From: Acholoe squamosa
Lineage: Eukaryota > Annelida > Polychaeta > Phyllodocida > Polynoidae
Direction of reading: 5' to 3'
Assembly (NCBI GenBank): GCA_949317995.1
Contig: OX439040.1
Span: 26,824,030-26,888,029 of the forward strand
DNA length: 64,000 nucleotides
In this document: piece by piece, positions 1 through 64,000 of the stretch
Layout of the letters: each line of letters begins with the position of its first letter
How positions within the stretch are numbered: the first letter of the stretch is position 1
Notes under the pieces: model-generated
Told to the model about the DNA's origin: nothing
The model's input: only the letters and a program-made list of their open reading frames with translations
Databases searched by the model: none
Made by a program: the position numbers and the translations under genes

Positions 1-680
1 TGCCTATGATAGAACTTGTGCTTACGTTTGTTTGAGTATATGATGGTGTGCTTACATCCTGTCTTTCTGGTGTTTCTTCAAAATCAATTGAGCTATCAAT
101 GTGGAGAGGGGTGTAATTAGTGATGGGGTTTTGATTCTTTCTTTGTAGTTGGAATTGTTTTTGTAGTTGGTTGTGAAAGTTTTGGTCATATATACGATCT
201 GTTATTGGGGTTGAGGTCGGTGGTATAAATCTTTGTGGCAATGGTGGTGCTGGATATTGGCCTTGTGTGTGTGGGAATATTGGTGAGGGTGTTGAGGAAG
301 CACTGTTTGTGTCTGATATAGTGTTTTATTCTAGTACAATTTCTTGTTCTGTCAATGTTACGTCTGCAGCTGTGCTGTTTGAGTTGTTGTTGTCTATAAT
401 TTGTGAATTACCGAATTCTATGGGGCTTGTGTTAATGTCTAATTGTTGTTCATTTGTGTTAGTGTCAAAATTTATAGTTGTACTTAGCTCGTCGTGGTCC
501 GACATCTGGTCATGTTGAATGATGGCCTCTCTTGTAGTGGTGTTGTCTTCGATTGTCTCTAGATAACCTAATATTTTCTTTTGTATGGAAACTCCTCTTT
601 GTAATGTGTATCTGAGTCTACTTCTTCTTTCTAGTTTTTCTTCTAAATGGCTTTTGTGTCGGGTAACAGTGTTATTTCAA
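1..680 (-). pseudogene. gag-like start of an LTR retrotransposon (partial, leaves the window)
   Basis: Read on the minus strand, the frame from about 680 down to 1 is open except for one in-frame TAA near 310. It encodes a charged, Glu/Arg-rich start followed by a long Asn/Thr/Ser/Pro-rich segment, as in the N-terminal part of many retrotransposon Gag proteins. The first Met in frame is near 502. It lies directly inside a putative LTR and primer-binding site (733-990), which is the main reason for the call. No capsid or zinc-knuckle motif is visible because the element runs off the left edge. The stop codon suggests a decayed copy. Family (Gypsy or BEL) cannot be told. Confidence 0.35.
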
Positions 681-757
681 AGATTGTATCCTGAATTTTG
701 ATCATTCATAATTCATGAACGATATATGTGCCGAAAAAGCCGGGTTCTCCACCAAAA

Positions 758-990
758 TGTCGGGTCGAGACATCTTTTTTAATATGACGATTCTCGATGA
801 CATTGAAGAAGAGATAACTTAAGAACCCGTAGATACAATTTATATATCTTTATTGCGTAGGGTTAACAATGATGTTTCATAGTGAACAATATTTCTCGCT
901 TGGCTAATGAGGCGACACACATTTCCCTTGTGAGAGATTCCATACTTAACTTACAATATAATAAATAAGTCCTTCCATGTTGTGATGATC
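758..990 (-). repeat. putative 5' LTR of the left-edge retrotransposon, with adjacent primer-binding site
   Basis: On the plus strand a TGTCGGGTCGAGACA start at 758 would be the inner LTR end. Read on the minus strand, the LTR end ...CCCGACA is followed by TTTT and then TGGTGGAGAACCCGG (about 739-753), laid out like a tRNA primer-binding site. The outer LTR end is not fixed; CA ends occur near 978 and 990. No second LTR is in the window, so this rests on layout only. Confidence 0.35.
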
Positions 991-1983
991 AGAGATGTCA
1001 GTTGGGTATGGGCTCAACCTCAAAAAATTTTTGGTGTTAGCAAAACACCCATTCTCCCAATGTATTATGCTATAAAAAGCACCCATTTTGTCTTTATTTC
1101 AACCTATTCGCCTCACTCAAAATCATTAAAACCTCTATAGAGTGGATGGTCATAGAAATACAATTAAAAACACTGCATCAGAATTTTAGCCAATCAGCAG
1201 CCAGCTTAGATTCATGTCCTCTGAAATGAGATTTCAGAGATCCTCTGATCTCTGAAAGGTGGTTTGTCTAGAAAAAGCTAGAGGGCAGCACAAGGCATGC
1301 TTAATTCCACCTGCTGAAGCCTGAGGCTCCCTAGAAGTAGAAGGGCATGTTGTAAGGGTGTATCTATGATTTATGTAATTCTTCCTATCCATATTATGAT
1401 CACAATTTGGAAGAAGCCTCTGAAATGTCAGATTTTTAGGAAAGTTTGAACATCTGAAAATAGACAGACCTCGGAAGGTCTGACATCTCTGGATGATGAT
1501 CTCCATTGTGTACTCTGATGTTACCAAAGGAAGTCTATGGTTCTAGGCTTGGCGTGCCTGTATGTATTAGTTAACTTATGGGGGGCAGCACATAGCGCTG
1601 CATGGCTATGCAGTGTATACCGGAAGGTGGCGCTGCACAACCTGCGTCCTAGCTGAGTGACCGTCGGGGCTGCTACTGATTCTACTACCTGGGATATGGG
1701 TGTCCTGTCCTATGGGCTTGCTAGATCTGTTTCATACTGGAATGTACCAGTCTATGGGCCTCACTATGGGATCCCCCTGTGGTTATCCCGTGTGATGGGT
1801 CTTCTGCCTGATGTTTGTCCCTTGCATGTTCTTTATACGTTCTGGACTATTAGTAATATGGTTTACACGTAATTGCTTTAGTGGGTTCTAATTGTACAGA
1901 AGGACGAAATACGGGTGGTTAATAGGTAGAGGCGATAATTGTGTAGGAATTACTATAGAGTGGGATTTATAATGAATTTAATA
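991..1983. other. no recognised gene
   Basis: Short open frames occur (for example 1234-1527 minus and 1657-1872 plus) but show no recognisable motif, splice context or repeat homology. Small local inverted repeats around 1205-1260 and 1430-1490 involve CTCTGAAA/TTTCAGAG words. I see nothing further to annotate. Confidence 0.5.
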
Positions 1984-2033
1984 TATGTATTATGCTGACA
2001 ATAGACATATGTATTATGCTGACAATAGACATT
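1984..2033. repeat. 25-bp tandem duplication
   Basis: Two adjacent copies of a 25-bp unit containing TATTATGCTGACAATAGACA, immediately upstream of the larger duplicated block. Confidence 0.7.
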
Positions 2034-2640
2034 GGTCATTGCATTAATACACGATACAGTCATTAAAGGGTAAGGCACATAGACATTGGTCATTGGACTT
2101 ACATAGGTCATTGTGACCTATAACCCGTACAGTGATTCAGTGCACTAAGACCTCCTGCGGCCATGATGTCTGGTGGCATGGGATGGTCTCATGTCCGATA
2201 GGGCTAAATAGCCATACCCAATACATCTTTGGCACATTTCCCATACACCCAGTAGGGCCGCCTGCATATACATGTACAATAAATCCCCTTGTTCAGAGCC
2301 GAGGTGCACCTGGGGAGATGCATTAAGCCAGGGTGCGTCTTATACGTGAGGTACTTTAACACTGAATTAGATGTCAAATGGTTGGTGAATCAAGCCGCAG
2401 GTGTGTGAAAACAGGATCAAGAAAATGTAGTCTAGGTGCACCCTATACAGGAGTTGATCCTTATTCACAGGGTTTACGGCACATATACAATGGACACTGG
2501 GGTGGACATGATTAGAATAAATCATCTAGGCACTATTCTTGACCTTTGATTCTTGAAATTTGATAGTTTCTCTTTTTAACAGAAGTTGTCTTCTCCCCCT
2601 AAAATAGGAAACGTTTGATTGGATTGTAGAGTCCACTGAA
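2034..2640 (+). repeat. duplicated block, copy A (paired with 3650-4353)
   Basis: From about 2034 to 2530 the sequence is nearly identical to 3657-4145, in the same orientation, with only a few substitutions and short indels. The tail at 2558-2640 matches 4268-4350, but a different 120-bp filler lies before it in copy B, so the duplication is a mosaic. The 54-bp word containing CATTGGTCATTGCATTAATA recurs once here and twice at 3596-3705. Short open frames in both copies (2132-2326, 3756-3950) simply repeat each other and look non-coding. Confidence 0.75.
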
Positions 2641-3495
2641 TAAAACCGTAGTGTTGTAGATTTTAATAGAATAGTAGAGAATAGACCTGTGAGACATAGC
2701 GCGGCAACTTGTAATCTTGTGTCTAGTGATAGAATAATAGGAAAGCTAACTTCAAAGGCAATTAAAGGTTGTACCATCTGGCTCACCCTGTAACTCTTGT
2801 GCTGCCTTGTACTACTAGGTCTACTACCGAGAAGTTCTGCCTGCCCATAGATGACCACTACAAATGGTAGAGGTGGGCATGTTCAATGACCCAGAACCAT
2901 ATGCACCAAGGACCCCAGAATGACTAGGGTTGTGTGTGGCAGTCTTACCAACCCCAACAGCATACAGCTGGTCACAACCCCCGCCCCACCAAACTGGTAA
3001 CCCCCTCCCCTCTGTAGACAGGGTACACCAAGTTTAGCATTTGTCTCTCCATAGAGATTTATAGAGATTCTAAACAGTAAATATCTTCTTCAAATACAGA
3101 ATATATGATCCAAATGTACCATAACCCTGTGAGATGAAACCTTTAGTACATATATACAGCAATTTCAGACCACAGAATTATCAGATAAAGCCTACAGAGA
3201 TGTATTGGTGAATCTTAATTTTGTCTTATGTTAATCTTCCATAGAGCTCCAGGAGCTGAAATGTCTAATCTAATCATAAAACCCAAACTAAACATATATC
3301 ACAAAAACAAGTTATCTACCATTAGTACATACATATGCTGATAACAATGCCTCAATATTGTGCCAAAATAGTCCATAGGAGAAGAACAGTGAACAAAAAT
3401 AGAAATCAGTGCTCCCCTATCCCTTACACTGTGGCGACTCTGAACCATTGACTAGTCTACAAGTCTCACTAGTAGGACTTAGAGTCACCGCGCTA
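2641..3495. other. no recognised gene
   Basis: Unique-looking AT-rich sequence between the two halves of a mosaic duplication. I see no splice-supported exon or protein motif. Confidence 0.4.
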
Positions 3496-3496
3496 A

Positions 3497-4395
3497 ATAC
3501 ATGATACAGGCAAGACAGAGATATCACCATGCCCCCCTCCCCATTGCATCAACACACTAGACAGTCCTATGCAGTCATTGACGAGTTAAGGTGCACAGAC
3601 ATTGGTCATTGCATTAATACACTATACAGTCATTAAAGGGTAAGGCACATAGACATTGGTCATTGCATTAATACACGATACAGTCATTAAAGGGTAAGGC
3701 ACATAGACATTGGTCATTGGACTTACATAGGTCATTGTGACCTATAACCCGTACAGTGATTCAGTGCACTAACACCTCCTGCGGCCATGATGTCTGGTGG
3801 CATGGGATGGTCTCATGTCCGATAGGGCTAAATAGCCATACCCAATACATCTTTGGCACATTTCCCATACACCCAGTAGGGCCGCCTGCATGTACATGTA
3901 CAATAAATCCCCTTGTTCAGAGCCGAGGTGCACCTGGGGAGATGCATTAAGCCAGGGTGCGTCTTATACGTGAGGTACTTTAACACTGAATTAAATGTCA
4001 AATGGTTGGTGAATCAAGCCGCAGGTGTGTGAAAACAGGATCAAGAAAATGTAGAGTCTAGGTGCACCCTTATTCACAGGGTTTACGGCACTTATACAAT
4101 GGACACTGGGGTGGACATGATTAGAATAAAACATCTAGGCACTATTCTTCACCTTGTATCACACATGTAGACCTACCTGTATGTGAATGGGGACAGAGGG
4201 GTAAGCAAACGATAGTCGATTGTCACATTTGGGAGATAATAATGTTTTACTGGTAGCGGTCTCAAATTTGATAGTTTCTCTTTTTAACAGAAGTTGTCTT
4301 CTCCTCCTAAAATAGGAAACGTTTGATTGGATTGTAGAGTCCACTGAAATACATGATACAGGCAAGACGGAGATATCACCATGCCCCCCTCCCCT
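3497..4395 (+). repeat. duplicated block, copy B, plus an internal second duplication
   Basis: 3657-4145 repeats 2034-2530 and 4268-4350 repeats 2558-2640. In addition 3497-3543 (ATACATGATACAGGCAAGAC and onward) is repeated at 4348-4394 with one substitution. At 3596-3705 a 54-bp unit is present twice in tandem. The nested pattern points to repeated unequal exchange or transposon-like copying. No ends resembling a known transposon were found. Confidence 0.7.
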
Positions 4396-5077
4396 GTGAC
4401 ACTGGACAGTGTATACATCCATAATGTATACTGTAGTTGTGCAGTGCCAGATGTTAATAAGACCATTAGGGTGTACCAGCACAGGGGCCCAGTCTTGGCC
4501 TCATCATTCTGCCGTTGTGTGACATGGGAGCAGCTATGGTGACAACTTTGTAAAGGATGTTTATTACCTGTGTGCGTTAAACAGACAGAGCTTCCATCAT
4601 TTGGACGATTAAAGGAACACACTTCAGAAATTCTTCCAACGTATACCTCCTATTGTCTACTAATAGCCGGGTTAACACCATAAGGAGAGGCTACATTTAT
4701 TAACCAGGACTACATCCTACATCACGTCAGGGGTGCCTCTATTCTGAATGATTATTTTATAGACACCTTTAAGTGGAGAAAGTGTTGCCTATAGCTAAGA
4801 TCAGTCAACTGGAGACTATGACTAGTCCGCTATCGGTCAAACCTTGGTTACATCGAGTGTATGGTTTTACAATGGATCATTTAGCACAGAATTACTCTTC
4901 TTTGGTTTTGAAGCCTAATAGTTTTTAAACTGCTTTGGAGTGATTGCAGGGAATGTGCAATACACGCCAACACACGCTTAAATAACCTTATAAATGACAT
5001 TCAACTAACATACATTTTATATCACATTGATATCTTAAACATTTTCTGTCCCCATCCACCTTCTAGTGGAGGCCTTA
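4396..5077. other. upstream region of the sulfotransferase gene
   Basis: No coding motif seen. A pyrimidine-rich tract ending CCACCTTCTAG at about 5055-5065, just before the start codon, could be a 3' splice site, implying an upstream 5' UTR exon. This is inference only. Confidence 0.3.
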
Positions 5078-6559
5078 ATGTGCTTCAGCCACAAAATGTT
5101 TAAGTACAAAATAAGCATGATACAAAAGGCATATTTGGGTCTGATAATTGGTTTCTGTGTTGGGTGTCTTTGGACATGGACCTCCATGCAGGTTTTTGTA
5201 GGACGGAATGATGTAGACTCAGTGAAAGGGAAATCAGGGGAGGAAGTGCTACTCCAAAAGATGAAAGACGACCATGGCCTGGAGGATGGAGCAAAACTAG
5301 AGGGAGCTCACAAAAACGGAGTAAATTACACAAAAGGGCTTGTCGCAGGTGAAGTAATTCCCCAAAGGAGACCGAGCCAACCGAATACAGTAACCCGGCA
5401 GAGGGACACAAACCATACAAAGGGTGTGGTCCACGGACGAGTGACTAAACCAAACGTCCAAAGGCAAGTGACCCAACATGAACGGATGAGTCCTAAACAG
5501 GAGCCGGATGATACTAACGCACACCATGGCTCAGTTGTTAATGAACAAGCCAGGCCAACAAACAGAGTCATATTGTACACGTTACACCGATCTGGTTCTA
5601 CCTTTGTAGGCGACATGTTCAGTCACCATCCTGAGGTTTTCTACATCTATGAACCCTTCCAGCTCTACCCCTTTAATACACCTGGCAAGCAGGAGCGAAT
5701 AAATCAAGTTGGAGAATCATTCCTGAGAAGTACTTTAAGCTGTAATGTCTCCCCACTTTTAAATGATATCTATGAGCGCTACCCCAAACCAGGAGCTCAG
5801 AGAATATCAAAATGGGGTCCACGTGCCTTGTGCTATAATGAAAGGTTTTCTAGAGCTAGTACAACGAGGAGGGTAAAAGGTGATCATAGGAGACTCCTGG
5901 CAAAAGACTATGAGTGTACATGTACCAGGAACTGTTACAGCACTCACCGTGTCAAGCAGAAATGTACAACTAAATCCAGTGTCATCACTAAATTGGTAAC
6001 TCTAAAAAACTTCACTAGCCTTGTGCCCCTCATGCAGGAGGGTGTCAAAGTGATTCATCTTGTACGGGACCCACGGGGCCAGATTGACTCCATCAGACGA
6101 ATAGCTCACTCCCTTGATGTTTATGAGCGAATGAACACAGAGGAGCGAGCAGCTCACATCTGTCAGATACTCAGGGACGGCCTGAAACAGTCACAGGCAG
6201 CCATGGAGCTACACCCTTATGTACGTGACAACTACAGGAGGGTCAGGTATGAGGATGTTACTAACAACCCAATGGGGTACCTTGATAAATTAACGACCTT
6301 TGCTGGACTGGAGCTCAGTGATAAGGTGCAGGATTGGTTACAGAAGGTGTCGGTGAGGAGTGGGACCAATATGACATCCTACAGTAGGTCATGGAGATGG
6401 AGAACTAGTATTTCATACCCAGATATTCTCATTATAGAGTATATATGTGCAGATGTACTCAACACTATGGGTTATCTCAAGGCTAGGCCCTTAGCACTAT
6501 TGAGAAAACTGAACAATTCCCTTCATGGCATACCTCGGGACCATACAAGATGGCTGTAG
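5078..6559 (+). CDS. Golgi carbohydrate sulfotransferase (CHST family, Sulfotransfer_1 fold)
   Basis: Predicted type II membrane sulfotransferase that moves sulfate from PAPS to a sugar (GlcNAc/Gal/GalNAc type) in the Golgi lumen. A short basic cytosolic tail leads into one membrane segment (AYLGLIIGFCVGCLWTW, about 5126-5176), then a low-complexity stem of about 110 residues, then the catalytic domain. The 5'-phosphosulfate-binding motif is LYTLHRSGSTF (about 5572-5604). The 3'-phosphate-binding motif is VIHLVRDPRGQIDSIRR (about 6050-6100). Both are intact. The domain is one open exon ending in TAG at 6557-6559. In-frame ATGs at 5078, 5096 and 5117 all precede the membrane segment; 5096 has a good Kozak context, so the true start is uncertain. 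The stem carries two similar N-glycosylation-type blocks (NYTKG, NHTKG). Exact acceptor specificity cannot be read from sequence. It is the best-preserved stand-alone gene in the left third. Confidence 0.9.
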   Translation: MCFSHKMFKYKISMIQKAYLGLIIGFCVGCLWTWTSMQVFVGRNDVDSVKGKSGEEVLLQKMKDDHGLEDGAKLEGAHKNGVNYTKGLVAGEVIPQRRPSQPNTVTRQRDTNHTKGVVHGRVTKPNVQRQVTQHERMSPKQEPDDTNAHHGSVVNEQARPTNRVILYTLHRSGSTFVGDMFSHHPEVFYIYEPFQLYPFNTPGKQERINQVGESFLRSTLSCNVSPLLNDIYERYPKPGAQRISKWGPRALCYNERFSRASTTRRVKGDHRRLLAKDYECTCTRNCYSTHRVKQKCTTKSSVITKLVTLKNFTSLVPLMQEGVKVIHLVRDPRGQIDSIRRIAHSLDVYERMNTEERAAHICQILRDGLKQSQAAMELHPYVRDNYRRVRYEDVTNNPMGYLDKLTTFAGLELSDKVQDWLQKVSVRSGTNMTSYSRSWRWRTSISYPDILIIEYICADVLNTMGYLKARPLALLRKLNNSLHGIPRDHTRWL

Positions 6560-7121
6560 TAAAGTGTCTGATAATTGTACAATCGGTGCTCAATTTTCTG
6601 TTAATCTTGGTACAACTAGAATCGCAAAATTTATTGGAATTGGGGAAATATAAAGAATGATTTTACATGAATTGTGCCATAGAGTGGTTGACACATGCTA
6701 GTCTGGACGTAAACTGAGCTAGGTGGGAATCACTTGTTAATGTGGAGATAGACTCTGCTCTGAGGGCTACTAAGTACTGGTATTATAGCACTAGTAACGG
6801 TTAAACTATTGGTTCCTTAACTTTGTGATTTTACTGTACAATATTACTTAATAGGTCGAAGACCACTGGGGTTACCTTTCATCACTAGATTGTTCTGTGC
6901 AGTGGTATGTAATAAATATAACAACTCTACTTAAGTATACAGTCCCAGTGTGTATTGTGTGGGCATAGTAATGGGAGCTCCCATCATGCGAGAATTACGA
7001 AGGTACCATACCAGAAATGCACATAGAAAGATCTGCCCAAAACCTACTCCAGTGCGAGATGGGTGCTGGGAATCAGCACGCATGTAGTGCTACCGGGAAC
7101 CAATCCAATCCTGATTCACCC
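6560..7121. other. 3' flank of the sulfotransferase gene
   Basis: Probable 3' UTR and spacer. An AATAAA at about 6911-6916 could be the polyadenylation signal. No other feature seen. Confidence 0.35.
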
Positions 7122-7465
7122 TAATATAAAATTAATTGAGTACTTACTTGTAAGTGCGAAGATTAATTGTTGTTCTGTGAGGAAACACCAGGGGCGCTGC
7201 ACAGGAGACGACGTCATCGCTTGGCGCCAGTTCGTAGCATGCGGACAGTGAATCGTACTGAAAAATAATAGTACACAGGAAAACATACCTTATACTTATA
7301 GTCGTATTTCATTATCTGTTGATTGTGGATTATGCCCCTGCAGTAATCTATTTATCATAGGGAGGATGGGAGGGCCTGTGTACTCTGCAATGCCCCTGGT
7401 GTTGTCTCGCAGAACAACAATTAATCTTTACACTTACAAGTAAGCACTCGATTAATTTTAAATTC
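7122..7465. mobile_element. foldback/MITE-like element with 74-bp inverted arms
   Basis: Arms 7122-7195 and 7392-7465 are inverted copies of each other at roughly 85 percent by eye. They share TTACTTGTAAGTG, GATTAATTGTTGTTCTG and ACACCAGGGGC. They enclose about 200 bp with no coding capacity. Part of the inner sequence (CAGGAGACGACGTCATCGCTTGGCGCC, about 7201-7227) recurs inverted at 18213-18240, and the outer flank GGGGGCAGTTGCAGCTAA (about 7482) recurs inverted at 18249-18266. This is therefore a dispersed family. Confidence 0.65.
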
Positions 7466-8154
7466 TGCTCATCAATACCAGGGGGCAGTTGCAGCTAAAT
7501 ACGCAGGAGACTTCAAAGTTCAGTAGATTCACTGTCTGATCCTGAAGTCTCAATCCTTGTGACTTGGGATCTTTTCCTTGGATAATTCTCAATTATCCCA
7601 TCCCACAGAACACTGTGACTAGCATATAAATTTATAGAAAATTATAAATTTATTAACCTGACAGCGTCAGATCATAAAACGAGTATTGTGGCTCTTGTTA
7701 TGGCCAAATCAAAAGACTACTATTTTTAAAGTGTCCATTCTTTTGACACGTAAATGGTAAGCATATCAAATGAAAAGTCTAATGCTTTAAAGTTCATACA
7801 CCTTTTTGGTGTGGCAGTGTTTGCCAGATATCATGTATAATCATATCAAAGTCAATGGACATATAAGGAAGGATCAAAAAGCCAAGTGAGCCTGCAGGTT
7901 CCAAGCCTGGCAGCCTCAAATTTTGCACCAGCTATTCTATTGAGTCCTCCAAAAGAATCCTGGCCAGAGTCTTTGGAGGCTTGGGGTTCTCAATTGGTTT
8001 ATTGTAATGCTTCGCTATGTTTTTTCGCCCTTTTCTAATCCCCATGGCGAAGCATTACAGCAGTGGATACACCGAGTCTCCCTCGGTATACCGTTGTGTC
8101 TACCCCAGCTGCAGTCAGTACTGCCAGGATCCACCCCTTAGAGGTATCCTGTTT
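7466..8154. other. no recognised gene
   Basis: AT-rich spacer. An inverted pair of short words, TGTAATGCTTCGC (about 8006) and GCGAAGCATTACA (about 8047), flanks 7980-8060 and may be a small hairpin-type insertion. Nothing else seen. Confidence 0.35.
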
Positions 8155-8632
8155 TATGGTGTCACCACCCCAAATGCCTTGTGACCATCCGAAAAATCAC
8201 AGGTCTTCCACCGTTGACCTGATATTAAATATACTTAAAATTCTCACAGTGCTTAGCAACCTACACCATATTTTAGCTTATGAAATGGAGAAAAAAATAA
8301 GATAGGTCCACATAAACATAGTCAGGCTAGATTTTGCGCAAATTGCCATGGTAACCAGGTAGTGATTTTTGCATGGTGAGGCCTGATCAGCGCATGAATA
8401 CACATCAGGACCCCTTCACCCCATAAACTTCCACTGAATTTATGTTTTGAACAAAAAATATTCTGGGCCTATTGAAACACTCCTACTCATCATTCTGATA
8501 CCAAATAAAAATGGGTTTGGCCCCTCTTTCCCTTCCCTTGGGGCCAAATTCTTCAAAATAACTAAGTTCAGAAGGGACTATTTGGCCAGTAAACCCGGAA
8601 GTGGTCCGATTTAGGGTGGTGACACCTTAACA
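8155..8632. mobile_element. 475-bp terminal-inverted-repeat element, copy 1
   Basis: Begins GGTGTCACCACCC and ends GGGTGGTGACACC, a perfect 13-bp terminal inverted repeat. It is almost identical to 9443-9914. No open reading frame of note. Because copies 1 and 2 are direct repeats with TGTCACC...GGTGACA ends around 810 bp, an LTR-like miniature element was considered. No shared target duplication was found for either reading. Confidence 0.65.
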
Positions 8633-9442
8633 GAAAAGCTGGTTTTGTTGTTGCCATGGTTACCAAAAGATTTCTTCATAAACAAAACATTTTGAGGACC
8701 CTCAATCATAATTTGTCCCCAGATTCTACCTAAAAACCATATTTTATTGGTTTTTGGGCCATTTGGGACAGTGGTGGAATGTGCGTAGACCAAAACTGCC
8801 CTAAAAAGGTTGTTTTTCTAGCTACAAGTTTTTAATCTGACATAGCGAAAAATCTAGCCTGACTTTGTTATGGCAAATATGCATTAGAAGACAGCCCAGA
8901 ACATCCATTTTCTCCAGTAATATGCCACTAAGCACTGTGAGAATTAGGGAAGTCAGTAGAATTGGTGAAAAGGCCCTAAAACAGGCATTTTTGTGGCCAA
9001 AATAGCCAAATTTGACCCAAAATAGGCCCCTTGGAGAGGAAACATGTTGTTATGTTGCCATGGTAACCATAACAATCAATGGAATTCTGGGATATTTCAC
9101 CCCTTGAATGTTCCATTATATAGTGTCATGATATTCGCTCCTTTAAATGATAGGTGAGTTAAAAAAAAATTACCCATTTCATCAGATTTAGTTAGGAAGT
9201 GAAATTTTCCTATAAAATGCCTGTAAGGACTAGAAAAAAGGGAGTTAGTTTCAAGGTCTAACTTTTGTGAAAATTAGACATTTTTAAGGCCAAACTCCAA
9301 GAAATTCTATCATTTTTGGACACAAATCCCATATATAAGAGGTGTCCAGCACAAACAACCAAAACTTATTGTTAAAAAAATGTGAAAAGGGCTCAAAAAT
9401 GCCCCTCTGAGTGGCATATGTATCAAAATCAGCTTTTCCTTT
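8633..9442. repeat. spacer containing a degenerate inverted copy of the 475-bp element
   Basis: Between the two direct copies, segments around 8850-8955 (AATCTAGCCTGACTTTGTTATGG; CACTAAGCACTGTGAGAATT) are inverted, diverged versions of 8235-8345. The whole 8155-9914 block is thus direct - inverted (degenerate) - direct. No coding evidence. Confidence 0.45.
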
Positions 9443-9914
9443 AAGGTGTCACCACCCCAAATGCCTTGTGACCATCCGAAAAATCACAGGTCTTCCACCG
9501 TTGACCTGATATTAAATATACTTAAAATTCTCACAGTGCTTAGCAACCTACACCATATTTTAGCTTATGAAATGGAGAAAAAAATAAGATAGGTCCACAT
9601 AAACATAGTCAGGCTAGATTTTGCGCAAATTGCCATGGTAACCAGGTAGTGATTTTTGCATGGTGAGGCCTGATCAGCGCATGAATACACATCAGGACCC
9701 CTTCACCCCTAAACTTCCACTGAATTTATGTTTTGAACAAAAAATATTCTGGGCCTATTGAAACACTCCTACTCATCATTCTGATACCAAATAAAAATGG
9801 GTTTGGCCCCTTTTTCCCTTCCCTTGGGGCCAAATTCTTCAAAATAACTAAGTTCAGAAGGGACTATTTGGCCAGTAAACCCGGAAGTGGTCCGATTTAG
9901 GGTGGTGACACCTT
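9443..9914. mobile_element. 475-bp terminal-inverted-repeat element, copy 2
   Basis: Starts AAGGTGTCACCACCC and ends GGGTGGTGACACCTT. Near-identical to copy 1. Its right end abuts the broken tyrosine-recombinase gene of the DIRS element, so it probably inserted into, or joined by deletion to, that gene. Confidence 0.7.
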
Positions 9915-10573
9915 ATCTCCCCAAATGGTGTGCGGTAGGAAAGAAAGAGCGAGTGTTTCCATTGCCTTTTCTTGTCCTTCCTGTGTTTCTTTGTGACTTT
10001 CAGGTAGCACTTCAGGGCACAGGTCATGCAGAGGAGCTCTTCCTCATGGAATGGTTCCAAGACCAGTTCCTTTAGGGGCTCACCCGTACATGCTGTCTTC
10101 ATTATACCCTTCAGTACAAACCTTACTGATCCTGAAGGCAACCACGCCATGTTGCAGAGATCCAAAGCTAGGATGACTTGGCCCCTCTGGCCCGAAACTA
10201 GTAGAATCAGCATAACTAGTTTGAACCCCAAGAACTGGACGGCCAAATCTTCATTTGGACCCCAACGCCGAAACATTTCGAAGACCGACCGTACATCCCA
10301 AAAGGTGTTGCATTTAGGAGACGATGGGTTCCTTCGATACGCTGTGGGTACAGCCCTGCATACCCAATAATGGGTGCCTATTGTTTTCCCATTATCAAGG
10401 TTCTTACACAAGACTGATAACGCACAGCGTGCCGTGTTGACTGTCCCGAAGGCTTTGCCCGATTCCGAAAGTAGTCTGAGGAACCTGCAGACTTCGAAAG
10501 GGTTTGGGGTGCGCAGGGAGACCCTGTGTAACAGGCAAAAGGTGTTCCACTGGGACATGTAGGTGGTATACAC
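9915..10573 (-). pseudogene. DIRS1-like tyrosine recombinase, C-terminally truncated
   Basis: Minus-strand frame for a tyrosine recombinase of the kind carried by DIRS retrotransposons. These use it in place of a DDE integrase to insert circular cDNA. The N-terminal SAM-like helical region and the first catalytic region (SGQRGQVILALDL, about 10170-10210) are present. The distal HxxR box and nucleophilic Tyr are absent. The frame runs on into the 475-bp element (down to 9854), so its last 20 or so residues come from that foreign DNA. The copy is therefore dead. Its neighbours to the right on the same strand (reverse transcriptase/RNase H, gag) complete the DIRS gene order gag-RT-YR. An identification as a phage-type integrase is unlikely given that context. 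Confidence 0.75.
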
Positions 10574-10656
10574 TTTCTTAGTCCCAGTGGACCAGCTTTC
10601 GAGCAGGAAGCATGCTGTCTTCCTGTCACACCCCTGGTTTTGGATTAGGTCAGCTT

Positions 10657-11079
10657 CTAGAATCGCAAAACCTTTAAGGGGGCCCTCCCTAGAAATCCTC
10701 CGTCGCTTCCCCTTGCGGGGACTAGGTTCCCTCTCCTCCCTGAAACATTAAGAGCTTCTACTGCGTTTCGGAGGAGAGGGAACCAAGCCTTTAACGGCCA
10801 GTTTGGTACCACTAGAACGAGCCTTCTAGGTCTTCCTTTGTCTATCTTCCTTAGCACTTGTGGGATCAGGCTGAAATGAGGAAAGGCATAACCATTAATT
10901 CCTTCCCAGGACAGAACATCGACCCATGCTGCCCCTGGATCTGGTTTCCAAGAGCAGAATTGGTCACATTTATGATTTGCTCTGGAGGCAAAAAGATCCC
11001 AGTCAGGCTTCCCCCATTTCCGGACTATTCTTTGGTATATTCTGTCTGCCAGACTCCACTCCAAGTTGTCGGAAAACAC
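10657..11079 (-). pseudogene. DIRS pol, C-terminal region after RNase H
   Basis: A minus-strand segment of 140 codons with WDLFASRANHKCDQFCSW followed by WEGINGYAFPHFSLIPQVL. This is a signature of the conserved region after RNase H in DIRS-type pol proteins. It sits between the RT/RNase H block (11472-12512) and the recombinase (9915-10573), in the expected order. It is separated from the RT block by an inserted MITE (11125-11343) and by frame breaks. Confidence 0.7.
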
Positions 11080-11124
11080 TCTGGAAGCTTTGTCCGCTTT
11101 TATGTTTAGAATGCCGGGTACGTA

Positions 11125-11343
11125 CCTTAAAACCCCAGCTATAAGTCGATTTTTTATTTTTATTTATTTTTCATATAAGTTGATTTTTTCCCCCAAAGAG
11201 GGGGGTCGACTTATAGGAGGGGTTTTTATATAATAGATTATAGTGTTAATATTTCTCAAGCACTTTTTCTATAGGTCGAATTTGATTCTCAAAGAAGGGG
11301 GTCGACTTATAGGTGGGGTAGACATATAGGCGGGGTTTTACGG
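11125..11343. mobile_element. MITE of the CCGTAA..CGTATAAG family (copy A), inserted in the DIRS element
   Basis: Starts CCTTAAAACCCCAGCTATAAGTCGA and ends, inverted, TATAGGCGGGGTTTTACGG, with TA on both sides (11123-11124, 11344-11345). Interior words GTCGACTTATAG recur. Same layout as 26672-26903 and 58765-59054. TA target duplications suggest Tc1/mariner-type mobilisation. Confidence 0.7.
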
Positions 11344-11471
11344 TAGGAAGCTGTGACCCAGGATCTTCTTGCCTGTGCCAAACCCCAGATAAACCTGGCT
11401 ATATTGTCACATACTGGGGATCTGACACCTCCCATCTTGTTGACATAGTGGAGAGCTGTCATATTATTGGT

Positions 11472-12512
11472 TTAAACATGCACGTGTATGTTTTGCTGGT
11501 TTCCTAAACTGTGCAGTGCAAGATTTATTGCCCGAAGTTTCAGGACATTTATGTGGTCCTTTTCTTCGGGTAACCATCTCCCACCTATAGTGTGTTCTCC
11601 GAGATAAGCTCCCCACCCTTTCATACTGGCATCAGTGATATCTGGTGTGCGACATGCAGTATGTCCCACTGTGTCAAGCCACCATCAAACATCACCTATG
11701 GCTTCTTCTGCCAGTATCATGGTGGCGTCAAAATCCCCTGCATTGATTTTTAGTGATTTGTTCTTACATCTTTCTAGGGCTTTTAGATGTGCTAGGCCAT
11801 ATTCAACACCTTTAGCGTAAGCATTCATCATTCCAACCAACACTGCCACTTCTCTTATCGTTACTTGAGGTTCTTCCAATATTTCTTGGGCTACTTTTCT
11901 GAATTTTAGTTCTTTCCCTTCTGGAAGACATACTTCCATCTTTTCAGAGTCTAGAATAAACCCCAAGAACTCGAGTGAAGTGGTAGGTGTGGTTACAGAT
12001 TCCACTGGGTGTAACACTAGACCCAAAGCGTCAAACTGTTTGGCCAACATCTCTGTGGACACCAAGCACTCTTCATAGGTTTCCCCCATGATGAAAGTGT
12101 CATCGATATAGGGAAACGCTGTGCACCCCTGTTTGCGCAGAGTCACAAATATGGGGTTGAGTAGCTCTGTGAACACTCAAGGTCCACAGGCCAGACCATT
12201 CGGAATCACACAGTATTGGTACATCCTGTTCTCCCAAACAAATTTCAGGTATCTTCGGTCCTCTTTCCGGATTTGAAAAGAGTAATAGGCATCTTTTAGA
12301 TCAACTGAGGTCATGTAATACCCCTGTCTTACTACATCCAGTGCTGTTTGGAAGCTGTCCATTTTGAAGTGTTCGTAGGGGATCAGTTTGTTCAACTGTG
12401 TGAGATTCAAAATGATTCTGACCTTGTCATTAGCTTTTATCTTTGGGAAAATACATGATACCCATTGGTCAGATTCGTTATTTGTCAATTCAATTACACC
12501 TTTTGTCAGCAT
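11472..12512 (-). pseudogene. DIRS1-like reverse transcriptase and RNase H, broken
   Basis: Three minus-strand pieces in order: 12177-12512 (RT palm start, VDLKDAYYSFQI), 11685-12176 (catalytic YIDD in FPYIDDTFIMGE, then FLGFIL) and 11472-11669 (RNase H start, DITDASMKGWGAYLGE). Stop codons separate the pieces, so the copy is inactive. The closely packed DLKDAYY and YIDD motifs and the neighbouring tyrosine recombinase identify a DIRS1-group element rather than Gypsy. The product would copy the element RNA into cDNA. Confidence 0.85.
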
Positions 12513-13612
12513 TCATGTGAGTTTGACCAGCCTTAAAGTTCTCAGGTGTGTCTACATCAGAGCTGGATGTAGAGCTTGAGCTGTCGTCTTCATGCCCATA
12601 ATCACCAGTGGTAGTAGAGTCAGAAGACAAGTCGGAAGAAGAGGGGTGTTTACATTTTTTGGCTTTGCTCTTCTTGCTCTTCTTAGACTTTCATGAGTGA
12701 CTGCGGGACTTATGTTTCCGCTTATGTCTTTTCTCATGAGACCTTGATCTACGGCTTCGTGATCTGCTTTGTCTGTGTCTAGATTTAGATCTCGAGTAGC
12801 GTTTTTTCTTGTAATGTCTGTGCCTACTACCTGATCCGCCCCTGCTGTGAGATCTTCCGTGGCTTCGGGATCTTCCATGGCTACGGGGCCTACCCTGGCG
12901 GTGAGATCTTCCCCGACTGTGAGATCTTCCCTGACTGTACGATCTACCGCGACTGTGAGGTTTACCTCCACTTCAAGATTGGCTTCTAGTGCCGGACCTT
13001 CTTGTGCTCCTACTCCGAGATTTGCTTTAAGCAGGCGATTGAGTCTTGCTTCTTGATCTACCCTTGCTGGGTGACTTTGTCTTGCTGTGAGACTTGTTAC
13101 AGGGTGTTTGGCTTTTACTACGTGACTTGCTAGCCGATCTGCTCTGTTTACCAATTTTGTTAGTTTTCTCAGAACCTTTTTTGTCGGTTCTTGATTTACC
13201 AGCTTTTTCGTGTTTGTCTTCATCATCGCTGATTTGATGGTCTTTGCTTGGCTTTTTAGACTTTTTCCCGTTAGAGTTTTTGTCTTTCTTCTCTTTTGAT
13301 TTTGAGGATTTACCATTCAGGTTTAAGCCACTGACGGACACCATAATTTGGTCTATTACGTCTGTCTGTTCTTGCAGGGTTACTACCTTACGTCTCACTG
13401 AATCCCAGATGCGATTCATTAACCTGCAAAGACCAGAAAAATTGCTAAGTGAATTTTTCAGCATAAGGTATAGGTAAAAGCTGTTTTTCTATTCAGTCTT
13501 AGCTAAACCAACCTTTACACTTTCTAAGACTTCATCCCCCTTGGGAGAGTCAACAAGTTCTATCGTTTGCCCATAGATGGTTAAACGGAGGACTCGGAAT
13601 AACTGCTAAGGC
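12490..13612 (-). pseudogene. DIRS gag-like protein with long Ser/Arg (RS) domain
   Basis: Upstream (to the right) of the DIRS RT on the minus strand. The frame from 13612 reads through one TAG near 13490 into a Lys/Ser-rich stretch (SKSKEKKDKNSNGKKSKK, about 13290). After frame shifts it continues into long RS repeats such as GRSRSHGRSHSRGGSGSRHR (about 12830-12890) and an acidic Ser-rich end (about 12560-12650). No zinc knuckle is seen; DIRS Gag proteins commonly lack one. It probably packages RNA. The RS domain resembles those of splicing proteins, though composition alone proves no function. Confidence 0.55.
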
Positions 13613-14961
13613 ATACAAATAAGAAGCATCTAGTGCTTTTTATTGTCTTGTCACTGTACACTCCCTCTAAAGGTCAATGACCACAAGTTCGCAAATCCAA
13701 ACGCAGGTCTGGAAATGTCACTTGGAGGGAACTGTTAAATTAATAGCAGTGATATCTATGCCTTATGCCACAGTGTGTAAGTAACCTTCCTGTACACTAT
13801 CAGTGATTTCTATCATCCAGCTTGGCACGATAAGAAATATGAATAACTGCCTGGATTTCATAAGAAAGCATAGCAGAGTCCAACCTTACCCCTTGGCCTA
13901 TAGGTGAAGACTTTTATGTACTGGGCTTAGAGAGGCTCCCCAATATCTAAGATTGAAACCCCCAGCAAGCTGGTTTGGTCAACTACCTGAATTCCATAAG
14001 GAAGCATAGTAGTGACATTACAATCTATTTGATAAAAAGAACCTTCTCAGTGGAACTAGAGGGACTCACTTTAGTAGATGTGTCACTATAGTGACAGCAA
14101 CTCCCTCTGTTCAAGTTAGTTTAACTTAGTATCACTCTAAACAAGGAGTGAAGGTAGGCAAATGCCCATAAAAACAGTTAAACAGAACATCAACATATAA
14201 AAGAAACTTTAAACTTCTATAAAAAAGGTAATTACATACGTTTCCAGTCTGTGAGTACAATAATTCCACCATATATACAAAACGGCAGGCCTCGACTGGC
14301 TTGCATGGAGCACTCTCCCAGCAGAGACTCTCATAGGCATTCCGCTGTTTGGCCATACAGAGGGATGGCATAGACTATGCTGGGAGAGCTGTTGAGTGAC
14401 AAATAGCTGTAACAAACTGCATTGTTGTTGAACGCAGTGCCTTGGGCGTAAGGTGGCGCTAAATTAATCAACCTGGGGACACTGTTTGTTCAGTCTCAGG
14501 TCATTCAAACATAGCAGTTTCTTAGAGCTATCAGTTTAATCAGTTTGGCGTTTTTGTTGATGTTTTTTTGGCCCAGTTTGTATTGACATAGGACTGACTG
14601 TAGGGGGGGGGGGTAGGGGCACGACCGAGTCACCTTTCGCACGCCACTATCCAGCGGCGCAGCCGCTGGTAAAACTTTAAATCATCAATTCTCAGCTTGA
14701 CGCGTGTCCCGCATGGGCGCCGCCATCTTGTTTGCCGAAAGTAGGCTCTAGAAGTGACTGGAATGTCGTAAAAGGATTGTCAACCGGTTCTAACCTTAGT
14801 TGATGTCGTAAAATTGAATTTTGTTTATATAATATGGAAAACAGGTTAAAACTTGTCAATCCACCAAGATCGGTAGGAATTAGGTCGTCAATGACAAAGA
14901 AAAAAATCGTCTAGGCCTAAAATAGATGAGTGGAAGACGATTGAAACATTGTGCATCATAT
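13613..14961. other. no recognised gene
   Basis: Possibly the untranslated 5' part of the DIRS element and unrelated spacer. A poly-G run is at about 14604-14613. Around 14653-14668 a short hairpin-like GCGGCGCAGCCGC occurs. No exon or protein motif recognised. Confidence 0.35.
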
Positions 14962-15460
14962 GCAGCGGGGCCGATGGTCAGCTTTCTGTGTCTCTGAAGG
15001 ACACAGCAGCAGCTCATTATGTAGTCTCCTTGAAGGATACAACCAACTGACCAATCAGGAGCTGGCTTCTGCTGCAGCAGCTGCATAGCTGCCTAAGACC
15101 AAGATGCTGAACTTAAATGTGATACGGTACCAGTACCCATTCAATGCATAAATGCACTGATCTTTCCAGGGTAAAACTTAAAGCAGTATCTATCCTTTGA
15201 AATAGTTGCAAATAAGTTTTAAAAACAAGACTGCTATGATATTCTTCTATTTATCACTGCTCATTATTTGCTCACTTAAGGAGTGGTCCTTTTTTATGAA
15301 CTGGGGGTTGTGGGTTTGAGGGGGGTGTACGACCCCCTCCCGAGGGGGGGGATAAATATATCTATCTACTATAGATAAAAGAGAGGTGTAAAAATTCTCC
15401 TCCACTCTGGCGCGTTGGGGCATAAAACATTTTGACTATCTTCGAGGGGGGGGGGACGAA

Positions 15461-15838
15461 AACCCACCACTGTGTCCTTGAAGGATACAAGCTGACTATT
15501 GCATCCTTGAAGGACACTGGTAGACCACTGCGTCCTTGAAGGATACAAGTAGGCCAGTGTGTACTCCAAGGACACAAGCAGCCCACTGCATCCTTGAAGG
15601 CTATAAGCAGCCCACTGTGTCCTTGAACGATACAAGCAGACCACTGCATCCTTGAAGGAAACAAGGAGATCACTGTTTCCTTAACGGATACAGGGAGACT
15701 ATTGTGTCCTTGAAGGACACAAGAAGAACAATTTGTCCTTGAGGGATACAAGCAGAACACTGTGCCCTTGAAGGATACAAGCAGAACACTGTGTCCTTGA
15801 GGGATAGAACCAGACCACTGTGTCCTTAAAGGATACAT
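15461..15838 (-). repeat. 30-bp minisatellite array, left arm (copy 1)
   Basis: About 12 units of roughly 30 bp with consensus TCCTTGAAGGATACAAGCAG plus ACCACTGTG. The core TCCTTGAAGGA is nearly self-complementary. Because 30 is a multiple of 3 the array is open in several frames, but the translations (repeats of YPSRTQW-like peptide) are judged artefactual. Confidence 0.85.
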
Positions 15839-15880
15839 TTATATGCGAGTAATCGACAATTTTCTATGGACATGTACATG

Positions 15881-15950
15881 TGGATCAACACGGTGAAAGG
15901 TACACCCTCGAGGGGGTGTGCTGGCATACCTTTTACCGTGTTGACCCACA
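15881..15950. repeat. central 70-bp palindrome of the foldback element (copy 1)
   Basis: TGGATCAACACGGTGAAAGG on the left pairs with CCTTTTACCGTGTTGACCCA on the right, around a CCCTCGAGGGGG centre. The same palindrome is at 61094-61163. Confidence 0.8.
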
Positions 15951-16141
15951 GATGTTCTGTTACGGATGTTCTGAGGGCAATTGAACAAAATTTGAGACCA
16001 AAATTTGTGATTACCAGAATCAAGAACAACCGCGCGTCAATGACATCCCTAGGATTAGTGCATATTTGCACTGCACAAAACATGCCAAAGACATTGTCAG
16101 TAACCACTGACTTTTCAACATCGAACCTCGCTATACTTCTC

Positions 16142-16325
16142 AGGGGTAGACATTAACACTGGCCCAGTGGCCAATGGCCAGTAGTTTGGGCTGCTGGCCA
16201 GTGATTTTTCCTAAAAATCCTTTGAAACTGGCAATTTGGCCAGTAGAATATTTGAAAATCCATTGCTTTATACTAGACTGCTGGCCCGGGTGGCCAAAGG
16301 TCCAAAATGTTAAGTATCTACCCCT
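16142..16325. mobile_element. hAT-like MITE inside the foldback element
   Basis: Ends AGGGGTAGACATTAACA and TGTTAAGTATCTACCCCT, inverted. ACTTCT occurs on both sides as a possible target duplication. GGCCAGT/ACTGGCC words fill the interior. Also present in copy 2 at about 61356-61547, so it inserted before the foldback element spread. Confidence 0.6.
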
Positions 16326-16338
16326 ACTTCTAGAACAC

Positions 16339-16790
16339 ATGCTGCAGTGGTCTGCTTGTGTACTTCAAGGACGCAGTGGTCTGCTTGTATCCTTCAAGGA
16401 TGCAGTGGTCTGATTGTGTCCTTGGAGGACACAGTGGGCTGCTTGTGTCCTTGGAGGACATAGTAGGCTGCTTGTGTCCCTCAAGGATGCAGTGGTCTGC
16501 TTGTATCCTTCAAGGATGCAGTGGTCTGATTGTATCCTTTAAGGATGCTGTAGTCTACTTGTATCCTTTAAGGATGCAGTGGTCTGCTGCTATCCTTCAA
16601 GGGCACAGTGGTCTGCTTGTATCCTTTAAGGACACAGTGGTCTGCTTGTATCCTTTAAGGACACAGTGGTCTACTTGTATGCTTCAAGGATGGAATGGTC
16701 TGCTTGTGTCCTTGGAGGAGACAGTGGTCTGCTTGTATCCTTCAAGGATGCAGATGTCTGCTTGTATCCTTCAAGGACAGAGTGGCGGGA
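16339..16790 (+). repeat. 30-bp minisatellite array, right arm (copy 1)
   Basis: About 15 units, reverse complement of the left-arm unit (GCAGTGGTCTGCTTGTATCC TTCAAGGAT type). Together with 15461-15838 it makes a very large interrupted inverted repeat. Confidence 0.85.
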
Positions 16791-17926
16791 TAATTCCTGT
16801 ACATCGTGGGGTGACAGGAACCCTCGCACCCCCTCCTAACCCATAGTAATGCCAGGGCTTTGTCGCTAAAAATAGGTAAAATAATTTTGCCTTCCCCCCT
16901 CCCCTCATAGGGGTCGAGAAATACTTGCCCACTCCTGGTCAAGGGGTAAAAAAAAATTTGCCCACCCGCCTCCAATCTACCACCAAATGATCACTCCCTA
17001 TTGAGCGGTTCTGAAATTTATTTATAGGCCACCGCCCCCCACCCCCTTTGTTAAAAAATGACCAATCCCACCCCCCCTGCCTCAAAACCACCAGCCCTCT
17101 TGTTGATAATTAGTGACCAACCCCTATATATATTTTTTTCAGCCTCCTCCTCGAGAGGGTCCTGAAAGTTTTACACCCCCCCTGTTGATAAATAATGACC
17201 ACTTCCTAAATGCATAGATCTATCAAGGTTTTTATCAATCAGGGAGATCTCTATACTCGGGGCTCTCCATATTCATGATTCAATGTACCATACAAGTACA
17301 CAGCTGTTGTGTCCTTGGGGGACACTATAGGCTATCCCAACCCATGTGTCAACAAAGAATTGTTGTTGTGTCCTTGAGGGACACAAGGCTAGCCCACCAC
17401 ACTGTGTCAACAAAGCTTTGAATCCAGGATGATCATCCCTAGACACCATACAGGAGCATTTCAATTTCTTACTATTACTATTTTGCTCTGTCAAATTCTA
17501 TTACAAAGTAAAATTCTACCTATGTATTTAGAAATCAGTGTGTTTGTGCCTTGAATGCAGGCTGTAGAAGGTCCACCATCTTGGTTTTAGCAGCTGCCAT
17601 CTGCTGCTGCAGAGACTGGCTTCTGATTGGTCAATTTCTTGTGTCTCTTAAGGACACAAGGGCTTGTATCCTTGAGGGACACAGAAAGCTGACGCTGCGC
17701 ACGGCATCGGTCTGAGCGATAATGGGGGAGAACCCGTATTGTTTCAGAAAACTAAGTAATCTGATGAATTTTTGCTCCAATCGTCATTATGACAAACACA
17801 GGTGTATCGGATCGTCAAAATGGGTCATAATGACAACTAAAAAGGAGGATTTAAGAATACATACTCACCAATTTGTCGTCATTTAGCTACAATGAGTCCT
17901 GCTCCTTGCGCATGTTTATCAGAACT

Positions 17927-18220
17927 GGCGCTGTCGTATCCCAGAAGTTGGCGCATCCCAGAAGTTGGCTGCGCATGTGCAATCCATGTTTTAAGCCTAT
18001 TATCGCTCATGGGCCACAAAAATCAATGAAAATAAATAATTTTTTGAAAACATAAAAACCATGATAACATCCCTCTCGTCTTATAGAACTTGAAAGGACA
18101 ACAACCCTAATGATACTGTCCCTACGCCGTAGAATTATGAAACGGTTAAAGTTCATATTAATTATTTGAAAATTCTGGCCGACTTCTGGGATGGTCCGAC
18201 TTTTGGGATACTACAGCGCC
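17927..18220. mobile_element. MITE with GGCGCTGTAGTATCCCA ends
   Basis: Left end GGCGCTGTCGTATCCCAGAAGTTGG, right end the inverted CCGACTTTTGGGATACTACAGCGCC (21 of 25 pairing). About 290 bp, no coding capacity. Immediately right of it lies AAGCGATGACGTCGTCTCCTG, related in inverted orientation to part of the 7122-7465 element. Confidence 0.65.
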
Positions 18221-18240
18221 AAGCGATGACGTCGTCTCCT

Positions 18241-19309
18241 GCGTACTTAGCTGCAACTGCCCCCTGGTGTTGACGAGCAGAATAGGCGTGGCTCTGCAGG
18301 GAAGCTTAGACCCGAACCAGGCCATAGGGAATCAGATGTTTGTGTAAATTTTTGTTCCTTATGACGCCAATTTGACATGCGGGATATGAATAAAATTCTT
18401 CATAAGCGTAAAAAAAATCAGCCCCCCTAAAAAACCCTTAAAAGAATAAGGGTAGGGCCAAAAACAGGTAGGTAAGCCTTACCTGAACACATTTTTAGGT
18501 AAGCGCTACTTGAACACATTTTTACCTAGTCCTAACCATGTATGTCTACAATTAACGATGCAGCAGCCATGAAGATTGTGGTACCATACTGAACACATGG
18601 GTACTAAGTATCATAGATCGGTGCTCCTCACACAGCACTGTGCCGCACTTATCTACACACCACTGAGCAGAATCACAGGAATGATGAAAACACACAAGAA
18701 TAGTTCAGTCAATGAGAGGATGTGGGCGTCATGTAATGTGGGGTCGCTGCTACAGTAAGCGTTGATATTCATGCCATCAAATAATATACCTTGATAAATA
18801 GCCCTGTGTTTTGTGTTCAGTCGTGGTTTTTTTGGTCCCCCTTTTTTAGTTTGTTTCATCAATTTGCATTCATCCTCTTCTGGTTCTGAATCTAGGGCTC
18901 GACAGATCTAGTGAGAGAAAGTGTGCCCACGGGCACAATGCCTGAAGTAAGTTGCGTTCTTTACAGGAGACTTCTGCCCTACATAAACCGAGACAAGTGT
19001 GGTCAGTTTTCCACTAAATTCGTACATTTTCACATTATTGGATATTCGAAAATGAATAGTGAATGTGAAAAATGAATGATCAATTGATTTTACAAAATTC
19101 AAAATGTACTTTTACCATTCGTCTTTTTGTGCCCACTGGGCACAACTTCCAAATTTTTCTGTGTTCTGTGGATTTTATTGTGTGCCCTGTGAATCTCCCT
19201 GTTGTTTTTAAGTTGTGCCTGTTTCCCTGTATGGTGAATGAAAACCTGTACATATTCAATCAACCGTATAGAGAAATATGCTTTGATGAGTGCATCAACC
19301 TTGTGTATA
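18241..19309. other. no recognised gene
   Basis: Spacer upstream of the 5'-truncated non-LTR retrotransposon. The word GTGCCCAC.GGGCACAA appears at about 18924-18940 and 19130-19145. No exon is supported. Confidence 0.35.
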
Positions 19310-19310
19310 T

Positions 19311-20210
19311 GCCATATATAGAAAAGGGAAGAAGCAAGCACCTACAGCTCATCAGAAAAAAATCCCTAACTTCAGGCCCAGACCCAGACCTATAGTTGTT
19401 ATCTTCTCAGCATTACACTACAAGACACAGATCTTTGGGAGTGTAAAAAACCTGAAGAACAATTTGACCTGGAAAGGTGTACACTTATCGGATGACATCT
19501 CCCCCGAGGAAAAGAAAATGCAAAGAAATCTACGTTCAATCCAAGCACTGGCAAAGTCTAAAGGTATTGACTGCTACGTGAGAGGATCCACCATTACCAT
19601 AGCAGGTCACCTATATCAATATAAAGACATTGACCAACTACCCTTTGAACTTAACATGGCAAATGCTAAGACTGTGGAAACACCAGACGGCCTAGCATTT
19701 CAAGGAGAATTTGCACCTTTCTCAAACCTCTACAAATGTATGATAAAGTTTGAAGGCCATGAATACGATTCCATAGAGAGAGCCTATGCTGCCAAGATGT
19801 GTCTGATATCAAAACAGATGAATGTCCTCTGTAGAGTACTCGCTGCCCCAACCCCCATAGACTCTATGTATGCAGCCAAAGGATGTACAAAATCCAATGA
19901 ATGGTATGATATGGACCAGGAGGTCATGGAAAAATTGATCTCAATCAAGTTTGAACATCCACATCTCAGGGAAATCCTAACCAATAGCCGAGGCAAATAC
20001 CTATATGAAGCTACTCCCCACAAAATATATGGTACAGGTCTACATCTAGGACAAAAAGAGGAGATCACTATCGACAACATAGCTGCCAGTGGATATGGAA
20101 ACAAGCTGGGTGAACTACTGATGAAACACAGATACACCATTACAGGAGAAAAGCCACTCGCTACTACAGAAGAAATCAGACTCCAAAAAGCAAGAGACAA
20201 TGATAAATAA
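19311..20210 (+). CDS. retrotransposon ORF1 protein with C-terminal NADAR domain (5'-truncated)
   Basis: Open to TAA at 20208. The first third is the RNA-binding part of ORF1: a basic RPRPRPIVVIFSALHYKTQI strand typical of an RRM in ORF1 proteins, then DISPEEKKMQRNL and GIDCYVRGSTITIAG. From about 19678 to 20160 follows a complete NADAR domain. It shows FAPFSNLY, the helix SIERAYAAKM with the conserved Glu, AYAAK/EVMEKLISIKFEHP and the late EATPHKIYGTGLHLG box. The usual Trp of the WGxG box is Tyr here. NADAR proteins include YbiA-type N-glycosidases and enzymes that remove ADP-ribose from guanine in DNA (established for bacterial members). A role in retrotransposition is not known to me. The coiled-coil N-terminus seen in copy 2 is missing. 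Copy 2 has the same domain order, so this is not a chance fusion. Confidence 0.85.
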   Translation, partial: AIYRKGKKQAPTAHQKKIPNFRPRPRPIVVIFSALHYKTQIFGSVKNLKNNLTWKGVHLSDDISPEEKKMQRNLRSIQALAKSKGIDCYVRGSTITIAGHLYQYKDIDQLPFELNMANAKTVETPDGLAFQGEFAPFSNLYKCMIKFEGHEYDSIERAYAAKMCLISKQMNVLCRVLAAPTPIDSMYAAKGCTKSNEWYDMDQEVMEKLISIKFEHPHLREILTNSRGKYLYEATPHKIYGTGLHLGQKEEITIDNIAASGYGNKLGELLMKHRYTITGEKPLATTEEIRLQKARDNDK

Positions 20211-20519
20211 ATATAATAATCCAAGTCTATCTAAAAGTGTATAAAAATCATTGATATCAAATAGAAATATATAGTATAAAACCGTATCATACAGAGACGG
20301 TTGGTTATGTACCCGCTAGTTTTCCAAAATGCGTGTCTAATTCCAAGTAAATGATCTACTCAACCATGTTTTGTGGCAGCATAAAGGCCTATGCCCACTG
20401 GATGAAATCTATGTATATATACTACCTAGGGTCTTGGAGAGAAATTACATGTATAAGATTTGATATAAGTTTTATTACTGAATATGCACATGTAGATGCA
20501 CTCTATATGAGCATTAGGT

Positions 20520-20860
20520 ATGCAATACAACTCAGTTGATCAGCTATATGGCACCAGAGGTCTCAGATTAATACATCTCAATGCTAGGAGTATTAAGTCC
20601 AATTATGCCTCGATTTGTGCAGAATTGTATCCTGCTGATTTGGATATTTACTCCTTTTCCGAAACTTGGTTCAAATGTGAAGATGATGAAAGTAGTTGCC
20701 AACTAGCAGGGTATGATATAGATTAGATAGACAAGTATTAAATGAAAAAGGGGATATATATCAAAAACTCGTTGATACATGATTATCAAAGGTATTCTCA
20801 TCTCAATATATCTGACAAAAATATTGAAATACAAAATATTGTAATATCAAAACTGCATAC
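20520..20860 (+). pseudogene. ORF2 endonuclease, N-terminal part (copy 1)
   Basis: AP-endonuclease-like start LRLIHLNARSIKSNYASI (about 20554-20607), then the conserved DIYSFSETWF. A frameshift after about 20725 is followed by the ISDKNIEI region, and then by the insertion at about 20862. Copy 2 (33571-33993) shows the uninterrupted form. Confidence 0.8.
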
Positions 20861-20861
20861 G

Positions 20862-21750
20862 AGGGGGCAATGCCACAGGGTTGTACAACGGAGTTGTAAG
20901 GCCAATGGTCTCTTCTTTATTCAGTACCTGATGGTGGAGGTGCATGAGGGGAGGAGAGGGCAATCAGTGTGTCCGAGTTAAGCAGTGCTGGAGTCATTAT
21001 ACATGATATTCCCTATACTAGGTAACTTTTAGCATCTTGATTAGCTCTATAAATGATCTAGGTAGTAGGGGAGGGGGAGGGGCCTAATAGGGAGTCGTGT
21101 GCTGGATTGCAATGTCTTTGTATACATAAGGGCTGCGTCCAGGTGACTGGTGGTGTCTTGATTATGTTTATAAATGATCTACAAGCTTCTAGCACCTTAT
21201 ATTGTTGTCTGCACTAACCTGCATGCCGCCCTCACATACTAACAATGATCACAATGACCCATGCAGACCTCCCACCGTGCCCTCACGGATTACTAGTTTC
21301 TAGCACTTTGTTGTCAGTGACATTTGAGTAGGTAAGTATGGGGGGAGGTGTTAGAGGGGTCTGAGATATATGTGAACAGGGTATTTACCTGGTGTTCTGT
21401 TTGATGGGAGAGAGGGTATTGTCACTAGTGTCATAAACATTCATGAAGAGCCACTACAGACTTCCCATCATAGGTAAAGGTCATTTAATGGCTATGTGTA
21501 TGTGACGCCCACAGGATATTGCAAAATAATTGCACTGTGCTTTCTATGCCCTAAGCACTCATGACTGATTTGACACTACAAAATGCTATAGAAATACAGA
21601 CTCTAGGCTATAGACTCTTCAGAATGGAAATAATCCACCCCCTGTTCCTACTCTGAGCAAGGGTTTTCTTGAAGCAGGGCCCAGGTGATTTTCGGGCTAC
21701 ATCCATACCCTCTGTAGTAAAAGCCTGTGGTCTAAGGACCATTGGCTTAA
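20862..21750. mobile_element. unidentified insertion of about 0.9 kb in ORF2 of copy 1
   Basis: Copy 2 reads straight from the AAATTACATA-like codons into ATGAAACAAATT. In copy 1 these are split between GCATA (about 20861) and TTAATGAAACAAATTG (about 21747). The inserted DNA starts GAGGGGGCAATGCCACAGGG and ends with the inverted CCACAGGC word near 21727. The ends are only weakly similar and the target duplication is at most TA. No protein motif seen. Confidence 0.6.
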
Positions 21751-22316
21751 TGAAACAAATTGTATTATTTACTGTGTATAGGCCACCGGATGGAAACCAA
21801 GCTGCATTTATCGATTCTCTAACTGATGTAATCTCTCAAATTGAAAATAGGAACAATATTGAAATTATTTGTATGGGAGACATGAACTTCAATGTACGTG
21901 AGGATTCTGATATGGTAAATAATCTCTTAAATAAATTAAAAGGGTTTGGTCTAAAGCAAGAAATTAATAATCCCACAAGGAAAAATGCAACCTTGGATCT
22001 TATTTTTACAAATATACGTCCAAATTTTATAACGACTTGAATTACATATAATTTTATTTCAGACCACCTTCCTGTTTTTCTTATAAGAAAAAAATGGAAA
22101 ACCAACGATGAACTTACATACATTGAAGGTAGATCCTATAAGAAACTACCTGATGAGTTATTATTAAGTGAATTTGATGCGTATGACTGGTCAACCTTTG
22201 ATACAACAGAAGATTTAAATACTGCTTGGAATGAAATGGAAAATGCAATAAGAAATATACTAGACAGATTTTGTCCCCTACACAAGTTTCTCGTAAAAAA
22301 GTATAGAGACCCTTGA
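21751..22316 (+). pseudogene. ORF2 endonuclease, C-terminal part and linker (copy 1)
   Basis: Continues the endonuclease: FTVYRPPDGN, CMGDMNFNV, LDLIFTN and DHLPVF boxes, in order. In-frame TGA codons at about 22038 and 22315 break it; both are sense codons in copy 2. Confidence 0.8.
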
Positions 22317-24245
22317 TTGAACCAGCACGTATATGAATCTATAAGAGATAAAAACAAATTACTCTGGTCTGCCAGGAAATCTTTAGACGAACACAAATGG
22401 ATCCAAGCTTCAACATGTAGAAATAAAACAAACAAAATAATAAATAAAGCTAGAAAAAACTTCTTCAAGGAACAAATTGAAGAATACAAAAATGATCATA
22501 GAAAATTTTGGCGAACTGTTAATAACCTCATACCAGGACACCCTAAAACAAAACAAGAAATTAACCTGGTAGACCATGAAAATAATAATACCCCCATTCC
22601 TGCTGACCAAGTTCCAAATTTTATAAACAATTATTTTACACAGATTGGTCCTGTACTTGCAAAAGATCTCTATATACCCTGGAAACCTTACGACAATATC
22701 TGTCTAAACACAATTGAGCCTTTTATTACAAATTCACAAGAAGTATCTAAATTGGTTCATGATATAAATACCATAAAATCCTCAGCAGTTGAAAATATAT
22801 CTACTAAGGTTTTAAAAACTGTGTTTAAACATTCACCTGAAAGGCTTGTAAAAATATTCAACCTATCGTTTATGACAAACACTGTACCAGACTCATGGAA
22901 AATATCCAGAGTAACCCCCATCCCTAAGACAGGCGATACCAAACTTGTAAATAATTATAGACCCATTTCCCTCCTACCGCTACCATGTAAACTATTAGAG
23001 AAAATTGTACATACTAGAGTATATGGATTTCTGGTTAAGGAAAATATCCTGACTCCAAAGCAGGGTGGTTTTCGAGCAGGTTTCAGTACAGTGGATACCC
23101 TATCTAAATTTACTGATGATATTAAAAGGGAATTAAATGTTGGAAATTCTACTATTTCTGCCTTTATTGATCTCAGAAAGGCTTTTGATACAGTAGACCA
23201 TTCGGTCCTCTTAATTAAACTACATCACTATGGAATTCGCTCGGACAACTACCACTGGTTTAAAAACTATTTATTCAATAGAAAACAATTGGTTTTTGCA
23301 AATGGTTTGAGTTCTGATCTGGAAAATATAACTTGTGGAGTACCCCAAGGTTCTATATTAGGTCCTCTGTTATTTTTAATTTATGTAAATGATGTAATTA
23401 AATGTATTAAGACATGTAATATTAGACTCTATGCAGATGATACCGTGATTTATTCATCACACAATAGCTTTAATCAAGCTAAGAGTGAACTTCAACATGA
23501 TTTAGAAAATTACTATACCTGGTGTATTCAAAACAAATTGTCTATCAATATTACGAAAACAAAAATCATGTTATTCACTTCAACAAATCAAAAACTAAAA
23601 ACCTTGGAAGCAAACATATCCATGAACAACCAATTACTACAAATTGTTCCTAGCTATAAGTATCTCGGTGTGACCCTGGACCCTCTTCTCTCTTATAAAT
23701 TTCATCTGAAAAACCAGATCAAAACTATCGCTTATAAAACATATAAACTGTGCTTATTAAGAAAATATCTAGATGTCAAATTAGCAGTAAAAGTTTATAA
23801 AACCACGATACTTCCTTATATGGACTATGCAGATATTTGTTTCTCAAGAACCTATGATAAATATTTGGATCCGCTACAATATGCTCAAAATAGATGTTTG
23901 AAAATATGTCTGGAAGTACCTCATATTACAAATACAAATTTTATACATAATATTACTGGTTGTAATAAACTAATGGACAGAAGATTTGCACATACTGTAA
24001 ACTATATGTACAGCCGTTCGAGATCTATAGATTACAAAATTGTACAAAGGCTTCAAACAAGACAACATGATGCTCCCTTATGTAAAACAATCACACCAAA
24101 CTGTCTCTCCTATATTAGAAGTGTGGAGTTTCATGGTGCCATAACTTGGAATACTCTAACATGTGGTAGAAGGAATGCTGAAACTTTGGAAATATTTAAA
24201 AAGGAAACTAGAATATATCTTAAACCCCTCCTACCTTACACCTAA
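22317..24245 (+). CDS. ORF2 reverse transcriptase (copy 1)
   Basis: About 640 open codons after the last stop. RT signatures lie in order: NNYRPISLLPLPCKLLEK (about 22950-23005), PKQGGFRAGFSTVDTL, FIDLRKAFDTVDHSVLL, TCGVPQGSILGPLLFLIYVN and the catalytic YADD (23430-23441). These are followed by the thumb (SYKYLGVTLD) and a C-terminal CR1/Jockey-type region ending TAA at 24243. No RNase H domain is seen. The sequence belongs to the CR1/L2/Jockey group; the exact clade needs a tree. It has the enzyme core for target-primed reverse transcription, but upstream stops would prevent a full ORF2 protein. Confidence 0.9.
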   Translation: MNQHVYESIRDKNKLLWSARKSLDEHKWIQASTCRNKTNKIINKARKNFFKEQIEEYKNDHRKFWRTVNNLIPGHPKTKQEINLVDHENNNTPIPADQVPNFINNYFTQIGPVLAKDLYIPWKPYDNICLNTIEPFITNSQEVSKLVHDINTIKSSAVENISTKVLKTVFKHSPERLVKIFNLSFMTNTVPDSWKISRVTPIPKTGDTKLVNNYRPISLLPLPCKLLEKIVHTRVYGFLVKENILTPKQGGFRAGFSTVDTLSKFTDDIKRELNVGNSTISAFIDLRKAFDTVDHSVLLIKLHHYGIRSDNYHWFKNYLFNRKQLVFANGLSSDLENITCGVPQGSILGPLLFLIYVNDVIKCIKTCNIRLYADDTVIYSSHNSFNQAKSELQHDLENYYTWCIQNKLSINITKTKIMLFTSTNQKLKTLEANISMNNQLLQIVPSYKYLGVTLDPLLSYKFHLKNQIKTIAYKTYKLCLLRKYLDVKLAVKVYKTTILPYMDYADICFSRTYDKYLDPLQYAQNRCLKICLEVPHITNTNFIHNITGCNKLMDRRFAHTVNYMYSRSRSIDYKIVQRLQTRQHDAPLCKTITPNCLSYIRSVEFHGAITWNTLTCGRRNAETLEIFKKETRIYLKPLLPYT

Positions 24246-24844
24246 TATATAACTGATTATTGTACAGCCTACTTATTTTCTATAGACTCTCTCCCTTACC
24301 CTTCAAATCTCTAAATTTATCTTACTAAGTGTCTAGTTTCCTACTTTAGTAAAATGATTAACTAGCTAGGACCAGAAGGATCAACCCAAAACACTAATTT
24401 AGTGGAGATTCCATAGCTGTCTTTTTGCCACATGAAATTAACTGTTATAATAATTTTTATGTCTAATTTCTTACTGTCTCCATTAATATTTATCTTGATA
24501 TGAACTCAAATAGAAGACTTGTTGAAGCTTCTACTTATCACATCATTAAGTTATCACTGCAGATACACATATATATATTTCGATATCTATCGTATATATC
24601 CTACCAGATAAGAATAACTAGAAATTATGACTCTGACATAAAAACGCAAGTGCCTTTTGTACCGGTTACATACCACTCTTGGCAATAAAGATGTTTAAAA
24701 AAAAAAAAAATAAAAAATTACACGCCTTGTATAAGGTGTGTAAGGCCAAGGATGGAAGTGGCGGACCAGTGAAATGCTTGATTGGAACCACCTAAATATA
24801 CACGCCCTCCCCCCTCCATGACTTCTATCCCAGTAAGGCCCAAG

Positions 24845-26260
24845 GATTGACATGTAGAGATAGGAGGCAGCATTGGGAAGGTGTTCAGGAGAGCACTTCT
24901 GATTGACATGTAGAGATAGGAGGGAGTATTGGGAAGGTGTTCAGGAGAGCACTTCTGATTGACGTGTAGAGATAGGAGGCAGCATTGGGAAGGTGTTCAG
25001 GAGAGCACTTCTGATTGACGTGTAGAGATAGGAGGCAGCATTGGGAAGGTGTTCAGGAGAGCACTTCTGATTGACATGTAGAGATAGGAGGGAGTATTGG
25101 GAAGGTGTTCAGGAGAGCACTTCTGATTGACATGTAGAGATAGGAGGCAGTATTGGGAAGGTGTTCAGGAGTTCAGGAGAGCAGTTCTGATTGACATGTA
25201 GAGATAGGAGGGAGCATTGGGAAGGTGTTCAGGAGAACACTTCTGATTGACATGTAGAGATAGGAGGGAGTATTGGGAAGGTGTTCAGGAGAGCACTTCT
25301 GATTGACATGTAGAGATAGGAGGCAGCATTGGGAAGGTGTTCAGGAGAGCACTTCTGATTGACATGTAGAGATAGGAGGGAGCATTGGGAAGGTGTTCAG
25401 GAGAACACTTCTGATTGACATGTAGAGATAGGAGGGAGTATTGGGAAGGTGTTCAGGAGAGCACTTCTGATTGACATGTAGAGATAGGAGGCAGCATTGG
25501 GAAGGTGTTCAGGAGAGCAGTTCCGATTGACATGTAGAGATAGGAGGGAGTATTGGGAAGGTGTTCAGGAGTTCAGGAGAGCACTTCTGATTGACATGTA
25601 GAGATAGGAGGCAGCATTGGGAAGGTGTTCAGGAGAACACTTCTGATTGACATGTAGAGATAGGAGGGAGTATTGGGAAGGTGTTCAGGAGAGCACTTCT
25701 GATTGACATGTAGAGATAGGAGGGAGTATTGGGAAGGTGTTCAGGAGAGCACTTCTGATTGACATGTAGAGATAGGATGGAGCATTGGGAAGGTGTTCAG
25801 GAGAGCCCTTCTGATTGACATGTAGAGATAGGAGGGAGTATTGGGAAGGTGTTCAGGAGAGCACTTCTGATTGACATGTAGAGATAGGAGGCAGCATTGG
25901 GAAGGTGTTCAGGAGAGCACTTCTGATTGACATGTAGAGATAGGAGGGAGTATTGGGAAGGTGTTCAGGAGGGCACTTCTGATTGACATGTAGAGATAGG
26001 AGGCAGTATTGGGAAGGTGTTCAGGAGAGCACTTCTGATTGACATGTAGAGATAGGAGGGAGCATTGGGAAGGTGTTCAGGAGAGCACTTCTGATTGACA
26101 TGTAGAGATAGGAGGGAGTATTGGGAAGGTGTTCAGGAGAGCAGTTCTGATTGACATGTAGAGATAGGAGGGAGCATTGGGAAGGTGTTCAGGAGAGCAC
26201 TTCTGATTGACATGTAGAGATAGGAGGCAGCATTGGGAAGGTGTTCAGGAGAGCACTTCT
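24845..26260 (+). repeat. 56-bp minisatellite, 25 copies
   Basis: Unit begins GATTGACATGTAGAGATAGG and ends GCACTTCT. Total 1416 bp equals 25 x 56 plus two extra 8-bp GTTCAGGA duplications (about 25168 and 25570). Units alternate mainly at two sites (GGGAG/GGCAG and AGTATTG/AGCATTG), consistent with block amplification. 56 is not divisible by 3 and no long frame runs through it. Confidence 0.95.
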
Positions 26261-26671
26261 ACCCAAGTCTTTAGTGTGCCCTACTGCCTCACATATGCCG
26301 AATCCTGAGTTGAAGAAAATGGCACAAGGCGCACCTGAGGTACTCGGTGGTACATGTATGAGACAGGGTGAGCCTCATACGTCAGCTTTATATTGTGTTT
26401 TAGAACTACTTTCTATCCTAGCCTCCCCCTTCAAAATGTGACAGGTACCGGGTAGTAGAATAAAGTGCTTGGTACCAGTCCTCTATCACGAATACGATTT
26501 GTTCATCAAATCTTCCCATAAGAATCCCAAGGTTAGGTTTACCCATACCTTTACCATGATATAGGCCAGGACAATAACAATGAAAGGAAGAATATAATGA
26601 TCCCTTGATTTTGTTACTTGTCTCCTATTATCCATTGAGTGACCACTCAGCTCTTGCAAACAAAGGCATTA
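26261..26671. other. no recognised gene
   Basis: Spacer between the minisatellite and a MITE. I looked here on the minus strand for the missing C-terminal TSEN54 exon and did not find it. Confidence 0.35.
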
Positions 26672-26903
26672 CCGTAAACTCCCGCGTATAAGACGCGTCC
26701 TCTACGCCAAACAAAATGCTGGGGGGTCTTATAGCTTTCTCTCAAGTTAGGTGTGCGTCTTATACGAGGGGTAATTTTACTATAGAACAGTACTGGATTT
26801 ACAAAATTGAGCATTAAAATGTGCGTCTTATACGCGAAAATGCATGTGCTGAGTTTGGGGTGCGTCTTTGCGCGCGGGCCGTCTCCTACGCGGGAGATTA
26901 CGG
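26672..26903. mobile_element. MITE of the CCGTAA..CGTATAAG family (copy B)
   Basis: Starts CCGTAAACTCCCGCGTATAA and ends, inverted, TACGCGGGAGATTACGG, flanked by TA on both sides (26670-26671, 26904-26905). Internal GCGTCTTATACG words repeat in both orientations. It lies just downstream of the last TSEN54 exon seen (minus-strand gene). Confidence 0.8.
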
Positions 26904-27080
26904 TAGTGATGAAATGGTCAAGCAGCAATGAAGGCCAATGTGTACCGATTGTAGTATCTAAGTGTGTAATAAACTACAAATTCAATACATGAGATTGAAC
27001 CGACTGGAGTGCACATATCTCAGGCTCAATATAGTACTTTCATTATAAAATCAGTTACGATATCAACTTGATAGCCTTAC

Positions 27081-27859
27081 CGGTAGACCGAGCATCTTCT
27101 GGTTTGATTAGTGGCACAACATCTCCCTTCCACAGGTGTCCAGCTGGTGACGTCTCCAGGCTGTATTCACTCATGTGTTGTCTATAAGCTACACGGTACT
27201 CGCCCCAGTTACTCGCTCTGATATTCCTCTTCCATGATGTACCGCCAAGCGAATATTCCCATGTCTTATCATCTCGCCGGTATCGTCTAAACTGGTCTCT
27301 GTCAAAACTATATGTGTCGTCTCTATACATTACACAGCATGGTAGCAGGTCTAGATTGGGCCGGTGCACAGTGATTTGTGATTTATTTGCAAAGTTTGGA
27401 AAATTCAGTTTAGTCCAGTCCCACACAGAGTAAGGAATCCGTGATGTGGGTTTCAGCTCTTCCTGCATTGGGGACGGATTAACTGTATCATCAGGATTAT
27501 CAACAGGGTCTCCATGCCCAACCTCAGAGTCTGCCCTTGGAGCAGGATTTAACCTGGAAATAGAATTTGACTGTTGGGCAGGGGTGGGCTCTGATAACCT
27601 TGGAGAAGATGAAGCTATGTTGTCTGACCATGAAACGCCCTCTGTCTTTACATCTCCAGATGCCGAGCAACCTCCCTCAACCACAACCTGTGACATGTCA
27701 GAGTTATTGACTTTTGGGATTTTTTGTTCAACTTCCATGTCATCAGGTTGACTTTGAATATCACTTCCTGCGTAGTTTTTCCTTTTGTGTTTCCTCTTCT
27801 TGGGTGCGACTTTGGTGTATTGGTCTAGGCGCAGATGACGCTCATATTCTGTTAGTACC
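27081..27859 (-). CDS. TSEN54: tRNA-splicing endonuclease subunit Sen54, large exon
   Basis: TSEN54 is a structural subunit of the nuclear TSEN complex (TSEN2, TSEN34, TSEN15, TSEN54), which cuts introns from pre-tRNA. This exon starts after a CCTTTTCAG acceptor at 27860 and ends at a GTAAGG donor (27075-27080). It encodes VLTEYERHLRLDQYTKV, a basic patch, a variable acidic/Ser-Pro linker, and then WDWTKLNFPNF, SNWGEYRVAY and LWKGDVVPLIKPEDA. These match, in order, conserved blocks of animal TSEN54 (the human counterparts of SPYERQLNLD, NFEQISFPNM, SSWREYK and LWGQPVTPLLSP). The expected C-terminal beta-rich domain of around 100 residues must be in later exon(s) to the left; I did not find them. 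Reading frame and splice phase agree with the four upstream exons. Confidence 0.93.
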
Positions 27860-28270
27860 CTGAAAAGGATTAACCATAAAGAGGTATCAAAAACTTCTGT
27901 TCCAGAGTACTATACATCCATCTAGAAATTCAGCATCTGGCTATTTTTGTAAAACTTTGCTAATGTCAATTTTCGTTTAAATATATACTGGACATATACT
28001 GGACAATGGAGGGATTTGTAAATAGAAGAATTTGTGACATAAATTTACTATCTTCAACCTACAGTACTACTTTCTCAAATTTTCTTGTTTTATTTTCAAA
28101 ACGTCATTTATTGTGTTTGAAAATCAACTCTTCTATTGTATATTAACTGAGAGCCTACATGTTAATTAATGTCTGTGTTTTGATTATTTTCACACGACAT
28201 CATTCACAAGGTCATTTAAAGTTTTGATTTCTTCATATATATAGATGATGAACAATGTATGCATACTCAC

Positions 28271-28422
28271 AAGTGTGGATTGTGTCTGCGTAGGATGTAG
28301 CCATAGCGACTTAGGAAGGCGAAGACTTGGTACTGTTCTAACGTCAGCGTGGTGTCAAGCAGTGTCATGTAGGCCTGTTGTATCGACATGGAGAGACCAC
28401 CGTAATAGATCTCCATCATACC
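28271..28422 (-). CDS. TSEN54: TSEN54 exon (N-terminal Sen54 domain, second half)
   Basis: Acceptor TTGTGCAG before 28422, donor GTGAGT at 28265-28270. Encodes GMMEIYYGGLSMSIQQAYMT, then LEQYQVFAFLSRYGYILRRH. The last stretch is the hallmark YxVxxxLxRxGYxxRR motif of the Sen54 N-terminal domain. Phase joins to TTG|Val at the start of the 27859 exon. Confidence 0.95.
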
Positions 28423-28763
28423 CTGCACAAGGAAACCAGTTATGTCATCAATTCAATATCAATAACCAGTAAACTTATAGAGCCGTGACTGTGATTAATC
28501 AAAGTAGCTAAAATCCGCAGAGGATTAGGAAATAATCTTAATATGCTCCGTATGCATATCTCCTCTCGCAATTTTAGTTTGCTTGGCTTAGAATCAGCTC
28601 GGGGACAGTACTTGCCATAGGAAAATCTTAACATGGTATTTAGCCACCATACATAAGTATTCTTCCATGTTATTAACTTAATAAAGACCGAAAACAACTC
28701 TTGTTATTCCTATATTACGGTACTTTAGGGCACATCATGGAAAATGGCAGTACACAAACTTAC

Positions 28764-28847
28764 GGCATCTAAGAGGAATAGAGCCTCCTCCGGGTTCAAG
28801 TAATCTAAGCCGTCTTCAGAATGACCCATCGTCTGCCAAAACTTTTT
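28764..28847 (-). CDS. TSEN54: TSEN54 exon (KFWQTMG motif)
   Basis: 28 codons between a TGTTACAG acceptor (28848 side) and a GTAAGT donor (28758-28763). Encodes KKFWQTMGHSEDGLDYLNPE then EALFLLDA, the conserved KFWQTMG...L.PEEALYLLE region of TSEN54. The preceding intron, to 54153, is 25.3 kb. Confidence 0.95.
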
Positions 28848-29045
28848 CTGTAACAAAAATTGTAACAGTGTCAAGAACACCCCCTTTAAGGGCCGTTCAA
28901 ATTCCCTGGTCATCATGATGCATCAATGTAGCACTGGCTAGTCTACTCACAAGCACTGCGTTGGTGCATCATGCTGAACCTTCAGGAATGTATTGACCCC
29001 ATAGAGTAAGCATGATACATGAATACTGCCCAGGTGAGTAGCTTG
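28848..29045 (-). other. TSEN54 intron remnant left of the Gypsy insertion
   Basis: Original intron sequence between the exon acceptor and the target duplication CTTG (29042-29045). With 54016-54153 on the other side, the pre-insertion intron would have been about 340 bp. Confidence 0.75.
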
Positions 29046-29119
29046 TGTAATGGTTCGAGTTCTTATATAACTTCGGTTGAGTTTGAGATATGTTAATATC
29101 AAGCAAAACCAGACAAGTT

Positions 29120-29934
29120 ACTGTGAAATTTTTGTCTTTCACCTCCTAAGGGGGTTAATAGAAATTTTTTTCTAGTAACCCCCTTAGGAGGTGAAAGACA
29201 AAAATTTCAAAGAAACATGTTGTTTTTACTGTGGAGATATCGCGCCCCTCGCATACGCCTCGCCCAGCTTCAGTACTTGTCTCGAGCAATATCTTTTCCA
29301 ACAACATATACCATGTATGTAATCTAAACACACTATTTTGCCCACACTAGTCCATAGAGGCCAGTGGTTGCACGCAGGTCCAGCCTGAAGAGACCAAGCT
29401 CGGTCGAAACCACCCTTCGGGAGCAAGCAAGCCCCCTTACCCCCTTAGACTTCAGCTGCTCTTTTTCCCCCCTAAGCTCTGTGAACTCATTCTGGGTACC
29501 AAAAAATCCCCTGTGACAGTGGGATAGGGACCAGAGACTACCTCTGCTGCCACCTACTGTGGTAGCCGCACACTAACATTTACACTGGCACCCATTGGCA
29601 GTATGCTTATTAATGGGAACCAGTGTACCGACCAGGGCGCCATCCAGATGGTCACTGGCACACTAGTGAATTCCAGAGCTGGTAATGGACAGGTACAGTA
29701 CAATACCAAGTCCACATGCTGGGACTGGCAAAATGAGCGGGAGGCTGATAGCCAATCAGAGCACTCCTTGCAACACTGTCATAACAAAAATTGCTGACAG
29801 CCAATCAGCTGAGGCCTATTGTTGGAGTTAGGCAGCCCCACTCCTAGCTATATATTGGAAGCACAAAGGCAGCCGGTGTATACAGCGTGGTCGCATACGG
29901 TAGCGCTAGCAGCCAGAAACACGCCTCGTCTTAC
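29120..29934. mobile_element. 815-bp insertion in the Gypsy LTR with 14-bp target duplication
   Basis: AAACCAGACAAGTT occurs at 29106-29119 and exactly again at 29935-29948. The intact right LTR has this word once, so the DNA between is an insertion. It begins with a perfect 33-bp hairpin (29125-29208) and has no poly-A, terminal inverted repeats or coding motif that I recognise. On the minus strand it contains a TATATAGCTAGGAG box near its start. A long target duplication favours target-primed reverse transcription (SINE-like or Penelope-like), but the class is open. Confidence 0.75.
29125..29208. repeat. perfect 33-bp inverted repeat (hairpin)
   Basis: Arms 29125-29157 and 29176-29208 are exact reverse complements (GAAATTTTTGTCTTTCACCT...), with an 18-nt spacer. 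It could fold into a very stable RNA or DNA hairpin at the end of the 815-bp insertion. Confidence 0.95.
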
Positions 29935-30240
29935 AAACCAGACAAGTTTGCTCGGGTTAGTGCAACCGGCACATAAATTCAGGAGTCACATGAGTTTGAA
30001 GTAGTGCTATAAGGATAGCTCGATGCTCAGCAGGTGTTGTTCTGGCCGTAGCCTGAAGCCGACTGAACTCCCTACGCGGTCCCAGGTAGGGACTGGAGCA
30101 GCTACGACCAGTGCTGCCACCACCCCATAGTGGCCAGAGACCGAAGCGACCTCTGGTCCTATCAGTGGTAATCGCACTGACTGACCTGCCCTCTCGAATA
30201 GGGAGCTAAAACCATATAAGACGCTCCACGAGCCCCTACA

Positions 30241-30414
30241 CTACCACCATCGGCTATAACTACAGTAGAAAACACGTAGGAAATAGGGATCGAGGTAAGT
30301 ATTTACACAATGGTATAGTGGAGCGAAATATATATCAAGTATGTAACACTATGAACCTGTGAAATAACAAACCTTAGTAGTAAATATACTACTTCGAAGT
30401 GAGATACATTTTAA
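30241..30414 (-). other. Gypsy internal remnant before the 3' LTR
   Basis: Between the left LTR and the tail of the inserted non-LTR element. The sequence next to the LTR reads GATGGTGGTAG on the minus strand, a weak candidate polypurine tract. No coding sequence. Confidence 0.45.
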
Positions 30415-30596
30415 CTTTTTTGTTTAAAAATCTCTTTATTGCCAATAGGGTATGTTATTGGTACAAATTCAATGTTAACACCTTAGCTAATGGTCTCGTT
30501 CAGTCCATTCATACGGTAATTGCTGGTATTCATTTTCAAGGTACATATGCTTAGTACATCATTTCACATAGTTTGTACTTTGGTTTAGAAGATGTA

Positions 30597-30598
<2 letters not shown>

Positions 30599-30665
<67 letters not shown>
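30599..30665. repeat. (TA)n microsatellite
   Basis: About 30 TA dinucleotides with one TTTA interruption, in the 3' UTR of copy 2. Confidence 0.95.
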
Positions 30666-31125
30666 AATATCTAAACACACACAAGGTGGAAGCCTCATCA
30701 GGTCTTCCACCTTTAATTCTTAGGATATATAGTTTCGGTTTTATAACCACACATTTAGTACATTTGATTAGGAGTGACTCCATATATACATAGTAGCAAA
30801 ACATAATCTTGAGGCAAAAGCAGTTAGACTGGTATTCCGCTCTAAATTTATGGGATATCCAGCATAGATCAAGGGTATTAAGTAATACAGAGAAAACAGT
30901 GAAAATTTGTATCAGGTACTTAATAACTGTATATAATTCATGTGGCAAAAGAAGGCTATGGACCTCATCCCCACTAGATTAATGTTATAGGTTGATCCTT
31001 CTGGTCCTAGCTTATTTAATCATTTAATAAAGTAAGAAACTAGACACTAGAAAATAAAGGATATATTTGAATTTGACAGGGTATGAGGAGAGGATCTGAT
31101 AATGTATGTAAGAATATAAGGTACA

Positions 31126-33602
31126 TTAATTTAGTACAGGTTGATTGTATGGTAGAAGAGATTTAAGATATTTTCTTGTGTCATTTTTAAATATTTCTAA
31201 GGTTTCAGCGTTCCTTCTACCACATGTTAAAGCATTCCATGTTATGGCACCATGAAACTCCACACTTCTGATATAAGAGAGACAATTTGGAGTAATTGTT
31301 TTACATAAAGGGGCATCATGTTGTCTGGTTTGTAATCTATTTACAATCATATAATCCAAGGATCTCGAGCGACTATACATATAGTTTATAGTATGAGCAA
31401 ATCTTCTGTCTATTAATTTATTACAACCAGTAATATTGTGTATGAAATTTGTATTTTTAATAAGAGGTACTTTCAGGCATATTTTTAAGCATCTATTTTG
31501 AGCATATTGTAGTGGATCCAGATATTTTCCATAAGTTGTTGAAAAGCAGATGTCCGCATAATCCATCTAAGGAAGTATAGTGGTTTTATAAATCTTCACT
31601 GATAACTTAACATCTAAATATCTCCTTAGTAAACACAGTTTATATGTTTTATAAGCAATAGTCTTAATCTGGTTTTTTAGGTGGTATTTGTAAGAGAGAA
31701 GAGGGTCAAGGGTCACACCGAGGTATTTATAACTAGGGACGATTTGCAATATTTGATTATTCAACGTAATGTTAGCTTCTAAGGTTTTTAATTTTTGATT
31801 TGATGATGTAAATAACATAACTTTTGTTTTAGTGATGTTAATAGACAGTTTGTTCTGAATACACCAGGTATAGTAATTTTCTAGGTCACCTTGTAATTCC
31901 ATCTTAGCTTGCTTAATACTGTTGTGTGATGAGTATATTACTGTATCATCAGCGTATAGTCTAATATTACAAGTCTTGGTACACTTAATTACATCATTTA
32001 CATATATTAAAATATTAAAGGACCCAAAATAGATCCTTGGGGTACACCATTAGTTACTTTTTCCAGATCAGAGCTTAAACCATTCGCATATACAAGTTGT
32101 TGCCTGTTGGAAAGATAGTTTTTAAACCAATTGTAGTTGTCAGAGCGAATTCCATAGTGGTGCAATTTAATTAGAAGGACAGAGTGGTCTACTGTATCAA
32201 AAGCCTTCCTGAGATCAATGAAGGCTGAAATAGTAGAATTTCCAACATTCAGTTCCCTTTTAATATCATCAGTAAATTAAGATAAAGTATCTACTGTGCT
32301 GAATCCTGCTCGAAAACCACCCTGTTTTGGGGTCAGAATATTTTCTCTAACCAAAAAACCATAGACTCGGTTATGCACTATTTTTTCTAATAATTTACAT
32401 GGTAACGGTAGAAGGGAAATAGGTCTATAATTATTTACAAGTTTTGTATCACCTGATTTTGGGATCGGGGTTACTCTGGATAATTTCCATGAATCTGGTA
32501 CAGTATTAGTAGTGAAAGATAGGTTAAAAAGTTTTACGAGCATTTCAGGTGAATGTTTAAACACAGTTCTTAAGACCTTAGTTGATATGTTTTCAATTGC
32601 CGATGACTTTATAGTATTTATATCATGAATCAGTTTAGAAACCTCTTGTATGTTAGTGGTAAAAGGCTCAATTGAGTTTAAACAGGTAATGTCATAGGGT
32701 TTCCAGGGAATATATAGGTCTTTTGCAAGTAGAGGACCAATCTGGGTGAAGTAATTGTTTATAAAATTAGGGACTTGGTCAGTAGGAACAGGGGTATTAT
32801 TATTTTCATGATCTACCAGATTAATCTCTTGTTTCGTTTTAGGATGTCCAGGTATAAGATTATTGATGGTTCGCCAGAATTTTCTATGATCATTTTTATA
32901 TTCTTCAATTTGTTCTTTAAAGAAATTTTTCCTGGTTTTATTGATTATTTTGTTTGTCTTATTCCGACAAGTTGAGGCTTGGGTCCACTTGCGTTCATCT
33001 GGGGATTTTCTGGCTGACCATAATAATTTATTTTTGTCCCGTATGCTTACATGTACATGTTGACTCATCCAGGGGTCTCTATGCTTTTTTACAAGAAATT
33101 TGTGAAGAGGACAGATACGATTTAGTATATTTCTTATTGCATTTTCCATTTCATTCCAAGCAACATTTACATTTTCAGTATTATTAAAGGTTGTCCAGTC
33201 ATAGGCATAGAATTCTCTTAGTAATAATTCATCAGGTAATTTTTTATAAGATCTGCCTTCAATGTAGGTAAGTTCTTCTTTTATCTTCCACTTTTTTCTT
33301 ATAAGAAAGATGGGTAGATTGTCTGAAATAAAGTTATTTGCAACTCCAGTATTTATAAAATTTGGACTTATGTTAGTAAAAATAAGATCCAGTGTTGCAT
33401 TTTTTCTTGTGCTATTTTTGATTTCTTGTTTAAGACCAAACCCTTTTAGTCTGTTTAGTAAGTTATTTACCATATCAGAATCCTCACATACATTGAAGTT
33501 CATATCACCCATACAAATAATCTCAAAGTTTTGTCTATTTTCAATTTGTGATATAACATACGCTAGAGCGTCAATGAAGGCACGTTGGTGGCCCATACAC
33601 AT
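31126..33602 (-). pseudogene. ORF2 endonuclease C-terminal part and reverse transcriptase (copy 2)
   Basis: Minus-strand counterpart of 21751-24245. 33602-32277 holds the end of the endonuclease (CMGDMNFNV, LDLIFTN) and the RT start up to GGFRAGFSTVDTLS, then a TAA where copy 1 has a sense codon. Fingers/palm sequence continues to the YADD box (about 31945-31960), where the coding strand is shifted relative to its surroundings. 31902-31567 and 31566-31126 give the thumb and C-terminal region, split by a stop (TAG) just before MDYADICFS. Overall protein similarity to copy 1 is about 85-90 percent by eye. Not functional as it stands. Confidence 0.85.
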
Positions 33603-33993
33603 TAAACAGAATAATTTGTTTCATATGTAATTTTGTAATAATAACATTTGGAATTTCAATATTTTCATCTGATATGTTAAGATGAGAGTACATTTGATAA
33701 TCATGTTTCAACGAATTTTTAATATACAAAGCAACCCCACGTCCAGTTTTGATATTCCCTTTTTCATTTAATACTTGTCTATCTAGTCTATATCTTACAT
33801 AACCGGCCAATTGGCAACTACATTCATCATCCCCGTTTTTAAACCAAGTTTCAGAGAAGGAATATATATCTAAATTTGCAGGATACAATTCTGCACAGAT
33901 CGATGCATAATTTGAATTTATACTTCTAGCATTTAGGTGCAGAAGTCTAAGGCCTCTGGAGCCATATAATTGATCAACTGAGTTGTATTGCAT
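33571..33993 (-). pseudogene. ORF2 endonuclease N-terminal part (copy 2)
   Basis: Starts MQYNSVDQLYGSRGLRLLHL, continues NARSINSNYASI, SFSETWF and RGVALYIKNSL, ending in a frameshift around 33590 within the VY(R/G)PP box. It shows the uninterrupted sequence that is split by the 0.9 kb insertion in copy 1. The start ATG at 33991-33993 corresponds to the 20520 start of copy 1. Confidence 0.85.
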
Positions 33994-34299
33994 AGTAGGT
34001 GTTCATATAGTAGATAACTACATGTACATCATAAATAGTAGAATGTGTACTGATTTTTTGACATATCTTTCCTCTCCAAGTCTTCACATAGAATATATTC
34101 ATGATTACCATCCATGGGGCATAGGCCTTAATGCCACCCCAGTACATGGTTTAATTGAGTGTTAAGGTTGTAGAACACACGGATGGGGAAACTGTCAGGA
34201 TACATTGACTAACCGTCTATTTTACATCTAGATAATTTATATATTATAAGTTAAAGTAGTGGTTCATATAAAGTAATTCAACATTTATATATATATTGA

Positions 34300-34925
34300 G
34301 TGTTTATGTAGTTGATCATGTCTTGGCATTGTCTTTTGCTTTTTGTAGCCTGGTTTCTTCAGCAGTAGGGAGTGGTTTTTCTCCAGTGATGGTGTATCTA
34401 TATTTCATCAGTAGCTCGCCCAACTTGTTACCGTATTCACTGGATGCTATGTTCTCGATAGTTTGTTTGTTTGTTTAGTTTTACGTCCGGGGGCCATCGA
34501 GGAACTCAGACATTCAATTCTCGATAGTTATCTCCTCTTTTTGTCCCAAGTGTAGACCTGTACCATAGATTTTGTGCGGAGTGGCTTCATATAGGTACTT
34601 TCATCTGATTTTGAATAGAGTATCCCTAAGGTTTGGGTGCTCAAATTTAATTGAGATAAGTTTCTCCATGACTTCCTGGTCCATATCATACCATTCGTTG
34701 GATTTTATACATCCTTTGGCAACATACATGGCATCTATGGGAGTTGAGGCAGCAAGTACTCATCGGAGGACATTCATTTGTTTAGATATCAAACACATCT
34801 TAGCAGCATAGGCTCTCTCTATAGAGTCATATTCATGACCTTCAAACTTGATCATACATTGGTATAGGTTTGAGAAATGTGCAAATTCCCCTTGGAATGC
34901 TAGGCCATCCAGTGTTTCAACTGTC
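34300..34925 (-). pseudogene. NADAR domain of ORF1 (copy 2), frame-broken
   Basis: Minus-strand sequence aligned with 19678-20170 of copy 1. It keeps DGLAFQGEFAHFSNLY, the SIERAYAAKM helix and EATPHKIYGTGLHLG. A deletion near 34930 puts it out of frame with the upstream ORF1 part, and stops occur near 34760 and 34600. A 56-bp SINE-like insertion lies at 34462-34517. Finding the domain in both copies shows that it is a regular part of ORF1 in this family. Confidence 0.8.
34462..34517 (-). mobile_element. 56-bp SINE-like micro-insertion, copy 1
   Basis: TTCTCGATAG lies on both sides (34452-34461 and 34518-34527). The insert reads on the minus strand TTGAATGTCTGAGTTCCTCG...GTAAAACTAAACAAACAAAC, with an (AAAC)n tail. 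Nearly identical to 46552-46610. It looks like the 3' end of a SINE or LINE inserted with extreme 5' truncation. Confidence 0.8.
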
Positions 34926-35710
34926 TTAGCATTTTGAGTTCAAAAGGTAGTTTGTCAATGTCTTTGTATTGGTAGAGGTGACCTGCTACTGTGATAGTGG
35001 ATCCTCGTACATAGCAGTCAATGCCTTTGGATTTTGGCAATGCTTGGATTGAATGTAGGTTTCCTTGCATTTTCTTTTCCTCGGGGGAGATGTCATCAGA
35101 TAAGTGTACACCTTTCCATGTCATATTGTTCTTCAGATTTTTAATACTCCCAAAAATTTGTGTTTTGTAGTGCATTGCTGAAAAGACAACTACTATAGGT
35201 CTGCGTCTGGGTTTAAAGTTTGGATTTTTTTTCTGATGAGCTGTAAGTACTTGTTTCTTCCCTTTCCTATATATGGCATCTGCTAGTGAGTTATAGAAGC
35301 TTAGACCAACATCATTGATTAATTGGTCAAGTGTGTCTCTTAGTGACCCAGGTGTATCTTCATTGACTCCATCAATCAGTAGGATTTTCTTTTTTTTTGT
35401 CATAGTCTATTTTTGCAAATTGCTCAGCGAACTTTTCGGAACTTTCTTGAATTTTTCCTATCTCCTCCTCTGATTTAACAATTTTGTCGCTATATGTAGA
35501 GAGTGAATTTGCCACTGAAGTGCATTTTTCCTCAAGTTCTTGAATTGTTTGGGTTGGTTTATCGGGGAAACCATTTGGGCCAAAGAGCCTAGCCTCCATA
35601 CCTTGGAGTATGTGAACTGTACCTCTATTTATTCTTTCTTGTGATGTGACACGGTCTTCTAATTCATTGATTTTGTCAACCAGTACCTTTGTAGAGGCTC
35701 TATAGTCCAA
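34900..35710 (-). pseudogene. ORF1 coiled-coil and RRM-like regions (copy 2), frameshifted at a poly-A run
   Basis: 35710-35372 encodes a coiled-coil start (LVDKINELEDRVTSQERI; ELEEKCTSVANSLSTYSDKI). 35403-34900 encodes the RNA-binding part (ILLIDGVNEDTPGSLRDTLD, RRRPIVVVFSAMHYKTQIFG). The two frames meet at a run of nine A (about 35391-35399 on the minus strand), where one base restores the frame. An ORF1 with coiled coil, RRM and C-terminal region is the known plan of L1- and CR1-type ORF1 proteins; here a NADAR domain follows. The slip could be a simple indel or, less likely, programmed frameshifting. Confidence 0.8.
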
Positions 35711-36642
35711 TTTAGGAAGAAATTTTGCTTAATCGTCATGATATTCATCATTTTCTACATGTAGATTTGGATTTTTGGGCTTTCCGGAAGTGCCCTGCGC
35801 CATGTTGGAAATTAGCTGCAGATGCGGGGATAGTTTCGTACTTCTCGTACGTCCAGACATTAAATAGAATTTTTCCAGTGAGAGTTATTATGTATGGTAG
35901 AATTGTTCATTCTGGGATGCGTTTGCATGTATGGTATATGTTGAGGAGCAGTATAGAGTTTTAGATGGGATGTTTGTCTATATTTGGTGGTAGGCGGTAA
36001 GGAAATGTCAACATACCATGGGTGGCGCCATCTTGGATTTGCCAATGCGAAGCCACTATTTTGCTGAAGTTTTTTTATGGATTCCTCCGTTGAGATGGTA
36101 TTTATGCACATATATGGTGCACATGATGTTTATGTACATGTCTTGAGAAAATATGTAGTCTGCATTGTCTATCACTATAAGTTCGACGGTTAATCCCCGG
36201 AGCCTGCCATCGTATGTGTTTAACCCAGTGCCATAGTTTCGCGGGTAAGTTAAGTTAAATTATACAACAGTAGCTCAAAAGAACAACTATCATATTAAAC
36301 ATATTAGAAGTACCTGGTTTTAAACAAGCATTATGAGATTTCAATACCTATATACACTTTTACCCGAAAAAGAAAAATTTTAGAACTTGCTTATGAGTTA
36401 CCTTTTTAGATTATTTTTTAGTCAGTTTGTCGAACTGATTTTAGTTTTATACAATGATATCAAAAGAATAAAGTTTCTATTTACACACTAATCTGACTGT
36501 TTTATATTTGAACATGGACAGTGAACATCGGAGTGACTTAGAGATATATTAATATAGTACCATTTTGAGATACCAACTTTTTGAGTTGGTTTACAGATCA
36601 AAGGTACATAATACAGTAGTTCAATGTTATACACATACGGGG
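35711..36642. other. 5' UTR of non-LTR copy 2, then Gypsy remnant
   Basis: Up to about 36150 the sequence belongs to the 5' region of the non-LTR element by position. 36150-36642 is AT-rich, probably Gypsy internal DNA left of the DNA transposon. No coding motif seen, and the exact boundary is not visible. Confidence 0.4.
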
Positions 36643-37028
36643 GGATTCACTGAGCGATGTATGGGCCTATTTTGGGTATTATTTAGCTTTGGGGAGCTAC
36701 AGTATAAAATGTAGATTACCATTCTTCCTTATTTTAATGACATTTGATAGAAAACATCTTGAGCTTCAAGCAGAGGGCAGATTTATGTATATCGGCCTAT
36801 AATTTGATGAGTTACAGAGTCTTGAAGTTGGATGACACACCAAAAATGCCTTTTTTTTGCCAATTTTTCATCCTTCCCACCAATATTTTATCAAGGTAGA
36901 CAGTGTTACAGTGCCATAAACCTCTTTAAACATAGGTGGGGGGTCGTAGCCATCTATCAAAAATGCTTTGGTCATGTCACAGCCTCAACCCTCTGTCCCG
37001 CATGTCTTATAATATGGAACTATGAGCG

Positions 37029-38301
37029 ACCTCACGTACGTAACTTTTTTTTTATGCCCCTAACTACCATAATAAAAATGTATCCTCCCTTTCTCTATTA
37101 ATTGTGTTCAACAGGGTCCCTAGGGGGGTTCTGATGTTAAATAAATAAAACTGCTGGTCTGTCGCAGATACGAGCTAGATCTCATAAACCAAAATTCAAC
37201 TCCCGACAATGTTACGTACGTGAGGTATACTTTTACAAGTCTACTTGCTACATAAATTTATAATTCTTCATTTCTAGTCTATTTTGGATTAATTTAAATA
37301 TAAATGGAATAATTGAAGCAAAAATCAAAGCCACAGACCGTGTAGTATGGCCACAGTGGGTGTCTTTGTCTTGCTCGCGGCAAACCTCACCTACGTAACG
37401 AAAATTTATGGCGCCAAACGAAGACGCTTCCTGTTAACCGGGCGGAAGTGACCCACATCCGGGAACTTTTGCAACATGCTCAGAGGATCTCGAACTTGCA
37501 AATAGTGAAGTTTACTTGTCCTTGTTTCTTCCTAAAACCACAAAAAAGGTAGGTAATTCCCATGAAAGTGTGATGGAATATCGATTGTTACGTATGTGAG
37601 TGTCCGTAGATGGCTTTGATTGTGCAAATAATACGCAGAAATGATGTATGTGGACGTAGAATCAACCACAGTCAAATTCTCTTGCCATCTCGGTCGGTTG
37701 ACGCCATTTTTTTGGGCCCCGGACCTCCCTGAACTTCGATTATTTGTTTTTATCACGTACGTAACGTTTTCGCCAGGTTGTGGAAATGGCTCTGCTGAGC
37801 AACTCACGCTGTATATTTAGCCCCAAATCATTGTTATATGTTGAAATTAGGGTTTACCATTGCTACTAGGGTGCATTAGACCATCTTTGGATATTTTGGG
37901 ATGACCCCCCAGCTTGTTTGGAGGGGCAGGGCTGATTTTTTTGTTGAATTTTTTACTTGCTGACCCCCAAAATGGCAGTATTTTGCATAATTACCTGTTT
38001 TTACCATGGTGTATGTGCCCCAAGATCTACAATCAATCATTCTAGTTCATATAACCTGACATTTGGTATGTATTTTGCCAGCAATGACTATTTTTCATCA
38101 TTCCTCAAATTTCGTTACGTACGTGAGTCGTTATCTAGATATGTTGCCCTATAGACCTCCATGTCACTTTTTTCCATTAAATTGCTTCACAATGTACACC
38201 CTAGTGGCCATACCTAATATGCTGGACAGAATTAAAGCACTTACCACCTTATTTTATGCAAGTTCTACACAAATTTGAAAACGTTACGTACGTGAGGTTT
38301 T
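37029..38301. repeat. left cluster of seven ACGTACGT-centred motifs
   Basis: Seven copies in alternating orientation at about 37029 (-), 37211 (+), 37383 (-, CCTACGTAA variant), 37587 (+, CGTATG variant), 37753 (-), 38113 (+) and 38278 (+). Fuller copies read CGAAAAC-CTC-ACGTACGT-AA-CGTTTTCG in the minus sense, an imperfect palindrome. They precede the first coding exon and may be transposase- or repressor-binding sites (inference). Confidence 0.85.
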
Positions 38302-38613
38302 GTTCGTTTTGATTGCTATATGTACCTCAGACACACCCAGACTATTTTAAATTCACCATTAGATGCGCCTATGGGCCCCTCATCCTAAATGATGTTGGTT
38401 GTAGCAATTCTGAAAAAAAAAAATCCCAACATTTTTCATGGTGGCCAATTTTTAGGGTTCTGCTGAACTACTGGACAGTAATGACCTGTCTATTGTTCTA
38501 TCCATACATAATTTTTTACTCCTACTTTGTCATCATCATCCATACATATTCTGTTAATATAGAAGTATTTTTCATTGAGCTTACACACCTTGGTTGTTCA
38601 ATAATTTGTCCTT

Positions 38614-38886
38614 ATGTTTGGCAGTATGTCTGCGACAGGCGGTGACAAGCCACCCAATGATGGAGTTGATGACCAGAAGAAAAAGGTCCCCATGACCCCG
38701 GCCGAGCGGGCAGCGAAGCATCGTGCCAAAGTGAGAGCCCAGAAAGGGGAGGTGCAGGATAAGGCTGATGAAGCGAAAAGGCAGAAGGACCTGCGTGAAA
38801 GACTGAAGAAGGAGGGTGATCCCAACGCCGCCAAGAAGAGGGCACAGGCCGCCCTACGTCAAAAGACCAAGTACTGGCGTGAAAGG
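38614..38886 (+). CDS. transposon-encoded protein, exon 1 (basic N-terminus)
   Basis: Codons from ATG 38614 (or 38626) to a GTAACT donor at 38887, phase 0. Encodes MTPAERAAKHRAKVRAQKGE and a Lys/Arg/Glu-rich helical segment ending KTKYWRER. Such a basic segment opens many relatives of the exon-4 protein that I recall from invertebrate genomes (uncharacterised proteins). It is probably DNA-binding or nuclear-localising. A TTTGGCAG just before 38625 could also be an acceptor from an untranslated exon. Confidence 0.7.
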
Positions 38887-39092
38887 GTAACTATTTGTTT
38901 ATATTTCCCTAATCTGCAACATTTGTATCTGTTGTTATCTGATATAGTAATGTATTTATGTAATGTGAGATTAAGAAGGTAATAAGTATATAAATTCCTT
39001 GATTGAATATTTTTAAAGTTCAATAGCAATGCAGGTATGTCATTTGCTATCATTGCATTCATTTTGTATTCAATGCTACTTTTCCATTTCAG

Positions 39093-39404
39093 GGGGTGGT
39101 TACCCTTCCTGGCACTGAGGGCACCTATGCAGGACCAGTGACACCTGCCACTGACCCTGGAGAGGGCTCCTCCACAGGACCAGCAGCAGAGGCACCTACT
39201 CCTCAGGCCACAGGGGTTAGTAAGACACCTGCAGGTAACGTGGGTAAAGGGAAGGGCCGTGGGAAGACGAGCGCCACGCCTGCGGGCCGACCCAGCCAAG
39301 GCCGGGGCTCCCGCATGCCTGTGGCGCTCTTCACCCACGGTTCTACCCGGCGCCCACGGTTCCAGCAGGTGTCGAGCACCCACAAGGAAAAGGACACTAC
39401 TGGT
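39093..39404 (+). CDS. transposon-encoded protein, exon 2 (Pro/Gly/Thr-rich linker)
   Basis: Acceptor TTTCCATTTCAG before 39093, donor GTAAGT at 39405. 104 codons, phase 0 at both ends. Low-complexity GTGPAAEAPTPQATG-type linker, then a basic GKGRGKT/RPSQGRGSR patch. Markedly GC-richer than the introns. Confidence 0.7.
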
Positions 39405-39644
39405 GTAAGTGAGAATTAAGACAGCCTTCAATGATTGATATGCAATAAGGATGCTTTGTCATTTTAAAGGATTCATGTTCATTCAACTTCATGATGAAAC
39501 AAAATATTCCATAATCTATACATTTTTAAATGTTGTGATTTAAATAGCACAATTGATCTAAATGAATTCATGAAACTAGATATTCCATAACCTGTGTAGT
39601 TTAGGTGTATTTAAGCTATCCTAATGTATTTTTTTACATTTCAG

Positions 39645-39889
39645 GATACTCTGCAGAACCCACTACTCCTGTCATCAGAGGATGAGGAGGCACCCACGGT
39701 CCCCGCCGCAGCCAAGGCAGCAGACGCAGGTGTGGAGGATGAGGGCGCATGCGCCCGTACACGACCGGTCCGGCAGGCTGCAATCCCAGCCCCCCGGGAA
39801 CGGAGAAGCAGCGGCAGATCGACCGGCCATCGGCCGCACGATGCCTCTCCTCCACCGCCTCACAACCTGCCCCTGATGGAGGAGATAGT
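39645..39889 (+). CDS. transposon-encoded protein, exon 3
   Basis: Acceptor TTTTTACATTTCAG, donor GTAAGT at 39890, ending phase 2. Encodes an acidic LLSSEDEEAPTVPAAA stretch and a basic Pro/Arg-rich tail ending PLMEEIV. It can splice in frame to 40427 (long form) or to 40059 (short form). Confidence 0.7.
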
Positions 39890-40058
39890 GTAAGTATTAT
39901 AAAATTGCCCTTGCTACATTGATGCATCATGCTGGTCTTATGGGATTGATGCACCAATGAAGTGCTGGCATTATAATATATTTTAAATCAAAATTGTGCA
40001 TTTCTGACTTATCAACCTTAAAGTAATTTATGTTTTTAAATGTTGCAATTATTTACAG

Positions 40059-40092
40059 GAAGACCATCCGTAAAAATGCCAGTGATAAGTGA
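40059..40092 (+). CDS. possible alternative terminal exon (short isoform)
   Basis: A good acceptor (TTGCAATTATTTACAG) ends at 40058. Joined to exon 3 it adds KTIRKNASDK and a TGA at 40090-40092. This would give a protein of about 290 residues with the basic N-terminus but without the catalytic-like core. It could equally be an unused cryptic site. Confidence 0.35.
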
Positions 40093-40191
40093 AATGTAAC
40101 TATCCATAGTTCTAGTAAATAGTTGGAAAGCATGTTTAATAGTTGCATGTTTAATTACCTACCTGTTAAATGAGTTCAATTGTTTCAAAAT

Positions 40192-40287
40192 GTTACGTAT
40201 GTGAGGTTTCGTTACGTATGTGAGGTTTCGTTACGTATGTGAGGTTTCGTTATGTATGTGAGGTTTCGTTACGTATGTGAGGTTTTC
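40192..40287 (+). repeat. five tandem 19-bp copies of the motif in the last intron
   Basis: GTTACGTATGTGAGGTTTC repeated five times, one with TTATGTATG. It lies between the alternative acceptor (40058) and the exon-4 acceptor (40426), about 140 bp upstream of the latter. Confidence 0.95.
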
Positions 40288-40426
40288 AACTGTAGAGTAT
40301 ATTTCTTTGATTAGAAAGATATTGACAGTGTAACAGTGCATGAAATAATCAGACTGCTTGAATTGACTTCATCCTTTCAATATGCCATGATTTATCACTA
40401 ACATACATGTACTCTATACCTTCCAG

Positions 40427-43085
40427 CCCACGCATATGGATTGGTGAGATGACAACCCCAGGACCGCCCCCCGAAACGACCCAGAACACCCCACCAAACC
40501 TGAAGTATACATCACGTAAAACTACAACCCCAAGAACAAACCGGCGCAACTACCAGAAACGGTTGCTCGGAAGGCGGGCGGAGGAAGCCGAACGGGAGGT
40601 GGTGAAACTGCGCACCCAGATTGCCAAGGCCACTCACACCCCCGGTGTTGCACACAGTGATAAGCGTGTTGCACCGGACGGCGAACTACCCCCGGCTGTA
40701 GCGCACATGGAGGAGGGTGTTGCACCGGACGACGAACTACCCCCGGCTGTAGCGCACATGGAGGAGCGCGTTGCAACCGACGGCGAACTACCCCACACTT
40801 CAGCTCAGCCAGTTGTCTGTGACGTTTTGCTGCAGGGCATCACACAGTTGGACAGCCGTGCCAAGATTAACCTCCTCCGCCAAGCACTGCCACTCGAAGT
40901 CCGTAAGGAAAATGCTAAGGACTTGGCAGGGATTATGGGGGTTGATAAACGCACTGTTGCCAAAGCCCCTGTGGACAAACCTAACAAGCGTTTGGTGGAC
41001 CAAGAGGCAAAGGTCAGGCGCGTGGTGGAGTTCTTGTCAGACCCAGAGAACTCCACCATGCTGGCAGGGAAAAAGGACTATAAGACAGTCAACGGCATTC
41101 AGCACCAAAAGAGGAATCTGCGGGACTTTGTGCATGTACTCGCAGACAAGTACAATGAAGCCAACCCTGACCTGACCATTGGCCGCACAACATTCTACAA
41201 AATCAGACAGGCACGGCCATGGTTTGTCATAATCGAAGACCAGCCCGTCAATGAGTGCCTGTGCGAAAAGCACCAGAACTTTGTGCTCAGGCTCCGAGCT
41301 GCTGGCATAAATGACTGTCCGGACGACCTTGTGACATCTACCACCTTAGAGCAGTTTACACACAGATTGAACACCGAGGTGCGCAAGGAGACCATCAAGT
41401 ACATGACGTGGATCCATCAGGCTGTTGTATATGGGAAGGACAACAAAACAGTGATGAAGCTCCGCCCACATGTTGTTGAGGCAGAGCCTAGAGCTGAATT
41501 CATCCAAAACCTCACAGATGATTTTGGCACCATGGCTGAACATGTGTCCCGTGCTCGTAACCAACACCGCGTCATGCGACAGCTGAGGGAGACCCTGTCT
41601 TCAGTGGAAGTTACGATCCAGATGGACTTTGCCGAAAACTGGCTCGTAACATACCCCGAGTCGCCACAGAGTGTGTACTACTCCAAGGAGCCGGTGACGC
41701 TACACCCTGCAGTCATCCACTATAGAGATGAACCCACTGGTACCACCAAACACCACTCTCTGGCGCTCTGTACTGACGACAGGAAACATGACACTGGTGC
41801 CATCCTGGCCTTTCTACAAGTCCTGGCAGTGTTCCTCCGTGAAAACCTGCCCGAGGTCAGGATGGTCCACTACGCATCGGACTCTCCCTCTAGCCAGTAC
41901 CGGAACATTTCAGTGTTCTCGTTGCTGGTACGCCACAAAGAGCTACTTGGCGGTCTCCAAGCGACTTGGACTTACTTTGAGGCGGGCCATGGTAAAGGTC
42001 CCTGTGACGGGGTCGGCGCTGCTGCAAAGCGTAATGCAGACAACCTCGTTGCCAGGAAACACCTTATCAGGAACGCAGCAGAGTTCGTCGACGAGGGAAA
42101 CCAACTCGACAGCCTTGTCCACTACGTCTGCGTTCCAGTTGTAGACATCGCTGCCGCCCGCCTTACCATGGTCTCAGCAAAAGCAGACAAGGCAGTGAAG
42201 GGCACCATGCAGGTCCATGCTGCTGTCCCTGCCGAAGCTGGAAAGTCACTCGCTGTCCGTGACACATCTTGCTTTGGTAGCTGCTGCTGGGACCATGAAA
42301 CCTGTGAGTCCAAACGTGGATGTCCGGGATGGGTGACACATCAACTCAAGTTCACCAAGAAGGACTCTCCCCCACCAAAGCAGACACGAGGCACACGGCG
42401 GAAAAACACCCGACCCGTCCGTGCTCCTACTACGGTGGACGTCGCGGATGTCACCACTCCTCCCCCACCAAAGCAGGTGGACCCTGACTACAATCCGGTC
42501 GCGTGTAACAAGCGCCCTAGGGACGGCTCTCCAATTGTGGCACGTAAGGGCACTCGAAGTGAACGCGTGCCTACTGCTGCCACAACCAACAAGGAGAATG
42601 TCCCTCCGTGCACAGCACGAAAGCGTGCCGCGGAGAATGCCGTCGCCGTCCCAATCAACAAGCGAGTGCGACCAGATCTACCAACGTCCCCTCCAGGATT
42701 TGACGACCCAAAGCCCGTGGCCATCGAACAAGCCCAGATTCTATGGCAGGAGGAGTACGACTATGGTGACTTTGTCGCCGTGCCCTTCCTGCATGAATCT
42801 ATTCCCAAGGAGGACACCTGGTACTTGGGGAAAGTGATATGTAGGCATGACGCCGGATATGAGGTCAGCATGATGGTGCGGCACGAGAAGGACGCTACTG
42901 CCTTCCATTGGCCGCGGGAGAAGAACGTCTGGTGTCTGGACAGTGATGACATCATGGGAAGGGTACAGTATACCCCAAAGAGGTTTGGCACCTCATCACG
43001 CACTGTCTCATACCAGATCGCAGGCCTCACCATCAAAATTGCCAACATGAAGCTAAAGAAGAAGCGCGACGATTTGACCTCCTAA
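40427..43085 (+). CDS. transposon-encoded protein, exon 4: candidate DDE transposase core and C-terminal barrel
   Basis: 885 codons plus TAA, without a stop or frameshift, after a CTATACCTTCCAG acceptor. Phase fits exon 3, so the fused product is about 1162 residues. Order: coiled coil rich in Arg/Glu (about 40540-40640); three near-identical acidic HMEEGVAPDDELPPAV-type repeats (about 40640-40800); a helix-turn-helix-like KDLAGIMGVDKRTVAK (about 40917-40965); a Cys box ECLCEKHQN (41252-41278); then the candidate catalytic core. Core motifs are MDFAENW (Asp at 41625), HYASDSPSSQYRN (Asp at 41880) and EAGHGKGPCDG (Glu at 41979), with 32 residues between the second Asp and the Glu. A CCWDHETC cluster, a Pro/Arg-rich spacer, and a C-terminal GDFVAV...WYLGKVI...FHWP...VWCLDSDDI domain resembling a Tudor/SH3-type barrel follow. 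I recognise the family only as widespread uncharacterised animal proteins. The transposase role is inferred from the element context and DDE-like motifs. Confidence 0.75.
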
Positions 43086-43190
43086 CCGGCTGTCATGCTT
43101 CATATCACATCATTCTCCCAGATCAGTTGTCTGTCGTTCACAAGTGTATTTTTATGATGCAGATGTTCTATGATTTCTGGAATTCTATCG

Positions 43191-45443
43191 AAAACCTCAC
43201 ATACGTAACGTTTTAGACATGTCATAGTAGAATGAACAATATGGTCCTGATTGATGTTGTATATTAATTCTCCTGTTTGCAATTATTAATAGAGATATGT
43301 GCCTTGTATAAAAAGAGTATTTGAGTTACCCTAGTCTGTATTTAGGTAGGACTGGACTCCCGCTCAATGTTGGAAGTGTTGCAAAATTTAGAGAATTTAT
43401 TTTCCGAGCAGTCATAATGACCCATAATACACTCAAAGTGTCTGGATATGGCTTTAAAATAGCAATTTAAATCATTCTGTACAAGATAAAGTGATGAAGG
43501 TGATCTGTGATGTTTATACGTACTGCTCAGGTGGACTTGGAAAGTTCTACCGAAAACCTCACGTCCGTAACGTTTTCGGGTGTTTTAGACATGTCATAGT
43601 AGAATGAACAATATGGTCCTGATTGATGTTGTATATTAATTCTCCTGTTTGCAATTATTAATAGAGATATGTGCCTTGTATAAAAAGAGTATTTGAGTTA
43701 CCCTAGTCTGTATTTAGGTAGGACTGGACTCCCGCTCAATGTTGGAAGTGTTGCAAAATTTAGAGAATTTATTTTCCGAGCAGTCATAATGACCCATAAT
43801 ACACTCAAAGTGTCTGGATATGGCTTTAAAATAGCAATTTAAATCATTCTGTACAAGATAAAGTGATGAAGGTGATCTGTGATGTTTATACGTACTGCTC
43901 AGGTGGACTTGGAAAGTTCTACCGAAAACCTCACGTCCGTAACGTTTTCGGGTGTTTTAGACATGTCATAGTAGAATGAACAATATGGTCCTGATTGATG
44001 TTGTATATTAATTCTCCTGTTTGCAATTATTAATAGAGATATGTGCCTTGTATAAAAAGAGTATTTGAGTTACCCTAGTCTGTATTTAGGTAGGACTGGA
44101 CTCCCGCTCAATGTTGGAAGTGTTGCAAAATTTAGAGAATTTATTTTCCGAGCAGTCATAATGACCCATAATACACTCAAAGTGTCTGGATATGGCTTTA
44201 AAATAGCAATTTAAATCATTCTGTACAAGATAAAGTGATGAAGGTGATCTGTGATGTTTATACGTACTGCTCAGGTGGACTTGGAAAGTTCTACCGAAAA
44301 CCTCACGTCCGTAACGTTTTCGGGTGTTTTAGACATGTCATAGTAGAATGAACAATATGGTCCTGATTGATGTTGTATATTAATTCTCCTGTTTGCAATT
44401 ATTAATAGAGATATGTGCCTTGTATAAAAAGAGTATTTGAGTTACCCTAGTCTGTATTTAGGTAGGACTGGACTCCCACTCAATGTTGGAAGTGTTGCAA
44501 AATTGAGAGAATTTATTTTCCGAGCAGTCATAATGACCCATAATACACTCAAAGTGTCTGGATATGGCTTTAAAATAGCAATTTAAATCATTCTGTACAA
44601 GATAAAGTGATGAAGGTGATCTGTGATGTTTATACGTACTGCTCAGGTGGACTTGGAAAGTTCTACCGAAAACCTCACGTCCGTAACGTTTTCGGGTGTT
44701 TTAGACATGTCATAGTAGAATGAACAATATGGTCCTGATTGATGTTGTATATTAATTCTCCTGTTTGCAATGATTAATAGAGATATGTGCCTTGTATAAA
44801 AAGAGTATTTGAGTTACCCTAGTCTGTATTTAGGTAGGACTGGACTCCCACTCAATGTTGGAAGTGTTGCAAAATTGGGAGAATTTTTTTTCCGAGCAGT
44901 CATAATGACCCATAATACACTCAAAGTGTCTGGATATGGCTTTAAAATAGCAATTTAAATCATTCTGTACAAGATAAAGTGATGAAGGTGATCTGTGATG
45001 TTTATACGTACTGCTCAGGTGGACTTGAAAAGTTCTACCGAAAACCTCACGTCCGTAACGTTTTCGGGTGTTTTAGACATGTCATAGTAGAATGAACAAT
45101 ATGGTCCTGATTGATGTTGTATATTAATTCTCCTGTTTGCAATGATTAATAGAGATATGTGCCTTGTATAAAAAGAGTATTTGAGTTACCCTAGTCTGTA
45201 TTTAGGTAGGACTGGACTCCCACTCAATGTTGGAAGTGTTGCAAAATTGGGAGAATTTTTTTTCCGAGCAGTCATAATGACCCATAATACACTCAAAGTG
45301 TCTGGATATGGCTTTAAAATAGCAATTTAAATCATTCTGTACAAGATAAAGTGATGAAGGTGATCTGTGATGTTTATACGTACTGCTCAGGTGGACTTGG
45401 AAAGTTCTACTGAAAACCTCACGTCCGTAACGTTTTTTCGGCA
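43191..45443. repeat. six 372-bp tandem repeats, each ending in a motif
   Basis: A lead motif at 43191-43214 is followed by units starting at 43211, 43583, 43955, 44327, 44699 and 45071 (exact 372-bp period) and ending near 45443. Units are almost identical; the last three share small changes (CCCACT, AAATTGGGAG). Each ends GAAAACCTCACGTCCGTAAC then GTTTTCGGG, all in the same (minus) orientation. They lie just 3' of the gene. Confidence 0.95.
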
Positions 45444-45981
45444 TTCGGAAGGGTCCACGCAAATTTGGACCATACCGGCCATATCGAATATTGTTGCAAA
45501 AGAGCAACATATCTTGAAAGTATGAACATTCTAGATGGTGGAGATTCATTTTCAGACAGATTTAGTCTTTTTTTAAGGTATGAGGGTAAAGATAAGAATA
45601 CTAATCTACATTTTAAAAAATTTCGATAATCTACAAAGTTGGCGATGAAGTGTGACAAAAGAAGTTATTGACTGAGGGATTTGATTTTCACTACACTTAA
45701 AGACATATATTGTACCATTATGGACATGAAATATGATGTAGATAGCATGATATTTAATAGCTTTAATGACTGTCTGAATAAAAACGTTACGTACGTGAGG
45801 TTAAAAATATATGGTTTTACGCTGCGGGCTATAAAAACTGACCCGTTTGGAGTTGGTGACTTGAATCAACCTTTCTAATAAGCCAAGATATAGGGCTATC
45901 AATAAATAAAAGTGGCATAAAGTAATATTGAGTTTTTGAATTTATTGGTTCGCAGGCTGGTGAACATCGCTCACTGAATTG
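45444..45981. other. right end of the DNA transposon
   Basis: AT-rich, with one more motif in plus orientation (AACGTTACGTACGTGAGGTT, about 45783-45802) and the terminal inverted repeat at 45964-45979. No coding evidence. Confidence 0.55.
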
Positions 45982-46606
45982 CACCATATATTATATTATG
46001 AGATAAACTCATTTATGCATAGTTAAATATTAGAAGTTACTTTTCGAAGTAATTGAACATAAATGTATAGGTGTAATAAAATATGGGCAAGTCCGAACCC
46101 ATCCTTTAAATAGTGATATGTAATAATAATGTGGTTAAAGATGGCCCACCAGTGTAGTGGGTTAATCTGTACAATAATGGTTAGACTTCAAGTGTCTTTT
46201 TATTCATATCACTGCTTGTCTGCAGATCCATTTGGCGAGTAGGTCGAACATGGCGGTGGCAAACCGCGTCACTGTTATGTTGTGCCCTGATGAAGATGGG
46301 AAGATGTAGATCATCTACGGCGATTTGAGGCTGCATCAGTCTGGTCATCAAGGCCGTTACTGCATCCGTATGGGTCTAAGTAAAGAACTCCAACTTAGAA
46401 AAGGAGTTATCTCTAAGTTGGATCCATGGCAAATCAGTTATTTATCTGAAGTTTCCATTGCACAGGCCTGATCAGAAAACAGACTTTCTGGTGTGGTACC
46501 AATTGGTTTCTCAGACCTAGCAGGTGAGGCAGTCAAAGCAGAGCTGGCTGCTTGTTTGTTTGTTTGTTTAGTTTTACATCCGGGGGCCATCGAGGAACTC
46601 AGACAT
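45982..46606 (-). other. Gypsy internal remnant right of the DNA transposon
   Basis: Contains an 11-bp stem hairpin (TCCAACTTAGA...TCTAAGTTGGA, about 46390-46422) and the micro-insertion at 46552-46610. No recognisable protein. Confidence 0.4.
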
Positions 46607-46610
46607 TCAA
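46552..46610 (-). mobile_element. 59-bp SINE-like micro-insertion, copy 2
   Basis: Flanked by GAGCTGGCTGC on both sides (46541-46551 and 46611-46621). Same sequence as 34462-34517 with about one substitution and one extra TTTG unit: on the plus strand (TTTG)n, TTAGTTTTACATCCGGGGGC, CATCGAGGAACTCAGACATT. Confidence 0.85.
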
Positions 46611-46621
46611 GAGCTGGCTGC

Positions 46622-47293
46622 AGCACTGGGTCCAGACCTGGGGTTCAGTGATATAGATGGTCTGTTCTTCGCTTGTTGTTTCATCAGCAATTTGAAGGCA
46701 GACTCAGGTGTGCCATCCCATTCGGAGAAAAGGCACCCGAAAGCCCCCATGAATTTGGCATCCATAAAGTCCATTTCTTCCCTTAGTTTTCTAAGTTTCA
46801 GATCACACATGCCTTTGGTATTGGCAGCTTCCCTCAAATTTCGATCTGTGGTCTGGCGATCCTCATCAACTTTAGCATATGCTTCGGTTGTGATCCGCTC
46901 AATCTCTCTTCGCTGTATTTCATGAAGGCATTCGAATACGCCTTCAGTCATACTGCGAAGATAAGTCACGCTCTGATTCAGGTGGCCTTCTTGCCAGGCT
47001 TCGAACACCTCCTTCTGAATGTTGATGGGCTGTTGGTATCGTTCTTTCATATACTCATCTGGATCCTTAACTTCTAGGTCAGTTGCTGTTTGAACCCTAT
47101 GGAGAATAGGTCGCCAATACATTCCGGCAGATGACGGTGGTGGTGTAGAAGAACTATCCCCACCACTAGCATAGTCGGAATGTGCAGAGCTCGTAGTCAC
47201 AGTACTCGGAGTCGGGCTGGCAAAAGCGACACCTGGCGTAACACCTACCCCACCTTGAATAGGCAGTGGTTGGTTCGGGTCTTTCATGGCCAC
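46622..47293 (-). CDS. Gypsy accessory frame D (unknown function)
   Basis: Minus-strand frame of about 225 codons from the ATG at 47291-47293. Its 3' end is displaced by the micro-insertion at 46552-46610. Pro/Gly/Ser-rich start, then a helical charged domain (WRPILHRVQTATDLEVKDPD, EIQRREIERITTEAYAKVDE, LKLRKLREEMDFMDAKF). I do not recognise the family. It is on the Gypsy coding strand between integrase and 3' LTR, where some LTR elements carry an extra gene. No signal peptide or membrane segment, so it is not envelope-like. Confidence 0.45.
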
Positions 47294-47521
47294 CTCCCTT
47301 CCAGGACCTTTGCAGTCGGTGATGGGTTCGAAGGTGGACCGGCTCCTTTGGTCTTCCCACCAGCTGTCAGTACCTGCGACTCCTTACCAGGGGTCGCAAC
47401 TGTCTGAAGGGCAGGAAAAATCATCTTTCCTCTTCTCACCTCTGACAACCTGTGCAGTAGTATGCACATTCTGACTTGCCTCAGTTGAGGTTACTGGCAT
47501 TTGAGATTGGTCTACCCGACC

Positions 47522-48502
47522 TCAAATCCAATCATCATAGGTATACTGGGTTCCTGACCGGAGCCAGGTCAGGAAGTCGCCAGCATTCGATTGTCGCATC
47601 AGAGGGGAGACTTGTTCCATACCGCGAGGACCAGTCTGGGACATGATCTCATCGAGGGATGGAGATCGTTTCCTCTCCGAAGTTACTGGTGGCGCAGGTG
47701 ACTGCAACTCGGATCTCGATCTTTTCTTTTCCTTATGGCGTGGATCAACCCCGGGGTGGGGCTTTACTTTGCCATGCTTATCCAGGGTATCCCTGTCCTT
47801 CCTCATAACCTTTACCTCCCAGTGGGTTTCAGGTGTCATGTCGAACCTGTGAGACTTCACATTTCTCGTAAAGTAGGCATTCTGTTTGCCTTCGGACACA
47901 TGACGGAAGTACTCAGTTGTAATGAGTAGTTCATTTCTTTCCTTCTGCTTCAGGTTGTACCATGCACTCATAAGGTTGGCATGCGGCTTATGGACTTTGG
48001 TCATGGCGTCTTCGGCCTTTAGTCCATGTTTCTTCACAATGTGCTCAGTTAGTCGTCCGCGACGGCGTGTGACATAACCACTGCACTTCTTGTTTTTGTT
48101 TCTCTCGTTGGTGCATCGGTATATTGGTCCGTGATGCATATGAGTCTCAACAAGATGTCGATAAGAGCGATCCTTAGAGGACCACTTCTTCTCAGTCTCA
48201 TGCATATTGACGCATACTTTGAAAGGACAAGTCTTTCGTCGGCTAGTATTGTTTGAAACTGCATATTCGAGCTTCGTCCTATGTTCATAACCATAGTAGG
48301 TTCTCGGTGTTTTTGAGGTGTCGCCCAAGCTCGCTACCCACACTCGGTAGAACTTCGAGGGTGTCGGATCGTCTATACTCGATCTCATCCGGTCCTCATC
48401 ATCACTTTCATCATGACGATTCCTGGCAGGTTGGATCGAATATGAATCACTATACCTCTCACAATGGCCAAAATACCTCGGAGTGAACATTTTAAAGTAC
48501 AA
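47522..48502 (-). CDS. Gypsy accessory frame C, Cys/His-rich (zinc-finger-like)
   Basis: 326 codons on the minus strand. The centre has CPFKVCVNMHETEKKW, then HLVETHMHHGPIYRC and CSGYVTRRRGRLTEHIVKKH, suggesting two C2H2-type zinc fingers. A basic tail (KEKKRSRSELQ) and a Ser/Pro-rich end follow. Probably nuclear or nucleic-acid-binding (inference). Homologues not recognised. The frame is open without breaks, although RT and integrase of the same element are damaged. Confidence 0.5.
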   Translation of the reverse strand: MYFKMFTPRYFGHCERYSDSYSIQPARNRHDESDDEDRMRSSIDDPTPSKFYRVWVASLGDTSKTPRTYYGYEHRTKLEYAVSNNTSRRKTCPFKVCVNMHETEKKWSSKDRSYRHLVETHMHHGPIYRCTNERNKNKKCSGYVTRRRGRLTEHIVKKHGLKAEDAMTKVHKPHANLMSAWYNLKQKERNELLITTEYFRHVSEGKQNAYFTRNVKSHRFDMTPETHWEVKVMRKDRDTLDKHGKVKPHPGVDPRHKEKKRSRSELQSPAPPVTSERKRSPSLDEIMSQTGPRGMEQVSPLMRQSNAGDFLTWLRSGTQYTYDDWI

Positions 48503-48681
48503 TCTGGTGTTGGACCAGATTTCCTTCTGTTTCCTGGTGGTAGCATCCTTGAGGGGTTCATCATTCCGATCAATGTTTTCGGTTCATTTCCTCAAGGGAC
48601 TTATCCTTGTCTCCATTCCCATTTGTGTCAGAGATTTCACCTTCCTCAGTCACCTCAAAGGCTGGAACTGGTGGGGGAGAC

Positions 48682-49149
48682 TTACCTTCTTCGGAGTCGT
48701 AGACTGGGTACCCCACACTCAGGTGAGGTCGGTTTCCCAGGTTTAGAACCTGATCGATTCCGGGATCGAGAAGACCTGGTGGATGCACCAGAGTCTTCAC
48801 TGTCGGAATCTTCTTTCACCTCTTTCTTCAAGAGTCTTTTCCTGTTTCGACGAGGTTTAATCCCTTCGAAACCTTCTTTTTGATCTTTCTCTTTTTTGAG
48901 CTTCTTGATGTTCTTTCTCAAGTCAGTTTTCTTTTTGAGGAGAACTTTTCTCTCCTTCTCCATCTCAGCCTGTCTCTTTTCGAGATCCTCAAGGGTTTCC
49001 TCGACAGAGTCAGGGCGAACGGCATCAGGGACTGCCTTGGCGTCTGCGTCTTCTGTCGTAGACTCTTTGACCATTCTGGTGTCCTCCTTCATCAGTTCTT
49101 CGTCCTCCAACAGTTTGTCTTTGGACTCTCGAACTGGCGAAATAGCCAC
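48682..49149 (-). CDS. Gypsy accessory frame B, coiled coil
   Basis: 155 codons, minus strand. Acidic start, then a strongly predicted coiled coil (ETLEDLEKRQAEMEKERKVL; LKKKTDLRKNIKKLKKEKDQ) and an RS-rich basic tail. Could be part of one protein with frame A or C joined by frameshifts; the breaks are not resolved. Function unknown. Confidence 0.4.
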   Translation of the reverse strand: MAISPVRESKDKLLEDEELMKEDTRMVKESTTEDADAKAVPDAVRPDSVEETLEDLEKRQAEMEKERKVLLKKKTDLRKNIKKLKKEKDQKEGFEGIKPRRNRKRLLKKEVKEDSDSEDSGASTRSSRSRNRSGSKPGKPTSPECGVPSLRLRRR

Positions 49150-49363
49150 ACAATACGCATAAGTGCGTTCCCGATCATAAATCCGAGGTTGAATCTGCCC
49201 CCAGCGGTAGATACTCGGCAGTCTTTCATCTACTGGAACCAGTTCATAGATGTGGTGTCTCGAGGGACATTCGAATTCGCTCGTCCTCAGCGATCTCGTC
49301 GACTACCTGAGTCAGTGCGTCAGATCCGCACATGGCCTCAACTAGACTGAAATAGTCACACCA

Positions 49364-49831
49364 TTATGTGTCTTTAGTGATGTCGTCAATTTGGTTGTCT
49401 CCAACGCCCTTGATTAGTCTCATTTGTAAATCCATGGAGATACAGTCTGGTGGCAGACCCTTACCTCCAAGCATCTGAGGAGAGATCCATCGGTCCTTAC
49501 CCAAAGCGGTACGGATGTACCCCTTCATTACATTGATCCATCCTCTCAGTGTTGTCTCTAGTCCTTGGACAGTGACTGGCACTTCGAGAATGGCGTCGGT
49601 CGATTTGGGGATAACTACCTCCACTCTGGAGTCAGCTCCTACGTTCAACAGAACTTCGGATAGGTGACTTGATCTTTCGGGAGGCGGTGGTGCTGGTGTA
49701 GAACCATCGGTTGTTATTGTCGGTTCGGCAATGACCTCCGAAGTGTCCATTGCCCCCTCGGAGTTGGTCGCTGGTACAGGGTGTCCCTTGGGTTCGGTGT
49801 TTAAGGTCGCCATAACCTGGCTCTGGGCCAT
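49364..49831 (-). CDS. Gypsy accessory frame A
   Basis: 155 codons, minus strand. Thr/Pro/Glu-rich start, then a possible folded part (VEVVIPKSTDAILEVPVTVQ, LRGWINVMKGYIRTALGKDR). Begins just downstream of the broken integrase. Family not recognised; it could equally be an N-terminal Gag-like protein left by rearrangement. Confidence 0.4.
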   Translation of the reverse strand: MAQSQVMATLNTEPKGHPVPATNSEGAMDTSEVIAEPTITTDGSTPAPPPPERSSHLSEVLLNVGADSRVEVVIPKSTDAILEVPVTVQGLETTLRGWINVMKGYIRTALGKDRWISPQMLGGKGLPPDCISMDLQMRLIKGVGDNQIDDITKDT

Positions 49832-49913
49832 TGTAGTAGCCCAAGAGCAGTCAGTCCTTTTCTACACCCTCCTTTCAATGGTATTCAATACACCGCCTCA
49901 CTCAAGAATTGGT

Positions 49914-50483
49914 TTAATCGCAGTCGAAACTCCCACCAAAGACCATCCCATCCGGAAACCAATTTCTTAGATGACAAGGGTTCATGAATTCGAATTCCCT
50001 TCCTTGGTCACTGTGGATCATTAGAGGTGCGCCTAGATGTAGGACCCATCCTCTGACAAATGCACTAGCACAAGTAGCGGCTTTGCGATTGGGTAGTGGG
50101 AATACACAAGTATATTTTGTGTAGTAGTCCGAAACTACCATCATGCAAGTGTTCCGAGGTGTGGGCTCCAGTCCACTTATAATGTCAATAGCTATTCGGG
50201 CTAATCTTACCCCGAACAGTTCTTGCATCAAGGGCATTTTACCCATACCGGGGCCGAGTTTGTTCTTACCAAATTCGGGGCATGTCATGGCCCATCTGGT
50301 AAGATTGCTACTCATTCCAGGCCAATAATAGTGTCTGGAGAGGCGTTCGAGTGACCTCTTCTTCCCGAAATGTCCACTTGTTTTGTGGCCATGACAGAAA
50401 TACATGATGTCACCTCTCATTGCCATAGGGATCACTATTTGCAAAATTTTATCCTTGGTAGGACAAGTCTTCCAACGGTCCAC
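49914..50483 (-). pseudogene. Gypsy integrase, 3'-truncated
   Basis: Minus strand. The zinc-binding region (HGHKTSGHFGKKRSLERLSR, HYYWPGM) is followed by TCPEFGKNK, where the usual second Cys of the CxxC pair is Phe. The catalytic core has the first Asp (RIAIDIISGL) and the second Asp (MIHSDQGREFEF). The sequence then diverges before the third catalytic residue and stops. Not an active integrase. The motif style (YYWPGM, SDQGREFE) is typical of Ty3/Gypsy pol. Confidence 0.88.
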
Positions 50484-50620
50484 TGAGCTAAAAACTTACG
50501 AGTTTCTCGATCTTCAATAGAGATGGCAGACCTTTCTGGCTTCTTACCATTCTTGAGGAGTAGAATTACTCGTTTTATTGCAGGGTCATTCTGTTGGAAC
50601 TGCTTGATGGTCTCCGGGGA

Positions 50621-51361
50621 TCATTCAATAACATTTTCCACACAGAGGTCTGGCAAAGGTTCGATCTTTTGAGCTGTTCCTCGGGTTCGAACCCCTGCCA
50701 ACACAGCATTGTGTGCCCCGCAATCATCACAATCAAGTTTCTGACACTTTCGCATCGGTCTACTAATCATCCCTTCAGCATCCTTGAAGTTTAGAAGCCA
50801 CTTCAAAGACTCCGCTTCGAGTTTCTTTTTCAGAGGCAACCTCCGATAAGCAATCTTAAAGGGTTTAGCATCCCCAGTATCAATGCTGTGTAGAACTTTA
50901 TCAGTCCTACCCACCGGGCCTCCATCCTCCCCAAAGGCAGGGAAATAGTCTGTTAACAGATTTCGAAGTCTCCTTTTCTCATCACCGTTAGTCAATGAAG
51001 AGTCGCCAACAAGCTTGTCCAGTTCGTCTGTCAATTTCTTAACAGGTATCGGGCCTGCCTCCCTTTTGAAGTGGGCTTTGGAAATACATTCAGTTAGGGA
51101 CATTTGCCCTACATGTTCATTCTTATGTAAATAAATAAGGTCAGATCCTCGGTTTGTCACTGGGACGACTGTCCAAGCTCCATCACCAACCAGAGTATCC
51201 ACAGATTCCAATCTTAAAGAACCCAGCCTCTCCTGACTAGGTTCAAACACAGCATTGGCACCTTTGAACGCTAGGTTCAAGGAGCACAACACGTCACAAG
51301 TAGTTCCAGGAAGAAATTTCACAGTCTGCACTACTGTCACGACAGAAGATACATGCCTCAA
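50621..51361 (-). pseudogene. Gypsy pol: RT start joined to RNase H end (internal deletion)
   Basis: Minus-strand frame of 246 codons. It begins with the protease-RT linker, reaches the RT entry region (LLTDYFPAFGEDGGPVGRTD, then KPFKIAYRRLPLKKKLEA) and passes directly to ESLKWLLNFKDAEGMI, which belongs to the end of RNase H. A CQKLDCDDCG segment follows. The whole RT palm, including YxDD, and most of RNase H are missing with the frame kept. This copy therefore cannot make active RT and would depend on other copies. Confidence 0.85.
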
Positions 51362-51382
51362 TACATAGCGGATTTCGCAGTT

Positions 51383-51643
51383 TTATGGAAACCTAACCTT
51401 CAATAAACCATGCCGTGGGTCCAGCACAGCGCCATCATCACTGATTTCGGCAATGGTGGGGCACATGACGAAGTCATATCCACCCATACCAAAAGTCTGC
51501 ATGCGTCTACCGTCCGCTGTGCAAGCATTTACACCCACCTGGAGTGCATTGGGCTTACCCGAAATCAGTTCGAAGAATTTCCTGGAGATGCACGAATGGC
51601 TGGCACCAGTATCTATCAAGAATTCCCCGACCTGTTCCTTCAC
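51383..51643 (-). pseudogene. Gypsy aspartic protease
   Basis: Minus strand, 86 codons with the active-site box VGEFLIDTGASHSCIS near the start and a flap-like GMGGYDFVMCPT region. It precedes the RT frame by a short gap with a frame change. Confidence 0.85.
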
Positions 51644-52018
51644 CGATACAGTAATGTACCATCTTTTCCCTCCTAGTGGGGAAGGATTCTCAGCAAATCA
51701 AATTTGTTCTTTAGAGTCACCAAGCTCCCATCCAAAACCTTTCAAGAAAGGTAAACATGGATGGTATGGGGGAAGGTGTGTCGCACTCAATTGGGCCAGC
51801 TCTCTGACCCACCCTTCCTCATCTTTGCTGCAGGATTTCTCCCTCCGGCCTTGGATCTACTGATCCGCTGCCACATCAAAGCTCCCGGCCCCGACTGGAG
51901 TGAGAGGATCCTTCTCAACTTACCAGACTCCCTGGAGGAATTGGCTCGTTGGACAGTTCGATCTCACCGTTTCCTTTCCTTTCAAGGATCACATCTTTTG
52001 CCCTTAATGTGACCCCCT

Positions 52019-52210
52019 CTAGTTTTCCTCATTTCTTGCTTCAACCTCGCCCTCTTTGATAGCCGTAACACGAGCAAGTACAGGCTTCGGAGCAGTACAT
52101 TCATGGGCATAATGACCCATCTCTTGACATCTGTAGCACCGCAACCGAGATCGATCCACCCTCTGTCCGGGCTGTCTCATGGTCATGGCTTCAGTAAAAG
52201 TTTTAACCAT
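52019..52210 (-). pseudogene. Gypsy Gag zinc knuckle (nucleocapsid)
   Basis: Minus strand. CYRCQEMGHYAHEC fits CX2CX4HX4C exactly, the Gag RNA-binding knuckle. Flanking residues are basic (QRVDRSRLR). Confidence 0.88.
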
Positions 52211-52874
52211 TTATTCCATCATCTTTGTCGCATCCATTTGTGATGGGGTTGCTACAGTGGTAGTAGCTGTCAAAGTGGGTATCGAGGAGGACCTCAGACC
52301 TCGGGGGTTCGTTTCTTCCACAGAGGTGGGTTCAGTTTTGGGTCTGACATCTTGACCAGGGGCTTTCTTACTAAACATTCGTTGAGGTATCTATTTCCTC
52401 TTCATGTCTCATTTGACCTAGACAGCAGAAATGCTTCCATCTTCTTTTTCGATCTCTATTACCTCAACATCTTTACCCGCCATTAAGGTTCAAACTTTAT
52501 TAAAGTTGTCTATTCCCTCAAAAAGGTTGGTCAGCCCGGCATTCTTCCCTTTCCAAGCTGTCATGGGGGCTTGTTGCTGTTCCTCGTCTCTCAACCCTTG
52601 TATGAACTGAGGTAATAGATCATTGCTAGTTGACATTTCGTGGTGGAATGTGTCGCCAGTTCCTGTTGCGTCGTAGCATTAGCTGTTCATTGTCTTTGAT
52701 CATAGCATTTCGAATCTGTACCAATTTTTCATTTTTCAGTTTTTCTAAGATCAATATTCTTTTTGATCTTATCCTCTTCAGCTAACAATTGGTAACATTT
52801 CTCTTCTTGATTGGCTTCCCATTGTTCATGCTCGATTTCTAATCTGAGTTTCTCGTTTTCCAATTTGGCTCTAG

Positions 52875-53438
52875 TTAATTTGAGTTTCTTTTGGATAACC
52901 ACTCTTTTTCGAGAGATCTATTTCTAGCTTCCTTATTTTCTACATTTTGTTCAAGATTGTTCAAAGTAAAAAATAAGATCTTTTGTTTATTTTCATATTT
53001 CTCGCACTGTTTTTCGAGATTTCGTAGTCGCAATACCTTGCGTTCATAGTTTTCCAACTTTTTCTGTTGGTCAAGCCTCATCATCTCGTCTTGTTTGATT
53101 GCTTGTTGTCTCAAGTATTCTTTAGCAGTTATTCCTTGGCTTTGGCTTTCCCCTATATCAAATATAGATGTACTTAAGCCTTCCAAGGATTTCCTGTCTG
53201 TAATCGGTGTTGGTGTAGCAGTACTAGCGGTGATAGACGCGTGTCTTCGAACCAAAGTATTCATCATCATGATGGGACTTCGAGTTATCTGGTCTGAGGT
53301 ACTGAGTTCATTTTGTAGGAATAAATCCTTTAGCAGTCCTGATAAATGCGGTTTCTTCGGATTCGAAGTCATTTGTATATGGGCAGTTGTCACCCTAGGA
53401 GTTTGAACTACCTTTTCTGTAAAGGAGTGGGCAAACAT
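52875..53438 (-). pseudogene. Gypsy Gag N-terminal region
   Basis: 187 codons on the minus strand, 200 bp inside the 5' LTR. Ser/Thr-rich start, then a long coiled coil (YERKVLRLRNLEKQCEKYEN, LNNLEQNVENKEARNRSLEK). Position and the downstream zinc knuckle identify it as gag; no capsid hallmark is seen. Sequence continues in broken frames to 52211. Confidence 0.6.
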
Positions 53439-53619
53439 AGTATAACCATCTTCAGTTTCAATAGTCAGGCTTCAGCCTGTACCAACCGTAAGTGGTGGCG
53501 CCTTTACTTCAGAACCTAAGTCGCTGAAGTCAGATTCAGTGGACTCAGCACTGTCGGACCTCAAGTCTCCCTGGGTCAGTTTGTCATGATTCTGTTCAAC
53601 CTCCAGGGTCGCGCACTAA

Positions 53620-53643
53620 AACCAAGACTGGTTACGGCACCAG
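53620..53643 (-). promoter_or_regulatory. Gypsy primer-binding site, tRNA-His-like
   Basis: Read on the minus strand directly after the LTR end (CCATTACA): C, then TGGTGCCGTAACCAGTCTTGG. Animal tRNA-His 3' ends (…CACGGCACCA) would pair with TGGTGCCGTG, so nine or more bases match. Assignment from memory of tRNA-His, so moderate confidence. Confidence 0.55.
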
Positions 53644-54011
53644 TGTAATGGTTCGAGTTCTTATATAACTTTGGTTGAGTTCGAGATATGTTAATATCAA
53701 GCAAAACCAGACAAGTTAGCTTGGGTTAGTGCAACCGGCACATATTTATTCAGGAGTCACAGAAATTCGAAGTAGTGCTATAAGGATAGCTCGATGCTCA
53801 GCAGGTGTTGCTCTGGCCGTAGCCAGAAGCCGACTGAACTCCCTATGCTGTCCCAGGTAGGGACTGGAGCAGCGACGACCAGTGCTGCAACCACCCCATA
53901 GTTGCCAGAGACCGAAGCGACCTCTGGTCCTACCAGTGGTAACCACACCGACTGACCTGCCCTCTCGAATAGGGAGCTAAAACCATATGAGACCCTCCAT
54001 GAGCCCCTACA
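53644..54011 (-). repeat. 5' LTR of the Gypsy element
   Basis: 368 bp, TG...CA ends. It is the uninterrupted partner of 29046-30240 and is followed by the CTTG target duplication (54012-54015). About 25 differences from the left LTR by eye. Confidence 0.9.
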
Positions 54012-54015
54012 CTTG

Positions 54016-54153
54016 CATTCATACATCATGGTGAAAAATGGACAGACCGAATCAGATAATGATTAAATTTGAACCTATTGCTCACATATCTACCTTCTCT
54101 AACCGCATGCACTCGAACCCACTGAAATAGTGCGAAAACATGAATAGACTTAC
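54016..54153 (-). other. TSEN54 intron remnant right of the Gypsy insertion
   Basis: Original intron sequence between the GTAAGT donor (54148-54153) and the Gypsy element. Confidence 0.75.
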
Positions 54154-54217
54154 TTTGTTCTTTACTAGGTGTACCTTCCTTATGTCCGGCTTCCATTCTC
54201 CTCTGGCTAAGGACCCG
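54154..54217 (-). CDS. TSEN54: TSEN54 exon (GSLARGEWKPD region)
   Basis: 64 bp between a TTGTTTACAG acceptor (54218 side) and a GTAAGT donor. With the split codon CT|C it encodes LGSLARGEWKPDIRKVHLVK NK. This matches the human [20 protein letters not shown] region that directly precedes KFWQTMG, which here is 25 kb away in the 28764-28847 exon. Confidence 0.93.
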
Positions 54218-54534
54218 CTGTAAACAAAACACCGATTTTAGTACAAGTAGAAGGGGGTGTGCTCTCATAATGGCGTTCAGAAACCCTTTCCCCACCCCGC
54301 CTTGATTTATAGTATATACATAAAATGACTTCAAAGTATGAATCTTCACATTTACTTACTTTCAATTCTACTTGCCATCCTCACACGATCTATCACAAGT
54401 GTTCATATATAGTATGGAGGTACGATATTTACACAGTTGGGAACACTTTCAGCTCCTACCTATTTATTCAGTTAATGATAACATACAAAATGAGGTTGCA
54501 GTAACTTTGGCAGGTGCGTACAAAACAAACTCAC

Positions 54535-54696
54535 AGTTTGGCCACACGTTCCTCAGCGATGATCCCTGTACGTTCCCTGAGGGTGACCTGCAGCGTCTTG
54601 TCTGCAATCCAGGATCCATCTGGTCCATATTCCTTCACCCCACGCACAGGGAGGGCCATGTCTCTCTGCCATCCCAGCCGTATCAGCTCCTCAGCA
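54535..54696 (-). CDS. TSEN54: TSEN54 exon (SAEEL...GPDGSW region)
   Basis: 162 bp between a CTACCTTTCAG acceptor (54697 side) and a GTGAGT donor (54529-54534). Encodes SAEELIRLGWQRDMALPVRG, then KEYGPDGSWIADKTLQVTLR and IIAEERVAKL. It corresponds to the LSARELF...LPDGS...ERL start of animal TSEN54. The preceding first exon, with the start codon, should lie further right on the minus strand and was not identified with confidence. Confidence 0.9.
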
Positions 54697-57625
54697 CTGA
54701 AAGGTAGTAATATAGGGTGTTTCTTTGTGTGTGTGATTCTTTATTCAAGGCGTGTCTTGATAACGCAAGGATGGACCCTGTAGTGGGTCACATAGGATCA
54801 GCAAAACTTTAAGCATAAATATATGCAGTGATCCCAGACCATCGTATATACCATATTACAATAGTTCTGATAAGCTTGTCTGCTCAAATAAGTGCATCCT
54901 AACCCCATAAGCGTCCCCCGGTATCAAATCATGCAAATAAAGAGACACTTTATACTCATAACTTTAATATTGTCCTTTTATTACACTTTTAGTACACTTT
55001 AAGCATGTGAGGTTTTGAATGACAGCGAAAAACTCTTAGCAGAGAAATCTGAAGAATAAACGACCATTATAACATGTTGCTTAAATATGTCTGACATACC
55101 AGCATATGAAGGGAATCCAGTAAGAAATAAGCAGTTATGGAGAAGCAATATCATTTCTCAGGGCCTACGGACGCAAAGCGTAGCATGCCTAACTTCCTGG
55201 CCAATTTCGAGGCTATTTGCATGTTTTTTTTTTGCAAGTGTGAATCAGGTGGCCGACTTGGGGTGCAATCTGGCCGACTTCAGGTGAAAATAGACCCTTT
55301 GAAAAGGCTCTAAATAATGGTGAAGTATGGGCAATAATAAGAGCAAGGAGCTCTCAAAAAAACATTTGTGTCATCATTCAAATTCTCACCCAAACACTCT
55401 AACAGTTAGTTGGGCTGCAGCGTGGCTATTTGATGAGCTATTAGGCCTTAAATATCAGTGATGAAAAATGTGTACAGGAGCGGCCGACTTCTGGTGAATT
55501 TACCCAACGTATGTCGGGTAGAATACAAAACTACTGTCGCTGCTCTTCAAAATGATGACATGGCGTTCTAAGGAGGTGGTCATTATTTATCAACATGTGG
55601 AGTGGTGGGTTTTCACATGCGTGAAAACTTTTTACACCCTCCCCCCTCCAATACGGTCAAAATTCCCCCCCCCCCTATTGCAGTGGAGGCGCGAAGAATT
55701 TTTGCGCCCCTCTTTGCTCTAATAATAGTAGTGAGCATGCTTTTTTGCTAAAAAGTTTATTTTTATCGCCCCCTCTCAAGAGGAGTCAAAATTTGATAAA
55801 TAATGGCCACTCCCTAAAATTGGGCAAAAGAGGTGCACACACAGACTCACAGTGTGGCATCATTCATTGATTAGGCATGGCAGGGGGTTAAAAAATATTT
55901 TTAAAAAAATTCAAAAAACTAAATGTATCAATACTTTGAGGTGCTAGAAGTGTGAGAAATGTATTATTATTAGGATTTGATGTGAGTTTGGTTATGAAAT
56001 CCATCATATTGTGATGCTGTCAGAGCCTGTCCTCAGAATGGCCTTGAATCTGCCCGAGGAGGGGGTCCTGGTGTGAATCCAAGAAAATTAAAAATTCAAC
56101 CTAGAGCCATCAATCATCGGTTATAACAAAGCACAACATTTTCTCTTCATGAATCAGTTGGATTTATGTTATTAATGTCAGTAGTTTTTGTATAGGAGAA
56201 GATTTTGTAGAGCCTGTCTTAGGGTCTTTTCTCTGAGATGATAAAAAAACGCACTTGACATCTTTTATATATATGATTGTAAATCAATAAATTTTCAAGG
56301 GATTTCAATGCCACTAGGTTTTCTCTAAAGAAAAATGATTGTATTATCAGGTTCTCGATTCAAATTAGAGATGCTATGCACTTTTCATATATTTTAAGAC
56401 CAGGGAAGTGGACATAGCCAAAATTTCTGGGCCAACCTTGTGTTAGAACTTCTATTCCCACAATCACAGCCACAATCAATGCACACTTAACATTTTTCTA
56501 CATAAAAATAATAACTTTCCATCACCTATATACATGTAGTGGGTAGGGAGTATCATTCATTTTGTAATATTTCTGGCATGACTCAACTTTGAAATTCTGA
56601 AATATATCCTTGATAATTTGTTTTTATGGACATTATGGCCTGATACTGAAACTAGAAGTGTTGTACATAATCACAGCATTTGGAATTATGTAAATATTTC
56701 TGTAGGTTCTCCTCCAGGGTGGGGGCAAAGTTACCCTTACCCAAATACAAAAATTCGGGCAGAAATGGCTGCTGGTGCCTGCCCAGCGTTCGTCACGCCA
56801 CCTAGTCAGGCTAGTGTATACTGCCATGCCTACATTGACGGCCTCTCAGTCTCATGTGCGGCTTACACTGGCACTGCTAGTTTCAGGTCATGCATAGAAA
56901 AGTCGACATGAACACAACAGGACCAACATGGTTATTGCACCACCGTACTATATTTTGTTTACAGTCTGCTATCCGTAGCCAGCCACACCTACAATACATT
57001 GCGAACCGGGACTGCGAATGTGACTGTACTAGAATAGGAGTCACAGGCTGACACAGTGACACAGCTAGTAGTAGGCACGGCAGTGTCACCGACGGTAGCG
57101 CCACCACCGCCGCCCATCGCATGGCCCGGTTTTGTCAGTCAAAACACCTAAATTTGGCTGGCTTGTAACTCTCTCACATTTAGATATTTTTTGATGATTC
57201 CAAAAGGACATTACCTTCCAACACCTTAAGTCATTGTATCCTCCAAGTTTTCTCCACTCCTGGGACCAAAATGGTGTGTAATCAGCCTCTATATTCTGTA
57301 AACAGCCACCAAAAACTCCCAGGAAGAGATACCTAAATCTAACCTAGCCTCATCTAGTCATACAACATTTGGGTCATGTTCAAACCAGAAATGATTCTGA
57401 TTGGTCCATGGCCAGCCAAAATACAGCCAAAAACATTGGAGGGGGGTGTGGCACTTCTTGGTACAGCCACTCTCCAGGCAACCACCAGCCCCTCCATATT
57501 GGCACAGCACTACACCACTCTCTGCAGGGAGAGTGTGCTGGCTGTTCCAGACAGTGGATACACCCCTTCTGACATACAACCAGGACATCTAAACACATGG
57601 AGGAGGAGGCAGGTGGTAGAAAGGC
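54697..57625. other. no confident gene; probable TSEN54 5' region and repeats
   Basis: Should hold the first TSEN54 exon; a GC-rich stretch at about 57050-57125 with minus-strand ATGs is a weak candidate. 55100-55510 carries repeated GGCCGACTT words. 55560-55810 is low-complexity C-rich/G-rich sequence of the kind seen at 16975-17200 and 62380-62930 (GTGGTCATTATTTATCAACA). Confidence 0.35.
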
Positions 57626-58536
57626 TTTCCTGTGTGGGTTTACATGCAAAAATGATGTATTTAACCCCACCCATGGCCCTAGATGTAATGTGGTAATGGA
57701 ATATTGATATAACAGTGTATGTTATGCTGTGTTTTGGTACTTTGTAAGCTGAAAAAGATCAGAAACTTGCATTTGTTTGGCTGGTTCTGGGGCCAGCTCC
57801 ACTGCCACTCCCCAGTCAGGACTGTCAGTGTCACTTTGACAGTCAGGTGGGAGGGGCTAGCCTAATGTGTATGTGAATGTACATGTACATATTAAGGGAG
57901 GGGGGGGGTCATTTCTTTTTGGCTGGGGGGGGGGCATGCATGTAGACACACGCACACACACATGTATAAATTTCTGTGTGGTGGGGGGGGGCTAATATCA
58001 TATGTATGTGAATGTACATGTATTAAAGGGTGGTCATTTTTTTTTTTGCTGGGGGGGGGGGGGGTCCATGCACATAAACACACATTTATGTATAGGGGTG
58101 GGTGGTCATTTTGGGTTGTTTGCGTGTGTGTGGGAGGGGGGGCACAGAAGGTGGGGGGGGGCTAATATCATAAATGGAGAAAGTAGGCATGGCATGTTCA
58201 TCTAGGATATCTATGGAAGTTTCCCTGTTAATAACTCCACCTTCCACCATTGGATTCTATGCTAACGAGTTCCCCCAGCCAATGAAAAAAATGACCCCCC
58301 CCCCCCTCCCTTAATATGTACATGTACATTCACATACACATTAGGCTAGCCCCTCCCACCTGACTGTCAAAGTGACAGTCCTGACTGGGGAGTGGCAGTG
58401 GGGCTGGCCCCAGAACCAGCCAAACAAATGCAAGTTTCTAATCTTTTTCAGCTTACAAAGTACCAAAACACAGCATAACATACAATGGGTGGGGTTAAAT
58501 ACATCATTTTTGCATGTAAACCCACACAGGAAAACC
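57626..58536. repeat. 900-bp interrupted palindrome
   Basis: Left arm 57626-57915 and right arm 58287-58536 are inverted copies, nearly identical by eye (for example CCAGCCAAACAAATGCAAGT and GGCTAGCCCCTCCCACCTGA in the right arm). The left arm has one extra segment of about 45 bp (57670-57715). The centre holds G-runs and two partial repeats of GAATGTACATGTA. Could be a foldback element; ends and target duplication are not clear. Confidence 0.8.
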
Positions 58537-58603
58537 TCTCTATGTTCGTTGGTTGTCATAATGCATCAATGCAGTCCTAGCAAGTCTACTTGCCAACTGT
58601 GCA

Positions 58604-58735
58604 ATGGGGCTGTGTACAAATGACGTCATGCATTTTTGGACCATTTTTGACCCCCCCTCCCCCCCTTGTCATGTTTCGTCATACAACACTTGACCCCCCC
58701 CTCAGCATGACATCATGCAGAGAGATACCCCCCCC
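58604..58735. repeat. GC-skewed repeat with CATGACATCATG words, copy 1
   Basis: GGCTGTGTACAAATGACGTC to CAGCATGACATCATG is repeated nearly exactly at 63431-63537. Poly-C runs lie between. No coding capacity. Confidence 0.75.
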
Positions 58736-58764
58736 CCCCCAAGTGCATGAATAGTGAAGGCCTA

Positions 58765-59054
58765 CCGTAATCTCCCGCGTATAAGGCGCAGCCCGCGTAT
58801 AAGGCGCACCTAGAGTTTTGGAAAATTCTCAAAAAGATGAAAAATTCATAACCTTTGTTCTACTGAATGAATTTTCAAAATTCAAAAACCTATGTGTAGC
58901 TTGGGCCACCCCAGACCCTCTTGGGCCCCTTATGTCCTATTATGACCAAGGGGGCATGTAATATATCAAAAGAAATGTCTTGGTGTCCCCCTTGTGGATC
59001 CAATGAGAACTAAAACCCCCATATAAGACGCGCCTTATACGCGGGAGATTACGG
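58765..59054. mobile_element. MITE of the CCGTAA..CGTATAAG family (copy C)
   Basis: Starts CCGTAATCTCCCGCGTATAA and ends with its exact inverse, TTATACGCGGGAGATTACGG. TA flanks both ends (58763-58764, 59055-59056). The longest perfect terminal repeat of the three copies, hence probably the youngest. Confidence 0.88.
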
Positions 59055-59056
59055 TA

Positions 59057-60165
59057 TAGGCTATAAATAAATTAAAATACGGCCGATTAAGGTTACGCGA
59101 TGCTGTATTATCGCCCGTGCGCTGGCAGAATTCCGGTCCAGGGCCATTGGCCAGACCAGGTCACATGACTGACCTACTTATGGTAATTAGCAGGAACCCC
59201 CCCGAACAGAGTGTATTATGGGAAACCTCAATAGGGCCTATGGGACTATGAATCTCTCAAACAATCATCATTTTTGATCCCTGGGTTTGATCCCTCATGA
59301 CAAAGTAGATTGCAGGTCAGGTTCATAGTGTGTGTCAAGCATTGATTTATTGTTTCATTTGGATATCTTGGAGATGCTATATTTGTCAACCAGGATTGCT
59401 TTAAACAAGTTTTGTTAAGACAGCTGTGCTGGTCTGCTGGAATACAAAGTATCTGTGAACCTGTAAAGAGATAAGCAGAGTTGTTTAAAGATTTTTTTGA
59501 AATATGAAAATTTTTTTTTTTTTTTCATTGGTTGAGAACTTCATTGTAGATCTGCAAGGAGAATACACTATACAGCTCTGTAAAACCTGTTCCTATAGCT
59601 TCAGGGTGATGTTAGCTTCAATCTAAAAAAAAAAATTGGGTGCCTACGACAATTATTTCAGGAGTTATTCACCTGGGGCCATCTAGCATCGAAAATCGCC
59701 AATTTCGCTTAAATTCGCATGTATCATTTTCATAGCAACACCCCCCCTAAATTATTTTTTTCTAAAATCTGATGCTGGATACTGCTTCTTGGGACCAAAA
59801 CCTACATTTTGGTGTATTACAATAGTGTATTGGCCGATTTTAAAAATTAAGCTGCCATGCCTACTAGTAGTAGTAGGCTGAGCTAGCCTAACAGACACTG
59901 TGGGCGATAATATAAGTAATTGTGAGTGAATGAGTTTTAATTTAGACAACATACATCGCAATCCACTGTTTCTGGTTAGAAAAAAACATATTAACGCTTA
60001 ACCTACCTCAGCATTTTACTTTTCATGTCCTTGTCACCCTCTATATTTGACATTTACAACAATTAAGAGAAGCCCCACTAATCACTTTGAAGCAGCGTGG
60101 CCATGACAGTTAGTAGTTATTTTCTAATCTGTCAGATGGCACCACCGACTATGCCGCTGCGCGAA
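59057..60165. other. no recognised gene
   Basis: AT-rich spacer with homopolymer runs (about 59510-59525). No exon, repeat family or protein motif recognised. Confidence 0.4.
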
Positions 60166-60671
60166 GCAGCGGGGCCGATGGTCAGCTTTCTGTGTCTCTG
60201 AAGGACACAGCAGCAGCTCATTATGTAGTCTCCTTGAAGGATACAACCAACTGACCAATCAGGAGCTGGCTTCTGCTGCAGCAGCTGCATAGCTGCCTAA
60301 GAACAAGATGCTGAACTTAAATGTGATACTGGTACCCATTCAATGCATAAATGCACTGATCTTTCCAGGGTAAAACTTAAAGTAGTATCTGTCATTTGAA
60401 ATAGTTGCAAATAAGTTGAAATAAAAAATAAGACTGCTATGATATTCTTCTATTTATCACTGTTCATTATTTGCTCACTTAGGGAGTGGTCCTTCTTTAT
60501 GAACAGGGGGTTGTGGGTTTGAGGGGGGGGGTGTATGAGGCCCGAGGGGGGGATAAATATATCTATCTATTATAGATAAAAGAGATGTGCAAAAATTCTC
60601 CTCGGCTCTGGCTCGTTGGGGCACAAAATATTTTGACTATCTTCGAGGGGGGGGGGGCGAAAACCCACCAT

Positions 60672-61070
60672 GCACTGTGTCCTTGAAGGATACAACCTGA
60701 CTATTGCGTCCTTGAAGGACACTGGTAGACCACTGCGTCCTTGAAGGATACAAGTAGGCCAGTGTGTCCTCCAAGGACACAAGCAGCCCACTGCATCCTT
60801 GAAGGCTATAAGCAGCCCACTGTGTCCTTGAAGGATACAAGCAGACCACTGCATCCTTGAGGGAAACAAGGAGATCACTGTTTCCTTAACGGATACAAGG
60901 AGACTATTGTGTCCTTGAAGGACACAAGAAGAACAATTTGTCCTTGAAGGATACAAGCAGAACACTGTGCCCTTGAAGGATACAAGCAGAACACTGTTTC
61001 CTTGAAGTACACAAGCAGGCCAATGTGTCCTTGAGGGATACAACCATACCATTGTGTCCTTAAAGGATAC
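60672..61070 (-). repeat. 30-bp minisatellite array, left arm (copy 2)
   Basis: About 13 units of the TCCTTGAAGGATACAAGCAG type, collinear with 15461-15838. Confidence 0.85.
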
Positions 61071-61093
61071 ATTTATATGTGAGTAATCGACAT

Positions 61094-61163
61094 GTGGATC
61101 AACACGGTAAAAAGTACACCCTCGAGGGGGTGCACTGGTGTACCTTTTACAGTGTTGACCCAC
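61094..61163. repeat. central palindrome (copy 2)
   Basis: Same imperfect palindrome as 15881-15950, around CCCTCGAGGGGG. Confidence 0.8.
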
Positions 61164-61355
61164 AGATGTTCTGTTACCGGATGTTCTGAGGGCAATTGAA
61201 CAAAATTTTAGACCAAAATTTGTGATTACCAGAATCGACAACAACCGCTTGTCAATGACATCCCTAGGATTAGTGCATATTTACACTGCACAAAACATGC
61301 CAAAGAAATTGTCAGTAACTACTGACTTTTCAACATCGAACCTCGCTATACTTCT

Positions 61356-61547
61356 CAGGGGTAGACATTAACACTGGCCCGGTGGCCAATGGCCAGTAGT
61401 TTGGGCTGCGGGCCAGTGATTTTTCCTAAAAAATCCTTTGAAACTGGCCATTTGGCCAATAGAATATTTGAAAATACATTGCTATATACCGGTACTAGAC
61501 TGCTGGCCCGGGTGGTCAAAGGTCCAAAATGTTAGTATCTACCCCTG
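61356..61547. mobile_element. hAT-like MITE inside foldback copy 2
   Basis: Same insertion as 16142-16325, with CAGGGGTAGACATTAACA and TGTTAGTATCTACCCCTG ends. Confidence 0.6.
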
Positions 61548-61561
61548 CTTTTAGAACACAT

Positions 61562-62041
61562 GCTGCAGTGGTCTGCTTGTATCCTTCAAGGATGCAGTGG
61601 TCTGCTTGTATCCTTAAAGGATGCAGTGGTCTGCTTGTATCCTTCAAGGATGCAGTGGGCTGCTTGTGTCCTTGGAGGACACAGTGGGCTGCTTGTGTCC
61701 TTGGAGGACACAGTGGGCTGCTTGTGTCCTTGGAGGACGCAGTGGGCTGCTTGTGTCCTTGGAGGACGCAGTGGGCTGCTTGTGTCCTTGGAGGACACAG
61801 TGAGCTGCTTGTGTCATTGGAGGACACAGTGGGCTGCTTGTGTCCTTGGAGGACATAGTCGGCTGCTTGTGTCCCTCAAGGATGCAGTGGTCTGCTTGTA
61901 TCCTTCAAGGATGCAGTGGTCTGATTGTATCCTTCAAGGATGTTGTGGTCTACTTGTATCCTTCAAGGACGCAGTGGTCTGCTTGTATCCTTCAAGGATG
62001 CAGTGGTCTGCTTGTATCCTTCAAGGACACAGTGGTCTGCT
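61562..62041 (+). repeat. 30-bp minisatellite array, right arm (copy 2)
   Basis: About 16 units, inverted relative to the left arm. The middle units (CAGTGGGCTGCTTGTGTCCT TGGAGGACA) are very uniform, indicating local expansion after the two element copies separated. Confidence 0.85.
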
Positions 62042-63351
62042 AAAATTCCTGTCCCCCTTTTATAAAAGGAGGGCTATCACGGAAATTATCACTATGGGTA
62101 CCTGCACAAAGAGTGCTTATAAATCCGCGGAAAATTTGCAGCACCCTCATTAGTTGAGGGGTGGTCGTGCGAATTGCTATGACGCGCTGGCTTTTTTGGT
62201 CAAAGCTTAAAGGGGGTGATTTCTTTTGCCCCCCAACAAACCAGCTCCCATTTTCTTAGAAAATGCACATATGTTACAATCACCCCCCCCCCCCCCCGAG
62301 GAGCGTGATCATTTTAGGTTCTAGGTTTATGCAAGCAGTCAACGTAAAAATTTCAGACCCCTCCCAAGTGGGGGGATAAGGGAGTGGCCATTATTTATCA
62401 ACAGGGGAAATGGTGGGATTTCACACCGACACACAATAATGTTTTTCCCCCCTTAACAGCAGTCAAAATTTTTTGTGACCCCTGGGCCTGAGATGGGGGA
62501 GTTTGTGCACCCTTCTTCGATCTATAGTAGTGCACAGGGTTTTTTTTTTGTAAAAAGAGGGTAAATTTTTTGGGCCCCTCCTCAAGAAGGGTCAAAATCT
62601 TATTAGCCCCCCCCCTTGGGAGCGGTCTGAAATCTTTATGCCCCCCCCTAAACCCACCACACACCCCTGTTGATAAAAAATTTATACTCGGGCCCTAACA
62701 AAATTTTGACCTCTCTTGAGGGGGGGCTAAAAGAATTTACCTTCTTTTTAGCCCAAAAGCTGTGCGCTACTATAGATCAAAGAGGGGTGCGAAAATTCTC
62801 AGCGCTTCGGCGCATGGGGGGGAGGGTGCAAAAAATTTACAGTCAAGGAGGGGGTGTAAAAAGATTTTGCACGGATCCACACGAAAACCCACCACCACCC
62901 CCCTGTTGATAAATGATGACCATGCACTCCTTTAGACCTGCCAGCTGTTGTGTCCTTGAGGGACACTAGACTACCCCATCCCAATGTGTCAACAAAGAAT
63001 TGGTGTTGTGTCCTTCAGGGACACAAGGCTAGCCCACCCATGCACTGTGTCAACAAAGCTTTGAATCCAGGATCTTCATCCATGGACACAATAAATGAGC
63101 ATTTCAATTTCTTTCTATCACTATTTTGATCTGTCAAATTCTATAACAAAGAAAAATTCTGCCTATTTATTCAGAAATCAGTGTGTTTATGCTTTGAATG
63201 CAGGCTGTAGAAGGTCCACCATCTTGGTTTTAGCAGCTGCCATCTGCTGCTGCAGAGACTGGCTCCTGATTGGTCAATTGCTTGTATCTCTGAAGGACAC
63301 AAGGGCTTGTATCCTTCCGGGACACAGAAAGCTGAACAACGGCCCTGCTGC

Positions 63352-64000
63352 CTCGGGGCAGACCCGCTGGCGCTCTCCGTGCCTAGTGGCCGCTAGCGCT
63401 ATATGTTTACAAATACGGATGTCAGTATGAGGCTGTGTACAAATGACGTCATGCATTTTTGGACCATTTTTGACCCCCCCTCCCCCCCTTGTCATGTTTC
63501 GTCATACAACACTTGACCCCCCTCAGCATGACGTCATGGGGCTGTGCACAAATGACGTCATGCAGGAGGGGGGTCCCACTGCCCATGACCAAGCATGACA
63601 AGGGGGGGAGGGGGGGTCATGGGCTGCATGACATCATGTCATAAAAAAAACTGCAAGTTGCTTCAGTTTTGGCAAGAAAAAAATGATTTGTAAAGGTAGG
63701 GAAGTTTAATGCATTCATCTGTTATGAAATATATATTACCTATACAGGCATGCTTTCCTCAGACACCCCACTCAATGATTGTCACTGCCATCAGTGTCAG
63801 TGTTGGTCCACTACTCTATCCTACCTCTAACCCAGGCCCCATACCACTTTGAAATGCCCTTTTAGTTGGACTCATTTAACCAAAGGACCCCATATATAGG
63901 TTGATCTATGCGGGTAAGAAGCACCCTGGCATTGAGAATTCAGTAGGAAGATTCAAATGACCCAACTTCTATTCTATTTGATAAATTTCACAATTCAAAA
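63352..64000. other. repeat copy 2 and unassigned right edge
   Basis: 63431-63537 repeats 58604-58735; 63540-63640 holds further TGACGTCATG/CATGACATCATG words and G-runs in partly inverted order. 63660-64000 shows nothing recognisable. Confidence 0.5.

Follow-up and report, generated by a model that had tools for sequence, protein, structure and literature searches.

The window, a 64-kb stretch of the Acholoe squamosa genome, contains a DNA transposon that carries a single gene in four exons and about 20 copies of a short internal sequence, referred to here as sites. Its features, in window coordinates, are the following.

36635..36638, no strand: left 4-bp target site duplication, ATAC (one mismatch to the right one)
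36639..45985, plus strand: transposon, 9347 bp (ends common to 10/10 fetched near-identical copies with differing flanks)
36639..36660, plus strand: left terminal inverted repeat, GGGGGGATTCACTGAGCGATGT (18/22 against the right end; boundary set by the copies)
37030..38297, no strand: 5' block of seven dispersed sites (37030+, 37210-, 37385+, 37586-, 37751+, 38113-, 38282-)
38626..38886, plus strand: exon 1, basic N-terminal region with an AERxx..(Y/H)R motif
39093..39404, plus strand: exon 2
39645..39889, plus strand: exon 3
40191..40282, minus strand: cluster of five sites in intron 3, a 19-bp tandem array
40427..43085, plus strand: exon 4 including the stop codon (long helix, HTH-like helices, catalytic domain, Tudor-like end)
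40854..40964, plus strand: HTH-like helices, LPLEVRKENAKDLAGIMGVDKRTVAKA (predicted; exon-4 residues 144-179)
41607..42119, plus strand: predicted RNase H-like catalytic domain (D codons at 41625, 41880 and 42006)
42762..43082, plus strand: weak C-terminal Tudor/Agenet-like domain (PDB sequence search; Pfam, 1/47 members)
43183..45436, plus strand: 3' block of seven sites, the last six at 372-bp spacing (the array starts and ends at sites)
45785..45800, minus strand: outermost site on the right, opposite in orientation to its counterpart on the left
45964..45985, minus strand: right terminal inverted repeat, pairing with the left end (boundary set by the copies)
45986..45989, no strand: right 4-bp target site duplication, ATAT

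In the host genome of 1.48 Gb, exon 4 occurs in full length at least 15 times at 99–100% identity, the window included, a lower bound given that 51 of 1883 candidates were scored. For a sulfotransferase encoded nearby, the best match stands at 44% identity. We examined the ends of the window copy and of ten others from this group (family A; among 57 rows). All ten share both ends, and their first 840 bases are 99.9–100% identical to the window; the ten are the best-scoring intact copies, and their closeness is thus partly by choice. A 16-bp terminal inverted repeat matching at 15 positions, recognized in a sequence-only reading of this DNA, is present (36645–36660 and 45964–45979) and is the only pair of such quality between the 2-kb flanks, any pair of that quality being found in 1 of 60 randomized flank pairs. 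The other copies place the true ends outside it, at 36639 and 45985, which gives the window an imperfect inverted repeat of 22 bp with 18 matches. Perfect 4-bp target duplications flank 9 of the 11 family A copies (window included): ATAT on both sides in eight and TCAT in one, with a mismatch in the remaining two, one of them the window copy. The heptamer TCACTGA is directly repeated without mismatch at the two ends of the window copy and was considered as a 7-bp target duplication that would explain the single mismatch in the 15/16 repeat; it is present in all ten other copies despite their different flanks and is therefore part of the element. Several copies, shared ends and target duplications, the marks of cut-and-paste transposition, bear out the earlier description as a DNA transposon. 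Family A is a mobile transposon; it is young and probably still mobile.

Spliced together, the exons give an uninterrupted reading frame of 1158 codons, confirming the intact four-exon gene of about 1160 codons described earlier. The N-terminal AERxx..(Y/H)R motif occurs in 19 of 199 relatives, compared with 1 of 199 shuffled N-termini. Exon 1 alone gave one sub-cut-off Pfam row (glycerate kinase, E 0.18). We read the predicted helices at exon-4 residues 144-179 as a putative HTH; a Pfam HTH_22 match was found in 1 of the 47 alignment members. One PDB sequence search returned seven weak rows, five of Tudor/Agenet type (E 0.023 to 0.28), and another a single weak ribosomal-protein row. The predicted catalytic residues, D673-D758-D800 in whole-protein numbering, form a D-D-D triad that is invariant in 84 of 84 sequences. 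E519 (exon-4 numbering) was rejected as the third catalytic residue, being conserved in 82 of 84 sequences as against 84 of 84 for D528. Structure prediction points to an RNase H-like fold, a call that rests on VIA-align Z scores, in which Argonaute-type proteins likewise reach 8.3–9.8. With Foldseek alone, no match reached E ≤ 0.001, herpesvirus terminase nucleases and NurA being among the top-ranked, and a viral fold library gave none at the same threshold. Chains of hAT, P-element and RAG proteins are absent from the 50 VIA-align matches listed, which excludes none of them. With a predicted RNase H-like fold and three acidic residues, as expected of a DDE/D transposase, the gene product probably catalyses transposition as a DDD transposase.

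The element had been regarded as unclassified, perhaps a new superfamily. This is not supported, because the DDD triad and the 4-bp AT-rich duplications, along with element size and short inverted repeats, fit published Sola elements. Excerpts of two accounts of Sola and Sola2 (PMC10741241, PMC3627910) give a DDD triad, 4-bp target duplications that are AT-rich in Sola2, terminal inverted repeats of 11–1124 bp and sizes mostly of 2–9 kb, with some over 15 kb. The likeness is closest to Sola2 (Repbase), which has in common with our element the triad, the duplications, short imperfect inverted repeats (22 bp here) and the size range, 9347 bp being slightly above the usual. We infer membership at the sequence level from this comparison by published description. 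Neither arrays of dispersed internal sites nor a switch of sites from one family to another is mentioned in these excerpts.

An unnamed DDD superfamily distinct from Sola, in which the triad and the 4-bp duplications arose convergently, seems to us unlikely. In its favour, no Pfam family is common to these proteins (none matches the exon-4 protein of the window, and in an alignment with 46 relatives each family matches at most 1 of 47 members), the named relatives are nearly all annotated as uncharacterized, hypothetical or unnamed, and a text search on HGKGPCD, HGKSPCD, HGKGPCDG and MDFAEN matched no publication. Duplication size and composition, inverted-repeat length, element size and triad, which all fit published Sola, argue against it; so does the occurrence of relatives in several animal phyla, from which a catalogue such as Repbase would probably include the family. 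The number of relatives is a lower bound, set by scoring the 7999 candidates with most shared words; scans of viral and genome contigs gave 10 and 21 pattern matches, none of them confirmed. A link to vertebrate vertnin was dropped: one relative (P0195) bears that name, yet its sole Pfam trace is a weak OTU match. We also rejected the hAT, P, MuDR, Kolobok and Dada superfamilies, whose transposases, according to PMC3706591, carry a C/DxxH motif after the second catalytic D; [CD]xxH lies between the second and third D in 2 of our 47 rows. According to PMC9587614 and PMC3706591, KolobokP and Dada are likewise eukaryotic transposons that occur in animals; they resemble our element in having a DDD/E-type transposase and repeats that are direct or subterminal, and Dada does so also in its 4.7–11.0 kb length and introns in nearly all members. 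Dada, which inserts into small RNA genes, differs in its 6–7-bp target duplications, absence of inverted repeats and DxxH motif, whereas our element has a 4-bp duplication and inverted repeats; KolobokP differs in that its terminal direct repeats are long and most members have a second nuclease gene.

The sites match a core, CCTCACGTACGTAACG; allowing up to three mismatches, there are 20 in the 64 kb, in both orientations and all between 37030 and 45800, in agreement with the roughly 20 noted earlier inside the element and none elsewhere. One hundred random sequences generated from the first-order (dinucleotide) composition of the window gave a mean of 0.12 sites and a maximum of 2. At exactly four mismatches to the core there are few extra places, both inside and outside the element, and all six exact occurrences of ACGTACGT are inside it. 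Counting one site per tandem array leaves 12 non-redundant sites. Of the imperfect palindrome proposed earlier, the centre holds as a near-invariant CTCAC-N-TACGTAAC, but the outer arms (CGAAAAC...GTTTTCG) are kept at some sites only. The flanks of the ten copies (58,845 bp outside the elements) contain four family A-type sites, all beside one copy (C5) and beyond its assigned end.

Sites as numerous as these recall Hermes (hAT), which has 17 subterminal repeats at one end and 14 at the other, and in which two N-terminal BED domains bind a quasi-palindromic pair (PMC10368747). The Hermes motif is a short AAGT in AT-rich surroundings, whereas the sites in the window are about 15 bp long and also intronic; hAT transposases further differ in the C/DxxH motif (PMC3706591, in excerpt), present in 2 of 47 rows here. 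The transposase dimer of piggyBac binds palindromic internal sites and a third site restricts piggyBat activity, as described in part of PMC11707139, with few sites per end in that description as against about 20 here; piggyBac integrates at TTAA (PMC7351741, in excerpt).

The genome also contains two related families, with identities of 78% and 63%, whose site sequences are different. We examined 12–13 kb around two copies each of families B and C, and 5.7-kb stretches of seven B copies. Target duplications are ACTT and ATAT in two B copies and, by eye, ATAA and ATAT in two C copies. In one copy per family, the counts of A-, B- and C-type sites are 20/0/0, 0/13/0 and 0/0/12, respectively. Site layout is similar in all three families and partly collinear between A and B: all five family B 5' sites lie within 11 bp of an A site of the same orientation, B lacks partners for two of the family A 5' sites, and in the intron A and B have their sites in opposite orientations. 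The second C copy has six sites only and no alignable counterpart of the 5' stretch that carries five sites in the first.

We consider it very improbable that the sites have no binding role and are short selfish repeats which conversion or slippage has spread within the element. The 372-bp array that starts and ends at sites would suit such spread, as would a right-arm site number that varies from 3 to 8 among ten otherwise near-identical copies; the 12 non-redundant sites, however, share the core but not the outer flanks, and the positional agreement of B with A 5' sites also argues against it. Host proteins (a transcription factor, insulator or silencing factor) might instead read the sites. 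The presence of sites within an intron and as far as about 2.8 kb from the right end is compatible with this, and family-specific spelling could mirror different host factors; mutually exclusive sites in three families, two with 95%-identical catalytic domains, would be hard for one shared factor, and we think a host reader doubtful.

Across the three families, catalytic domains are 79–95% identical, two families sharing 95%, and the HTH-like stretch is 74.1% identical between A and B. Exons 2–3 are almost as divergent as exon 1 (51%, 39%), and fast N-terminal evolution alone could therefore explain the contrast between N-terminal and catalytic regions. Similar site layouts with family-specific spelling suggest that transposase and sites change in concert. 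A lock-and-key co-evolution, with private sites in three sister families of similar layout and 79–95% identical catalytic domains, and concerted rewriting of the sites, is possible, at somewhat below even odds.

We favour, with a probability of about 0.72, an autonomous, very young Sola2-like element whose DDD transposase binds the element's own sites, these changing along with the N-terminal half of the protein. Its single gene would encode a transposase with a basic N-terminus, a long, potentially dimerising helix, HTH-like helices, an RNase H-like core and a Tudor-like end. The enzyme would cut at the GGGGGGATTC ends and insert the element into 4-bp AT-rich targets, with ATAT preferred. As a dimer or larger complex it would also bind the partly dyad-symmetric sites, roughly 20 in number, that are dispersed inside the element, bringing both ends together and perhaps regulating the transposon's own gene; in the sister families, site specificity would have changed jointly with the N-terminal half. 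Binding by the transposase, and a role of the sites in transposition, are probable on sequence grounds, and the idea of binding is strengthened because site sequence changes with transposase family.

Many animal proteins among the relatives that are annotated as 'uncharacterized' thereby become interpretable as likely DDD transposases. To our knowledge, the Sola group has few active members; several intact young family A copies possibly offer a usable active animal transposon. If co-evolution is correct, each family would have gained a recognition system of its own through concerted rewriting, for which conversion or the expansion of an array from a single altered site may be responsible, and such private systems would stop cross-mobilization between families. 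This touches on the long-standing question of how a DNA-binding protein with many scattered targets can change specificity without a dead intermediate. Three families in one genome, with mutually exclusive sites in the copies read, lend themselves to straightforward swap experiments.

The short imperfect palindromes (sites) of the element, a 9,347-bp DNA transposon at 36639–45985 that we assign to family A, are confined to it: with up to 3 mismatches to the core CCTCACGTACGTAACG, 20 of 20 window matches fall at 37030–45800, which bears out the sequence-only reading of about 20 motif copies restricted to the element within the window. Dinucleotide-matched random sequences gave a mean of 0.12 and a maximum of 2 core matches (100 runs). 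Keeping one site per tandem array left 12 sites, with CTCAC-N-TACGTAAC as the conserved part; the 28-base site form self-pairs at 24 of 28 positions. None of the 20 sites lies in the 3,477 exon bases of the gene, whose four exons join into 1,158 stop-free codons, intact as that reading had described.

An exon-4 search of the 1.48-Gb genome returned 57 rows, with 51 of 1,883 candidates scored, and all counts are therefore lower bounds. At least 15 full-length copies, including that of the window, are 99–100% identical (12 stop-free), and at least 15 rows at 77–78% identity form a related family, B. Four main rows have 62–64% identity, one with 12 stops; two of the other three form family C. The remaining rows are partial, diverged or small pieces. 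The ten top-scoring intact family-A copies, compared at both ends, all share GGGGGGATTCACTGAGCGATGT (left) and CTCACTGAATTGCACC (right) with differing flanks; further copies with common ends had been proposed as a check, and these ends correct the boundaries drawn from the window alone. Target duplications in the ten copies are ATAT on both sides in 8, TCAT on both sides in 1 and ACAG/ACTG in 1; the window copy has ATAC/ATAT. A 7-bp duplication, permitted by the window copy alone, is ruled out by the ends of the other copies. Over their first 840 bases, five of these family-A copies match the window copy at 100% identity and the other five at 99.88%; copies this similar must be very recent.

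In the copies read, each family has its own site spelling. In family B, covered by 12.2-kb stretches around two copies, the ends are GGGGGGATTCAACTT, the target duplications ACTT and ATAT, and the site TTCAGCGTTGGTCAC. Family C was likewise covered by 13.2-kb stretches around two copies. The first of these has ends GGG[T/C]GATTCTTGTGAAACCTCCC, some G being absent from the left end of the second; their target duplications are ATAA and ATAT (by eye), and their site is TGTAATGCGCGTGATGA. With up to 3 mismatches, A/B/C sites number 20/0/0 in the A copy, 0/13/0 and 0/11/0 in the B copies, and 0/0/12 and 0/0/6 in the C copies; the A site is also absent from seven 5.7-kb family-B loci. The best ungapped core matches cover 10 positions (A versus reversed C), 7 (A versus B) and 6 (B versus C), and the three may be diverged forms of one ancestral site.

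The layout of the sites is alike in all three families: a 5′ block, at least one site within the intron that precedes exon 4, and a 3′ array whose units measure about 360–390 bp. The second C copy is without the 5′ block, and the 5′ stretch of the first does not align to it. For A and B, the pair covered, we computed collinearity from site positions and BLAST offsets, taking the strand of each array as +. With an offset of 498 bases, each of the five B 5′ sites lies within 11 bp of a same-orientation A site, two A 5′ sites being without a B partner; the outermost right sites line up at an offset of 406, and the intron sites have opposite orientations. In the element, the array of 372-bp units, part of the 3′ block at 43183–45436, is bounded by a site at both start and end. 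Right-arm sites in the ten A copies number 3, 5, 6, 6, 7, 7, 7, 7, 8 and 8, and in nine of the ten copies the length of the right arm varies in steps of exactly 372 bp (one with a further single base). Unequal exchange between sites would be the simplest origin. The exception, C5 (L034), has four A-type sites past its assigned right end and a shorter right arm that is off the 372-bp register; this may reflect a second copy that is nested or broken.

The change of site accompanies divergence in the N-terminal half of the transposase, and the data do not assign site reading to any part of the protein. Between A and B, identity is 95.3% in the catalytic core, 83.6% in the pre-catalytic region, 74.1% in the helix–turn–helix (HTH)-like stretch, 74.3% in the helix and 51.4% in the Tudor-like end, with 36%, 51% and 39% for exons 1, 2 and 3. 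Between A and C, it is 78.9% (catalytic), 37.0% (HTH-like) and 81.3% (Tudor-like); exons 2 and 3 had matches in C and exon 1 had none. The Tudor-like end (42762–43082) is thus 81% identical between A and C (copy L055/L056) but only 51% identical in the A–B comparison, even though B is the nearer family elsewhere in the protein, which suggests that this domain was exchanged between families. Two relatives of the transposase have an added peptidase-like domain: Ulp1 (PF02902) in P0080 and a weak OTU match in P0195.

Other features of the window are as follows.
14962–16777 and 60166–61998: repeated sequence, 90%.
15466–16785 and 60673–62041: tandem arrays of a 29-bp unit that contain long open frames.
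19309–24448 and 30923–35279: two inverted copies of one unit (pieces 78–85% identical), with a NADAR-domain reading frame upstream of a LINE-type reverse transcriptase; the NADAR Pfam match is in the first copy only, and for a retroelement to carry such a domain would seem unusual.
24845–26260: satellite, 56-bp unit, 25 copies, 93% matches.
36000–52000: CpG observed/expected of about 0.6–0.73 in 9.3-kb windows, versus 0.34–0.55 in other windows, as expected of recent arrivals.
49914–50495: integrase-type frame within this high-CpG stretch.

Sola elements encode a DDD transposase, have 4-bp duplications and terminal inverted repeats of 11–1124 bp, and are mostly 2–9 kb, some over 15 kb (PMC10741241); Sola2 has AT-rich duplications such as ATAT and short terminal inverted repeats (PMC3627910). 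The element shows all of these published features, and on the strength of these descriptions we call it Sola2-like. The private site set of each family is the variant part relative to the known Sola2 kind; we did not find such site switching described in a limited survey of the literature. In Hermes, two N-terminal domains bind quasi-palindromic subterminal repeats cooperatively, and the proposed role of these repeats is to make the left end the first to be recognized (PMC10368747). Two C-terminal domains of the piggyBac dimer bind a palindrome, and piggyBat activity is restricted by an extra site (PMC11707139). By analogy with these systems, the sites of the element would recruit transposase and bring the two ends together, and the length of the array may tune activity.
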